A stretch of 64,000 nt of DNA from Sinohyriopsis cumingii (Eukaryota; Mollusca; Bivalvia; Unionida; Unionidae): NCBI GenBank assembly GCA_028554795.2, contig CM068829.1:130836016-130900015 (forward strand). Direction: 5' to 3'. The notes beneath the pieces were generated by a model, which saw nothing but the letters and a program-made list of their open reading frames with translations, made no database searches and was not told where the DNA came from. A program made the translations under genes and the position numbers. Shown here one piece after another: positions 1 through 64,000 of this stretch. Position 1 is the first letter of the stretch; every line of letters starts with the position of its first letter.

Positions 1-565
1 TCCAATAAATGTCTTTATCCAAGAATTTTATCAGAGCACTTTTGTATTTCCAGAATAATAATCACTTGAATTCAATAATTTGAAGAAAACAATTTAATCC
101 GTCTGGTCACAACATAAATCAACTTAAAGTGATAGATGTTAAAGATGTTACCTTGATCCACATGGCCGCAAGATAATATGGTTTTCTTCTTAACTTCAGG
201 TCAGAATTAGCTATTTCTAAAAAACCATTGCCTAATGGAAAATAACCTTCTAGAATGATCCTAATGTTTACAAAACAATAACTTGGATTATGTATAACTC
301 ACTCAGGAAACAATAAAACTTTGACCCAGATAAACATATTTTCCTCTTCTATTAATAATGATCCTGATATTAAACCCATACACAGAGAGAATACTTTAGC
401 TATGCATTAGTTGGTTACAGTGAATCAAATAAAAACGTCAATCAGGTCAAGCAGAAATGAACTCAGTTTTGGACAAGGTCAAGTCCGGCATACAATGTTA
501 CATTACAATATCATGTAATATAATAAGCTTAATAGAACATAATTAAATTGAATATACATAACAGA
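1..565 (-). repeat. 3' LTR copy of a Ty3/gypsy element (cut by window edge)
   Basis: This stretch aligns colinearly with 3,126-3,683: both contain ATGTCTTTATCCAAGAATTT, then TTTGTATTTCCAGA, ACAACATAA, CTAATGGAAAATAACCTTCT and a block about dispersed GACAAGGTCAAGTCC. Two diverged direct copies flank minus-strand gag-pol remnants, which is the layout of an LTR retrotransposon read leftward, so this is the 3' LTR. Many substitutions and small indels separate the copies, so the insertion is old. The true LTR edge lies outside the window. Confidence 0.6.
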
Positions 566-699
566 CACAGGTAATTTAGAGATAGCCTTGAATTTAGATT
601 ATATAGGTTTAACATATACATGTCCCACGCGATGTCCTATAAATTTTACAAAAGCACGGCAAAACTCATTTTTAGATAAATTAATTTGCATCAGTGAGT

Positions 700-1130
700 C
701 TGTCAAAAAATTACCGAATTGTAGCTAAATGATCCTCCCAGGTGTCGTTGTAGATGATGACATTATCATTGTATGCATTACAATTATCTAGACCAGATGT
801 AATCATGTTCATTAAACTTTGAAATGTACTAGGCGAATCTATCATTACAAACGACATCACTTTATACTGACAAAGTCCATCTGGAGTCACAAATGCCAAA
901 ATTTCCTTTGCCTACCTGTCAGTGGAATTTGCCAAAATGTTTTTAGAAGGTCAAATTTTTGGTGACAATCTTTGCATTTCAAATTTGATCAATGCAGTCA
1001 TCGATTCTTGGTCATGGAAATGAATCTGTTTAGTCACATTGTTCACCTTTCTATATTCACTGTAGATTAGCTCTTGCAACCTCACAAGCCTCTGACAACT
1101 TAAAATTATAACATAATCGAGAAGATTAAT
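700..1130 (-). pseudogene. Ty3/gypsy reverse transcriptase fragment
   Basis: Minus-strand frames encode pieces of a retroelement reverse transcriptase. The best part, 711-899, reads AFVTPDGLCQYKVMSF followed by a region ending NVIIYNDTWEDHL. That corresponds to the segment before and around the catalytic YxDD motif of Ty3/gypsy pol; here the motif is changed to YNDN, so the active site is lost. 951-1187 carries an upstream RT part in another frame. The whole is interrupted by frameshifts and stops and has no RNase H or integrase downstream before the LTR. It is a dead, internally deleted copy related to the gag-pol remnant at 57.8-60.2 kb on the other strand. Confidence 0.75.
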
Positions 1131-1198
1131 TTCGCTATCTTCATTAGAAAGAAGTTTCTCTTTTAACAACTTCAATGGTCCACGCACATTATTTCCAA

Positions 1199-1480
1199 AA
1201 ACTAGTTCTCAGGAAAAGGCAAAGTACCTGATAAAAAAAGACTCCAAGAAGCTCCTGTGTCCCTTAAAAGTTTAATAGGTATAGAACTGGCCGAATCATC
1301 CATGAGAGACATAGAACACTTGGACATGAATGGTTCATAATTCTCCATCATGAAATCAGACTTGGGGTTTATTAGACCCAACAAATACATTGTTTTCAAT
1401 ACACGACCGTGACCTTGACCTCTTAGAAATAATAACATTTGGAATAGGTCTGTCTTGATTATGCTGCTTATTTTTCAATG
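1199..1480 (-). pseudogene. Ty3/gypsy aspartic protease fragment
   Basis: The minus-strand reading frame contains LRDTGASWSLFLSGTLPF, an aspartyl protease active-site DTGAS motif followed by the expected hydrophobic strand. The preceding sequence, MENYEPFMSKCSMSL, matches nearly word for word the frame at 59,225 on the plus strand, so both belong to one retroelement family. Retroviral-type protease matures Gag-Pol; this copy is a short fragment joined by deletion to RT sequence and cannot be functional. Confidence 0.7.
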
Positions 1481-1488
1481 TGTAGCAA

Positions 1489-2640
1489 TCATAAATAGCG
1501 TGTCCATTCTTCTTGCAATTGGTAGGCGTGTGAAGAGAAATGACTTCCGATCAATCTTATTAGAGTGAAAGACTTACTACCAAAAGAAACTTTATGAGCT
1601 AAGGAATACTCGTCAGCAGTACAAGCAGCATTTTCTAACGTTTCGACCATATGCTCATCAAGATAAGTCTTAACGCCACTATGGACACAGCTCTTGAACT
1701 CTTTATGTAATACGAGTTGTCTTAGATGCTCGTAATCTTGATCATCTTTCTTGGCTAAGCACCACTTATCAAATAACTTCTTTTTTTCTTTCCAATGCGA
1801 CATGAGTTTACCCGGCTTCATTTTTATAGTTCCTGAACTTTTGCCTATAAGCCTCAAGGACTAATTCGTAACCATTTGACATGCATTCCTTAACCAGATC
1901 ATAGTCATCACTTTGCTGTACTGACAGGGAAGCAAAGATGTCTCGGGTTTTGCCAAAAACTGGCACATGGTAATAATAGAGTCGAATGCTCTCTTGGCCA
2001 ATCCGAATTTTCAACAGTATTTTTCAAACTGAGGAAAATATTTATCTACTTCTTTTTCTCTAAAAGTGGGTACCAACCTAATATTCTTAGTGACATCATA
2101 ACTTGAACTTTTATGTAAAGTGGGGATGTGCTTTTCATTTGCCAGTTCTAATTCTTGTAATCTAACTTGATACACCCCTTCTTCCTTTCCTCTTTCTCTG
2201 TGCAATTCTCTGTCTTCCTTTTCATTTTGCATTTGCATTTGTCTCTCTTTTCCTCTTCTCCAATTGCATTTGTTTTTCTTCTTTCTGTAACTGTATTTGC
2301 CTTTCTCTTTCCTCTTTATCTAACTGCATATGTCTTTCTTGAAACAAAAGCTTTCTTAACTCTAATTCCATCTTGTATTTTAATTTTAATTCCTTTACTT
2401 TTATGTTACAGTCTGTACGGACTTATTAACCAAATCCAAAGTACTCTTATCCACAACATTCTTTTCCACCAAATATTGAATCAAAGATCTTTTTTTTATT
2501 TCTTGCTTTGTTAAAGAAGCTATTTCCTCACAAAGGTTATATTTTCTGGCAAGAGGAAGCAATTCATCTTTTTCAAAGAGTCTAACTGTTCGTGGGAAGG
2601 ATTTGAAATAAAGATCTCCACTTTCGATGATATTGTAATA
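1489..2640 (-). pseudogene. Ty3/gypsy Gag fragment, Glu/Lys/Gln-rich
   Basis: Three minus-strand frames together make most of a Gag protein. From high to low coordinate they are: a strongly charged Lys/Glu/Gln-rich repeat region with MQLxKEE-type repeats (2,170-2,420); a segment with YFPQFEKYC and VLEAYRQKFRNYKNEAG; and a capsid-like portion containing HWKEKKKLFDKWCLAKK (1,489-1,857). The family is recognisable by comparison with 57.9-58.9 kb, where the same sequence runs on the plus strand. Several frameshifts and stops break it. Gag packages the retroelement RNA into cytoplasmic particles; this copy is dead. Confidence 0.7.
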
Positions 2641-2644
2641 AGCT

Positions 2645-3120
2645 TGTTGATCTCACAAAATATTTCTAAAATGTGAAATAATAACTGGGAGTTAGAAATT
2701 CCGAGACTAGGGGAATCGAAATTTCAAAAACCAAAGTTTTCTGAAATATTTTAGCGAAATTCGTATCCCAAGGACAAGCGCCCAATATTCTGTTACGAGT
2801 CTATGCTTTTAAAATAAGTAACGGAAAATAGTAAATGACAATAAGCTTTCTAAAATTTAAGAAATATAATTTATTTCCTTAGAAAACAAAGTGAAAATTA
2901 GTAAAAGAACTTACGGTATTGCCAATAAAATCCCAAAATAATCCATGAATGACAGTCACAAGTTCCAAATATTTAAAGTCATTAATAAACTCAGAACAAG
3001 TCCCGAAGGAATGCAAATCTTAAAGCGATGACGTGTGTGTGTTATGGTTTATCGAGTATTGATGCGTCAATCGTTTTTTGTTGAATCACAGTAATATAAT
3101 TCCAGGTTTAAATTCAGAAT
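2645..3120. other. Non-coding; inner part of the 5' LTR or leader
   Basis: AT-rich sequence with no coding signal lies between the start of gag and the well-matched LTR block. By position it should hold the rest of the 5' LTR and the primer-binding region of the minus-strand retroelement. I could not identify a tRNA-complementary primer-binding site. Part of it (around 2,860-2,960, AAGAACTTACGGTATTG) resembles 25,230-25,330, hinting at another LTR relic there. Confidence 0.35.
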
Positions 3121-3125
3121 AAATT

Positions 3126-3690
3126 AAAGTGAATGTCTTTATCCAAGAATTTGATCAGATCACATTTGTATTTCCAGAGAAAATAACCACTTGAATGAAA
3201 TAATTTGACGATATACAATTTAAACCAACTGGTTACAACATAATACAACTTGAAGGTGCCAGATGTTAAAGCACGAATGACCAATTTCCCACAGCACCAT
3301 TATTATATGGTTCTTTATTTGACCTCAGGTCACAATTAGCATTTTCAAAAAACAAACAAACAAAAAAACATTACCTAATGGAAAATAACCTTCTAGAATG
3401 ATTCTGATGTATACAAAACAATAGAAAACTACAACACTTTGACCCAAATAATGATATTTATATCTTCTACTAATAATGATCCTGATATTAAACTAATACA
3501 GAGAGAATACTTTAGCTATGTATTAGTTGTTTAGAGTGAATAAAATAAAAAAAAAGTCAAGCAGAAATGAACTCAATTTTGGACAAGGTCAAGTCCAGCA
3601 TACAATGTTATATTACAATAACATGTAATGAAATAATGTTTTAAAAACAAAATAACAAACAAACAATTATGTTAAATATACATAATAATA
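3126..3690 (-). repeat. 5' LTR copy of the Ty3/gypsy element
   Basis: Direct repeat of 1-565 (see that entry). It lies upstream, in minus-strand terms, of the Gag fragment, as a 5' LTR should. Similarity fades near 3,690, where TATACATAATAATATTG leaves the shared block, so the outer edge is probably there. I did not find a clean TG...CA terminus or a target duplication. Confidence 0.6.
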
Positions 3691-3699
3691 TTGTGTGCT

Positions 3700-5150
3700 T
3701 TACGTTTGTCCTTAATTGAGGATTGTGGATAAAGTTTTGCATATCTGACATTTTTCATGATTTGAAATAGTAAACAAGATGTTTAATTGAATTTAAGTCC
3801 AATGCTTAGCCTTGTTTACGACTTAACGGAATATCTGTTATGAATTCCAGAATAGTCTATTGCGTCTTAGATCAAGTGAAATTTTAAGTAACTGGAACAT
3901 ATTAAACAAATAATTCATTCTTCTCTTATAACCATTCTCTGTATGTATGCGTTATCAGGAAATTGTTCCCGTTATCACAACTAACACTATATCTTGCTTT
4001 CAGTGTATTGTTGGTTCTATTTTCTTCTATCATGAATGCACATTTCTCACTTAGAATTACCCTTGGCGGCTTGTCCATCAGTACGCCAATCCATACGGCT
4101 TGTAATATCTACTACTTGTGAAAATATAATTCCTTCTGTCAGTTTTATCAGTTTGTGAAAACGTATTTATTTATCGCATCAATTTTTTTTTCCGTACAAT
4201 ATCTATTTTCATGTGATCACTCGCCTTTGTTGAAAATGACGGCGTTCAGGTGGGTTTCCAGTCTGGGATTGAGTCACTGAGGAAATAAAGCCAACTTTGC
4301 AGATTGGGAGAATTTGTGAGAAATATGTCTGTCTTCTAACAATAATAATAATCGGTTTCTGATATGGACTTTCGTCAGAAGTACGTAATAGTCCCGAATA
4401 CATTTAGAACCCGCAATAGAATTTCGATGTAGGTGAACAATAAACCTCAACAACAAATAACACTAAGTCGATCTTAGTTTCGTCCTGTTCTTCTGTCTTT
4501 TTTCGTCTTAAGGTTCATCATAAACCTCACAACGTTTTACTGATAAATACTTAGTGCATCAACGTGTCAAAACAAATCTTCCCTCTGGGGCGTACAACAT
4601 AATAACGATCAATGACGAAATTCACCAGATAATTTCGGCGTTGACTGGCAAAGGCTCTATACGTATCCATGAGACCACATTCACTTCTCTAATCGCCAGT
4701 GAGTCTTAGACGTATGCGGTAGACATAGTATGGTCGTCACTAAAATCACTTTAAGTTGCACTGGCAACCTTCGGATGATAAACGACTTTCCTGATATTGT
4801 GATAATTACCTCAACGATCCAAGTCAATTTAACTTGTGACGCCAACAATGGTAATTATGAGAGCAAGTCTGGAGCAGCAGAGAGGGCGAGAAATGTTTGC
4901 CAACCAGACATAACAAATTGGATGAAGATTTTCGGCAAACTAAAATGACCCAATACAAGTGAATCCAGATTGTCAAAATCTGGTAATGATCCGTTTATGG
5001 ATACTCTAGTCATCTCGTGCAAGCGATGACCAAATCGCTGAAAATGCTTAGAACATTCTCCCATTCCAAGAAAACTTCCGGAATAACACGCAACCATATC
5101 AACCGAGATATCATCTTTATGATTGTATTTACTATTCTATAATCCACCGT
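3700..5150. other. No recognisable gene
   Basis: AT-rich DNA with only short open frames on both strands (for example 4,730-4,948 plus and 4,855-5,097 minus, which overlap each other). None shows a motif I recognise or codon structure distinct from the background. It separates the LTR element from the block of decayed virus-like genes. Confidence 0.4.
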
Positions 5151-5159
5151 GTCCGTATT

Positions 5160-6290
5160 CGACACAAATCGATATTATATCACTGAGAAAATCAAACCGA
5201 GTTGGGTTTTTTCTCTCTTGCAAAATGAGCCGCAACTGACGGAATCGTAAAACAATTACTGAGTAATTGTCCAGCATCATCGGTATATTTTAACGCAAGA
5301 TTTTTCATTTCTTCGTGGAGAGATTCTTTGCGATAAATATATCCAATAGGCCATACAAACTGATCATAGTTTTCATCATCAGAACTTTACAATAACCACA
5401 CGGATACAGGATCGTTTTTACTTATTCAGTTAATAAAATCGAATATATATCCTTGGTAAAATTTAACAGTTCGATTTCGTGGAAATATTGTTACTGCATT
5501 AGTTCACGCATGTACATTATAATCAATAACTTCAATCGAAGCTCCTTTTGATTTATATTTTGATTCGTACAAAATCTCCTCGGTTATCGTTTTTGTTATT
5601 TTTGTAAATTTTAGTTTCTTTCCTAGCACAGCTACATCTTTGACAGACGCTCCGGTATCCTTAACTATTTCTTCCCACTCTTTTATTATTTTACGTCTTT
5701 TATCAATTAGACGTTTCCATGAGTCAAAACGGTAAAATGTTCCGTTACTTGTTCGGCTACAAAATTTAGCTTTGAAAATTTCATTGGTTTTAAATTATTA
5801 ACGCTGGGTTTATCATTTAACGATATAAGGCGTAGATAACTGCTGTTACAGGATACGCTCTTCCATAATACGGTTTGTCAATACCGGTCAACATTCCTGG
5901 TTTGGAATTTTTTCTCATTATGGCAATTTTTCCATTATGAAGGACAGGGAAATATGTGTCACTGATAATCCAGGTATTATTGTCTGTTTCTGCAGATACA
6001 ACAAATTTTACTCTGAAAAATATCTTCGATCGTCGAGATAACTAATGATCGTTGCCGCTCGTTTGTGTTCATCGTAGCATCGACACCATTGGTGTTGTGT
6101 ATGATTTTAAACGTTGACCATACATAAGATGCGCAATCTTTGCTAAATTCTTTCTTGGCGTCATGAATTTTATTAATCAAGGTTTTATTTCTCGGATCAA
6201 CCAGAGCTGTTATCGGTAAGTCAGGGGATATTCTGTCAAGATTAAATTTATCTTTAGAAGGCTTGATCGTAGAAAATCTCTCAAATTCTC
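5160..6290 (-). pseudogene. Unrecognised broken protein gene, probably part of the Polinton-like remnant
   Basis: Read on the minus strand, protein-like segments follow one another in three frames. They are INKIHDAKKEFSKDCASYVW with STFKIIHNTNGVDATMNTNE (about 6,180-6,000); then KFVVSAETDNNTWIISDTYF and GKIAIMRKNSKPGMLTGI (5,990-5,840); then NYDQFVWPIGYIYRKESLHE and LSNCFTIPSVAAHFAREKK (5,370-5,200). The composition is far more protein-like than chance frames in this AT-rich DNA, and order is preserved through stops and shifts, so this is a decayed gene of about 350-400 codons. I cannot name the family. Its orientation matches the capsid block at 13.8-20.8 kb. Confidence 0.45.
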
Positions 6291-6334
6291 AAATTCATCC
6301 ATTTATAATTAAGACAAATGTTTAAACTGAAAGA

Positions 6335-11047
<4,713 letters not shown>

Positions 11048-11119
11048 AAAGTGTAGAAGAAAATCTAGCAAGAATTTCAAAGTAATGATTTAGACAAATT
11101 ATTATTTAAACAAATGATA

Positions 11120-11631
11120 TTATTATATAAATTAAAAATGAGTTTCTGAAGGATCCAATCATCAAAAATTACGAAGCATGTCATGATGGTGTCATCAGTC
11201 AATGTCGACTAAAAAGACGATTCATTCATATCATTAATACTGGTTATCTCATATTCAATATCTGGAAAAATAAAATATGTCTTTGTCAAAATTTATTTAC
11301 GAATGTTATCACGCAGTACTCGAAGACGGTCTTGTGATCGATCATATTGGCTCAAATCCCAAAAATAACTCTTTATCCAATTTACGAGCTGTTACACAAA
11401 GTCAAAATTGTAAATCCGGTAATACTGGTAAATGTAAAACAATTACAAAAATGGCAGGTTAAATCTGCCAATACAGAGACTGCCGAAGAAATATTATTTC
11501 AATCAATGAATGCAGCTGGCAAGTATTTTGGTATTTCCATGTCTTGGGTATATTTTGTTGCAGAAAATATAACCGAAACTGCTCTCTCTAAGAAATATAA
11601 ACGAAAGATAATCTTCATTAGTGTTGAATGA
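11120..11631 (+). pseudogene. HNH homing-type endonuclease remnant
   Basis: Plus-strand frames spell a degenerate HNH nuclease. KNYEACHDGVI and an INTGYLIFN-like segment (11,170-11,260) precede the core LEDGLVIDHIGSNPKNNSLS with NLRAVTQSQNCKSGN (11,320-11,430). The core contains the DHI and the N-P-x-N-N-x-x-x-N-L-R-x-V-T-x-S-x-N pattern of the HNH_3/NUMOD-type family. A downstream frame has SMNAAGKYFGISMSWVY, resembling the helix-turn-helix repeat often attached to such nucleases. A shift near 11,460 splits the two parts. HNH enzymes of this group cut DNA during intron or element homing. They are common in large DNA viruses and phages, so their occurrence here fits the virus-like surroundings. 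Confidence 0.65.
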
Positions 11632-11854
11632 AGATAAATCAGTCTCTCTCCGGTAGAGGTATTAAGTAGTCATGTCGCTTGTTCTAATACTATATTACTA
11701 TTTATTTAATTCCTTTGATACCATCATAATCATTGTCAAAATATTATGATGGAACGATTATTTTACCATTTCAAGACTTCTATCGTTGGTGAGGAAACTT
11801 ATACTTATATATATATTATCATTTTAAGACTTCTATCGCTGGTGAGCAAACCTC

Positions 11855-12005
<151 letters not shown>

Positions 12006-12440
12006 ATTATATGAAAACGTAAGTTTCACCAGTCATATAATATGCGAGATAGAATAATTTTTCTGATATTTCTATACAATTTCAGTATTATTGAAGGGTG
12101 ATAACTCCTGTCCCCTTGACATAGTTATTTAGCAGTTACATCCATTTCTTGATGTCAGTGCCCTGAAAGATGAGCGATAAGTCTGTAGTATATGTTTCTC
12201 CGTAGATAGTAATTAATTTTGTCATCGTAATTAATTAGTTAGCCATCTATGTCATAATCAATAACAGTGAAGTAACATAATTGTATAATAGTTAAAAGTA
12301 GTAGAAGGTTAATTTATGGTTTCTAAGTTACAAACAAAATCAAGGCAGAAATGCATGCGGCTACATGTACAATATAGCAAAGCTTTTTTAAGATCTCTTA
12401 CACAGAAATATATATTTTTCAAACCTGACTTAGTGAAGGC

Positions 12441-12442
<2 letters not shown>
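12006..12442. other. No recognisable gene
   Basis: AT-rich spacer between microsatellites. Only short frames occur and they run into the TA tracts; nothing recognisable. Confidence 0.4.

Positions 12443-12520
<78 letters not shown>
12443..12520. repeat. (TA)n microsatellite
   Basis: About 78 bp of TA dinucleotides. Confidence 0.97.
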
Positions 12521-13322
<802 letters not shown>

Positions 13323-13826
13323 AAAATAAATTTTGAAAATACCAATGTTATTATTTCTGCAATTAAAAACTTAAAACATGACGGCATAAAAATATAAAAA
13401 TTCAACTTATACACTATCAGCAAAATACAAATTGATCAAGACCATCCAGCAATTTATCTTACTATCTTTTTCAACAGTAAAAGATACTGAAGTGGAAAAA
13501 TTCCTCCCGGTGTCAATCGCAATTGAGAACATTAGATCAAAAGTATCTGACGAATACGAAACCAAAAACAAATCATCAATACACGCGTAAGACAACTGAA
13601 AAAGTTTATATCAAATCGTGAAAACGAAAAAGCTGTCACTTATGAAAGTGAGCGTTAAAAAGAAAGTAGTGATGAAAATGAAAGTTATGGCAACTGGGAT
13701 ATCTGTCGTGACTAGTGATTAGCGAGAATCAGTATAAAAAAACTATATTCTGTTATAATATATTTTTTTATTTTCTAAAATATACCAATCAATTTAATGA
13801 AATGAATTTTTATTAAGAATTAGACA

Positions 13827-14096
13827 TTATTTTTTAAAAAGTTGATCAAGTTTAATGCGCGAATGTACATAATTCATAATCTGATCTCTACCACACATGA
13901 TCATAATAATATGTTCTCGCCGCAGTTCATCTAATTGCTCCTGCGTCAACAAAATATCTTCGTTGCCGTGTTCATTAATAACTATATTGACACTAAATTG
14001 TTCTGTGTTGACTGGAGACTGTGTCATTATTGTTCTGATGGCATTTTCAAGTACCTCCTCCTTGTCGTGCATGAAAACTCTCACATGTTGATACAT
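13827..14096 (-). CDS. Small acidic protein of the Polinton-like block, function unknown
   Basis: A 89-residue minus-strand frame from an ATG, last in the row of minus-strand virus-like genes and just downstream of the minor capsid gene. It reads as a compact alpha/beta protein (MYQHVRVFMHDKEEV at the start, then SVNIVINEHGNEDILLTQEQ, ending in a charged helix). The pattern of a beta-rich half followed by a LTQEQLDEL helix resembles the small protein at 17.7-17.9 kb (VNVTLTSGQVKKLQ), so the two may be paralogues. I do not know its function. The frame is intact but its neighbours are broken. Confidence 0.45.
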   Translation of the reverse strand: MYQHVRVFMHDKEEVLENAIRTIMTQSPVNTEQFSVNIVINEHGNEDILLTQEQLDELRREHIIMIMCGRDQIMNYVHSRIKLDQLFKK

Positions 14097-14172
14097 TATA
14101 TAATATACTTCTTGATTAAATAATTAATTGTAAAACACTCTGCAAAAATCGTTAAGATCTTACGTAGAGATC

Positions 14173-14930
14173 TTAAGAAATTAAGATATTAAGAAATTCT
14201 CCACGCAGGTCAATTAAGTGCCCTCTCTCGTCAGTAAGTTTGAAATTTATTCTTGACAATAAATTATTTTGACATCGTAGATAAACCGGATTGATCGGTT
14301 CTTGTACAATTAAATATCCAGGAGGTACTTGCGGTGTAAAAGTATATAAAGTATATCCTTGTTGAGCTTGATTTGACTTTTCAAGATCTATTTGATAACT
14401 GCCATCAATTACATCGCATACAAGATGGACTGCAACAGTTGAAGTTATATTAACGATTCCTGGTGAAATATGACTACCTTCACAGTACGGATTATTGTTA
14501 TGTTTAAGAGTACCTGGAGGAGGGGCTATATGTTTCCATGATTCAACAATTTTAGGAAAGTTTTCGTTGATAAGATCGCTGACTGATTTTTTTCGTTCGT
14601 CAGTTCTAAAATCTGGTATTACAAAGTTTAATATATCTTTTTCAGCTATTTTATAATGATTAACAAACATTTGCCAAAAAGAACAGTATCTCGATTTATA
14701 ATATCAAGTTCTCGTACAACTTTATTTAAATGTTCTATTGTTTCAATGATTTTTGTATCTCGTTATTAGGATACTCTTGAATATATTTTTTCAATAACTG
14801 ACGTAGAGTTGCGGATACAGTTTGATGTTCACCTTTAATTTGATTAGCTATTAATATAATCATATCTTCATTAATATAATATGTATGATTTTTGTGATCT
14901 TTTTCTATGATGAATCTAACGCTGTGACGG
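14173..14930 (-). pseudogene. Minor capsid (penton-like) protein, C-terminal part, Polinton-like lineage
   Basis: The minus-strand frame 14,173-14,670 is open for 165 residues and ends SRINFKLTDERGHLIDLRGE followed by a hydrophobic strand. It also carries FTPQVPPGYLIVQEP and VAVHLVCDVIDGSYQ. This is the typical C-terminal beta-sandwich of the single jelly-roll minor capsid protein of Polinton-like elements, which forms the pentameric vertices of the icosahedral shell. Upstream, 14,930-14,680 holds connected but frameshifted sequence, including QTVSATLRQLLKKYIQEYP. The N-terminal part lies at 14,934-15,450. The gene is broken into at least three frames. Confidence 0.65.
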
Positions 14931-14933
14931 GTA

Positions 14934-15450
14934 CTAGTCCAAGGATGCTATTTTATACTCTGGCTCCTTTATAATAAAAAAATCATTAGTAAAAATATCA
15001 TCTCGTTTTGGTTCTGACGGTCCTTGATATTCTGGTGGAACATATGGCCATCCTAAAACACTTCGGATTGATGATCGATAAATACCTACAACGTAATCTG
15101 TCGAATTTATTTCAATCGCAGCCGATAATGTTGATTCGTGAAATGTTATAGCTATTTTGTCTTCTCTTTCGGTTATAGATTTGATTCTGCGTTGAAATTC
15201 ATAATTGATTTGTTCGATTTGATAATTACCTGTAGGAATAGAAAACAACTAACCAGTCTGGTGTTCCATCATCTTTATTTTTATTTGCAAACACAAGCGG
15301 ATTATTCGCCTGTAATCCATCAAATGATTCTGATCTGATATTTGTCCAGCTGTAATATACTCGTAATTGTGCTAGTGCGATTTCTTTCACTGCAATTGCA
15401 GTTGGAAAGTTAACACTAAATTCTGGATTAGTTGAGCTTACCGATATCAT
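14934..15450 (-). pseudogene. Minor capsid (penton-like) protein, N-terminal part, Polinton-like lineage
   Basis: 15,450-15,226 begins MISVSSTNPEFSVNFPTAIA and continues to ALAQLRVYYSWTNI, the hallmark strand near the start of these minor capsid proteins. 15,248-14,934 in another frame has FSIPTGNYQIEQINYEFQ, then YRSSIRSVLGWPYVPPEYQG, again in the order expected for the family. Two frames overlap by about 20 bases, so one small indel splits the gene. Together with 14,173-14,930 it makes one decayed gene. Confidence 0.65.
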
Positions 15451-15564
15451 TGTTGTTTTATGACGGAGTAGCGTTAGTTACGGTTTGTTGAAGTAGCTCG
15501 CCTGACGATGTCAGTGGAGTTGACATTGTTATATAAATCCTGACTTTCTAGATCAATAACAGTC

Positions 15565-16068
15565 ATTGCTTCTTTTTAGGTTTTATCATCTCCGTGAACT
15601 CAAAATCTGATACGTTTCCATCACTAAGACTTGTTGATAATAACGAGTTTAATTTAGAGTATGCTAACGTCGCTGTGTGTAATTTTATTATATAATCATG
15701 CAATTTTGAATTTGTGCATGTACATATTTTTTGGCAACGATATTAAGAATACCAGCAATCGTTATTGCAGTTGAAACACAAATTGGTACAACTACTGGTG
15801 CCATAACTAGTGATCCTGTTATTGTTGATAATAATACGCCGGTTTCAGGAATAACAGCAGACGTAGAATAAACAATTATATCAACAATAACTACACGTCT
15901 GTGATATTTCTTTACTTTTACTATATACTCGTCAACGATATTTTTTAATTTTGTTTGCCATTCACGTGCTTGATTGTATTTATAATGTTGCGCTGCAACA
16001 TCACGTTGAACGTTGATCGGAGTAACCATTATATTGTATTTAGTAATCAACTGAGGTGTTTCAGCCAC
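15565..16068 (-). pseudogene. Membrane-segment virion-type protein, Polinton-like lineage
   Basis: The minus-strand frame 16,068-15,688 starts MAETPQLITKYNIMVTPINV, continues with a charged helix (YKYNQAREWQTKLKNIVDEY) and then two hydrophobic stretches (VVIVDIIVYSTSAV; LVMAPVVVPICVSTAITIAG). Past a shift near 15,700 the sequence goes on with ATLAYSKLNSLLSTSLSDG and DFEFTEMIKPKKKQ. The arrangement of coil, two membrane segments and C-terminal helix recurs next to minor capsid genes in this lineage as I know it. Its exact role is not established. Confidence 0.45.
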
Positions 16069-16133
16069 AAATTCCGGACACCACCAGTAAGACGTTGCGG
16101 TTAATTTTTTATCAACTGATTCTAGTATAAATA

Positions 16134-16900
16134 TTATGCGTTCCCTTTATTTAGTATGATAGACAAAACTCCAGAGAAAGTATCGGTTGAATGACGCCAG
16201 GCATACGTAGTAAATATCTTAAACGTTGCAGCGCTGAACACGGACAACCTATACACGCCAGTGACTTCTGCGATATGTTTTATAGTGTTATTTTGTTGTG
16301 ACCATGTTGAGAATCCTGATGACACTGTGCATACTATGTTGATAATCTGCCCGTGGAGATTTTAATTAGATTAAATATTTTAACGATCTCAGGAATTCCA
16401 CTTATAACATCTTCTAGTTTTTTTCTAATCGTTTCAATTTCTGATTTAGCCGTTTTAATTTCAGAGAGTTTTACGTCAGTAGACGGTGAACTTCCAAAGA
16501 AATCATCTGCAATTTTATTGAGTTTTTGAAAATTTCTCCGAGTGTTCATAAACATATTTACGTGAACGTCATATTCAGCCCGCAGCGTGGATAATTTAGT
16601 ATCTACTGTATTATAGCCAACGTCTACATATATTTTTGTTGCGGCATCTTCATCTGATGTTGGATCTCTTAAAACAACTATCTTATTTCCGTTCATGCTA
16701 AGTTCGCCCGTCATTGTAACAGGTGTTCCGCAAACGATTAGCAACGCTTCTTGCAATTTTATTTCTAATAGTTGAGAATGATATATTTGAGTCTCTGATT
16801 CTACCGCCGTCAGTAGTAGCACCAATAACTCTACGAACTATGTCATTCCATTTGATAGTACTCGTCTTGAAAACACAGTATTTATCCTGAAAAATAACAA
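16134..16900 (-). pseudogene. Tail-fibre-like protein, Polinton-like lineage
   Basis: The frame 16,825-16,334 carries MTGELSMNGNKIVVLRDPTS followed by DEDAATKIYVD. This is the G-x-M-x-G-x-x-I-x-x-L-x-x-P-x-x-x-x-D-A-x-x-K-x-Y-V-D repeat found in phage tail fibres and some invertebrate Polinton proteins. A long heptad-rich coiled coil comes next (KLSTLRAEYDVHVNMFMNTR; IKTAKSEIETIRKKLEDVIS). The next frame, 16,325-16,134, looks like a beta-rich head (GVYRLSVFSAATFKIFTTYA). One shift near 16,330 joins the two. The likely role is a trimeric host-binding fibre on the particle. It lies between the protease and membrane-protein genes on the same strand. Confidence 0.6.
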
Positions 16901-17029
16901 CTTCGTCTCGGTCAACTAGAGAGATTCATAATATCGGCAAGTTCATTTTTGATCGCGTAATTTGACAAATCAATATCATCTTTTTTTCTTGCTTTTCATA
17001 GAAGAAGATCTTCCGTAAATATCAAACAA

Positions 17030-17440
17030 TTTTACTTTAAGATCTGTTTAAAACGACGCTGTTACTTGTATAATCTTTATGAGGTGGTAATGTTGGTTTT
17101 GATATAGCATTGAGCACATTAATTACTTCAGGACCACATATCTGTGGCTCTATCATTGTTTGTGCTGATAATGTTCAATACCAGACTGGAATATTTTTAT
17201 TGTGTTTGTATATTTTAAAAATTCAATTGGTGGAGCTAACATATACGAATTAAAATAAACAATTCAACGTGGATCAATTGCGTAAGCAATCCAGTGAGTT
17301 CCTGGACCAGAACTATTATCGAGATTAATAATACCTGTTTCAAAATTGTTTGGTTGTTTTGGTAATTGGTCACGGATAATAACACCAATGAAATATTTTA
17401 TATTTAATATTTTATCAGCATCAAGTAATCAAAATTAGAT
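17030..17440 (-). pseudogene. Adenain/Ulp1-type cysteine protease, Polinton-like lineage
   Basis: On the minus strand a broken frame contains GIINLDNSSGPGTHWIAYA, with the catalytic His in the GTHW context. After one in-frame stop it reads YFNSYMLAPPIEFLKY, where the family's acidic residue of FDS is Asn here. Further on comes QICGPEVINVL, which carries the ICG catalytic-Cys context. This is the adenovirus-type maturation protease that cleaves capsid precursors. The stop, the Asp-to-Asn change and loss of frame show it is dead. It sits directly downstream of the small basic/hydrophobic protein gene. Confidence 0.65.
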
Positions 17441-17449
17441 ATTGGTAGA

Positions 17450-17912
17450 ATGAACGAAGTGTTCCTGGAAGTCTCAGACCTTTCCCGTACATAGAAGGGG
17501 TTCCTGGTAATCTCAGACCCCTTCCTTTTTATATCCTTTTCCTATTATTTTATCAACAAGCACACTACCAACCTCTTCGGCAGTATCACTTAAAACACCA
17601 AGTGCAGCTTTTTTTGCAATGGTTGGGGCTGCAGCGGCTATTAAACCTGGTATAGCTTCAAGAAGTGGAAATATTCCACCAGCTTTAACTATATCCTAAT
17701 AGCGCTCGGAAAAGATGAAGTTGAACTCCAGTTTTTGATTCTAAAGCCTTATAAAATGTTTGAGTCTTAGTTAACGATAATGTGTTTGGACCACCACTAG
17801 AAATTTGATCTTATTTTTGTGATATTTTTTCCGCATTTACCTGCAAGTTTTGATTGTAATTTTTTCACCTGACCGGAAGTCAGAGTGACATTAACGTGAC
17901 TATACGACATTT
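17450..17912 (-). pseudogene. Small virion-type protein with hydrophobic core and Gly-Leu-rich tail
   Basis: Starting at an ATG at 17,912 the minus strand reads MSYSHVNVTLTSGQVKKLQS, then broken sequence with LTKTQ-like and YKALESKTGVQLHLF segments. Next is a hydrophobic helix LLEAIPGLIAAAAPTIAKKA, followed by VGSVLVDKIIGKGYKK. Two copies of a short repeat follow, each coding something like GLRLPGT (17,460-17,520; at DNA level GTCTCAGACC...TTCCTGG twice). This plan resembles the small membrane-active or core proteins of this Polinton-like lineage. Frame is lost in the middle. Confidence 0.5.
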
Positions 17913-17935
17913 TGATAATATAATGAGTGATTTAA

Positions 17936-19258
17936 TTACATGTTTTCTACTGGAGCGTCAACAACTCTCATTCTTCCACCAGTACTTTGAAGCAACATTG
18001 CTTTGTCGCTGAGTATAACTGCAATTGCTCTAGAGCCACCAGCGGGCAGTCGAGCTACACGAGGTCGGAAGTGTATATCAACGACAGATTGCCTGAATAA
18101 ATCTAAATGTCCCAACGAAAGGTAATAGATCGGATATAATGTTGTGAAATACCGCTGTTTGTAAACCAGCGACAACATTTTGATCACGCCCCATAAATGT
18201 CATTAACCGATGATAAGCGCGTGCAACATGATTTAATTCAAAATTTAACAAAACTTCTTCAGATGGTCCTTGATGTCGGTTTATCCTCAAAGCAACTTCA
18301 GAAACTCCTGGTGTGTCAAATACCATTGGTGAATTTATTCTAGCATTTTCCTGAAATTCGATGAATGCATGTCGTGGTGCAGAAGCTCCTTGCTATGATG
18401 AAATCTGTTATGTAAATAAACTAGCCGCATTACTTTGAACGCTATCTGTAGTCATTGTCAACCATGATAACAATGATTACCACCTGAATTCATAAAGCGA
18501 TGGATTAATACCGGCATCCACAGCGAAGGTTTTGTTAGTATTACTTTGCCAGCATCAACAGCGTTGGGTCGCCAGATTGCATCATTGTCGGTGGTTTTTC
18601 TTACAAGTGTCACAGTATGTTTAGCGCAAATATAACTTTTTTAACATTTCTACAAAATCCAAAGATTTGAGACAGTGGAATCACGCATGAGAAATTTTCT
18701 TCGTTATTTAACATTGATCTGCGTGCTGCGAATCCAAGGTTGTACTTTTCGTTTATCGACGCAACTACGTACCCAGCTGCATTTAGCGTTACGTTTCTAT
18801 CAGGCTGATCAACGGTATCCTTTGCAAACATCATTGACGGACCAGCTGACCTTGAATAATCATCTAAATATCTTGCCAGAACCAATATCGTCGTAGCAAT
18901 ATCAACATTTTCGAGACATGATTAAAAACTTTTTTCGTCAATCATGTATATAGCACTGTTAAATAATGCCATAATACCATTGTTAACAAAACCAAGTCGA
19001 TCACCAATTCCGTATGCTGTATCATCTGCTTTCAAAAATCTACCTTCTACTTCAATACATGCTTCAGCAGTAAGAAATATCTACTTGTATCTTGAACTTG
19101 TAATTCGATTCTTCCTCGTGCGTAAAGTACGTCATACGAATAATTCTGATAATCGCGTATAGATTCATTTTTAAGAACCGGTGCTTCCATATCGAAGGTG
19201 GGTCAGATATACGTTTGAACATTTTATTATAATTGTTATCGTCTAACATGAAGACCAC
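17936..19258 (-). pseudogene. Major capsid protein (double jelly-roll), Polinton-like lineage
   Basis: Minus-strand pieces run in the right order for a double jelly-roll major capsid protein. They are an N-terminal start at 19,258 (MVFMLDDNNYNKMFKRISDP); RYLDDYSRSAGPSMMFAKDT and FAARRSMLNNEENFSCVIPL then SQIFGFCRNVKKVIFALN (18,885-18,610); KVILTKPSLWMPVL just after; SEVALRINRHQGPSEEVLLN (18,326-18,078); and LYPIYYLSLGHLDLFRQSVV ending in LPAGGSRAIAVILSDKAM (18,150-17,936). This protein builds the hexamers of the icosahedral shell. At least five shifts or stops break it. A diverged paralogue lies at 22.2-23.06 kb on the opposite strand. Confidence 0.7.
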
Positions 19259-19279
19259 TTCCTGCTATTAAACTTGCCG

Positions 19280-19684
19280 TTATATTTTTCCCCTTTCTTC
19301 TTCTGATATGGGAACACCAGCCAACTCTGCTAGTTTTCGATCTGCGACTTGATTTATTATTTTACTAAAATTTACAGGCACAACTTCGGTGCTTTGCAAT
19401 TTTACTGGTTGTGTTATTTTTTGTACTAATCGAGCTCTATCCTTAATTGTCGAGAACGCTTTACCGGCAAGATTACCAATAGCATTAATACCTTTATCAC
19501 GAACAGCCTCAATAACCTTCATCCAAAATTGTTTTGCAATCGGTATTGCTTTAGAAGCAATCCTTTTGAATAAACCCATAACGACATCACCATGTCCATC
19601 TCCGTAAATCGCTTTGTAAGTTCGTAATCTTGAGTTTACTACCTTGACCATTACAGGTTCACGTTGTGCATTGTGTATAATCAT
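19280..19684 (-). CDS. Basic virion-type protein upstream of the capsid gene
   Basis: An intact 134-codon minus-strand frame beginning MIIHNAQREPVMVKVVNSRL. It contains GDGHGDVVMGLFKRIASKAI followed by a long helical basic stretch (KDRARLVQKITQPVKL) and ends NQVADRKLAELAGVPISEEE. Gly-x-x-phi-K-R-hydrophobic-Lys proteins just upstream of a major capsid gene are usual in Polintons, where they correspond loosely to adenovirus pX/pVI-type core or membrane-lytic proteins. The stop lies 22 bases before the capsid start. Unlike its neighbours this frame is unbroken. Confidence 0.5.
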   Translation of the reverse strand: MIIHNAQREPVMVKVVNSRLRTYKAIYGDGHGDVVMGLFKRIASKAIPIAKQFWMKVIEAVRDKGINAIGNLAGKAFSTIKDRARLVQKITQPVKLQSTEVVPVNFSKIINQVADRKLAELAGVPISEEERGKI

Positions 19685-19729
19685 TTTTTTAAAATTACAT
19701 GATGATTAATTAGTTGTGTTTTTAGTCGC

Positions 19730-20264
19730 TGTGATAATCATCAACAATTTCATTAATGAGAGAACGATAAATGTTGCGATCCATAATACCACCAGTAAAT
19801 GTCAGATATTTCATTAATAATTTCTGGAGAGTTATTTCCTGCACGTTTTCCTCCAATCAGAATTTCTAAGGGATTAAAAAACGGCAAGAACATTGTCAGG
19901 ACAGATTCCTTGAGTAACAAAACCACTTCCAGTTGTTTCATCTTTCTTACTTGCTGTTTTTTTCTGCTTCCTTCTTCCATTTTCCTGAGACTGATTTCCA
20001 TTATGCTTCTTTCTTATCTGGTGAAGAACGTAATTCCTTCCTTCGTCTAGTTTCTTCAAATTCCAGATCTTCTTCTTCTCTTTGTTTCCTTTCTCGTTCC
20101 ACCTCCTTAAGTTTCGACCTCATTTCCCTCTCCCTTTGTTTCCTTTCTGTTTTTGTTTTTTCAAGTTGCATTTTTTTTTCTCTTTGTCTCCTTTCCAGTA
20201 TTGATTGCCTAATACTCTCATATACTGTCTGTTCAAAAATATTAAAACTGTTAGCATCTTCCAC
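19730..20264 (-). pseudogene. Arg/Glu-rich coiled-coil protein, broken
   Basis: 20,264-20,001 encodes MEDANSFNIFEQTVYESIRQ followed by a long, highly charged helix of alternating Arg/Lys and Glu (KKMQLEKTKTERKQREREMR and more), a single-helix or coiled-coil pattern. Two further frames (20,059-19,874 and 20,001-19,753) continue it: QLEVVLLLKESVLTMFLPFF, then a segment with IYRSLINEIVDDYHSD. Frames change at about 20,010 and 19,850. By position it belongs to the same virus-like gene block, but the function is unknown. Confidence 0.45.
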
Positions 20265-20273
20265 AGATCTGAT

Positions 20274-20757
20274 TTATGGAATATCAGTAGCGATGCGAAA
20301 TACATCCCTAACCCAATCGGCAGATCTCATAGTTCTCATGTATTCGGGTTTTACACACTTACCTCTTTCATGATATCCAAACGCGGCAATATCAATTACT
20401 TGGTTTGGGTCTTTGATATCGGCAATACCTTTGGGCGTGAATTTATCTGCAATATTAGTTCTACCTCCTGGCAGAGGTGGTGCTGGTTGAGGAGGTTGGG
20501 GTGGTGGTGGTTGAGCTGCTTGAAGACGGCCAGCAATATCAATATGCATGTTTGAAGAGCTTTTTGTGTTACCACAATTGCTGTAACAATTTTCTTGGTT
20601 GGTTCGTCAATTGGGTAAATAATTGTTCTGTACCTTCTGCATATTCAACATGTGATTCTTGACGATCTTGAATTTTTTCTCTAAGAGAATCACGAACAGG
20701 CAAAACCTTTTTGATTGCTTCTAATCCAGCAATATAAGACTCTATAGTTGGTGCCAT
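20274..20757 (-). CDS. Two small unrecognised proteins at the head of the minus-strand virus-like block
   Basis: 20,757-20,569 reads MAPTIESYIAGLEAIKKVLP and continues as a 62-residue helical peptide. 20,549-20,274 follows with an 11-residue proline run (PPPPQPPQPAPPLPG), then INIADK-like sequence and MRTMRSADWVRDVFRIATDI at the end. They may be one gene split by a shift: the second frame starts 20 bases after the first stops. Sequence upstream of 20,757 (20,760-21,380) separates it from the plus-strand block, so the two blocks diverge from here. No family recognised. Confidence 0.4.
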
Positions 20758-20759
20758 TG

Positions 20760-21380
20760 TTGATATAAATAATGATCTAATTATAGCAGCAGAGAGGGCG
20801 CAGCCTCAATGAGACGTCAGGCGGGTAAACAAAAGCACACATACAAATTTCGACAAAAAATAAAGTAACAAAAAACTAACCATCCAGAGATACTCTGGGG
20901 AAGAAACTCTCGATAAAATTAGAGGCTTTGGTTTAGCGTTAGTAACCTTATTTTTTATATTTGTTTCGTATGAGGTTTTAGTTTTCAAAATGACGTTTCA
21001 GCAAAAGGTCTGTTTGCCCTCTCTTGCTGATTCTTGAACAAAGAGCATAGTTGTTTAGGGTTATAATTTCCTTGGGCTTTTTCCAACCGTAGATCGAGGT
21101 GCTTTGATATTAATTACACCCACTGCATCTTTGTATTTTCCATGACATAATACTTGGCACAAACATTCGTTTTTCCCTTCTGGGTCACAAAGAGCACATT
21201 GTTAATCTACGCAGTGAAACAATGGCGATGCAACTTTACATTAGAGATTAACCTGACATTTAATGATAATACTAACAACAGCAATGACAATTCTGTGTGG
21301 ACATGTAAACCCTGCTCGTGTAGTTAATGTGAGAGAACCTGTGCACATGACATACTTTTACTGGTCTGGGCTTGGTGACG
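20760..21380. other. Intergenic region between divergent virus-like blocks
   Basis: No protein-like frame. Contains short phrases such as CAGCAGAGAGGGCG (20,789) that also occurs at 4,875, a possible common repeat. If the two flanking blocks came from one element, the divergent promoters would lie here, but I see no clear TATA or inverted terminal repeat. Confidence 0.35.
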
Positions 21381-22135
21381 TCGTTGGTTGATTATCTTTG
21401 AGCGTACCAAAAGCACTCACAGACTTATCATCGCACGCTGTTGCAGTGCAAGCTGTAGCTAGTGTTAAAAGTGCCGCTGTGGATAGAATAAAACAATTGG
21501 TCTTACCGCAGGCGGCTCAGGAGCTTCGAGATAGACTCCGGTGATTAATTACACGGGCACCATCAACACAAGCAGTTACGTTACCAATTACAGAATCAAT
21601 GTCGCCTATAGCCAGTAAAATCATTAACGTAACCACTCAGCAGCTATTATTAGATTCGGCAATTGCAAATCTGGCAATGCGGAGTGGATTTGGACGGTAA
21701 GTGTTATTGGAGAAAATCAATAATGTATAGTTTTGACATGGATGAGTTCGAATATGTATTTGACATGGGAGCGCTTTTATTAGTGGATGGAAGCAAGACA
21801 GATTTTCACTATTATTTTATCTAACCAGGGATATCAAGCAATTCATGATAGCATTGCAAGCACAAGACACACCCTGTCGTTTCCATCAATATGAAACATT
21901 CTTTGAAGTTTTGAGACAACTGGTTTAGGAAGATAATCCCGATTATGTCCAATTGGAATTTTGTAATAACTGTATGATGGAGCTCCTTAACAGCGCACGT
22001 TACTCCATCGATGGAAAAGAAATCGAATCAGTTTTAGACAACGTTGACGTAGCCGCGACAATTCTCGGACCACAGGATCCAGCTGTGATTACACGAGAAC
22101 AACTAGTCCAGCAAAGATATTTGTCAAAGATGTAA
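21380..22135 (+). pseudogene. Decayed plus-strand genes of the second Polinton-like block
   Basis: Plus-strand pieces with protein-like composition run in order: VPKALTDLSSHAVAVQAVAS and IKQLVLPQAAQELRDRLR (21,405-21,545); PIASKIINVTTQQLLLDSAI then NLAMRSGFGR (21,600-21,700); and DIKQFMIALQAQDTPCRFHQ followed by a 60-codon open frame with FCNNCMMELLNSARYSIDGK and LGPQDPAVITREQLVQQRY (21,830-22,135). In-frame stops fall between the pieces. They precede a capsid remnant, as small basic genes do in the minus-strand block. No firm family for any piece. Confidence 0.4.
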
Positions 22136-22189
22136 CTAATAATGCAGATTTAAGTAAACAACAACTCCTGCTAATCAAGCTGCATTTAT

Positions 22190-23060
22190 ACCAAACCTTG
22201 CTGCTCACACCGCCTTAGTCGTTGTCTCCTACCTAAATTTTACCCTTGGATTTTCACAGCATCAATCACAACTCATTGATGATTCATTGAGGTTTTCGTG
22301 CTCAATTCTTCTCAGTCATATTTTTGGTTTTGTGAAAATGTTCGCAAGGTTATTTTTGGAAACAAACGCACAGTAATTTTCTTTCGTAAGAAAAAACTCC
22401 AACGATGAAATGTGGCCTACAGGAGGTGCTGCTGTTAAAGGTGTGTTAGGAACGTTAACATTGTGGACGACTGTGTTATCTCCTTCACTGAGCACATAAT
22501 TACGTTTGTTGCCATTTGTGCACTCGGGAACCACATCAACGTCATTTATCGCACATACCACAGACGCACGCTCACCAACTGGTATTGCGGAACAGTTTAC
22601 TTGGCAACATGGTCTTACTACACCAAAATAATTGTCTGTGGCATTTCAGAATGATAATCGAGTTAATAGTCAAGTGCATAGCAAAATGATATTGGACACC
22701 ATAAGCATGACTGATGTTTCATTGCAGTTGAACGCTCATCAAGAACCTTCTGAATAAATTCTGTTTGACTATGCAGCAGCCACTCCTAATATTGCAGGTA
22801 CACATCACAATCTATGGTCGTATATGGACCGACATCAAACAGCTACCCAGATCAGCATATTTCTCAGCAAGGCTTTCGTATATTGTATCCGCTTCATTAC
22901 GTTTCATTGGAACATCTGAAGTAAGATAGACAGTCTGTCGTTGACAAGTATTTTCGTGCAGGTGTTGCTCCTGCTAGTGTTAATTGCATGTGCTATGCTG
23001 TGATACTTTCTGAAACTTTGTTCGAAAATCAGCTCGATCGTCTTTATGCGGCTAAGCACA
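22190..23060 (+). pseudogene. Second, diverged major capsid protein remnant
   Basis: The plus strand encodes FSCSILLSHIFGFCENVRKV (22,288-22,350), matching in pattern the FSCVIPLSQIFGFCRNVKKV of the minus-strand capsid gene. After shifts come DTISMTDVSLQLNAHQEPSE (22,698-22,755, compared with VSEVALRINRHQGPSE) and LYPLHYVSLEHLK then QSVVDKYFRAGVAP (22,887-22,975, compared with LYPIYYLSLGHLD and QSVVDIHFRPRVA). The last piece is CYAVILSETLFENQL. The order is the same as in a double jelly-roll capsid gene. Identity is only moderate, so this is a paralogue from a related element, not a recent copy. Confidence 0.65.
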
Positions 23061-23359
23061 ACAATGCCTCAAAATAATATTAAAATTATCCAAGTCTAAG
23101 GTGGCACATTTGCAAAAGACTGACTGAATATGTGCATTCTTCGAAAATATTTCAGCGTTGTTAACAGTAGCGGCATCATTAGTTGATAAATCTGCAGCGT
23201 TAGAGACTATCGGAACTGTTTCATGAATGGCTTTGAAAAAGACAGTTGGAGGTTGTATAAAAAGGATAAGGTCTTCGATTACCAGCCACAAGCAGTCGAA
23301 TACTCTCCGACACAGGTCTTCGATTACCAGGTCTCAGAAGAACACGTCGTTGACCCGTC

Positions 23360-23720
23360 GGTTGACCAGTCTTGATTTACTCACAATGACAAAATCAGAC
23401 AAGCATTTTCGTGGCTATTTATATGCGGATGAACTTGCATCGACGGTATCACGCACACATGAAACTGGATTCATCAAAAAGCCTTGGTACTCACTGGGTC
23501 GCATACTTGGTAACACGGAACAAAAGTTGGTATTTTGATTCCAATTGACTTGCACCACCAGTTGACGTTGTTATCTATTTGTCCAGGGAACTAGTTTGTT
23601 CAAACTCAGTTGGATGGTCCAATATACGGTCATCTGGTTGCTGATGCGTGGTGTGCACTGCATCGTTCCCCAACCTCACAAAAACTGCTTGATTTCACAT
23701 TAAAGTACGTTTGGTATTAT
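23360..23720 (+). pseudogene. Second adenain/Ulp1-type cysteine protease remnant
   Basis: The plus strand first reads DKHFRGYLYADELASTVSRT then HETGFIK; after a shift it reads GTHWVAYLVTRNKSWYFDS and, past one stop, LAPPVDVVIYL. GTHW supplies the catalytic His and YFDS the acidic residue. Further on, QLDGPIYGHLVADAWCAL aligns with the active-site loop, but the catalytic Cys position holds Tyr (a single G-to-A step from TGT to TAT). It is a dead relative of the protease at 17.0-17.4 kb, again downstream of a capsid gene. Confidence 0.6.
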
Positions 23721-23759
23721 ACACAATGTTATTACCATTTACGAACGTTCCTCTGTTCG

Positions 23760-24210
23760 TCGACACGGTGCTGATGTAGAACATATTTGCCACTAAAGCA
23801 GATTTGTCTGAGTTTACTAATTGTGTTGTTGCAAGTATCGATCCAGGTGACCTTGTGCTTTTTGAAGATGAACCTGTCAGACTAAAAATGACTAATGTAG
23901 ACATTCATTATACTATTGGCAATCTCAAAGGCGATATTGCAGTAAGAATATCTGGCTCAGCTCAATTACAAAGGTGGAGTCAGAGACAGCGGTGTTTCGG
24001 TCGCGTTTATCAGAGTATATGTTGACACAGCCAATACTGCAACAACAATACGTACAAGGAGAAAAAGTGCATGTGACCGCAACACCACGTGTAGTGACTT
24101 CATGGAGCAAAATTCAAGGAATATTAATCAAAGATGGACTGGAACACAATAGTCCCTCAACCTTGGGAAGTGGTCGACTTATTTTCTATTTCTATTAACA
24201 ATGGTTTTGA
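23760..24210 (+). pseudogene. Unrecognised protein remnant after the second protease
   Basis: The best piece (23,804-23,960) reads DPGDLVLFEDEPVRLKMTNV and DIHYTIGNLKGDIAVRISGS, a beta-rich pattern. A second frame (23,974-24,198) includes QPILQQQYVQGEKVHVTATP. They may be parts of a structural protein, but I cannot name it. Stops and shifts separate them. Confidence 0.35.
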
Positions 24211-24880
24211 TATACCTAATGGTCACATCTAAAATTATTCGAGACTGGATCATAATTGTGTATCAGAAGTGGAACTAAAGGTACGTGGGGTTAAATAGGA
24301 ATGTTGATAAATGATAAGAAACATCTTGATCTTGTTTTCAAACAAGGAATACTATATTCTTTCAATCTGGAGAGAAGGAATGTACATTTTTTCATATTTG
24401 CATTATCAGCATCACTAGTTGCCGGAGATGAATTAAATTCGAAGGATTACACGTTTATTCAAACGGCTACTTAACAGTCTTTTATGTTTGTGTTGAAGAT
24501 TATATTTTATCATCATTATATACTTAATGGAATCTCACCGCGGTGATGGGGTCGCGGAATCAATCGACCGGATGTTGGAATAAATATATGTGAATGTTAA
24601 CGTCGATAACAATTTCGTTCCACTTGTCGATGAAGATCTGCGTCTAAACGGCGGTACCAGACACTCGTACATACGAAAATATAATCTTGTTAAAGGTTAG
24701 TTAGAATATGATAGCAGCAACCACCCGGATATACAATACTAACTCTAGGTAAGCTTGAAATCAGCGTAGTGAAGCGTTAATTGCCCTTTGATAATTCTAT
24801 CAAGGTCTTTCAACATTTGTCAGAATGATTTCTAACTTCAGTTTAGTAATTTGTTTGACAAAAATAATTTTGTTACATAA
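24211..24880. other. No firm gene; trailing protein-like fragments
   Basis: A plus-strand fragment near 24,300-24,475 (KKHLDLVFKQGILYSFNLER) and one near 24,590-24,700 (VPLVDEDLRLNGGTRHSYI) look mildly protein-like and may be the tail of the plus-strand virus-like block. Support is weak. Confidence 0.3.
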
Positions 24881-24889
24881 TATAAGCAG

Positions 24890-25900
24890 GAAAGAGACAA
24901 TTTTCTTTTTATTATAAAGTAGTCATGTTATATAAAGACAACATATAGATATAAATATGTCACATGTGGTGTGTACAAACTATCGAATACATGTTATGCA
25001 TGGCTTTGGCTGGGAAATATAATTATATGATATAAGAACAATAAAAATAAATTATAACAATACTTTGTATTAATTTATTGTCAAGGCCTGGCCATGATAG
25101 ATAGTTATTTCATAAAATACATTCAAATAGAGTTTACATTTATAAAATTTCAGCAATTGTGGATAAATTAAAGCTATATATGAATTGTTATGACTCTATA
25201 GTAACAATCTAAGTTACAGAAAGAACCAAACAAAATCAAAGAGGTTTGTAAAACTTAAGAAATATTTTAATTATCAAAGTAATAAAATGTAAAAGGAACT
25301 TACAGTATTGTGAGTAAAACCCAACCTAATCCTAAAAAGTCAGAATCAAGTCTAAAAGGATAGAATGTTCTGAATGAAATTCAGATCCTCGAGTGTAATG
25401 GTCTGCCAACAGTCCTAATGTATAATAATGACATTGTCCAGAGCGCTATTGAATAAATTCACAATAGTCCTAGATTCATATTTTAGTCGAATAATAGCAC
25501 CGTAATTCCAATGTATAATCCAAACAAGTATTCCTCTCAAATCTAAACACAGCATTAAACACTCTGCTGACTCATGTTAAAGCAAAAACATACGGAGTAA
25601 GAATATATAGTTCTCCAGCTTTACCAACTTATACACACCAATAAAGTCCTAAAACGCAATTATTCTCTATTCGTTGCGCGAAATTTCACACTATCCAACA
25701 TCGTAAAGGAACACACCTGACCTACCCATCCAATTGGAAATAAATTGTTTCTACCAAGACCACGCATCACCCCACTAGCAAACGAGAAATTAATCCAAAA
25801 ATATCAACCGATCCAATATATATTTTAAAAATAACTTGTATACACCCATGCAATGTTCAAAGCGCTAATTTGACTGGTCCGCCACTCGCGGTGTCACACA
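24890..25900. repeat. Possible LTR relic related to the 2.8-3.1 kb LTR
   Basis: 25,235-25,330 (AAGAAATATTTTAATTAT ... GGAACTTACAGTATTGTGAG) resembles 2,855-2,950 (AAGAAATATAATTTATTT ... AGAACTTACGGTATTGCCAA) in order and spacing. The remainder up to 25.9 kb has the AT-rich, gene-free character of an LTR, but I found no second copy or internal region beside it. It could be a solo LTR or a chance similarity. Confidence 0.3.
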
Positions 25901-26305
25901 AACCAAACCAGTTATTGATGTTAACGTAATCTTCGAAATGGAAGCAAAAAGAACAATATATTGTACTCATTGCTGAATTATATTACCCCTTTTATGTACT
26001 AAATATGACGTTCCACAAATTAGTTTATTTTATCATTTGAAACGTCATTCGGACAAATTGCAGGTCCGATCAGAGATTAGAATTTGAAAGAAGTTGTCTT
26101 GACTGTATGGAACTCTTTGATATCGTAAACCAATCGAAAATGGAAAAATTAATAAGAACGATGTTTATAAGAAAAATACTGATTAATGATTACGATTAGG
26201 CTGATATGTGACGATGAGGCAGATGATGATGATGATGACTGCTATGATGCTGCTAATTTTAATTTTGTGCTACCAACAACTGTATCAGTCTTCTTCTGAT
26301 TCCTG

Positions 26306-26307
<2 letters not shown>

Positions 26308-26348
<41 letters not shown>

Positions 26349-26366
26349 ATTATTATTATTATTATT
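26308..26366. repeat. (ATT)n microsatellite
   Basis: Runs of ATT/TTA trinucleotides with one interruption. Confidence 0.95.
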
Positions 26367-26702
26367 TGTTTCGTGGTTGTTGTTTCAAAATTAAAATGTA
26401 ATCTTTGAAATATTTGGTCACATTTTATGCACAGATATTGATCAAATAATTCATGACAGAAACTTGTTAAGTGTCATCACTGAGATGACGAACTTGATGT
26501 AATTATATATGGCAAAAAGTGTACATCGATTGATGCAGTACTGAAATGATTTAAATAATAGAAACATTATCTTACATCCATACCTAGATACGATTATCAT
26601 GGTGTGAAAGAGTTTTGTAACACGTTATTTTATTCGATATGAAAATTGAATTCACATGTGTGATGATCTTGTTGAATATTTTCGCAGTGCGACTTAAGCC
26701 AA

Positions 26703-26703
<1 letters not shown>

Positions 26704-26739
<36 letters not shown>

Positions 26740-26786
26740 TAATAATAATAACAACAACAATGACAACAACAAGAACAATAACAATA
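26704..26786. repeat. (AAT)n grading into (AAC)n microsatellite
   Basis: AAT units to about 26,738, then mixed AAT, AAC and CAA units. Open frames of Leu or Asn runs through it are artefacts. Confidence 0.93.
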
Positions 26787-26949
26787 AACACATAAACATA
26801 TATAAAATATAAAATATCATCCTGCATCAATACATTCAACTGTGAAAATGGTGCAAAATTACAGAAAATCAGGCGGTATTTATTTACTAAGAAATGTTCA
26901 ATTCTCTAATGATTTCATCCATTTGAGACACATTTATTATGAAAAAACT

Positions 26950-27840
26950 AAATGCTAGGAGCCTGACTTATGTCACTGGAAATATCGTTTCATACCAGTA
27001 GACGACAATTTTGAAAACGTTTTTGAAACAATTCCTTCTTTGGCCTTGGTATAATGTAATTTTTACTTCTTATGGACCTTAAAGTTGGAGTACCATCAGC
27101 ATTTTTTTTTTGTGCAATATATTGCTTAGATAGACAGGTAAGGCTTTTCTGGATACTTTATACATCAATCAGGTATTTCTAAGAAATTGTCTTCCATGTA
27201 TCGTTAAAATCTTGGTATTATCCATTGCTTCATTTCATCCTGGAAATTGTTTATACATTGATCTTAAATTAAATGGCAAGCCCTCTTTTTTAGTTTTAAA
27301 AGTGTTATGTTTAAATTAGAGGTATTATCCCAAATTGAATTACAATAGTCCAGATACGGGTGCATATAACTTTGATAAAAGATGATCTATACTGAAGAGG
27401 AATGTGTGTTTTGATTTTTCTCAGTAGCCAGAGATAATCATTAACCTTTTTTAAAACATGTTTAAAGTTAATTGACCGAGTAAGATTGTTATCTACGAAT
27501 ACACCAAGAATTTGATCATGAGAGGTCATGTTAAGTCTCACATTGTCCAACAGAACCTTTAGTTTGCCGCTATCTATCCTTGCATGTTTTCGTTGCGTTG
27601 TAACCTGTAGAGCTTTCGTTTTTACTTTATTTTTGCATCATACTTTAAGCCTGTTTAGGGTATCTTGCAAATTTTTTTCCAGTACCGTTATGGTTTTTCC
27701 CATCTCAGACAGTGTAGTACCATCTCCATAGAGGTCAGTGGAAGAAATTAAAGTTCCTACTATCTTAAGAGTTAAGTCGTTGAAAATAGAATGAATAACA
27801 AAGGTCCAAGGAAAGAAGTCTGCGATACTCAACAATTAAT
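26950..27840 (-). pseudogene. Non-LTR retrotransposon reverse transcriptase fragment (C-terminal half)
   Basis: Minus-strand frames give the second half of a LINE reverse transcriptase. 27,835-27,638 has LKIVGTLISSTDLYGDGTTL, where the catalytic YADD is now YGDG, then GKTITVLEKNLQDTLNRLKV. 27,550-27,311 has MTSHDQILGVFVDNNLTRSI followed by KKVNDYLWLLRKIKTHIPLQ. Further downstream (27,150-26,950) degenerate text such as KNYI and SKTFSKLSSTGM continues the C-terminal region. The order and motifs fit the jockey/CR1-like side of the non-LTR group and differ from the LINE at 6.5-10.7 kb. The active site is mutated and the frames are broken. Confidence 0.7.
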
Positions 27841-27955
27841 ATTTTACTTTGAGAAAGTTGATCATTTAAAGATAATTTTTGCAATCTGTAAGTTAAGTAA
27901 GAAGTAAACCACGTACATACTAAAGTTTGATACAGTAATGTTTTATATTAGCTGG

Positions 27956-28075
<120 letters not shown>

Positions 28076-28245
28076 GTTTGATATTACAACATGTGAGCAT
28101 ATCACTTTATGTGATTCTGATAGGTCCATATAAGCCCATAAAATTATTGTGCATTAATGTTTTTAACGATTGGCTGCGACCGTGGGAATTTTCATAGTCC
28201 CCGTCCACTAGAACTATTTTATTTTTCAACTATTTATAATAAAAA

Positions 28246-28917
28246 ATGGACGCTGTATATCCAATAAGTATTAAACCCAAAATGTGGCAAATCCGAGAAA
28301 ATCCAGCACGCTGCCCTGTAAGAATCTATGGTTTACATGCGAAGAAACGACCTATGGCCTACCGCGATGCAGACTCGCTCTTCTACATTGCAACCTACAC
28401 AAGATATGGATCTTGCACCCCACCTCCTACATTGCAACCTACACAAAATATGGATCTTGCACCCCACCTCCAGGACAAACATGGCTAAATTGTCAACCAA
28501 TTTGAATAAATAAACTTACCTCTCTCATGAACAAAATGTCAGCTAATGCTGGTCTCCCTGATCACAAGAAATTATCCAACAACAGTGCCCAAAAACATTT
28601 AATCCAAAAACTGAATGACCACTGCATTCCTCCAAATCAAATCATGCAAATATCTGGTCACAAAAACATCCAATCAATTAATAACTACAGCGAAATGAAC
28701 GCGAATCATCACCGGCAAATCTCATCAATTCTCAGCAATACGTTTACACCCAGTACAGTTTCTGCAGCCAGTAATACTCCCTTCAGAGAAATATCAAACA
28801 ACTGGAATTCTATTTCTTCTGCCAGATCCAATACAGCATCTGTGGTGAATGTATGTGGTGGAATAAACACTTTTCGGAGGAAACGTCATGAACAGCCACT
28901 AACCCAACAGACGTAAC
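28246..28917 (+). pseudogene. Tyrosine recombinase-like remnant (Crypton/DUF3504-type)
   Basis: The 28,527-28,916 frame has LSNNSAQKHLIQKLNDHCIP then QIMQISGHKNIQSINNYSEM. That is the catalytic core of eukaryotic tyrosine recombinases of the Crypton/DUF3504 group: a H-S-x-R-K motif, G-H-K-N-x-Q-S and the nucleophile Tyr in NNYS. Here the Arg of the first motif is Gln and the preceding His is Asn, so catalysis is unlikely. Upstream, 28,246-28,400 encodes ENPARCPVRIYGLHAKKRP, the linker preceding the core in this family. Between them a 44-bp unit (TACATTGCAACCTACACA...) is repeated in tandem and frames are lost. Such enzymes move DNA circles by strand exchange; several have become host zinc-finger genes. 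This copy looks dead. Confidence 0.65.
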
Positions 28918-28921
28918 TAAG

Positions 28922-29338
28922 TGAACTATGTAACAACACCTTGAAAGTATTAGCGGCGATCTAGCTTTGAAAAATTATCCTGTCCATGACAAATGGTCTA
29001 TTGATTAGAAGGACAGTTGCCCTTTTATTTGTTAATTGTTTTAAAAAAATACATTGTTAAATGTTTTTTTTTTTATTATATAACTGCGCCAGAATGAAAT
29101 GCCGAAACTTATTTGTTCTTCGTTCTCATTCTTTCTACTCTAAATAAAAACTATGTTATAAAAAATCTCAAATGGTAATAATTAAAATATTGAATTTATG
29201 AAACACGTTTAATAATGTTCAGCTTTTGCTTGCCAAGGCTAGCAATTTCTGGACATTATATTCAAATCGTTGCATAGATTCAATATCAAATCAATGCCCA
29301 ATTGAGATCCTTGATATATGTGTGTGTTAGTGCATTAA
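28922..29338. other. No recognisable gene
   Basis: AT-rich sequence between the recombinase remnant and the next microsatellite cluster. Nothing recognised. Confidence 0.4.
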
Positions 29339-29378
29339 ATAAATAAATAAATAAATAAATATATATATATATATATAT

Positions 29379-29429
<51 letters not shown>

Positions 29430-29504
29430 TATGTGTGTATCAAATTGATATATATATATGTATGTATGTATATGTATATGCATATATATATGTGTGTGTG
29501 TTAG

Positions 29505-29595
<91 letters not shown>
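29339..29595. repeat. Compound microsatellites (AAAT)n, (TA)n, (GATA)n, (TA)n
   Basis: AAAT units (29,339-29,360), TA (to about 29,380), about 12 GATA units (to about 29,428), then TG/TA-rich sequence and a pure TA tract at 29,514-29,595. Confidence 0.95.
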
Positions 29596-29597
<2 letters not shown>

Positions 29598-30233
29598 CAA
29601 AACTAATTGTTCATTCTTGTCCGCATCTGTAGTTATGCATATTCTGAGGAACTATCATTCTGAACTCTGGCTCTGTCTAGCTGATCATATGCGCTTTCCG
29701 ATTTTGGACTCGCAGCAGATGCAGATCTCCGCCTAAGTGAAAGGAAACCGAAAGGTCTGATTTGAAACATTGCATGCAAACAAAAACAAAACCAATATGA
29801 AAACTATGCTTTTTACAATTCATAACATCCTTGTTCTAGCGGATGGACAACAAAAAGTAGCATTATTTACACTTATATTTAGTTTAATGTAGTATTTTGA
29901 TAATAAAACATTTATTTACTGGTAAAATTCTCAAATATAATTTTTGAGACAAGCTTAATGAATGAAGTGATTTACGAGGATCATAATTTGATTTTCGGAG
30001 ATTAGAGTATGAATCAGACTCAAAAAATTGAATTATTTCTTCTGTTGTATCATTTTTTAAAGCAATATAAATATATCATTTTATCTGGAACGATAATTAG
30101 AATATAACAAAAACATTTTTAATAGATTAGTACATGTACAAGCGAATTCTCATCAGGAAATATCCTACGGCAATCCCAATCAGTAGTGAAGACATGAATG
30201 TACCAACGATGATCCCGATAATTTGAGGACTAA

Positions 30234-31457
30234 ATGTACTTGCATCATTATTTTGTTTTAAAGCCAACCCTGTAGTGATCGAAATAAAACTAAAAATATA
30301 AGGGCTTTACATTTAAGAAACCTTTTTGAAAGTAAATACTTTTCTTGTCCGATACTGGGCTTTTCTTATTATAGTCAAATATAATGGGAACATTCATTTG
30401 AATTGGACACAATCTCCCACAACTCGTTTAATGTCTCTATCATAGTCATAATATCCAATAGATGGCACAAAATTGCAAATTAATTTACAGAAATAAATGA
30501 CGAAGCGTAAACGCTGACATCGTAAACAAAATATATAAAGTAAGAAAAGAGTAAAGAAAGGATGTTTCAAACGGAGCGAAAGACGGTGCATTATTACAAA
30601 TACAACATCTCGTTGTGCGGTATAATTAATATATTGCTTTTAATGTATATCATAGCAGCTAATATATGGTATATAATATTTTAAACGAGTGCTCATTCAA
30701 GATTTGCGCATGCAACTATATTCCAGCTCAGACGAGCAAAAAAATCGAATTATTGAACGAGAGTCACAAAGTGGAATTGGATATGTGTTGTGCACATTGT
30801 GTTGTTATATCCTGATAAACAACCATTCATGCATATTCCCTTCATGTACTTGCATCATTATTTTGTTTTAAAGCCAACCCTGTAGTGATCGAAATAAAAC
30901 TAAAAATATAAGGGCTTTACATTTAAGAAACCTTTTTGAAAGTAAATACTTTTCTTGTCCGATACTGGGCTTTTCTTATTATAGTCAAATATAATGGGAA
31001 CATTCATTTGAATTGGACACAATCTCCCACAACTCGTTTAATGTCTCTATCATAGTCATAATATCCAATAGATGGCACAAAATTGCAAATTAATTTACAG
31101 AAATAAATGACGAAGCGTAAACGCTGACATCGTAAACAAAATATATAAAGTAAGAAAAGAGTAAAGAAAGGATGTTTCAAACGGAGCGAAAGACGGTGCA
31201 TTATTACAAATACAACATCTCGTTGTGCGGTATAATTAATATATTGCTTTTAATGTATATCATAGCAGCTAATATATGGTATATAATATTTTAAACGAGT
31301 GCTCATTCAAGATTTGCGCATGCAACTATATTCCAGCTCAGACGAGCAAAAAAATCGAATTATTGAACGAGAGTCACAAAGTGGAATTGGATATGTGTTG
31401 TGCACATTGTGTTGTTATATCCTGATAAACAACCATTCATGCATATTCCCTTCATGT
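30234..31457. repeat. Near-identical 610-bp tandem duplication
   Basis: The block starting ATGTACTTGCATCATTATTT at 30,234 recurs at 30,844 with period 610; the two copies (30,234-30,847 and 30,844-31,457) appear base-for-base identical as I read them. They share the four bases ATGT at the junction, consistent with microhomology-mediated or replication-slippage duplication. Small frames inside (65 and 60-81 codons) are duplicated with it but show no recognisable family. Either the event is very recent or the assembly duplicated the segment. Confidence 0.95.
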
Positions 31458-33119
31458 CCAGACATGATGAATTATCACCACAATGACTTCATACTTTGCC
31501 GCTGTTTAGTCGTTGAACATTTTAAAAAATTAATTCAGATATAAAACAAATAACATAATATAATTGAGCCGTTCTATTTCTTACTGAGATACAACTCAGT
31601 CCTAAGACTTATCGTGGTTAGCAAAAAAGGCAATGCCTTGAAAATAGGAACAGTTCATCCTCATCATAAGTAACTGGTTTTATAATTGTAGCTAAAATCA
31701 CAAAGATGAATTTACATTAAACGAAGATTTATTGATTTTCTATAGTTGCGTTTCTGTCAATTTCCATTTTTGAACCTTCCAAATATATATTATTTATTTT
31801 GCTAAAGAATAATCACCACTAAGGCTCATCAGGCATGGACCATCATAATGGAAAATAACAAACTAACTCCACCAGTAGGAATAGCTAACTACCTGACAAA
31901 GCCTCAATAGATTTTTAATGATCTCATTATTAAAACTTGAAAATTTTACAATCGGGCGACATTACGAAAATAATATTCTTTGCTTTAGATTAAATAACTG
32001 CATCAGGTAAACTTAGCCTGCAAATTATATATGTTCCTACGAGAATTTCGTCTTCTGCATCTGATAGAGTTAAAAATAACTAACCTGCTGATGACCTTCA
32101 TAGGTTATGGGTTGCTGTTCCCTATCAAATACGCAAAGGATGGAAAGACATACTGGGCAAAGCTGTTTTCTTTGTGTACAGCTACAAGAAATATTATACG
32201 CGTATAATCAGTGAGGCCTATCTTTATGTATATTTAATTTGCATTGTTTGTTGGACAGGTGTTTTTAATTGCTTTTTCGTTTCATTATATTCTATTAATA
32301 ATGTAACATTGTCTAAAATCATGTTCCTTTCTTACCCGACCTGAATCATTGATTTTGGTTTCGAAAACAACATGTTTACCTCGATCTGAGTCTGGGAATT
32401 TGGACATTCCCTATGAATTACCTGGTCTTCCTGTAGTTTACTACATTTTATCTGATAATTTTAGTAATAAACTTCTAATTATAAATAAAGTTTTTATTTT
32501 GAAAACATCTGCAACACTCCAGAATGATATTTTCAATTAGGTAATAGTTGTTTATTTAGAAAATGCTTATTGTGACTGGATGTCAGGTAGAGGACTATAT
32601 AATCTTGTTTTTCAATATATTAATTATTCAAGATTTTAGATCTTAGCATAATCAATTGTGCTGATGTTGTGCCCATACAATAATTTGGGCTGAATATGTT
32701 TCTTGAAATCATTTAATTCAAGTGGTCCTTCTCTGGAAATTCAAGGTGCTCTTCAAAATAATATAGACTGTTGGCACATCACCACTACACGGGCCACTGC
32801 ATGCATATCAAAACTTTCAGCGTAGAATATAATTTGGATTTCCTCTAAAGCTTATTCAGAACTTAATCGTAAGGACTTGTGTCTGTAATACAAGGATTTC
32901 GTGGGATTTAATGTATCACAAAGACTGATGCTTCTCACATTTTACTATTACATGTTTTAAGACGATCAAGTCGTGAAAGAAAATTGGACTCTCGTCGTTG
33001 GGTACTAATTTCTCTCAAATATTTCAGAACTTTAAAATCACCTTGATTTGGAACATTCTAAGTCTCAGGTATTATTTCACATTTTAGAAATCCTTAATGT
33101 AACCAATAAGCGTTTACCA
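31458..33119. other. No recognisable gene
   Basis: AT-rich DNA with short frames only. It includes the first member (about 32,777-32,911) of a diverged direct repeat described separately. Confidence 0.4.
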
Positions 33120-33363
33120 AATGGATAACTTTATTTTAAATCCTACTCAGGAACAGTTGACTTATTGAAAAAAGATGAATTTCTCAGCTTGCCAAAAATA
33201 TTATATAAAACTATATTGATCAATATCACCACGACACGGGCCATTACAGGTTCATCAACACTTTCAGCTTTGGATTTAATTGGGATTTCCACTAAAGTTT
33301 ATTTAGAAATGGATTCATTAGGACTTGTGTCTGAACTTCTAGGATTACTTGGGATTTAATTCC
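32777..33363. repeat. Diverged direct repeat of ~135 bp
   Basis: 32,777-32,911 and 33,229-33,363 align: both have CATCACCAC, ACACGGGCCA, ACTTTCAGC, GGATTTCC, CTAAAG and AGGACTTGTGTCTG in the same order and spacing. They differ by many substitutions, so the duplication is old. The origin is unknown. Confidence 0.6.
33120..33205 (+). pseudogene. Tiny Gag N-terminal fragment of the Ty3/gypsy family
   Basis: The plus strand reads FILNPTQEQLTY, stop, KKDEFLSLPKILY. At 57,855 the same family reads FISNPTQEQLGLFKK followed by LARKYYL. The fragment therefore derives from the same retroelement family as the two larger remnants in this window. It is too short to be functional. Confidence 0.5.
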
Positions 33364-33369
33364 CAATAC

Positions 33370-34339
33370 CGTTGATTCCTTCCTTTATACATTTCACGTT
33401 GTATTCTATGGATATAAATTATATGTTGACTGTTAACTTACTTATTGCTTCTCACTCTTTTCTATTACTTATATTGAGACCACAGAGTAGTGATATATCT
33501 CCCACACATGCTTTTCTAAGACTACTGCCAGAAAGATAAACATGCCAAAGGAGTGCTCATTGAACGTTAGGATGGAAAATTAGAAACGGTGGAATTGGAA
33601 TGAAACAGCATTTTGACAAATCTCAAATTCGAATATGACTGTAAACGATAGAATATATATTATGCACTTCATGAAAACATACTAAAGGAATTGCAGTACT
33701 TGCAATTGCCATATAATGGGTTTGAGTCGAGGAGAAGATTACAATTTGCTGCTTAGTTCCATATTGGAATGGTACCCTTTCCTGTGCAGTCTTCATTTTC
33801 CATTATGTCGATGATCATTAAAGATTAGGATCTTTTAATCAGCATTTAAAGGTGATACTTTTCCTACACGTTATAAGATTAGCAATCTTCAATTAAAATA
33901 TTTTAGACCCTGATTAAGACTGACTTCTGTCCTGCTTAGCATTGCAATAGTAGATAATATTGAAGACAATTCAAGAATGGATAAACACAAGGAAAATGAC
34001 AGCAAAAGGATTGATAAGAAGTAAGTTCCGAATAAAAGCGACACACATAATCTAAGAAACGAGTACTTTATCAAAAAGTTTTTAAAAGAGCAACCAAAAA
34101 TTTACAAACGGTGAATGTTTAGAGAGAAATGCGTGCCAAGAGTGTCTGAAACCTGATTTTCTCATGCACTTAGCTCAGATATCTGCAAGAATAACAACGT
34201 TCTGATCAGACTCAATAGTACCTCACTGCATATGGAAAACACTTAAAATCTATAATTTAAGGAAGAAAACGCTCGTGATTGTCATGAGATTGTTGCAAAG
34301 TGCGTTATGCTTGATTCCATCACAAATATTCTGAGAGTC
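33370..34339. other. No recognisable gene
   Basis: AT-rich DNA with no protein-like frame, RNA gene or repeat that I can recognise. Confidence 0.4.
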
Positions 34340-34351
34340 AAAGCTACTACT

Positions 34352-34604
34352 TGGGCCCCGAGTGGCCGAGTGGTCTAAAGCGCTCTCCGTTACGGATCAC
34401 TGCCATCTCACCTCTGTCTGCGTTGGTTCGAGTCTTGGATTCGGCCAATGTTGGTATGTGAGAAAGCTTGCCAGTAGCTTCTCGTGGGTCGGTGGTTCTT
34501 TCTGGGGTTTTCCCGCGTTCTTCCTCCACCATTAATACTGGCCGCCATGTATAGCCTATCGTGTGCTGAAAAATGGCGTTAAACCCCACAACAACAACAA
34601 CAAC
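34352..34604 (+). mobile_element. tRNA-derived SINE with perfect 12-bp target duplications
   Basis: The head resembles a Ser/Leu-type tRNA with an RNA polymerase III box A (TGGCCGAGTGG, 34,363-34,373) and box B (GGTTCGAGTC, 34,425-34,434). A conserved-looking body ends AAAATGGCGTTAAACCCC, then an (ACA)n/(ACAACA)n tail. The 12-bp sequence AAAGCTACTACT occurs immediately before (34,340-34,351) and after (34,605-34,616) the unit, a target-site duplication left by LINE-mediated insertion. Perfect duplications indicate a fairly recent insertion. Similar SINEs with this kind of tail are known from molluscs, which is my main hint to the host. Confidence 0.9.
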
Positions 34605-34616
34605 AAAGCTACTACT

Positions 34617-36079
34617 GTGAGATTTGCAGGAGTGAAATGTAAATCGAATGCCACAAATGGTGATCATTACAGCAACATATTAAAGATAATGTAGCAAAAC
34701 AATTTGTAAAGCATTTACCAAACCTGCCTAGGTTGATACTATGCAAGATAAAGTAGTCGACAGATCATGCAAAGGGACATAAAATATAGCTAATGTGAAT
34801 CCCTCATTTGAAATTAGGAGAATAGGAATTCAGCAGCCAGTTCTTCAATAGACCCAATGGTACGCAAACATACGAATGAAAATGTTTGCAATGAAATTGT
34901 TTGGACACTATAAGTGATTTAACGTTGATAAATACGATAACTAAGACTTGCCCCTTCTTTTCATATGCAGATGCCAAGTACTAAAGATAAATAGATTTAC
35001 AGGATTGGCAACGTTTCAAAGTTAGGCTCGAATTTCATTCGTTTGGTACTATGTCACTTTATAACAATGGTAGATAAAACAGATAACCATAATGTTCATA
35101 GATCAGCGTTTCTATTTTATCATCGCTTCTTATCATGAGTATGTGTTCTAAGGTTGGGATGTTATTGAATGCACTCACTAAATAATTATCACATATGTTA
35201 CAGATAAAACATTTCCAAAAAGAGTTCACTCTCAATCTAGTCCGACTCGTTCTGTTTGTAACTTGTTCATTCGATTTTGACTGGAAATGTGAGTGGTAGT
35301 AGGGTTATGCCTAACTTCCCGTGAATTCATCTTTTTCATAGGTACTGATAAGTCATGAGTTCGCAATTACCGTTTGTTCAAATTATTTGTCACGCAAGCC
35401 GATGAACGGAGACATTCAATAATCTGGTGAAAGAAAATTTCGATGTGTTTTGTTTCCAAAGAAGTCAAAGGAAATTTTTATCTATATCTTTATGCCACAC
35501 ATTTAATATGTTCTTGCCTGAGATGGGGGTCCATGCGTCTTCCAGATATTCTTCCAACTATTCTTATTGGCCCATCATCAAATATTTGTCTTGTTGCAGT
35601 TGACCAGGTTGATCGACTTGACAATCAGAACTGTATTATCTTGTCAAGTGTGTACGTTCAGCTAAGTGTCGAGCATAACAGTTGACTAAGTCATGCTCGT
35701 GTGCTGGTCACTGTGACATCATGACTATAAATGATGTTCTGCATGCAAGTGTCAACCTTTTTGATTACGTCCATGACTTTATGTTCCATATCAGTTTTTT
35801 CTTATTTTCCACTAAATATATGCGATTAGGACTGTCGTGGATAGTAAACATTCTCTCCGCATATTTACACAGTGTCTTTTTCAGCCTTTTTAATAGTCTA
35901 TGGATCACTTCTCTCATACTTTTGATTGTCGGAGTATTGTCTAGTCCTGCATAGCAAGGGCGGTATGCTGTACCCGCGAGGGCTACTATAAACGTAGATT
36001 TCACACGAAGTTGGCATGAGTTTATAGGGATAAAATATGCTTCTTTGTTAATATGGTCCAGGGCATAATGGTATCCCCA
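34617..36079. other. Flanking DNA left of the Polinton; no recognised gene
   Basis: AT-rich DNA with a moderately protein-like minus-strand frame at 35,765-36,080 (TAYRPCYAGLDNTPTIKSMR and RLLKRLKKTLCKYAERMFTI). I cannot place it in a family. As it reaches the Polinton insertion point it could be a host or element exon interrupted by the insertion, but nothing on the far side (55,233 onward) clearly continues it. Confidence 0.35.
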
Positions 36080-36085
36080 ACTGTT

Positions 36086-36438
36086 AGTAGTGAATATGGA
36101 CGATTCAGCTACAATGGGACTTATCATTAAAAACACCCCTGGGACTGTTTAGCGACTATGTAAATTTAACATGGAGAAAAATCGTGGGACTGTTTAGCGA
36201 CAAGGGAAATTAACATTGGAAATAGATTTTGGGACTGTTGAGCGACAAGGGAAATTAACATGGGAATATGGGACTGTATAGCGTCAAGGGAATTTAAACA
36301 GGGTGGGACTGTATAGCGTCAAGGGAAATTTAACATGGGATTTTTTTTTTTTTTAAATAAAAATAAAAAAAGGGTAGGCAATTGAAAGTCAATCTTTATC
36401 GAGACCTATGAGTGCCCCTGAAAAGGGCCTTTGGGTTT
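36086..36438 (+). repeat. Left terminal inverted repeat of the Polinton
   Basis: It is the reverse complement of 54,874-55,226 with only scattered mismatches. It contains five diverged direct subrepeats, each starting GGGACTGT(T/A)(T/G)AGCG(A/T)C, at 36,141, 36,186, 36,231, 36,269 and 36,304 (spacing 45, 45, 38, 35), then poly(T)/A-rich sequence. Its inner end carries, on the minus strand at 36,414-36,429, the histone-like hairpin with one mismatched pair. Confidence 0.93.
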
Positions 36439-36900
36439 ATGTTAATGTATCCATAAAGGGCACCGCATTGATCTTCTTCTTGTCCCTAGGCTGCGTCTCA
36501 CTGTAGGACCGTAAATCAGGACTCTTTTGAGGCATCCTTGCCTTTCTACGTAGATCCTACGTATCCACAGACTGGTGTCTGTCCTGTGGACAACTGTCCA
36601 CTTGGATCGGACATACATGGGTATGTCCGTCCGGAACATCATCGAAGACACAAGGGTAGAAGATTGCACATCGGTCCACATCTTGAGGCACCGAGAACAT
36701 GTGAATCAATGCAGTGAACTGCACTTATTTATAGGTAGAGGTAGGATTGAAATGGATTGAGTTTGTTGACCAATCCAAACACGCGTTACAAAATTCAGTC
36801 AGCCCGCATCCAATCCGAAGAGAGCAGTCTGTGACGTCACGTGGTCTAAATAGATTCGCTAGCGCCTGTGTGCAGTCAATCTATGTGACAGTGATTCAAC
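36439..36900 (+). promoter_or_regulatory. Left promoter region of the Polinton with CRE and CCAAT sites
   Basis: About 460 bp without a credible gene separate the TIR from the polymerase ATG. Near its right end are CCAAT (36,811-36,815), the palindromic cAMP-response-type site TGACGTCA running into CACGTG (36,832-36,843), and a weak TATA-like TCTAAATAG at 36,845. An inverted-repeat-rich patch (CTACGTAGATCCTACGTA; GTCTGTCCTGTGGACA) lies at 36,545-36,600. This is a plausible early promoter for DNA polymerase. The function is inferred from position only. Confidence 0.5.
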
Positions 36901-39900
36901 ATGACGGAAACTCAGAAAACGATTCACTGGGGTGCACCAGCAGTGGAGACCGCCCAAGGGAACCCGGACTTACTTTCAGAAGAGGTACATTGGGATTTTG
37001 TGGATTTTCTTACCTCGCAAGAATTTGTTCCGGAACCTTCGTCACCTTCATTACCGCAATTGGAGAATTTTAGACAGAGACAGAAAGAAGAATTGGATAA
37101 ATTTATACAACGACAAAAGGAAGCGGAACAAGCTTTTCTCATACAGCAACAGCAGCAAGAAGAAGAGGTAAGAAAAAAATAACAACAAGAAGAAGTAGCA
37201 GCAAAGAAACAAGAGGGTGAAAATCAAACGGTCACGATACTGTTGGACATTTTAGCAGAGGTAAGAAGTCTGAAACAAATGTATAAGACTCCTTTATTAC
37301 GACCGAAGAGAATACGACCTTCCCGAGGTAAACACGTCAACACTGTGACTAAGTCTACCTTACCACCCTTAGTGATTTCAACCCAAACATCATCATCAAC
37401 AGTACGCAGTCCAGAAGTAGGCCTTGGTCAGGGCTGAAGTCTTGGCACAAATTCATGCCAGTGATTTTGAAGAGGACATGAGTGAACCAGAATCCGAACC
37501 CTCTAAACAAAGTTCACCACCCTTAGTCAACCCTGAAAAGTACTATTCCATTCGAGAGACGGAAAAGCGCTCCTCTAGAAAATTTAGAACCACGGCTTAC
37601 AAATACACAGTGAAGTTTAAAGATTTCAAGGCTGAAGTACCGTTAGAGAAAGCAGAAGGGTTCATCACTGGGGTGTGGGATTCTTTGCTCACCGCACTCA
37701 AGCGACAATGTCAACCCAAAGAAGACGATCGCTTGAAATTTTCCATACAACACGACGGTTTGAAATCCCCTGTTTGGATCGAGTTTAGCAGACCCGCAGA
37801 ACTAACTGCTTCCAAAGTCATGGACAAGATTCAACACGTGCAACAATCTAATGACCAGTTTGACATCACCGATGGAAAAGCCACACTGGACATGACCCAC
37901 GTCTCTCCTCCTCAAGGGACCGGACAACGCAATAAGGTGTTACTGGTGAACGACCTTCGCAGCACCAAAAAGAGTCTCGTCCAAATTCACAATTCTCAAG
38001 ACCAGATGTGTTTAGCCCGAGCCTATGCCAACAAGAACGACACGGTAGAATGGAAAAGAACCTGGAAAACTTTTCAACGATCGGACCGAGCCAAACAACA
38101 AAACGAAGCAGAACTCCTGTTACAACAAGCCGGACTGTCCAAAGACACACCCTGTGGCATTCCTGAAATGCAAAAATTGCAAGATGTCCTAGCTCCACGA
38201 TACACCTTGAAAGTGCACCCTCAAGAAGTGCGCGGACCTCTGTTGTTTCGAGGCCAAGACTTTAAGGACGGAAAATACATTCATGTCTATTATCACGATG
38301 AACATTTCGATACCATTACAAGTATCACTGCAGTCGTGGGATACGGTTATTACTGTGAGAAATGTGACCCTGGTTATAATAATCGAGAGCAACACAAACA
38401 TTGCGGATTGAAATGCTCAGGATGTTTGGCCTCTCAACCCTGTCTGAGCGAAGGGCAAGAACCAATGCATTGTCCTGCTTGTCTGCGCACGTTTGTCAGC
38501 CCTGCCTGTTACCAACAAAATCTGAAGACGCAATGTTCACAGCAGAAATGTGCTTGTCAACTCCTGAGATTGTGCCCTACCTGTGGACAAGGCATATGTA
38601 ACAATGCTGTCAAGGCACACGTATGTCGAGGAAAGAAAAAATGTCACATTTGTCATCACATCGTGGACTTGGAACACCAGTGCTACGTGCAAAAATACCA
38701 ACCCCCACCAAAGAAAGAGGATGGTCACAAGAAGAAGAAAGGCAATTTCATCTTTTTCGATTTCGAATGCATGCAAGAGACCGGCATTCACATTCCTAAT
38801 TTCTGCGTGGCTCATCGAGCGTGCGAGAAGTGCATTGAAGAACCTATCTTGAGTTAGTTCCCTCACTGCAGTAAGATTCCTAGAGGACGTGAAAAAATCT
38901 TTCGAGGGCCGAACACGCTAGCCGATTTCGCCCGATGGGTCTTAGACCCCATCGACAAGACGTGGAGCCAAGACGACATCGAACGTTACGTCATGCCACA
39001 GTGATGGCTCACAATTTCTCCGGATACGATGGACAGTTTCTTTTGAGGTACTATATGGAACATGGCACCGAACGTCCTAAAGTCACTTTGAACGGAGCCA
39101 AAATCATTTTCATGCAAGTGGGACAAGTGCAGTTTAAAGATTCGATGAGCTATTTGGCCATGCCTTTGAGTCGAATGCCTAAAACGTTTGGAATGACAGA
39201 AATGGCTAAAGGGTACTTTCCACACTTTTTCAATACGGAAGCCAATCAACACGCCGTTCTACCCCATTTACCTGAGGCTCACTATTACGACCCCGACAAC
39301 ATGCGTACCGAACAACGAGAAGCTTTCTACGCTTGGTACCAGGCTCACGCCTCCGACCCTTTCGACTTTCAGGAAGAAATGCTAAAGTATTGTCGTTCCG
39401 ACGTGGACATTTTACGGCGTTGCTGTGGAAAATTTCGAGAACTGTTCATGGAACACGGAGGGGTCGATCCTTTGAAAGAAGCTTGCACCATTGCCAAAGC
39501 GTGTTCCTTAGTGTACCGGCAACGATTCATGCCTGAAAACACCGTGGCTGTCATCAGTCCTCAAACGACCATCTATGTCAAACATCAATACTCGGTCAAA
39601 GCCCTACGCTGGTTACATTACTTGTGCGACAAGGAAGACAAATGGATTCAGCATGCCCGCAACGGAGGGGGCGAAAAGACCATCGGAACGCATTCGGTCG
39701 ATGTTTGGGACTTAGAAAACCCCAAGATCGTGTACGAGTTTGACGATTGCTTATTTCACGGATGTCCCGTCTGTTACCCTGACCGCGGCACTAAAAATCA
39801 GTTGTGACAACGAACCATGGAAGACTTGTACCAGGACACTTGTCAGCGACTCCTAAAGTTAGAACAGGAATGATACCAAGTGGTGGAAATGTGGGAACAC

Positions 39901-41373
39901 GAGTACGATCACCGTTTGAAAACCGATCCCGAGTTTAAACGCCTCGTAGAAAGTTATCAGTTCATGGACCCCCTGAACCCGATGGATAGTTTGTACGGAG
40001 GAAGAACCAATGCCACCTGTTTGCTGTACCAAGCCGACGAAGAGAAAGGAGAAGAAATCAAATACTTGGACGTGTGTTCGCTGTATCCCTACGTGTGCAA
40101 ATATTGTCGCTTTCCTACAGGGCACCCACAATTGCTGACGGAACACATTGACCTGAAAAACATTCGACAATACGAAGGCTTGATCAAGTGTAAAGTTTTG
40201 CCTCCCACGGACTTGTACCATCTCGTCTTACCTCACCATTGTCAAGGCAAACTGATGTTTCCTTTGTGCCGTACTTGTGCCGAAACGTGCAACCAAGATC
40301 AGCCTTGTCAGCACACCAAGGAAGAACGGGCCTTGACGGGAACCTGGGTCAGCGTGGAATTGTTCAAAGCTCTGGACATGGGATACCAACTGTTAGAAGT
40401 GTACGAAATTTGCCACTTTCCCAAGACAAAACAATACCACAAGGGTGACCCCACTCAGAAAGGCATTTTCGCCGACTACGTGGATGCCTTTTTGAAACTG
40501 AAGCAAGAAGCCAGCGGCTATCCTTCCTGGTGTCACACTCCCGAAGACCAAAAGACATTCAAAGAGAAATACTATGAACAAGAAGGCATCACTTTAGACC
40601 ACATCGAGAAAAACGAAGGCAGGCGATCGTTTGCCAAAGTGATGTTAAATTGCTTGTGGGGTAAAATGGCACAACGACCGTGTTTACCCAAGACGGAATA
40701 TTTGACAGAACCTTCCCGCTACTTCCAGATGATTCACGACAAAACCAAATACATGAAACACGTGGACGTCGTTCGTGAGGATTTGATCTTGGTCAATTAC
40801 GAAGAAGATCTGGACTTTGTACAAGACGACCCTTTTGGAAATGTCATCATTGCGGCTTACGTGACAGCCCATGCTCGCTTAAAATTGTACGAAGCTTTAG
40901 AACTGTTAGGGGAACGCGTCCTGTACTTTGACACGGACAGTTGCATTTACATCGATCAGCCGAGTCAACAGCACCCTGACATCGAAGGAGACCGTTTAGG
41001 AGCCTGGACAGACGAGCATCCCGATGACAAGATTCTAAGTTTCGTCAGTGGCGGTCCAAAAAAATACGGCTACGAATACCGAGACCCACAAGGAGAAGTG
41101 CACACGCAGTGTAAAGTGAAAGGATTGACTCTAAATTATCGTACCAGTCGTGTGGTCAACTTTGGGGTATTGAATGAAGCCTTGCAATCTGGAGAGGATG
41201 AACACTTTAAAGTGACCACCTATCAACCGAACAAGATTGTACGTTTACCCACTCACCACATCGTCAGTCGACCCTTGGAAAAAGTCTAACAAATCGTGTA
41301 CCAGAAGCGAGTGCGACTGCCCAACCACTTTACTTTGCCGTATGGACCTGTTGGTATAAAACATTGGTTGTAA
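36901..41373 (+). pseudogene. Protein-primed family B DNA polymerase, interrupted
   Basis: This replicates the element by protein priming, in the nucleus. From the ATG at 36,901 a charged Gln/Glu-rich N-terminus (possibly a separate small gene) leads into a long N-terminal domain and a Cys-rich zinc region (38,340-38,700). The exonuclease motifs follow: FFDFECM (Exo I, 38,755), HNFSGYDGQFLLRYY (Exo II, 39,010) and YCRSDVDIL (Exo III, 39,390). Polymerase motifs are DVCSLYP (A, 40,070), KVMLNCLWG (B, 40,638), YFDTDS (C, 40,924) and KKYGYEY (41,060). The frame is broken by TAA 37,180, a shift near 37,430, TAG 38,855, a shift near 38,995, TGA 39,805, TGA 39,871 and TAA 41,287; the same-frame tail then ends at 41,373. 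Every catalytic motif is intact, so inactivation is recent or artefactual. Confidence 0.9.
41355..41361 (+). promoter_or_regulatory. TATA box before the first BIR gene
   Basis: TATAAAA 36 bases upstream of the ATG at 41,397, inside the 3' end of the polymerase gene. The leader would be very short. Confidence 0.45.
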
Positions 41374-41396
41374 GCGGATAGCCACCCACCAGAAGG

Positions 41397-41849
41397 ATGA
41401 CTTCGCCACAGCAAGAATCGAGTGAGAAACCCGATGAGAACTCCAAGTTCAAAGCCTACCATTTTGCGGTTTTCTTGCCTGACTATTGTGATTGTGCCCG
41501 TCGATTGGACACGTTTCAAGCATGGCCTACGGATAGGAAAGGATTACCTTCTTCGCATATTTTACCTAGAACAGGATTTGTCTACTTGGGACCTGAGTCA
41601 GGATTGGGATAAGAAGTACAGTGTTTCGCTTGCGGACTGAAATTACGAATGGATCTATGTATCTACAAAGATTCAGCTATTCTGGAACATACTCGAGTGT
41701 CTCCACACTGTCCTTACCTTTCTATGGCCTTTCCACCCATGACACTACGGTACAATGATGACGGAACCTTAGAGACGGTACCTTCCAAAACTAAACATAA
41801 AATAAATAAAAAGGAACGATGTACAAGCTTGAGACTGCATTGCGACTAG
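41397..41849 (+). pseudogene. BIR-domain (IAP-like) protein 1, one internal stop
   Basis: After a short N-terminus the frame contains RRLDTFQAWP, a spacer, and RTGFVYLGPE; one TAA (41,610) interrupts. In the same frame it goes on to VQCFACGLKL, then DSAILEHTRVSPHCPYL. That is the BIR fold: the R-x-x-x-F-x-x-W-P opening, CxxC, and H-x6-C as zinc ligands. BIR proteins of viruses (baculovirus IAP type) bind caspases or pro-apoptotic factors and delay cell death. No RING finger is present; the C-terminus is a basic tail. The tryptophan usual after CxxCG is absent. A second BIR gene follows directly. Confidence 0.75.
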
Positions 41850-41857
41850 TATAAAAA
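41850..41857 (+). promoter_or_regulatory. TATA box before the second BIR gene
   Basis: TATAAAAA overlapping the end of the first BIR gene and 67 bases upstream of the ATG at 41,917; each gene here seems to have its own TATA element. Confidence 0.5.
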
Positions 41858-41916
41858 GGGACTATGGTCAAGATCGATAGTTCATTGTGACTACCTACCA
41901 AGACCGAGCGAACAAG

Positions 41917-42528
41917 ATGAATACTTTCAGAGAAACACACAACAAGTTTAGAAAGGCACAATTCAAGTGTGGGGCTTCTGAAGTGGAATGCGATTGTGAG
42001 CTTTGCGATGGGAACGATGCCGTAAAGCATCATGGGAACTTTGTTCTCACTACCCCTATCATGGAAAGTGATGCTGAGCGTGTCAAACCTGAGGGATGCG
42101 AAAGCGATGCCGCTCGTCCTCTTGGACATTTTACTGGGTTTCGTTTTAAAGGTGGATGTTCACCTTCACGTCTACCCCCCTACGGATGTCATCCAGCCCT
42201 GAGCAAACTCCTGTTCATGTCACCCAACCCTCATCGAAACGAACCTGTGAAAGACGAATATTCGTTTCCTGTGCGTTTGTCGGAATACTGCGACTTTGAA
42301 AATCGTCTTCAATCGTTCAAAGGAAAATGGCCTAAGTATCTGTGAGGCCCGACCCCCGAAGAATCAGCCAGAGCCGGATTGTTCTACTTGGGCGAAGGAG
42401 ATAAAGTCAAGTGCTTCAGTTGCGGTGTGTCACTTCACCACTGGGAACCACAAGATTCGGCCTACTTAGAACATGCTCGATGGTCACCGAATTGTCATTA
42501 CTTACCCTTAGTGGGACCGAGACATTGA
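41917..42528 (+). pseudogene. BIR-domain (IAP-like) protein 2, one internal stop
   Basis: The first in-frame ATG is at 41,917. The N-terminal 95 residues carry their own Cys/His cluster (CDCELCDGN) with no family known to me. The BIR domain then starts with CDFENRLQSFKGKWPKYL. After a TGA at 42,343 it continues in the same frame with RAGLFYLGEGDKVKCFSCGV, then HHWEPQDSAYLEHARWSPNC. All four zinc ligands (C, C, H, C) and the Trp after CxxCG are present, making this the more canonical of the two BIRs. The protein probably inhibits apoptosis of the host cell during replication (inference from family). The stop would remove the whole BIR domain. Confidence 0.8.
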
Positions 42529-42539
42529 GGTATCTTACC

Positions 42540-42932
42540 ATGTCGTTGACGAAGAAGAAACCAGATTGGTTAGGAGTCAAATGTTGGACATCACAGAGAC
42601 CAGTATTTAAACTTCATTTCAAAAACGATATTGAATCATTACCTAAAGAACTGCAAGAGAAGATTTACAAAGAAGTTTGGCAGGGGTTTGCCAGAGTGAA
42701 ATCTCAATGGGTCACTGTAGAACTTTTGTGTCGAGAAATTCATAAGAGGAAAGTGAAAAAAGTCAACCAGTGTGTTAGATTTCTTTGGGTCAAGGGTGCA
42801 TTCATCCTATTATATCGCTTTAGACCGTTTACATCAAAAGAGTTCAGTGACATTCTTGGACGTTACCCTGAATGGCAGTGGTCAGAAATTACTCACTATG
42901 TGGATTACTTTTGCTCTAGGAGAAGATTGTGA
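42540..42932 (+). CDS. Unrecognised accessory protein with LPKELQEKIYKE motif
   Basis: The ATG at 42,540 lies 12 bases past the BIR gene stop and gives 130 intact codons. Near residue 36 it reads IESLPKELQEKIYKEVWQ, which resembles the first helices of F-box or SOCS-box adaptors (L-P-x-E-L-x-x-x-I). The remainder is basic and aromatic (KSQWVTVELLCREIHKRKVK; PFTSKEFSDILGRYPEWQW). The next gene starts with the same kind of motif, so the two are probably diverged paralogues. Recruiting a ubiquitin ligase would suit an accessory gene beside BIR proteins, but this is speculation. Confidence 0.6.
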   Translation: MSLTKKKPDWLGVKCWTSQRPVFKLHFKNDIESLPKELQEKIYKEVWQGFARVKSQWVTVELLCREIHKRKVKKVNQCVRFLWVKGAFILLYRFRPFTSKEFSDILGRYPEWQWSEITHYVDYFCSRRRL

Positions 42933-42953
42933 ATTGTACGGACTGACCTATTC

Positions 42954-43445
42954 ATGGATACTTTACAAGAGAACATTCGTGCTTTGCCTGTGGAGTTGAG
43001 AGAACGCATTTACCGAGAGCTGGTCAAAATACAAGTCAAACGTAAAGAACAATTGCATCCGTTACGTCACCAGATCTTTAACCACTGGTACCTGAATGGT
43101 ATAAGAGAACTGATTCGTCAGAAATTGTTTCAGTGGTCAGACCTTGTTCAATACTTCCAGGCCCCCGATGATCCACGTGTTGATCATTTTGGTTACTTCG
43201 AGATTCACCTAGTGCAACGCATTGAGGAAGACAAGGTAAAGGATTACCAACATATTTTACGTGGAATCTTCTTAGCGGAAGAGGAAACTTCTAAACAAAA
43301 TCTGACGTTTCGGTTACAGTATGCAACATTTAAATTCCCCACTGGAAAACGAAGATCTCTGGTTAGAAAGTACGTGTATTGTTTCCGAAACAAAGAGACT
43401 ATAAAAACAGGCTGCCATGCCTCGACTTTTATCGCATGTAATTGA
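42954..43445 (+). CDS. Unrecognised accessory protein, paralogue of the preceding gene
   Basis: An intact 163-codon frame starting MDTLQENIRALPVELRERIY. The LPVELRERIYREL segment parallels LPKELQEKIYKEV in the upstream gene. The middle is rich in aromatic and charged residues (FNHWYLNGIRELIRQKLFQW; SDLVQYFQAP); the C-terminus holds a lone basic segment (PTGKRRSLVRKYVYCF). No membrane span or zinc motif. The last 28 bases overlap the start of the next gene in another frame, a compact viral arrangement. Confidence 0.6.
   Translation: MDTLQENIRALPVELRERIYRELVKIQVKRKEQLHPLRHQIFNHWYLNGIRELIRQKLFQWSDLVQYFQAPDDPRVDHFGYFEIHLVQRIEEDKVKDYQHILRGIFLAEEETSKQNLTFRLQYATFKFPTGKRRSLVRKYVYCFRNKETIKTGCHASTFIACN
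43400..43407 (+). promoter_or_regulatory. TATA box inside the end of the preceding gene
   Basis: TATAAAAA ten bases before the ATG at 43,417. This is too close for that ATG unless initiation is at a downstream start, so its role is uncertain; it could drive the gene at 43,866. Confidence 0.35.
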
Positions 43446-43882
43446 ACAGATTCCGTGGAAGGAACTCAATGTCCATATTTAAACCGTGGATCATTACCAT
43501 CGATTATTACAAGAACTGTATCCATTCAATTTGGGTCGACAAGTGGTGTGTGTCTTAGTGACTTGTTTTCTGGGATTTCGTTTACCAGCCGATTCTTTGT
43601 GGACTCTTTATGAACAGTATTTACCACCCATTCAACATGAAAGTGGTGCCTTTAAATGTTCACGAGAGACTCCTTTTGCTCAAAGCCTTGCGTTTTCATC
43701 TGGATACTTCTCGATATCTACGGGAAAAAAAGATTCGTCAACTTTTAGCTACCCAAGACGTGTATGACGATGTGTGTGTAGCTTGTCACTTACACCCCCA
43801 TTGGACAGATGTCCGTGCCTGGAAAAAATGGGATTTTGAGGCTTGGACCCAAGAAGTGGCCCAGTATGCTCGAGAGTTGTGA
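43417..43882 (+). pseudogene. Unrecognised accessory protein, broken
   Basis: MPRLLSHVIEQIPWKELNVH is followed by TAA (43,480). In the same frame come HRLLQELYPFNLGRQVVCVL and a hydrophobic stretch, to LWTLYEQYLPPIQHES. A shift near 43,640 then moves into the frame carrying HERLLLLKALRFHLDTSRYL, DDVCVACHLHPHWTDVRAWK and FEAWTQEVAQYAREL. It is helical overall, with one CxxCH element. No family recognised. The end overlaps the next ATG by 17 bases. Confidence 0.5.
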
Positions 43883-44168
43883 TCCTTCCTTTCAACGTCC
43901 AACGAAAAAAGTTACTTTTCAACCAGTGTTAGTGATGGTGCCAGAAGAACCCGTCACCCAGGACAGAACTGTCGTGGACAGGCCTGAAAGACCCTTTCGG
44001 GAGGACACTTGTGTGACCTTACCCCCTATAGAACTGGTCAGAACATTACCCAAAACATGTTGTACAGACACTTGTTTTTATTCCACGTTGATGGTTATCA
44101 TGTGCCTTTTATCGTTGTACTTAAGCCTTTGGCTTTTATGTATTTTTGTCTTTCGTGTTCATGTTTAA
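43866..44168 (+). CDS. Small tail-anchored membrane protein
   Basis: The start at 43,866 (ATG overlapping the stop of the preceding frame) gives 100 codons. The first two thirds are polar and proline-rich (PVLVMVPEEPVTQDRTVVDR). The C-terminus, from about residue 72, is one hydrophobic helix (STLMVIMCLLSLYLSLWLLC) ending in a few basic residues. This is the plan of a C-tail-anchored protein, as in viral Bcl-2-like or other death-regulating factors, but I see no BH motif, so no function is assigned. A polyadenylation-type AATAAA follows at 44,176-44,181. Confidence 0.6.
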   Translation: MLESCDPSFQRPTKKVTFQPVLVMVPEEPVTQDRTVVDRPERPFREDTCVTLPPIELVRTLPKTCCTDTCFYSTLMVIMCLLSLYLSLWLLCIFVFRVHV

Positions 44169-44175
44169 AACATTC

Positions 44176-44205
44176 AATAAACGTGTCCTGAAAAAAGTAT
44201 ATAAA
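44176..44205 (+). promoter_or_regulatory. Poly(A) signal of the accessory block and TATA box of the ATPase gene
   Basis: AATAAA at 44,176-44,181, eight bases after the stop of the tail-anchored gene, then TATATAAA at 44,198-44,205, about 47 bases upstream of the ATPase ATG. Poly(A) signal and promoter of adjacent genes nearly touch. Confidence 0.55.
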
Positions 44206-44251
44206 CTCTCGTCTTGTCTGTTTTCGTGTCACAAGTGACATTCCTAACACT

Positions 44252-44980
44252 ATGGCTACCTCTTCTGTCTCTGCTCGATCTTCCTCCACTCTCAAAGTCA
44301 TCGACGAACACTTAGATCGTGCCAGTTGGGAGGCTTTGTATCTTCGCCATCCCTTTAACATGCTCATTGTTGGACCTAGCGGTTCAGGCAAAACCGAATT
44401 CGTCAAACGTTTGATCGAACATAAACATCATTTGATCGATCGACCACCTCAGCGGATCGTGTGGTGTTACAAAGAGTGGCAATCGGCGTACAGCCTCTTG
44501 CGAGAAAGTCAAGGCGATTCCATCGTGTTTGTGGGAGGCATTCCTAAAGAAGACGATGGCATCGTCTCTGACTCCCGTCAAACCCATTTGGTCATTTTTG
44601 ACGACATGTTAGGAGAAGACGAAGAAGAAATTAAACTGTGGTTCACGCGCAAAGGGCATCACCGTAATGCCAGTGTCGTTTACATCACCCAAAATTTGTT
44701 TCAACAAAGTAAAGCCCATCGCACCATCAGTCTCAATGCGCATTACGTGGTCTTGTTTAAAAGCCCTCGAGATAAATCGCAAGTGCAAGTCTTAGCCAAA
44801 CAGTTAGGAACGCCTTGGCTGACTCAGGCGTACGACGATGCCACTCAATCTCCACACGCCTATTTACTCGTCGATTTGAAACCTACGACCCCCGATGATT
44901 TGCGATTTCGTACCCACTTGTTTCACCACTGGTGCCAAGACAGAGGGCCTGTCCTGTACACGTCTCCGTCTTTGACTTAA
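44252..44980 (+). CDS. DNA packaging ATPase (FtsK/HerA, A32-like)
   Basis: Intact 242-codon frame. Walker A GPSGSGKT is at residues 44-51, Walker B LVIFDDML near 112-119, and a sensor-type YITQNLFQ near 148 carries a conserved Gln-Asn. Size and order match the A32-like genome-packaging ATPases of Polintons and related viruses, which pump the DNA into the preformed capsid. Also typical are the aromatic C-terminal residues following HHW. It is one of the few enzymes in this element without a break. Confidence 0.92.
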   Translation: MATSSVSARSSSTLKVIDEHLDRASWEALYLRHPFNMLIVGPSGSGKTEFVKRLIEHKHHLIDRPPQRIVWCYKEWQSAYSLLRESQGDSIVFVGGIPKEDDGIVSDSRQTHLVIFDDMLGEDEEEIKLWFTRKGHHRNASVVYITQNLFQQSKAHRTISLNAHYVVLFKSPRDKSQVQVLAKQLGTPWLTQAYDDATQSPHAYLLVDLKPTTPDDLRFRTHLFHHWCQDRGPVLYTSPSLT

Positions 44981-45003
44981 CTTCATTCCACAAAAAAAAA
45001 ATC

Positions 45004-45011
45004 TATAAAAA
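45004..45011 (+). promoter_or_regulatory. TATA box before the basic virion-type protein gene
   Basis: TATAAAAA 47 bases upstream of the ATG at 45,051, after an A-run following the ATPase stop. The spacing equals that of the ATPase promoter. Confidence 0.6.
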
Positions 45012-45050
45012 CCTCAGACACTTTTCGTCTGTCTCACACACATTTTGAAT

Positions 45051-45901
45051 ATGACGTCCCTTCAGTCGCATCTTCCCGTCAAATTGATTCGTGCCTTGTA
45101 TGGCATCAGTCGAGAAAAAATCCACAAATACGAGCTCGTGTCTTAGAAGCTAGTCTCAAAGAAGTCTTACGATGGTTCACGGTGACGGCACGTCAATTAC
45201 TCCAAGGAATCATTCAGATTCCTCATCAAACCAAACGCTTTTTTGATCGAAGCAAAGTCGCTTTGACCCAACTGGCCGATCCCCGCATCGACACTCAAAC
45301 CAAAAAACAAATCATTTTGAAACCTGGAGGGAGCGGTACTCTAGGAGGGGTCATCATTCGCTCTCTCTTAAGATGGGATTCTAATGCCCCCAAACTTCTC
45401 CCCAAGAAAAAAGTCAAACGAAGGTCCAAGAAGAAGAAAAAGACCAGGTCCCCAAGGAGAACTTCTCCAGTAGCGGGACCCTCCTCTTACCAGACACCAC
45501 CCCGGAAAAAGAAACAGAGAAAAAGTCCCCAGAAAAAGAAAAGTCCACAGAAGAAAACTAGTCGCAAGAGAGGCACTTCGGCCAGGACGCAACCTTACAA
45601 TCGCAAACCACGACCTGCAAAGGCGGTGACCGCGTCTCCGGCAGCCTCACGTTCATCCACTTCTCCGTTGATAACACCAAGAACTGAAGAGTACTTGGAG
45701 ACGTTGATCACACGAAGAACTTCTCCGTTGGTGACCCCAAAAAGAACTTCCCCAGTGGCAGGACCCTCCAATTTAGTGGCAGTGGCTGCTGCTCACAAAG
45801 TACCTTCTCCCAAAATCAAAGTTCAAGAAAGATCGGGCATGTTACAAAGTTTACTGGATTTGTCCAAGCAAGAACTGGGGTATCAGTGTTTTTGGTGCTG
45901 A
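45051..45901 (+). pseudogene. Basic core-type virion protein, one frameshift
   Basis: The ATG at 45,051 (MTSLQSHLPVKLIRALYGIS) runs to a stop at 45,146; a shift near 45,130 carries the reading into the frame 45,182-45,901. That frame has LRWFTVTARQLLQGI, IILKPGGSGTLGGVIIRSLL, then a long Lys/Arg/Ser/Pro-rich tail with KKKxxPRR and RTSPVAGPS repeated (45,463 and 45,748). The composition is that of a DNA-condensing core protein like adenovirus pV or pVII, and the GGSGTLGG part may be a processing or membrane segment. Position after the ATPase supports a virion role. The evidence is compositional. Confidence 0.6.
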
Positions 45902-45911
45902 AGGCTCAAAG

Positions 45912-46316
45912 ATGTCACCCTCCAGAAAACATCCCTCTTCTAAACAGCCCCAAGGAAAGAAAAGAAAAGGACTGCCTCCTCGTTTAGTCAAACATGGGGA
46001 CATGTTATCTGTCCTGTCCAAAGCTTCTCCACCTCTACGAAAAAAACTCATTCAATCAGCCTCCAAAGAGGTCATCGATACCGTGTGCGAATGCTGTTTG
46101 AACGTCTTGAAAGGCACGATCCCTTTGTCCAAACACCAGAAACAATGTTTAGGCAAACATCGTCACGTTCTTTGCCAAATGGTTCAAAAGAAAATTCCCA
46201 TTCGTCAAAAGAAAAAGATGTTGGTCCAACGTGGAGGCATTTTACCCCTCTTGTTAGGTCCCTTACTGAAAGGAGTCTTGGGAACCATGTTGGGAGGACT
46301 GGTGGGAGCAAGATAA
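45912..46316 (+). CDS. Virion-type protein with hydrophobic Gly-Leu C-terminus
   Basis: Intact 134-codon frame starting 11 bases after the previous stop. It has a basic start, a helical middle (SKASPPLRKKLIQSASKEVI) with four Cys and several His (ECCLNVLKGTIPLSKHQKQC), then RQKKKMLVQRGGILPLLLGP and LLKGVLGTMLGGLVGAR. A K-R-x-x-L-x-x-x-GG-hydrophobic C-terminus is characteristic of a small Polinton/adintovirus virion protein often likened to membrane-disrupting proteins. The GG might be a site for the adenain-type protease. Confidence 0.65.
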   Translation: MSPSRKHPSSKQPQGKKRKGLPPRLVKHGDMLSVLSKASPPLRKKLIQSASKEVIDTVCECCLNVLKGTIPLSKHQKQCLGKHRHVLCQMVQKKIPIRQKKKMLVQRGGILPLLLGPLLKGVLGTMLGGLVGAR

Positions 46317-46365
46317 AAAGGCCCTCGGAAGTCCCAAGATCTCAGAATCGACCCCTGACAACCCC

Positions 46366-47070
46366 ATGGAAGGACGAAAACTAGCTTTAGTGCCTTACAA
46401 ACGATGGATGGAATACCATCGTTGGCAAGAACAACGCACCCCGCATTTACCTCCCAATCCCAATTTAAGCGAGATGTCCCAGTTACAACACGAATTGCAG
46501 TCCTTGATGGATCGCCAAGATTTGTCCGAAACAGAAAAATCGCAAAAGTACGGTCAACTCTTGCAACGACTGCAACTCTTTCACCAGAAAGCTTTAGACG
46601 AAACAGCTCTACCCACTCTGAAAGATTTTAAGACCTTGATGAAAAGTCCAGCACCATCATCACTACCATCACCACCACCACCACTACTACCATCCCCAGG
46701 GGTCACCAGAGATGCTACCCCACGAAGACCTGAGGAAGAAGAGATGCGAGAAGTGTTTCAAACACCGTCAGCAGCTCCCATTTCGAGTAAGATTGCAGCA
46801 TCCTTGTTGACCCCGTCTCCCACACCCCAACGAGAAGAAATGAAAGCTTGGGTTAAAAAGATAATGTCCACTCCTCCTTCTACAGAAGTGAAAAAGAAAG
46901 AAGGGAAACCAGAAGTGAAAAAAAAGAAGACCAAAGCCATTCCATTGCCACCTCCACCACCACTACCTTCGACTTCTACTCCCGTAGCCCATCGGACACG
47001 TAAATCCGTTTCTAAACCATCCTTTCGACCCACCCAAAGTAGCATCACCGAGGAGTGGGTGACTTATTAA
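46366..47070 (+). CDS. Virion-associated protein with LVPYKRW start and Pro-rich tail
   Basis: Intact 234-codon frame. MEGRKLALVPYKRWMEYHRW at the start and LSETEKSQKYGQLLQRLQLF near residue 70 fit a conserved Polinton/adintovirus protein located between the core-type gene and the integrase. That protein has an aromatic VPxxR start and a short helical pair. The second half is low-complexity Ser/Pro/Lys with two polyproline runs (SPPPPLLPSPG; LPPPPPLPSTS). Its function is not established; a scaffold or minor core role is plausible. Confidence 0.6.
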   Translation: MEGRKLALVPYKRWMEYHRWQEQRTPHLPPNPNLSEMSQLQHELQSLMDRQDLSETEKSQKYGQLLQRLQLFHQKALDETALPTLKDFKTLMKSPAPSSLPSPPPPLLPSPGVTRDATPRRPEEEEMREVFQTPSAAPISSKIAASLLTPSPTPQREEMKAWVKKIMSTPPSTEVKKKEGKPEVKKKKTKAIPLPPPPPLPSTSTPVAHRTRKSVSKPSFRPTQSSITEEWVTY

Positions 47071-47090
47071 CACACAAACAAACACAAAAA

Positions 47091-48200
47091 ATGGAAAAAG
47101 TCTTAGCCAGCATTTACTACGATCCCTCCCATCCTGCAGGTTACGCAGGAGTTCAAAAATTGTATCGTGCTGCCAAAACGCGACTGAAAAGTCTCCGTTT
47201 ACCTCAAGTGCAACGATGGTTACAAGAACAAGCTACTTACACTTTACACAAACCCATTCGACGCAAGTTTTCCAGAAGTCGCACCCGAGTGGAAGGCATC
47301 GATCATCAATGGTAAGCCGATTTAGCCGATGTCTCTCATTTGGCCAGCTACAATCGTGGCTACAAATATTTGTTTTGTGTCATCGGCGTCTTTTCCAAAT
47401 TTGCCTGGGTCGTGCCCTTGACTTCCAAATCCAGCAATGAGTTAGTGCGAGCCCTGCAACGAGTGTTGAAACAAAGCGGTCGTCACCCTCTTCGATGGCA
47501 AACGGACAAAGGTACCGAATTTCTGAACCAAGCTTTCCAAAAACAATTAAAGAAACGTGACATTCATTTTTTTACCACCGAGAATCCCGAAACCAAAGCC
47601 AGCATCGTGGAACGTTTTCAACGCACTTTGAAAGAACGCATGTGGAAATATTTTACGCATCATCACACTCTGAAGTACATCGACATCTTACCGCACCTGG
47701 TGCAAGCGTACAACCAATCTTACCATCGAAGCATTGGACGTGCCCCGCAAGAAGTGACTCCCGACAACGAAGTGCTGGTGTTTGAGCGCCTGTTTGGTAC
47801 GTCCCCGACGAGGGCTGTCCCCAAGAAAAGTGGAGAGTTGACCGTAGGAGATTGGGTGCGCATTGGCAAAACCAAACGCACTTTGGACAAAGGTTACTTA
47901 CCTAACTGGTCGACCGAATTGTTTCGTGTCACTGGACGAGTGCATGGCCGTCATCCTACCGTCTATAAATTGGAAGACATGAACGGAGAAGTGCTCAAAG
48001 GAACGTTTTATTTGCCCGAGTTACAACGTGTCACCAAAAAAGAAGACGACGTGTACGACATCGAAAGCATTCTCGAACGCAGAACCCGTAAAGTGGGCAA
48101 ACGACGTGTCAAAGAAGTCAAAGTACGTTGGAAAGGATATCCACCCAGTTTTGATTCTTGGATCGACGCTTCGCAAGTCATCGACTATAAAAAGAAGTGA
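47091..48200 (+). pseudogene. Retroviral-type integrase with C-terminal chromodomain, one internal stop
   Basis: Start ATG 47,091 after an A-rich leader. The N-terminal domain contains YYDPSHPAGYAGVQKLYRAA. The catalytic core has ADLADV (first Asp, 47,318), QTDKGTEF (second Asp, 47,500) and ASIVERFQ (Glu, 47,610), an Asp-Asp-35-Glu arrangement. A basic SH3-like region follows, and the C-terminus (48,040-48,190) reads YDIESILERRTRKVGK and VRWKGYPPSFDSWIDASQV, a chromodomain with its aromatic residues. A TAA at 47,313, immediately before the first catalytic Asp, breaks the otherwise continuous 369-position frame. The enzyme joins the element's ends to host DNA, and the chromodomain may direct it to methylated histones. 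Confidence 0.92.
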
Positions 48201-48205
48201 CCATC

Positions 48206-48616
48206 ATGCCCTTTCACACAGACGCAGCTACGTCGACCACTCCTTCACCTAGTTCTTCTCTGCAAGATTTACAGAAACAACCCTTGTGGGTGTGGTGCGG
48301 AGAACGTGTGCCTAAAACGCAAATCGTCTTTTTCTGCCAAATCTTCGTGGTGTATTGTGTCATCGGGGCAGCCATCGCCAATTTGAGTTTGCAACAAGGA
48401 GACAAACAATTGTGGACCATTTTATTGAGTAGTTGCATCGGTTACCTGCTTCCCAATCCCTCCCTGAAATTCACCTCGAACGAGAACCACGGGAACCTAG
48501 TGTCCAGTGTCAGTGCCAGTCACCACTCCAACAACAACAACAACCCTATTTTGGGCGGAGACACGCCTCTGACGTCCAGTAACCCCTCGGACAGCCACAG
48601 AACTCTGGAATTATGA
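48206..48616 (+). CDS. Two-span membrane protein conserved in Polintons
   Basis: The first ATG (48,206) gives 136 codons. Thr/Ser-rich N-terminus, then PLWVWCGERVPKTQIVFFCQ leading into IFVVYCVIGAAIANLSLQQG (first span) and LWTILLSSCIGYLLPNPSLK (second span), then a polar tail with an Asn run. This pair of spans with SCxGYLLPNP is recurrent in Polinton/adintovirus elements beside the minor capsid gene. An inner-membrane or entry role is guessed. Its stop overlaps the next start (ATGA). Confidence 0.65.
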   Translation: MPFHTDAATSTTPSPSSSLQDLQKQPLWVWCGERVPKTQIVFFCQIFVVYCVIGAAIANLSLQQGDKQLWTILLSSCIGYLLPNPSLKFTSNENHGNLVSSVSASHHSNNNNNPILGGDTPLTSSNPSDSHRTLEL

Positions 48617-49538
48617 GTCACCAAAACCAATTTTACTTACCCTTACCCAGTGACAGTTCCATGGAGGTGTTTCCCAAGAACACGTTGTGCTGTTACACGG
48701 CCAAATTACCTCAGGCCATCCCATTAGATCACGAATCCCATTGGGAAGTGGCTTTAGTGGAAATCATTCACCCGACCCAAGTCCTCAATGTCCTTCATAA
48801 TCAAAATTTTTTTGATGTGGAAGTTCATGACGAGTCAGTGCAAAAGTACTTGAATACCCATGTCAAATATGATCACAAAACCTATGATGACAAAACTCAA
48901 AAGTGGTCCTACCACTTGTTGGTTCCCCCAGGCTACTATTTTAGTGGTCAACATTTGGTCAGCACCATTACCTCCAGATTTAATGTCGTGTTTCTGAAAG
49001 CTTTGGAAAGTGTCAAAAAAAGTGTCACCATGGAGTACCACAAAGCAGCTCGTCGCTTCTTGATGAAATTTGACGGGAGTAAAATCGTGTCCATTTTATT
49101 TTGTCCTGAATTGTTTGACATGTTGGGCGGAGACATGGACCTGAGAATGACCATGCTCAAGAAAAACGAATTACCAATCATTTACGACAACGAGTCTTTT
49201 AGCAAGTTATTTCGTGCCCCGGTAGAACTGAACCAAGGACTGAATTTGATGTTTGTGTACTCCGATGTGGTGGAGTATAACGTGGTGGGACACACCTCTG
49301 TGCCGTTACTGCGTGTCATTCCTTTCAAAGTGGATTCTGCCACAAGCGCTGACGAGGAAGGTGGAAACACCACGTTCACCGCGAATTTGTACATCCTCAC
49401 CATTTGCCTGTCAGCAAGTCGTATTTGGACACGGTCAACATTGCTATAAAAGGAGATCTGGGACAAAATATTCCATTCACCAAAGGAAAAGTGACGGTGA
49501 AACTCCATTTTCGTAAACGGTTCTCTCACGACTCGTAA
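48613..49538 (+). pseudogene. Minor capsid (penton-like) protein, one frameshift
   Basis: The frame from 48,613 opens with MSHQNQFYLPLPSDSSMEVF and YTAKLPQAIPLDHESHWEVA. It keeps the order of the single jelly-roll minor capsid protein down to PLLRVIPFKVD; a shift near 49,395 then leaves the native ending in another frame, HLPVSKSYLDTVNIAIKGD and PFTKGKVTVKLHFRKRF, ending at 49,538. The protein forms the fivefold vertices. About 308 positions in all, normal for the family. The shift costs the last 50 residues, including the C-terminal strands. Confidence 0.85.
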
Positions 49539-49541
49539 GTC

Positions 49542-49967
49542 ATGTATCCAGTGTACCGAGGGGTTGCTCGACAGCGAGGACACGGTTTAGGAGATATGTT
49601 AAAATCGGCTTTTCGTTCGGTGGCTCCGGCCTTGAAACCGATGGTGACACGCGGATTGCACGCCTTGAAAGATGCGGCACTGACACAAGGCAAAGAATTT
49701 CTCCAAAATGTCATCATCGACAAACAAAACCCCAAAGAAGCTCTCATGAGGGCAGGCAAAAATGTCTTGCTGCAAACGGGTAAAGACCTTTTGGGCCGAC
49801 GAGAAACACCTATAAATGCCCTGCACGTTACCGAGTTAGGCATTCAGCAAGGACAAGGCAGAAAGAGACGACGAAGAAAGCACCCTTTCACCAGACTTCA
49901 CACGTCTAAAGCTAGAAAGACAAAGAAAAGAAGAACCGTTCGAGACTTAGACGTTTTCGATTATTGA
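49542..49967 (+). CDS. Basic pVI/pX-like virion protein
   Basis: Intact 141-codon frame four bases after the minor capsid stop. It starts MYPVYRGVARQRGHGLGDML then KSAFRSVAPALKPMVTRGLH, an amphipathic Gly-Leu-basic N-terminus, and later reads GRKRRRRKHPFTRLHTSKAR. The pattern YxxYRG-x-x-x-QRG-x-G-hydrophobic is characteristic of the protein between penton and major capsid genes in Polintons, likened to adenovirus pVI or pX. The role is likely DNA condensation or membrane lysis, cleaved by the viral protease. Confidence 0.75.
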   Translation: MYPVYRGVARQRGHGLGDMLKSAFRSVAPALKPMVTRGLHALKDAALTQGKEFLQNVIIDKQNPKEALMRAGKNVLLQTGKDLLGRRETPINALHVTELGIQQGQGRKRRRRKHPFTRLHTSKARKTKKRRTVRDLDVFDY

Positions 49968-49985
49968 GAAAGAACAAAAAACAAA

Positions 49986-51305
49986 ATGATGCACCGAGAG
50001 TCTTGCGCTTGTTCCAAGTCGGAACTGGATCTGTTTGCCATGCCGCCCACCATGATGACCATGCAAGAATCCCAATGGGTGGAATTTCACCCGGTCTCCT
50101 CTTTGACGGATTCTGCTCCCATCGAGTTTGACATCAAAGGTCAGCCCGAAGATTACATCGATCTGAATAGAAGTTACCTGTATTTAAAAGTCAAAGTGAT
50201 CAAAACGGACAACACCAATCCTGGAGCCAATGATAGAGCAGCTCCTATCAACAATTTCATGCATTCCTTGTTCAGTAAAGTGTACTTGTACTTGAATAAC
50301 AAACTGGTCAGCAGCAGCATGGATACTTACCCTTATCGTGCCTACCTGGAAAATCTCTTGACGTACGGAAAAGAAGCCAAGAATACTCATCTGGATGCTT
50401 GCGTGGTATGGAAACCTGACACGACAGGCACGTTTAACGACACAGTCCTCACAACAGATGACGAACCTCACAATGTGGGGTTTAACACACGTAGAAATAA
50501 AATTCTGCAAGGGCGAAGTTTAGAACTGATGAATCGTTTGTATTTGGACACGTGGTTACAAGAAAAGTATTTGCTGAACGGAGTGGATATCCGTCTGAGA
50601 CTGAATCGTAGCAGTGCCGCTTTCCATTTGATGGCCCATGCCAATGAATACAAAACTTTCATTCAAGAAGCCCGACTTTACGTGCGTCGTGTGGAAGTGT
50701 TACCTAAAGTGGGAAACGACGTCAGTCAGACGTTGAGCAGAACGACCGCCAAGTATCCGATACGACGCGTAGAAGTGAAAACGTTCACCATTCCTGTTGG
50801 ACAGCGATCCATGATCGAAGATCATCTGTTCCAAGGACAGTTACCCAAACGTTTGATCGTTGGTATCGTCAGGAATTCAGCTTTCAATGGACTTCACAAC
50901 GAAAATCCTTTTGAGTTTCGACACTTTGGCGTGTCCAAGATCGAAGTCAGTCGCGACGGCAAGACCTTGTGTACCCGACCCTTTGAGCCTAACTTTACCC
51001 AGAACAATTACTTGAGATCGTACTTGTCCCTGTACGAAGATACGGGACAGTTAGGAACCAACACCAGTCATGGCATTACGTACTAGGATTATGCAGGAGG
51101 CTATGCTTTGTGGGGTTTTGATTTCACTCCAGACCAAGGCTGCGACGAGGGACATTTCCACTCTATAAAATCCGGCCAGATTCGTGTGGAAATTCAGTTT
51201 GCAAACCGAGACCCTGCTGATCCAACGTTGAACGTCATCCTGTATGCAGAATTCGACAATACGATAGAAATCAACAGTTTGAGAGAAGTCATTCTAGATT
51301 ATTAG
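49986..51305 (+). pseudogene. Major capsid protein (double jelly-roll), one internal stop
   Basis: A start at 49,986 yields a continuous frame of 439 positions except for a TAG at 51,084. The N-terminal half has SQWVEFHPVSSLTDSAPIEF, DYIDLNRSYLYLKVKV, INNFMHSLFSKVYLYLNNKL, and DTYPYRAYLENLLTYGKEAK. The second jelly-roll follows with GRSLELMNRLYLDTWLQEKY and VDIRLRLNRSSAAFHLMAH. Past the stop, YALWGFDFTPDQGCDEGHF and NVILYAEFDNTIEINSLREV finish the protein. This forms the trimeric hexons of the shell. The stop would remove the last 73 residues. Confidence 0.93.
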
Positions 51306-51310
51306 AAGCC

Positions 51311-51811
51311 ATGGAAGACTGTTATCCCTCTTTACCTAGTGGAGAAACTTTGGACATGGAATGTGAGGAGACCGTGGAAGAATCCCAAGACAAAGACGAA
51401 GAAGAGACCATGATGAAGTCAAGATGGCCAGAACAAGAAGCCCATTTAGTCTCCTGTTTTGCCAAACACTTGGTTGAAAAAATGACGGAATTGATCAAGA
51501 CAGATTGCTATGGATGTCAAAACGATCATCCCAGTCAAATTCAACACGATAAATGCCTGATGTTGAGTCAAGAAGAAAAATTGAACGAGTTTCTGGACGA
51601 AGCTTGCAGTCTCATCTCGGACGAAGTCGTGTTGCATCAGTGGTATAAAGACTTGCGTGAACATTCTTGTCCACCATTAACCACTCAAGAGATCCATCGT
51701 ATCGAAGCTCTCCTGAATCAGAGTGAGGAGACGAAACGAAGAAACGGTTATTTGTCAGACATTTTCAAGCAAAAAGTCAGGATCGAATTGATGAATTATT
51801 ACTACCTGTGA
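51311..51811 (+). CDS. Conserved Cys/His protein between capsid and protease, unknown function
   Basis: Intact 166-codon frame six bases after the capsid stop. It begins with an acidic segment, then a helical part with KTDCYGCQNDHPSQIQHDKC, a C-x2-C-x4-H-x6-H-x2-C cluster that recurs in proteins at this place in Polinton/adintovirus elements. The rest is helical (QEEKLNEFLDEACSLISDEV) and ends NYYYL. A zinc site is likely; the function is not known to me. Confidence 0.6.
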   Translation: MEDCYPSLPSGETLDMECEETVEESQDKDEEETMMKSRWPEQEAHLVSCFAKHLVEKMTELIKTDCYGCQNDHPSQIQHDKCLMLSQEEKLNEFLDEACSLISDEVVLHQWYKDLREHSCPPLTTQEIHRIEALLNQSEETKRRNGYLSDIFKQKVRIELMNYYYL

Positions 51812-51833
51812 AGAAGAAAAAAACACACAAAAA

Positions 51834-52340
51834 ATGGATACCTGGGAACTTTATTACCTTTTGAACCACATTTCGTATACGGCTTCTTGGAATCCTGTCG
51901 TCTGTGCTAAAGATGAACTCCCTCATCGCAAACCTCAAGACCATCTAGCTTATGTGATCAACACGGACTACAGTCATCTCCCAGGAACCGATTCGTACGG
52001 ATTGCCCCCTTTGGAAGACGATATCATTGACTTTATGAGAAGAAATGCTCAGACCACCCGATTCAATAATGTGAAATTACAAGGTACAGATTCCTTGGTG
52101 TGTGGACAATATTGTGTGTATTTTCTGCATCATCGCAGCCTGGGCTATTCCTTAGAACATTTAGTGACTCATTTTGATCCTCGTTCTTCTTCTAGAAATG
52201 ATGTGAAAGTAGATCGATGGTTTTGTCACCAGTATGCTTATCTTTTGTCTCAAGCTAGGAAACGTAGTGTCCATCAATGGCCTAATGACTTCCAACAGTG
52301 GAAATCACAATTTCATTCACAACGTTTCAGCCCTGTTTAA
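51834..52340 (+). CDS. Adenain-type cysteine protease lacking the catalytic His segment
   Basis: A 168-codon open frame. Before the active site it reads AYVINTDYSHLPGT; the frame then passes straight to DSYGLPPLEDDI, and later LQGTDSLVCGQYCVYFLHH carries the oxyanion Gln and nucleophile Cys. In this family roughly 15-20 residues, including the His-Trp catalytic pair and a strand, stand between the PGT-like and FDSYG-like parts. Here they are missing without loss of frame. The deletion should inactivate the protease, which normally matures capsid and core proteins. The rest of the fold (RWFCHQYAYLLSQARKRSVH at the end) looks normal. Confidence 0.8.
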   Translation: MDTWELYYLLNHISYTASWNPVVCAKDELPHRKPQDHLAYVINTDYSHLPGTDSYGLPPLEDDIIDFMRRNAQTTRFNNVKLQGTDSLVCGQYCVYFLHHRSLGYSLEHLVTHFDPRSSSRNDVKVDRWFCHQYAYLLSQARKRSVHQWPNDFQQWKSQFHSQRFSPV

Positions 52341-52590
52341 AGTAGAGTGTTAATTGAAAAAATGTTTGTCATTTTAAAAAAAAAATGTTTGATGTTATAT
52401 TGTTGGATTATTGTTAAAAATGTTAGAGTTGTTTGTTAGTGTTAACTGATTTTGAATAAAAAATGTTGTGTTTTGAAAAAAAAAATGCCTTTGTCTTTTG
52501 TTTGGCTATAAGAATGTTGATTCATGCTCTTTCACTTCTCTCTATCTCTCTCATGACACTCATTGAACGTTGCGGCTCGAAAACCGTAGA
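52341..52590 (+). other. AT-rich spacer with poly(A) signal ending the structural gene block
   Basis: Very AT-rich, with two A-runs each followed by ATGTTTGATG- or ATGCC-like phrases. AATAAA (52,456-52,461, in TTGAATAAAAAATG) would end the transcript of the structural block. No gene. Confidence 0.55.
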
Positions 52591-52627
52591 GGGATGTTTT
52601 CCTTCACGTCCGCGCTTTGACTTTAAG
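52591..52627 (+). promoter_or_regulatory. Shared promoter block, copy 1
   Basis: GGGATGTTTTCCTTCACGTC followed by CGCGCTTT, then TTTAAG at 52,622-52,627 as a TATA variant. The same block stands before each of the three right-end genes (see 53,447 and 54,151). Confidence 0.7.
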
Positions 52628-52683
52628 AACCGGGGTAGTTTCCAGTCTAACCATCCATTGTCGACTCATCCTCCTACGAAGAT

Positions 52684-52896
52684 GTGCTCCAACTAGCTAA
52701 GCTAAACGAAGCCTACGTGAATTTGCATAGGGTCAGACACAGTCTGATACCAAAGCCAGAAGAGATAGAGAATGTGAGAATGTTAAAAGTCACGGAAGAC
52801 CTGATAGAAGAGCTCTTCAGAGAAGAAGTGAACAGGGAGAAAGAAGAATGGACAGAGAAGTACAGACTTCAGAGACAGCAGCAACAGCAACAACAA

Positions 52897-52927
<31 letters not shown>

Positions 52928-53052
52928 CTGAACCTGACAGAGGCTTTGTCGATTGTCGTATCGACACCAAAGAGTTCTTCTTCTCTTTCCGAAGAAGCAG
53001 ACCTATCGTCAGAAAGTCTATCCTCAGAGGACGTCGCATTCTTAGAAATTAA
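52684..53052 (+). pseudogene. Right-end small gene 1: charged coiled-coil protein with polyGln
   Basis: The long frame has no ATG at its beginning; the only nearby ATG (52,682) is one base out of frame and meets a stop after four codons, so a one- or two-base change probably damaged the start. The protein is helical: LQLAKLNEAYVNLHRVRHSL, then TEDLIEELFREEVNREKEEW, a run of about 19 Gln from a CAG/CAA microsatellite (52,877-52,926), then a basic end with KSILRGRRILRN. The segment EDLIEELFREEVNREKEEW resembles EELIREVMKVEVMKIKEKW of gene 3, so the array may be one duplicated family. No known family. Confidence 0.55.
52877..52926. repeat. (CAR)n trinucleotide repeat coding polyGln
   Basis: About 16-17 CAG/CAA units inside the first right-end gene; mixed codons suggest selection for Gln or old age of the tract. 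Confidence 0.9.
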
Positions 53053-53078
53053 AAAGACTGCCATAGCAAACAAAAAAC

Positions 53079-53126
53079 AGCCCTTTTCAGGGCTACCCAA
53101 TACTCTAGAAAACTAGAAAAGAAATA
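53079..53126 (+). terminator. Histone-type mRNA 3' stem-loop and downstream element, copy 1
   Basis: The hairpin AGCCCT-TTTC-AGGGCT (53,079-53,094) has a six-base stem and UUUC loop, followed by ACCCA, and is preceded by an A-rich flank (CAAAAAAC). It begins 27 bases after the stop of gene 1. A purine-rich AGAAAAGAAATA lies 15-20 bases downstream (53,114-53,125), where a histone downstream element (U7 snRNA site) would be. This matches the replication-dependent histone 3' end in every part except the first stem pair (A-U rather than G-C). No AATAAA is near. Confidence 0.8.
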
Positions 53127-53129
53127 ACA

Positions 53130-53446
53130 ATCGATTTGCCAATGTGTGTAGGTAGAGTAGTGTGAATATAAACACTGACTCTTTTTTATAGTGTGAGTGT
53201 ATGTGTTTGTAAGTGCTCACGTACGTTTGTGTGGATAGTAGATTAAGATCATGTTTTTTGCTGTTTGAGGTGTGGGGAGAGTAGATTTGGGGTTTGATTG
53301 GATTGCTTTGAGTATGTGAATAGTATATTATTTGTTTAATAATTTTTTTTTAGAATAGTGATGGGCAGTATAAAAAAGTGCGTGAGTGTTTCTTTTAGGT
53401 CCGCGCGTTGTTTGGTCATGATCTAGGTAAGATCAATTTTGTTTTA
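53130..53446 (+). other. Duplicated intergenic segment of the right-end array
   Basis: ATCGATTTGCCAATGTGTGT followed by AGTAGTGTGAATATAAACAC recurs at 53,900-53,955. A phrase with GATCTAGGTAAGATCAATTT followed by TGTTTTAGGGG at 53,419-53,450 recurs at 54,189-54,219. So whole gene modules were duplicated in tandem, together with their spacers. Confidence 0.7.
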
Positions 53447-53484
53447 GGGGATGTTTTCCTTCACGTCCGCGCTTTTAGTATAAA
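53447..53484 (+). promoter_or_regulatory. Shared promoter block, copy 2
   Basis: GGGGATGTTTTCCTTCACGT followed by CCGCGC and then TATAAA at 53,479-53,484, 51 bases upstream of the gene 2 ATG. Confidence 0.75.
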
Positions 53485-53534
53485 TTGAAAATCGCTGGGC
53501 AGTCTAGCTACCCTGTTCATTCGTTAACAAGATA

Positions 53535-53831
53535 ATGAATACCAGAATTGTAAAGCTTCTAGAACTCCAGATGCACCTGGAATATGCCAGGCGCATACTA
53601 AATGAAATGGCCGCGGAGGACATTGTCGAAGAGGGAAGGATGAAAGAGGAGGAGGAAAGAAGAAAAAAAGAAGAGGAGGAAAAGAAGAGAAGAAATTTCA
53701 GAATCCCAGAGACAGAACATTGGGATTCTGAAGCCACTTATCCCGCCTCTGCACTCCCAAGAAAAAAGGTAAAAGGAGACTGGGGAAGAAGATGTGTGTG
53801 TGGTGCCAGGCCTGGAAGGTGCCATCATTAA
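53535..53831 (+). CDS. Right-end small gene 2: Glu/Lys-rich coiled-coil protein
   Basis: Intact 98-codon frame with ATG at 53,535. The start MNTRIVKLLELQMHLEYARR is helical. It is followed by an extreme Glu/Lys/Arg helix (EEGRMKEEEERRKKEEEEKK), then a C-terminus with a CVCGARPGRCHH cluster that could bind a metal. It lies between promoter copy 2 and stem-loop copy 2. No family recognised; the charge pattern recalls the other two genes of the array. Confidence 0.6.
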   Translation: MNTRIVKLLELQMHLEYARRILNEMAAEDIVEEGRMKEEEERRKKEEEEKKRRNFRIPETEHWDSEATYPASALPRKKVKGDWGRRCVCGARPGRCHH

Positions 53832-53860
53832 CCAGGTGTCACTGGAGTTCAAAAACAAAC

Positions 53861-53900
53861 AGCCCTTTTCAGGGCTACCCAAAGCTTTAGAAAAGAAATA
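53861..53900 (+). terminator. Histone-type mRNA 3' stem-loop and downstream element, copy 2
   Basis: AGCCCT-TTTC-AGGGCT again, at 53,861-53,876, followed by ACCCA and then AGAAAAGAAATA at 53,889-53,900. It begins 30 bases after the gene 2 stop. Hairpin, flank and downstream element are identical to copy 1, apart from a shortened spacer. Confidence 0.8.
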
Positions 53901-53961
53901 ACAATCGATTTGCCAATGTGTGTATGTAGAGTAGTGTGAATATAAACACTGACTCTTTTTT

Positions 53962-53963
53962 TC

Positions 53964-54008
<45 letters not shown>

Positions 54009-54012
54009 TTTG
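53962..54012. repeat. (TG)n microsatellite
   Basis: About 20 TG units inside the duplicated spacer after gene 2; copy 1 of the spacer has only a short TG run at the same place, so it expanded here after duplication. Confidence 0.93.
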
Positions 54013-54150
54013 TAAGCGCTGACGTAGGTTTGTGTGGATAGTAGATTTGGGTTTCATTTTAATGCTTTGCGTGTGTAAATAGTAGATTTTGGGTTTGTTT
54101 ATTGCTGCTTCACGTATGTGGATAGTAGATCATATGAAATGAGAAAAGTA

Positions 54151-54253
54151 GGGAATGTTTTCCTTCACGTCCGCGCGTTTTAAGTAATGATCTAGGTAAG
54201 ATCAATTTTGTTTTAGGGGATGTTTTCCATCACGTCCGCGCTTTCACTATAAG
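54151..54253 (+). promoter_or_regulatory. Shared promoter block, copy 3 (double)
   Basis: GGGAATGTTTTCCTTCACGT and CCGCGCG at 54,151-54,178, then the GATCTAGGTAAGATC spacer, then a second core GGGGATGTTTTCCATCACGT with CCGCGC (54,216-54,241) and TATAAG at 54,248-54,253, 50 bases before the gene 3 ATG. The CACGTCCGCGC part is preserved in all cores and is a likely transcription-factor site (ATF/CREB- or E-box-like). Confidence 0.75.
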
Positions 54254-54302
54254 AACCCACAGTATTCGTCGTTCGCACCTATCTAAGGAATAAACAAAGA
54301 AG

Positions 54303-54867
54303 ATGGAGGTGACAAAATTATTTAACGATTTGAGACATAGCTATTTTTGGATCATGGATGGGACTTATATAGTAGAAAGATTGAATAAGGAAGGAAGATT
54401 TGAACGTAGCCTGAACAATGTGAAGAGTCTTGGAGTAGCAAAAGATCAAATAGGGGGAATGATTGAGGAAGAGAATCAGAGGATTCATTGACCCACCTTA
54501 CGTAAGAGTAGGTACTTTAAAGGAAGCCTTGGATCATATCATAGAAATCAGGAGCTTCCTAGAAAATTGCTTTCATTGGTACGTAAAGTGGGGTTGTAAC
54601 CAGTTGATAAAAGCAGAAGAACTAATTAGAGAGGTAATGAAAGTAGAAGTGATGAAGATAAAAGAAAAATGGAGCAAAGAGAGAAAGGAAGAAGAGAATA
54701 AGAAGAAGAAATTAGAGTTTGAAAGATTAAATAACAACTGGATGAAGTTCCAACAGAAATTTAGAGAGATGGGCCATCCTGACTGGATAACAGAGGAGAA
54801 GAAGAAGAGGAAGAAGAAAGGAATTTTGGGAAAGATAAGGGGATGGTGGAAGAAGTGGAGGAGTTAG
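54303..54867 (+). pseudogene. Right-end small gene 3: basic coiled-coil protein, one frameshift
   Basis: ATG 54,303 starts MEVTKLFNDLRHSYFWIMDG, and the frame stops at 54,491; a shift near 54,475 leads into the other frame (to 54,867), which has PPYVRVGTLKEALDHIIEIR, then AEELIREVMKVEVMKIKEKW and a very basic Lys/Glu helix ending ILGKIRGWWKKWRS. The AEELIREVMKVEV segment resembles gene 1. Helical, strongly charged, no membrane span. The stop lies 15 bases before the hairpin in the right TIR. Confidence 0.55.
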
Positions 54868-54873
54868 AAGAAG

Positions 54874-55226
54874 AAACCCAAGGCCCTTTTCAGGGCCACT
54901 CATAGGTCTCGAAAAGAGATTGACTTTCAATTGCCTACCCTTTTTTTATTTTTATTTTTAAAAAAAAAAAATACCATGTTAAATTTCCCTTGACGCTATA
55001 CAGTCCCACCCTGTTTAAATTCCCTTGACGCTATACAGTCCCATATTCCCATGTTAATTTCCCTTGTCGCTCAACAGTCCCAAAATCTATTTCCAATGTT
55101 AATTTCCCTTGTCGCTAAACAGTCCCACGATTTTTCTCCATGTTAAATTTACATAGTCGCTAAACAGTCCCAGGGGTGTTTTTAATGATAAGTCCCATTG
55201 TCGCTGAGTCGTCCCTATTCACTACT
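54874..55226 (-). repeat. Right terminal inverted repeat of the Polinton
   Basis: Mirror of the left repeat, including the five GGGACTGT subrepeats in inverse order. Its inner end overlaps the 3' end signal of the last gene (hairpin 54,882-54,897). Polinton termini are thought to carry the covalently bound terminal protein used for protein-primed replication. Confidence 0.93.
54882..54920 (+). terminator. Histone-type mRNA 3' stem-loop, copy 3, in the right TIR
   Basis: GGCCCT-TTTC-AGGGCC (54,882-54,897): all six stem pairs fit the canonical metazoan histone hairpin, including the G-C first two pairs, with CCCAA before and ACTCA after. A purine block GAAAAGAGA (54,911-54,919) lies 13 bases downstream. 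It begins 15 bases after the gene 3 stop. The matching place in the left TIR (36,414-36,429, minus strand) has one mismatched pair. Confidence 0.85.
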
Positions 55227-55232
55227 ACTGTT

Positions 55233-55376
55233 TCTTATAATTTACAAAATATTTATATTTCTCAAAAGCAAAAGAAATTTCATGTTTTCTTTCTTTCCAC
55301 CAGGCTCACACGTTGTCTTTGACATTTGCAGTTACATTTTATTTCTAACTGTCAGATCCTAGAATATTATTATTAC

Positions 55377-55430
<54 letters not shown>

Positions 55431-56227
55431 TATGGTTTGTAGCTACCATGTATTGAGAAAGTTATTAAATGGGAAGCATCGCTCTATTTCTCTCTATTTC
55501 CCAAATACACACACACACACTGACAGACAGATAATTATACTTATACATCCTATGAAATGCATTAGATTTAAATCATAATGGCCAACTTAAAGATACCTCT
55601 CTCTCTCTCTCTCTCTAGCAAAACAAAATAATGCACTTATTTTCGGTTGCAAACTTCATTGTCCTGGTCGGCAATCTCTAACCAATTACATTTCCATCCC
55701 AAAATAGAACCAATAAGTTACAAAGTGACTGAACCAGGCTTGACTTCGCCCCCACCTAAACCGAGTCAACAGACCAACTCCTGAAGCACATGACATAATA
55801 CAGCATTCCAATTCGAGAGCAGCCTTTCGCCTTAAGATATGCTGTCGCAAAACGTACTTTCAAAATGGTATCTAAATTATTTTTTGATGGTCGCAATAAC
55901 AATAATAATAACAAAAGATAATAATAACAATAAGCATGATGATGATGAAGATGATGATATCAAGTTGAAAGAATCAAAGTTGCCTTAAAATTCCTGAATC
56001 CGAAAAGTTTTATTTTACCTGATGTAGTAACAGATACATAATAATTATCTAAACTAATGCACAGGCTAGATAGATCTACCAACCGATGGAGCAATTTTGG
56101 TCCTGCCATCCAGGTTGACAACCAAGGATACAAGCTTCATTTGATCTATTACAAGATCCGTCACCAGCACAATGTATGCAGTGTTCACTACAGCTGACGT
56201 CATAAAGATCTGTTAAACAGCCAACAG
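55233..56227. other. Right flank of the Polinton; microsatellites only
   Basis: After the target duplication the DNA is AT-rich again, with an (ATT)n tract at 55,366-55,430, short CA and CT runs (55,507-55,519; 55,600-55,617) and AAT/ATG-rich patches at 55,900-55,955. No gene recognised. Confidence 0.6.
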
Positions 56228-56412
56228 TACATTGACGTCAAGTTGGTCACTTATTCCTTATTCCCGATTGAATAAGGAATAAGTAACCAGTTACCGAATA
56301 ATTGACGTCAGGTTGGTTACTTATTCCTTATTCCTTATTCCCTATTGAATAAGGAATAAGTAACCAGTTACCGATTGAATAAGGAATAAGTAAACAGTTA
56401 CTTATTCCCGAT
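56228..56412. repeat. Inverted-repeat cluster around GGTTACTTATTCCTTATTC
   Basis: The phrase (G)GTTACTTATTCCTTATTC and its reverse complement GAATAAGGAATAAGTAAC alternate several times (56,245-56,405), separated by CCGATT or CCTATT. Two near-perfect hairpins result, with arms of about 20 bases (56,243-56,288 and 56,311-56,372). The motif TTGACGTCA precedes both. It is likely a foldback relic of a transposon end or a hairpin-driven local amplification. Confidence 0.7.
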
Positions 56413-56660
56413 TAAACTATTTATACATACATTTAATTACTGAATCCTTATTCACATCCAGTTGGGTATTCATTATTTATTTATAGTTCCATAAATAATT
56501 GGTTATAACTTATTGAAGATTAAAAGCCCTTCAGGGCATGCATTGGTGTTATTCTAACCCAGTTAGAGAAATAAGAGTCTTCTTTGGTGCAAGCTATATA
56601 TAGATGACTAGAGACAAATCACGGACTATGTGGAGGAAGGGGTTAGGATATTGGTGGGTA

Positions 56661-57640
56661 TAAAGTCTTGACACGAACCCTCCATGGATATTTTATCTCA
56701 AGGAGATACAGTCCACCTACGAAGCAAGTCCTGACGAATTTCGTGGAGACGAAACAGCGATATAAGGGGCGCATTAAGGGAGTACCAGGTATGAAAAACA
56801 CGCAAATGTTAATAAACGGTATCAATAGTTTGTACTCATGGAAGCCTTACTTAGAGAATTTTGATTTCAACGCCTCTTATCTTGTTTCGAAACAAGGCCA
56901 CATTCTAACAGCAGGAAAAGTTGTAAAAAAATTCGTCGAGCCGATTTCGAGAAACTTGCGACTAAATAAAGGAAGTAGAGCAGATCACATGCATTAAAAT
57001 GATATACATGTGGGCCATTAGTCCCCTCTTTATACAGTCTTGACACGAGCCCTCCATGGATATTTTATCTCTAGAAGATAGAGTCCACCTACGAAGCAAG
57101 TTCTGACGAATTTCGTGGAGACGAAACAGCGACATAAGGGGCGCATTAGGGGGGTACCGGGTATGAAAAACACGCAAATGTTAATAAACGGTATCAATAG
57201 TTTGTACTCATGGAAGCCTTACTTAGAGAATTTTGATTTCAACGTCTCTTATACTGTCTCGCAATAAGGCCCCATTCTAACAGGAGAAGAAGTGTAAAGA
57301 AAATTCGTCGAGCCGATTTCGAGAAACTCGCGACTAAATAAAGGAAGTCGAACAGAAGCCATTACGTCTACTCTATATACGGTCTTAACATGAACCCTCC
57401 ATGGGTATTTTATTTCTAGGAGATAGAGTCCACCTACGAAGGAAGTCCTGACATATTTCGTAGAGACGAAACAGCAAAATCAGGGGCGCCTTGGGGGGAG
57501 GTGGGTGTACCGTGTAATAGACGCAAATGTTAATAAACTGTTTCAATAGTTTTTACTCATGGGACCCTTACTTAGAAGATTTTGATTTCAACGCCTCTTA
57601 TACTGTTTCGAAAGAAGGCTTTTTCCTAGATAGTTTCCAA
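56661..57640 (+). repeat. Satellite units (~345-372 bp), plus orientation
   Basis: The unit starting (A)GTCTTGACACGAACCCTCCA recurs at 56,664, 57,036 and 57,381. Each contains ATCTC(A/T)AGGAGATA, TCCACCTACGAAG, GACGAAACAGCGA, GGGGCGC, AAACACGCAAATGTTAATAA and TTGATTTCAACGCCTCTTAT. The first two are close, the third more diverged. Frames read through them (for example 56,668-56,997) are not genes. The same family runs in the opposite direction at 61.9-63.6 kb. Confidence 0.85.
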
Positions 57641-57790
57641 GTGGCGATGAAATCAAAAATCAAATTCCTCTATGTCAGTGTCCAATTCGATCAAGTTATA
57701 GCTTAATTCGATACACATTTTGCGTGTTTTTCACTGATGGTACCCCTTAAGGCGCCCCTTATTTCGCTCTTTGGTCTTTTGAAATTTGAA
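57615..57790 (-). repeat. Inverted satellite fragment
   Basis: GATAGTTTCCAAGTGGCGAT onward, including ACATTTTGCGTGTTTTTCAC and GGTACCCCTTAAGGCGCCCC, is the reverse complement of part of the plus units and nearly matches 63,400-63,530. It meets the plus-oriented third unit tail to tail. Confidence 0.8.
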
Positions 57791-57844
57791 TTCATCATGT
57801 TTTTTTAATCTAAGTGAAATCGACAAACTTTTTCTAAAACGTCA

Positions 57845-60160
57845 TCAAAAGTGGAAAACTTTATTTCAAATCCTACCCAGGAACAATTAGGTCTTTTCAA
57901 AAAAAATTAATTGGTTCAACTTGCTAGAAAATACTATCTTTCTGAGGTAAATGCTTCCTTAACGAAACAAGAAATAAGAAATATTTTGGCTCAGTATTTG
58001 GTAGAAAAGAATTTTTGGATAAAAATGCTTTGGTTTCGATCAGTAAGTCTGTATTAGACTCTGACATAAAAGTGAAGGAATTAGAATTAAAATACAAGAT
58101 GGAATTGGAGATGAGGAGAAAGAGAAGACAAATGCAATTGCAAGCGGAAGAAAAAGAGAAAGAAAGACAAATGCAGTTACAAGAAAAACAAATGCAGTTA
58201 CAATATGAGAAAGAGGAGAGACAGAGACAGGAAAGTGAGAAAGAAAAACAAATGCAATTACAAAAGTAACAAATGTAAATGCAATTAAATAAGGAAGAAC
58301 CAGAGAAAGAGAGGGAATATCAATTTAGAATAAAAGAAATGGAGCTGGCAAGTGAAAATCATATTTCCACTTCAAATACAAATTTAAGTTTTGATCTTGC
58401 AAAGAATATTAGATTAGTGTCCCCTTTCAGAGGAAAAGAACTAGACAAATATTTTACTCGCTTTGAAAAAGTTGCTGAAAATTTGAAATGGTCAAGGGAG
58501 CATTAGACTCAATTATTACAATGTGTACTAACTGGTAAGAGTATTCATAATTACAATTCACTGTCAGTTCACCAAAGTGGTAACTATGATGTGGCTAACG
58601 AATGCATCTTATGGGGTTATGAGTTAGTCCCTGAAGCTTATAGGCAAAATTTCAGAAACTATAGAAAAGAAGCTGGACAAACTCATGTCGAATTTACGAG
58701 GAAAAAAGAGCAGCTATTTGACAGATGGTGCTTAGCCAAGAAAGTTGAACGAGATTATGAAAGTCTCTGACAACTTGTATTACTTGAAGATTTCAAAAAC
58801 TCTGTCCATAGTGGCATTAAATCTTTGACAAGCATCAGATTGAAACTTTAGAAAATGCTGCTCGAGCTGCTAATGAGTATTCTTTAACTCAGTAAAGTTC
58901 CTTTTGCAAATAAGACTTCTACTCAACAACCTTCTGGCAGAAAAGTATTTCAGCCTAATACAAGCGCTTCTAAAACTCAAACTGGTACAACTTCTAAATA
59001 TCAAGTTTCTGATAAGCTTGATTAAAGATCATTGTCTCTTCCTACGTGTACCTATTGCAAGAAGAAAATACACGTTATTTCTGATTGCTACAAGTTGAAA
59101 AATAGGCATCGGAATCAAGACAGACCTATTCCAAAATGGTCTTATTTCTAAGAGGTCAAGGTCAAGGGCATGTATTGAAAGCGATACATTTGTTGGATCT
59201 AATAAATCCCAGTCTGATTTTATTATGGAGAATTATGAACCATTCATATCGAAGGGTTCTATATTACTCATGGGTGATTCCGCCAATCCTATCCCTATTA
59301 AAATTTTAAGGGACAAAGGAGCTTCTCAGAGTCTTTTATTGTCAGGTACTTTGCCTTTTTCTGAGAAGTCTTCTTCTAACGAGAGTGTTCTTATTCAGGG
59401 AATAGAGTGCGGCTTTGTTAATGTTCCTCTCCATTGTGTAAATTTGTCATCAGACTTAGTCTCAGGACCCGTGACAGTCGGCAAGGTGTCTGTTTTACCC
59501 GTTGAGGTCATTCATTTATTTTTATTACTAGGCAACGACCTAGCTGGAGACAAGGTTGTGGTTAATCCACTTGTAACTGACAAGCCTTGCTTGTTTCAGA
59601 AAGTCGATCCAATTGAAAACGAATTCCCTGATTTATTCCCAGCTTGTGCAGATACCAGAGCAATGGCAAAGAAAGCTCTTGAGAATGATGTTGATAAGGA
59701 ATGTATTCCTTTAGCTGACACGTGTATTGGTCAGGCTTTTGATGAGGTCACTTTCACTACTTGCTTGGATCAATCAGAAGGTATTTATCACAGTAATCCT
59801 CCTTTAACTACACATTCTCTCTATTCTAATCAGGGTGATAAACGACAATCACTTGTCGTAGAACAGGTAAAAGATCCTGCAATCTCCTGTTTGTTGCAAA
59901 GGGCCATTAGTGAAACTGAAGCTACTGAAGTTCCTGTATGTTAGTTCATTAAAAATGGAATTCTTATGAGAAAATGGAGGCCTCCCGAGGTACCTGCTGG
60001 TGATGAGTGGTCAGTGGAATATCAAATTGTAGCTCCAAAACCTTACAGGCAGGAAATACTTAGTCCGGCCCATGAAACTCCATCGGCTGATCATTTAGGG
60101 ATTAATAAAACGTATCACAAGATCTTGACTCACTTCTATTGGCCAAAAATCCTTACTTAG
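57845..60160 (+). pseudogene. Ty3/gypsy Gag-protease-integrase remnant
   Basis: A plus-strand relative of the 0.7-2.6 kb remnant. In order: a Gag N-terminus (NPTQEQLGLFKK; LTKQEIRNILAQYLVEKN); a charged repeat MQLQxxEK region (58,120-58,300); a capsid part (GKELDKYFTRFEKVAENLKW; LVPEAYRQNFRNYRKEAG); a zinc knuckle CTYCKKKIHVISDCYK (59,045); protease with ILRDKGASQSLLLSGTLPF, whose DTG is now DKG; a spacer; then the H2C2 start of integrase (HLGINKTYHKILTHFYWPKI) at 60,100-60,155. RT and RNase H are missing, and a satellite joins abruptly. Stops are numerous. Dead. Confidence 0.8.
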
Positions 60161-60345
60161 AGAATTTTGATTTCAACGCCTCTTATACTGTTTCGAAATA
60201 AGGCCCCATTCTAACAGCAGAAGAAGTGTAAAGAAAATTCGTCGAGCCGATTTCGAGAAACTCGCGACTAAATAAAGGAAGTCGAACAGAAAACATGCCA
60301 TAAGATTATATACATGTGGGCCATTACGTTCAATTCTTTATACAG
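60150..60345 (+). repeat. Partial satellite unit abutting the Gag-Pol remnant
   Basis: CTTACTTAGAGAATTTTGAT and what follows, to TTTATACAGTCTTGAC, equal the second half of the units at 56.7-57.4 kb. The junction with integrase coding sequence is abrupt (…TTGGCCAAAAATCCTTACTT…), marking a recombination or insertion breakpoint. Confidence 0.8.
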
Positions 60346-61930
60346 TCTTGACTAAATCACTACGACAGACCTCAGATGTAATGAAAGAATCTACGTCAGA
60401 GAGTTTTGTTCTAATGACGGTCTTAGTGAAGAAGACAAAATCATTCATGTCTACGGCGTAGTAAGTATTTTTGCGATTCAGTAGCTCAACATTTCTCACG
60501 TACTAGGCGAGGTTCGCCAGAGCGCTTAGGAGATCATCGTCTGTATCTCTCTTAGAGTCTGAAGCTGTCCACCGGAATGGCCTACATTCCGTAATCCGAC
60601 CTGTTTCAATCAACAGATTCGCAGAAACAACGCCGTTTACATCAACGCACCAGGCGTCAGGTCATTGTCGAACGCAATTAGTATCTCAATCGGCCCTTCA
60701 GACATTTTCTGAACAGATTTCAGTAGTCGACGTCGCGGGCAAGGCGGTGGCACGCTACTATCCCCACGAACCAAGACTATCCAATATGTCACGCAGTTTT
60801 GCGAGTTGCCGAGGTTGACAATGCCGACCTTTGTACACTTCACCATGGCAGACGTGCCAGCTCGTCGCTCATGCAGACGCCGGAGAAGTGTTTTCGGGTT
60901 GATGGACTTTAGGGCCAGGCCAGCTAAAGCGCCTAGTGGCGGCCTTGAAGTGAGCTAATTTCACTGCGATCACCGCCACCCTGGCAGCAATAGCCGATGA
61001 CGTGAGACGAGCAAATTCGGGAATCGAAAAAGATACTGATTTCTTTGCGATCGAAGACAGCACAGAAAATTGCTTTGTTGACCACCCGCATTCGAATGTC
61101 CAGGGCCAATTTTCCAGGTTGCGAGTGTCTCCAATTGTTAGATTTTGAGGACTTCAAACATGTCTTTTTCTAGGGCATCACATGCATGCATGTGCCATGG
61201 GAGGACGTCAAATCTGTTTTTACGGCGGAAACTTGGAAAACAGTTTTTAATTCTCCATCGCAAGAGAAGGAATGAAGATGAGATCTCCTTATTTTCTTTG
61301 TTATACATAATATACATTGAGCTCCATATCTCTAGAAATCGGCACCACAAATTTGTAATAAATCTATCTAGTGATGGAACGGATCCATAGACATAAATTC
61401 TCCAAGAGGCGCTGAAATCAAACTTCTCGACGTAAAGGATCTGTAGGTACAAAATACTGGTACTATCAACAGCCATTGAACGTGTTTTTTATATCCGATA
61501 CCCATAAATTGTCATTTCACTGATTCCTCTCACTTCGTCAAGATTTATTTCGTGGTTTCAACATATTACCAGACATAAAAACTCAAGAATGGCCAATATA
61601 AAACTATAGGGATATTCAAGGGTCCATCTGTATATACACGATTTAATCAGACACCTGCTTCGCAAAGTTTTACTAAAATCTGCTAATGGGCTGTAACGCT
61701 TCAATATTGCAGTTATCCATAATGACCTTCCTATTAATCCCTTTGTTCTCCATTAATGCTGTCAATACATCTTGTAGGAGTCAAACATATCCACATGCAC
61801 AATCTATCAAGAGAAAGATCGATCACGGGGTCATTTAGGCGAGAACCGTAGGATCCAGATAAGAACAGAAGAGGCAATATCATAGTGGTCATCGTTATAA
61901 CGATCGTGTATTGAGCTCCGGATTTATCGA
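60346..61930. other. Unrecognised, partly GC-richer segment
   Basis: 60,400-61,130 is distinctly GC-richer than its surroundings and has several mid-sized frames on the minus strand (60,637-60,846; 60,869-61,063; 60,933-61,157). In a minus frame around 60,510-60,640, GRITECRPFRWTASDSKRD looks protein-like. I recognise no family. It may be an old transposase or gene fragment. 61,150-61,930 shows nothing. Confidence 0.35.
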
Positions 61931-62162
61931 AATCGGCTCGAAAATTCTCCTTCAAAGTTTTTACTGTTAAAACGGGGCCCTACCTAGATATTATCCAAGA
62001 GTCGCCGAATTCAAAATCCTCTAAGTAAGGGTACAATTGTACAAAGTATTAAGATAATCTATGATCAAGGTGGGTTTTTCATACCTTGTACCGAAAAAGC
62101 GCCACGGTTTTCGCTGATTCCTCTTGAAGAAATTCGTTAGAACATCCTTTGTGGGTAGACTC

Positions 62163-62285
<123 letters not shown>

Positions 62286-62554
62286 GTCAAAGAAGGGCCC
62301 GTGTCAAAGATGCTTAAAGTGGGGTCGTAAGGGCCCAACTGTATACGTAAAACATGATATTCTCACGACATGTGCTGTACCCGGCCACATTTATCTAGCG
62401 GTGAATTTCTCGAAAGAGGCTCGACAAATTATTTTTTTATGTTTTCCTACTGTTGCAACAGATCCCTAGGTAGATACTTTCTAAGAGGCGTTGAAATCAA
62501 ATCAAAACCCCGTAAGTAGTGATCAAATTACTACAAATTATTGATATATTATAT

Positions 62555-62775
62555 CAGGGGTCTCAAACGAGCGGCCCGCGAAGCCGTATCCTGTGACCAG
62601 CAAAATGATTAGTGTCACAAGGTGTCATGAGAGATAACAAAGGTGGTGCGGCCCTGTGACCAGCAAAATGATTAGTGTCACAAGGTGTCATGAGAGATAA
62701 CAAAGGTGGTGCGGCCTTGGGTCATCAAACATCTCCTCATGCGGCCATCAGGGTGGTTAAACTTTGAGACCCCTG
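62555..62775. mobile_element. hAT-type MITE inserted in a satellite unit
   Basis: Terminal inverted repeats CAGGGGTCTCAAA and TTTGAGACCCCTG, flanked by TATTATAT and TATTAGAT (7 of 8 identical), an 8-bp target duplication as made by hAT transposases. Internally a 63-bp segment starting CTGTGACCAGCAAAATGATT is duplicated in tandem (62,591 and 62,654). There is no coding capacity, so movement needed an enzyme from elsewhere. Confidence 0.9.
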
Positions 62776-63645
62776 TATTAGATGTACATTGAGCGTGTTT
62801 TTCAAACCAGGTACTCACAGGGTGCCCCTTAATTCGTTAAATCCTCTCGAAGAAATTCGTCGTGGGTCGACGTTAACCCCTAGAAATAAAGTGTCAAAGA
62901 AGGGTCCATGTAAAAAAAATCTATAAAAATCTTCTTACGGCATGCTTTGTATCCAACCTCTTTATCTAGCGGACAATTTCGTGAAATCGGTTGAACTAAT
63001 ATTCATCCGACTTCTCCTACAGTTAGAACACATATCTAGCTAGACATTCCCGAAGAGGCGTTGAAATAAATAGTCTCTAAGTCGGAGTTCAGTTAGTAAA
63101 CATATATTGATACAATTGATGCACATTCTGCGTGTTTCCCATACTTGCACCCGCAGGCTGACCCTTATATCGCCGATTCCTCTTCACGAAATTCATTAGG
63201 ACTTCCTTGGTTGGTAGACTTCATCCCTTAGAGATAAATATCAAATAAGAATCCATGTCAAAACTCTGTAAATAGGGGACGTAATGTCCCAACTGTATAC
63301 ATCAAATATAATCTTCCGACGGCATGTGTTGTACCCAAACCCCTTTATCTAGCCGACAAATTCTTTTCAAACTTTTCCTACTGTTGGAACTGAGCCCAAA
63401 CTAGATAGTTTCCAAGAAGCGATGAAATCAAAGTTCTCTAAGTCATTGTCCAGTTAGATCAAGTTATTGGTCAATTCGATCCACATTTTGCGTGTTTTTC
63501 ACAGATGGTACCCCCTAAGGCGCCCCTTATTTCGCTGTTTCGTCTCCACGAACTTCATCAGCTCTTCCTTCGTAGGTAGACTCAGTCTCCTAGAGATACA
63601 ATATCCATGGAGGGTTCATGTCAAGACTGTATAAAGAGAGGACAA

Positions 63646-64000
63646 ATGGCCAATATTTCAGTCACGTTTAAGTATTTTGGTCACTGCCAGTGTTTTGCTT
63701 GGGCAATCGTGGCTGAAAAAAGCCTGGATATATTATTACCTCACAAAAACTAATTTTATTTTTTATCCCCGACAGTGAAGAATATTATTTTTTTGTTTGC
63801 GCTGATCAGAACAACGATAATATTATTTTGTTTGCTGACTCTGATCAGATTCCGATCAGCGCGATGATTCGACAGTTGTTGTTTGTGCTGACCAGAGGCA
63901 AAAAGTCACACCGAGGTTGGGTCCTTGGGGGTTGGCGAAACTATTATATGATTATGATAGTTTCGTCAGCAACGATAGAAGGTCTCCGGTTATTAATATG
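63646..64000. other. No recognisable gene
   Basis: AT-rich end of the window with repeated phrases around CTGATCAGA(A/T)(T/C)… (63,804, 63,845, 63,890) and ATTATTTTGTTTGC(T/G)…; a short direct-repeat cluster but no gene. Confidence 0.45.

Follow-up and report, generated by a model that had tools for sequence, protein, structure and literature searches.

Terminal genes of a Polinton element in the bivalve Sinohyriopsis cumingii carry histone-type 3′ end signals

The window, i.e. the whole 64,000-nucleotide stretch that was analysed (assembly GCA_028554795.2, contig CM068829.1, positions 130,836,016 to 130,900,015), contains a Polinton/Maverick element (Table 1), as evidenced by its inverted repeats, 6-bp target duplication, protein-primed PolB and packaging ATPase. 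Pfam analysis gave DNA_pol_B_2 and Pox_A32 matches above the cut-off, with the PolB of the window copy spread over several frames, and the chromodomain is the sole part of the integrase-like ORF that was matched. The terminal inverted repeats correspond to the inverted pairs I1 (98%) and I5 (90%). One core protein of 366 AA residues, a putative (double jelly-roll) capsid protein, gave no Pfam match and has bivalve homologues named F54H12.2-like. The capsid name is tentative because a search of solved structures with the core-protein alignment gave one match only, at chance level (E 0.7). The host genome apparently harbours thousands of copies of the element.

Five genes occupy the ends of the element: A and B diverge at the left end, and C, D and E follow one another in tandem at the right end. 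Genes C and E of the window copy are frame-broken compared with relatives, in four of which gene C encodes 118-125 AA counted from the MCSK start, and the B hairpin carried by relatives is absent from the window copy beyond about position 37428. The dN/dS values are 0.11 for gene A (15 copies), 0.06-0.08 for gene C and 0.13-0.18 for gene D; genes A, C, D and E type 1 are under purifying selection, showing that their protein products matter. None of six A-E proteins matched a histone family at E≤0.1, and no LxCxE motif was found among the 11 gene copies checked.

Table 1 Features of the element in the window (positions of the window; bits and E values refer to Rfam Histone3)
Feature	Position	Strand	Remarks
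Target-site duplication ACTGTT, left	36080..36085		from sequence
Polinton/Maverick element, 19,141 bp	36086..55226	+	inverted repeats, 6-bp target duplication, DNA_pol_B_2, Pox_A32-type ATPase, chromodomain ORF
Left terminal inverted repeat	36086..36437		hairpin A and downstream element at inner edge
Hairpin A	36414..36429	-	24.1 bits; one stem mismatch in window copy; inside left terminal inverted repeat
Gene A, 79-AA ORF	36442..36681	-	stop 12 nt ahead of hairpin A
Divergent A/B promoter	36682..36900		ATTGG boxes, TATAAA, TGACGTCA; loose likeness to host H2A promoter
Gene B remnant	36901..37437	+	ATG frame stops at 37182; B hairpin present in relatives
AATAAA	44176..44181	+	8 nt past ORF 43809-44168
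AATAAA	52455..52460	+	115 nt past last core ORF (51834-52340)
Histone-type promoter motif, gene C	52591..52618	+	resembles host H2B and H1 promoters
Gene C	52780..53052	+	longest ATG ORF remaining in window copy, 90 AA
Hairpin C	53079..53094	+	match 53074-53119, 30.0 bits, E 4.6e-5, below gathering
Downstream element C	53107..53121	+	AGAAAAC, then GAAAAG at 21 nt
21-nt stretch	53389..53409	+	identical to host H4 promoter region
Histone-type promoter motif, gene D	53448..53475	+	
Gene D, 98 AA	53535..53831	+	Cys/His tail conserved
Hairpin D	53861..53876	+	match 53856-53900, 31.7 bits, E 1.1e-5, below gathering
GAAAAG, putative U7 site	53890..53895	+	13 nt 3′ of hairpin D
Histone-type promoter motif, gene E, copy 1	54152..54179	+	
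Histone-type promoter motif, gene E, copy 2	54217..54244	+	54219-54242 identical (24/24) to host H2B promoter
Gene E	54303..54867	+	two broken frames in window copy: 54303-54491, 54463-54867
Right terminal inverted repeat	54874..55226		hairpin E and downstream element at inner edge
Hairpin E	54882..54897	+	match 54877-54922, 34.8 bits, E 7.7e-7, above gathering
GAAAAG, putative U7 site	54911..54916	+	13 nt 3′ of hairpin E
Target-site duplication ACTGTT, right	55227..55232		from sequence

A preliminary description of this DNA had claimed three tandem genes that end in histone-type hairpins. All three right-end hairpins were found where it had placed them, at 53079 and 53861 (AGCCCTTTTCAGGGCT) and at 54882 (GGCCCTTTTCAGGGCC), and they indeed lie close to stops, 26, 29 and 14 nt, respectively, past the stop of the ORF ahead of each. 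Its count was too low, given a fourth hairpin (A) on the minus strand and a fifth (B) in relatives, and the observation is thus larger than first claimed. The covariance search it had proposed, with Rfam Histone3 (RF00032) on window positions 36000-56000, matched all three, and one of the four window hairpins (E) exceeded the gathering score of 34. Both in the window and in the copies, the 6-bp stem and 4-nt pyrimidine-rich loop fit the family model. No Histone3 match at E≤0.5 was present in window positions 1-36000, and positions 56000-64000 were scanned at the gathering score only. The hairpin followed by GAAAAG at 13 nt occurs at 47,752 genomic sites and the reversed pattern at none, and on this and the result for positions 1-36000 the idea of chance hairpins was rejected.

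For comparison, eight copies were picked via a core gene, independent of the hairpin. The purine-rich U7-type block that had been described behind each hairpin holds for D and E, with GAAAAG at 13 nt, and in part for C, which has AGAAAAC at this place and GAAAAG at 21 nt. Among the intact hairpins of the comparison copies, 26 of 29 are followed by GAAAAG at 13-14 nt (23 at 13, 3 at 14) and the three others at 11-12 nt. In one repeat of host histone genes, H3, H4, H2B, H2A and H1 terminate in a hairpin of this type (Histone3 scores of 35.0-39.4 bits), with GAAAAG 13, 13, 13, 14 and 14 nt past it; the downstream element of the Polinton therefore sits at host histone spacing. Family searches for U7 and for SLBP in the host returned no match, and likewise none in control genomes. 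The stop-to-hairpin distance is 12-29 nt in the window and 16-39 nt in the comparison copies, with the exceptions of gene E in copies L067 (80 nt) and L065 (no 40-AA ORF), and 7-127 nt at the loci L001-L030, some of which have no 40-AA ORF and many of whose frames look broken.

The relatives were also checked for loss of hairpins with the genes kept, and the hairpins proved to be retained: all six pairs are present in 22 of 24 right-end hairpins of the eight copies and in all 8 left-end hairpins of four of them, including hairpin A in 4/4 left ends. It could be argued that the element captured these signals from host histone genes and no longer uses them, their preservation reflecting recent amplification from a few source elements, and that poly(A) is added further on. 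Indeed, the core protein searched is 93-100% identical across copies, so that recent amplification explains part of their uniformity, and individual copies do decay (hairpin C in L067, D in L065, E in L066 and A in the window). However, hairpin identity stays at 0.986-1.0 where the outer flanks drop to 0.57-0.82 (D, E, and 3′ of C), and a hairpin is found on all five genes despite their dissimilar sequences. Moreover, the outer stem pair is altered on both sides, varying between genes in a compensatory manner (G-C vs A-T), and is G-C or A-T in 97 of the 100 genomic hairpin sites listed, although the covariation count of two pairs changed on both sides is also reached by 29 of 500 shuffles. Passive survival of captured signals is thus improbable. 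Retention in relatives, the likeness of the host genes in hairpin and spacing, and the compensatory outer pair together argue strongly for histone-type 3′ ends, as originally claimed.

Start signals of histone type were found at the right end. The promoter motif is present upstream of gene C in 7/7 copies, of gene D in 6/8 and of E type 2 in 1/3, and in two of the four host histone promoters examined (H2B and H1). The 24-mer identical to the H2B promoter has 6,015 genomic copies, compared to 0 for the reversed control. The shared motif is absent from the promoters of A (0/4) and B (0/3), and the likeness of the A/B region to the host H2A promoter exceeds that of 200 shuffles in only 10 of 15 copies. 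These data bear on another reading, in which the hairpins are DNA features or generic terminators, such as cruciforms at the inverted-repeat edge or transposase/replication sites, rather than histone-type processing signals. While the terminal inverted repeats do contain hairpins A and E, they do not contain B, C and D, which are found 22-39 nt past the stop and on the coding strand of the gene (window and comparison copies); the downstream element retains the host histone spacing, and the right-end genes have histone promoter motifs in addition, leaving this reading quite improbable.

The 30 loci fetched from 75 scored genomic Histone3 matches all match the element in blastn analysis. No histone peptide motifs were detected in these 30 loci (3 kb each) and A-E match no histone family, so the idea that the element sits in, or has captured, a histone gene was rejected. 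The ~48,000 sites with hairpin and downstream element far exceed the histone domains scored in the genome (at least 150, from 662 candidates), and the hairpins might mainly titrate SLBP or U7 snRNP away from the histone mRNA of the host, so that chromatin is assembled more slowly and the element benefits, with the proteins secondary. Purifying selection on the products of A, C, D and E type 1 speaks against this, the least credible reading.

We consider it most likely (probability of roughly 0.8, judged from sequence) that terminal genes A-E carry the signals of host replication-dependent histone genes and are SLBP/U7-processed, non-polyadenylated and S-phase expressed, as one of two expression classes. 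In this Polinton family, all five genes bear the 3′ hairpin and U7-type downstream element; the histone-promoter motif precedes C, D and E, and the A/B region shows an ATTGG/TATA arrangement that loosely resembles H2A. Host SLBP would bind the transcripts of these genes, U7 snRNP would direct cleavage a few nucleotides 3′ of the hairpin, no poly(A) would be added, and the transcripts would be produced and maintained mainly during S phase. Since the genes bear histone end signals and, in part, start signals, they are probably switched on only during host DNA copying. The suggestion that the pathway serves for timing is strengthened by the motif that right-end promoters share with host histone promoters. 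At least some core genes instead have ordinary AATAAA signals, so that two expression classes are probable, with the terminal genes tied to host DNA replication, although the contrast is thin because AATAAA lies within 120 nt past the stop in just 2 of 15 core ORFs. The earlier statement that no poly(A) signal is near the hairpins was not quite right, as ATTAAA at 53048 overlaps the stop of gene C. It further appears rather likely that a virus-like element took a histone promoter motif and a non-poly(A) 3′ end for a class of its genes; the terminal genes would then be expressed only in S phase, histone locus bodies being the probable site, and the thousands of copies would compete with host histone genes for SLBP and U7 snRNP.

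Among animal mRNAs, those of histones are described as the only class without a poly(A) tail (PMC12775136). Among the matches listed in a literature search (PMC9756948 included; subscription literature lies mostly outside the library searched), no paper linked Polintons or viruses to histone-type 3′ ends on their own mRNAs, in agreement with the preliminary description, which knew of no such case in Polintons. A mobile DNA element appears to have taken over the histone mRNA pathway for five genes matching no histone family. If so, S-phase coupling of Polinton activity would be directly testable, genes A-E would escape poly(A) RNA-seq, and the question would arise how a genome with ~48,000 such sites safeguards its supply of histones. 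No relative turned up in IMG/VR scans that used the core protein, its alignment or the gene-D alignment, and a hairpin-pattern search there gave four loci, all without Histone3 at E≤0.1; the one that was inspected looked phage-like by eye. Four distant Polinton-gene contigs filed as bacterial MAGs (L073-L076), with 25-46% identity to the core protein, gave no Histone3 match, which speaks only weakly against a feature general to Polintons because they mostly lack the element ends.

Compared to metazoan replication-dependent histone genes (RF00032; SLBP/U7 snRNP), the terminal genes have the same 6-bp stem, TTTC/TTTA loop, flanks, GAAAAG at 13-14 nt and short stop-to-hairpin distance, as well as a promoter motif in common with host H2B and H1 and another stretch with H4; unlike them, their products fit no histone family and the genes are part of a mobile element. 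The element resembles Polintons/Mavericks and adintoviruses in its inverted repeats, 6-bp target duplication, PolB, A32-type ATPase and chromodomain ORF, and differs in its five terminal genes with histone-type ends, Histone3 being absent from the four distant contigs, whose sequences leave the element ends mostly outside. In adenoviruses, the terminal early genes are likewise small regulatory genes that adjoin the terminal repeats, separate from the core genes. The early mRNAs of adenoviruses, however, carry poly(A) and drive the cell cycle, unlike the Polinton terminal genes, whose timing seems to follow S phase.

A search with the Rfam Histone3 family, which describes the histone-mRNA 3' hairpin, gave four matches within the Polinton of the window (table), in a host genome of 2.9 Gb. 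The three hairpin-ended genes reported in the preliminary description (C, D and E, in tandem at the right end) were all recovered at 30.0-34.8 bits. That set was incomplete, as it missed the divergent left-end genes A and B; with these two included, the family comprises five hairpin-ended genes. The window copy lacks the end of gene B, with hairpin B, past about 37428, and window 1-36000 gave no Histone3 match at E<=0.5.

Features of the window, with Histone3 scores and stop-to-hairpin distances
Feature	Position	Strand	Remark
Non-LTR retrotransposon-type long ORF	7461-10658	plus	reverse transcriptase and endonuclease
Second virus-like ORF set	14173-19684	minus	no Pfam or Histone3 match
Fibre-like protein	16334-16714	minus	named by eye
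GDGHGDV-type minor-capsid-like protein	19280-19684	minus	named by eye
Polinton	36086-55226		terminal inverted repeats; perfect 6-bp target duplication ACTGTT
Hairpin A	36434-36390	minus	24.1 bits; one stem mismatch; 12 nt from stop; in left inverted repeat
Core ORF	43809-44168		AATAAA 8 nt past ORF
Capsid-like protein	49986-51086		366 aa; putative capsid protein
Last core ORF	51834-52340		AATAAA 115 nt past ORF
Hairpin C	53074-53119	plus	30.0 bits; 26 nt from stop
Match to host H4 promoter region	53389-53409		21 nt identical
Gene D	53535-53831		seven database relatives
Hairpin D	53856-53900	plus	31.7 bits; 29 nt from stop
Hairpin E	54877-54922	plus	34.8 bits; 14 nt from stop

The core of the element encodes DNA polymerase B, an A32-type ATPase and a chromodomain ORF (Pfam), together with a 366-aa protein that we take to be the capsid protein. 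The latter has 1,233 database homologs but neither a Pfam match nor a convincing solved relative by sequence. Among the best 120 homologs, the organism names given are bivalves, one sea cucumber and one bacterial MAG; those of host H1 are molluscs plus one bacterial MAG. Relatives of the capsid-like gene also occur in four distant contigs filed as bacterial MAGs (L073-L076), three of them titled symbionts or Rickettsiaceae, which are probably animal DNA binned with bacteria; no Histone3 signal accompanied these distant genes in the stretches seen, where the element ends were mostly out of view.

The hairpins proved to be conserved in related elements. At least 112 copies of the capsid-like protein were scored (27,992 first-look candidates), 93-100% identical and free of internal stops in 103 of 112. 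Right ends were sampled in eight of the 112, picked blind to hairpins, and left ends in four of these eight. Rfam listed 22 of the 24 expected right-end hairpins at E<=0.05, and all six stem pairs were kept in 22 of 24, with five in hairpin C of one copy (L067) and hairpin D of another (L065); the loop of one hairpin E (L066) is altered. All eight left-end hairpins are perfect, 22-27 nt past the stops. Pairwise identity over the 16-nt hairpin is 1.0 (C), 0.986 (D) and 1.0 (E), compared with 0.565 to 0.973 in the outer flanks, the top value being C coding sequence. The five bases 3' of the hairpin gave 1.0, 0.956 and 0.664, and the downstream element, taken at a fixed offset, gave 0.5, 1.0 and 0.955, the low value for C reflecting an 8-nt insertion in the window copy. 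In 18 hand-picked hairpins (16 distinct rows), standard pairs fill 97.9% of pair cells, with both-sided changes at two pairs; none of 500 shuffles reached the observed pair share or covariation score, but 29 of 500 reached two such pairs.

Genes A-E are real genes. Their products measure about 77 (A), 183-194 (B), 120 (C), 98-150 (D) and 127-204 (E) aa; none matched histone families, and the Pfam hits listed for six proteins were all below cut-off. By a crude method using open copies only, dN/dS (ratio of medians, ratio of sums) is 0.11 and 0.11 for A, 0.48 and 0.45 for B, 0.06 and 0.08 for C, 0.18 and 0.13 for D, 0.18 and 0.22 for E type 1, and 0.27 from one pair for E type 2; on this measure, constraint on B is weak. 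The tail of D, with CxC plus additional Cys and His residues that do not vary among the eight aligned sequences, is possibly metal-binding. Gene E has at least two unlike N-terminal types with a similar basic, tryptophan-bearing tail adjoining the hairpin (L068, L071, L017 and others), as if modules had been exchanged upstream of a constant 3' end.

Genome-wide, the pattern RGCCCTTTTCAGGGCY-N13-GAAAAG occurs 23,653 + 24,099 times (reversed control 0). Divided by five, the total suggests element equivalents of the order of ten thousand, host H2B genes adding a little to the count by matching the same pattern. At 100 listed sites the outer pair is G-C in 62, A-T in 35 and A.C in three. Among these, 18 pairs of neighbours are divergent, at a spacing of 1,085-1,123 bp, like A and B; of 28 close same-strand neighbours, 18 run from A-T to G-C (or A.C), like C/D before E, ten from A-T to A-T, and none in the reverse order. 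A genome Histone3 search scored at least 75 matches, all over cut-off, from 589,472 candidates; all 30 fetched loci match the Polinton, and none contains the histone peptide motifs used for the check.

Histone domains of the host (at least 150 scored, of 662 candidates) form tandem arrays with a repeat unit of about 8.3 kb. One repeat, L077, carries H3, H4, H2B, H2A and H1, each ending in the hairpin GGCCCTTTT[T/C/A]AGGGCC, with a GGTCC..GGACC variant in H1, at 35.0-39.4 bits. GAAAAG follows these hairpins at 13, 13, 13, 14 and 14 nt; in 29 intact hairpins of the capsid-gene-chosen Polinton copies, [G/A]AAAAG follows at 13 nt (23), 14 nt (three), 12 nt (two) or 11 nt (one). In a separate count that also took in 30 loci selected on Histone3 score, the spacing was 13 nt for 69 of 74 hairpins. 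By eye, a stretch like TCAATTTTGCC is seen some 30-40 nt past the hairpin in the L077 histone genes and the window D and E ends.

The likeness extends to promoters, compared for host H4, H2B, H2A and H1, the four whose promoters lay within the host sequence used. A 24-nt motif, GATGTTTTCCATCACGTCCGCGCT, is identical between the H2B promoter and the region upstream of gene E, and the H1 promoter differs by one mismatch over 26 aligned places; the 24-mer has 2,906 + 3,109 genomic occurrences, against 0 for its reversed control. Local alignment of the H2B and H1 promoters with those of C, D and E scored 44-56, against a maximum of 34 for 344 window control pieces, and with H4 only D (46) exceeded the control maximum of 43. 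The core motif has only four sites in the window, upstream of C, D and E, and two in the host repeat, upstream of H2B and H1. In fetched copies it lies less than 200 nt from the gene start in 7/7 C, 6/8 D, 2/2 E type 1, 1/3 E type 2, 0/4 A and 0/3 B. The A/B promoter bears a looser likeness to that of H2A, with ATTGG about 40 bp upstream of TATAAA; the window score is 37 (control maximum 34), and the likeness exceeds 200 shuffles in 10 of 15 copies.

Only two of 15 core ORFs are followed by AATAAA within 120 nt (table); for the PolB ORF ending at 41289, the nearest is 512 nt downstream. It is therefore likely, though on thin support, that core transcripts are polyadenylated, in contrast to those of the hairpin-ended terminal genes.

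In the histone 3'-end pathway, SLBP binds the hairpin, and the transcript is cut a few nucleotides past it. According to a published account (PMC9756948), U7 snRNA pairs with the downstream element, the cut falls between hairpin and downstream element, and active U7 machinery is limited to S phase. Family searches returned neither U7 nor SLBP from the host, and control genomes gave no match either. The mRNAs of A-E would be non-polyadenylated and expressed in S phase; the simplest idea for the gain is that accessory proteins would be timed to the abundance of nucleotides and replication factors. On sequence grounds, the Polinton genes A-E have the required signals, in the host's own dialect.
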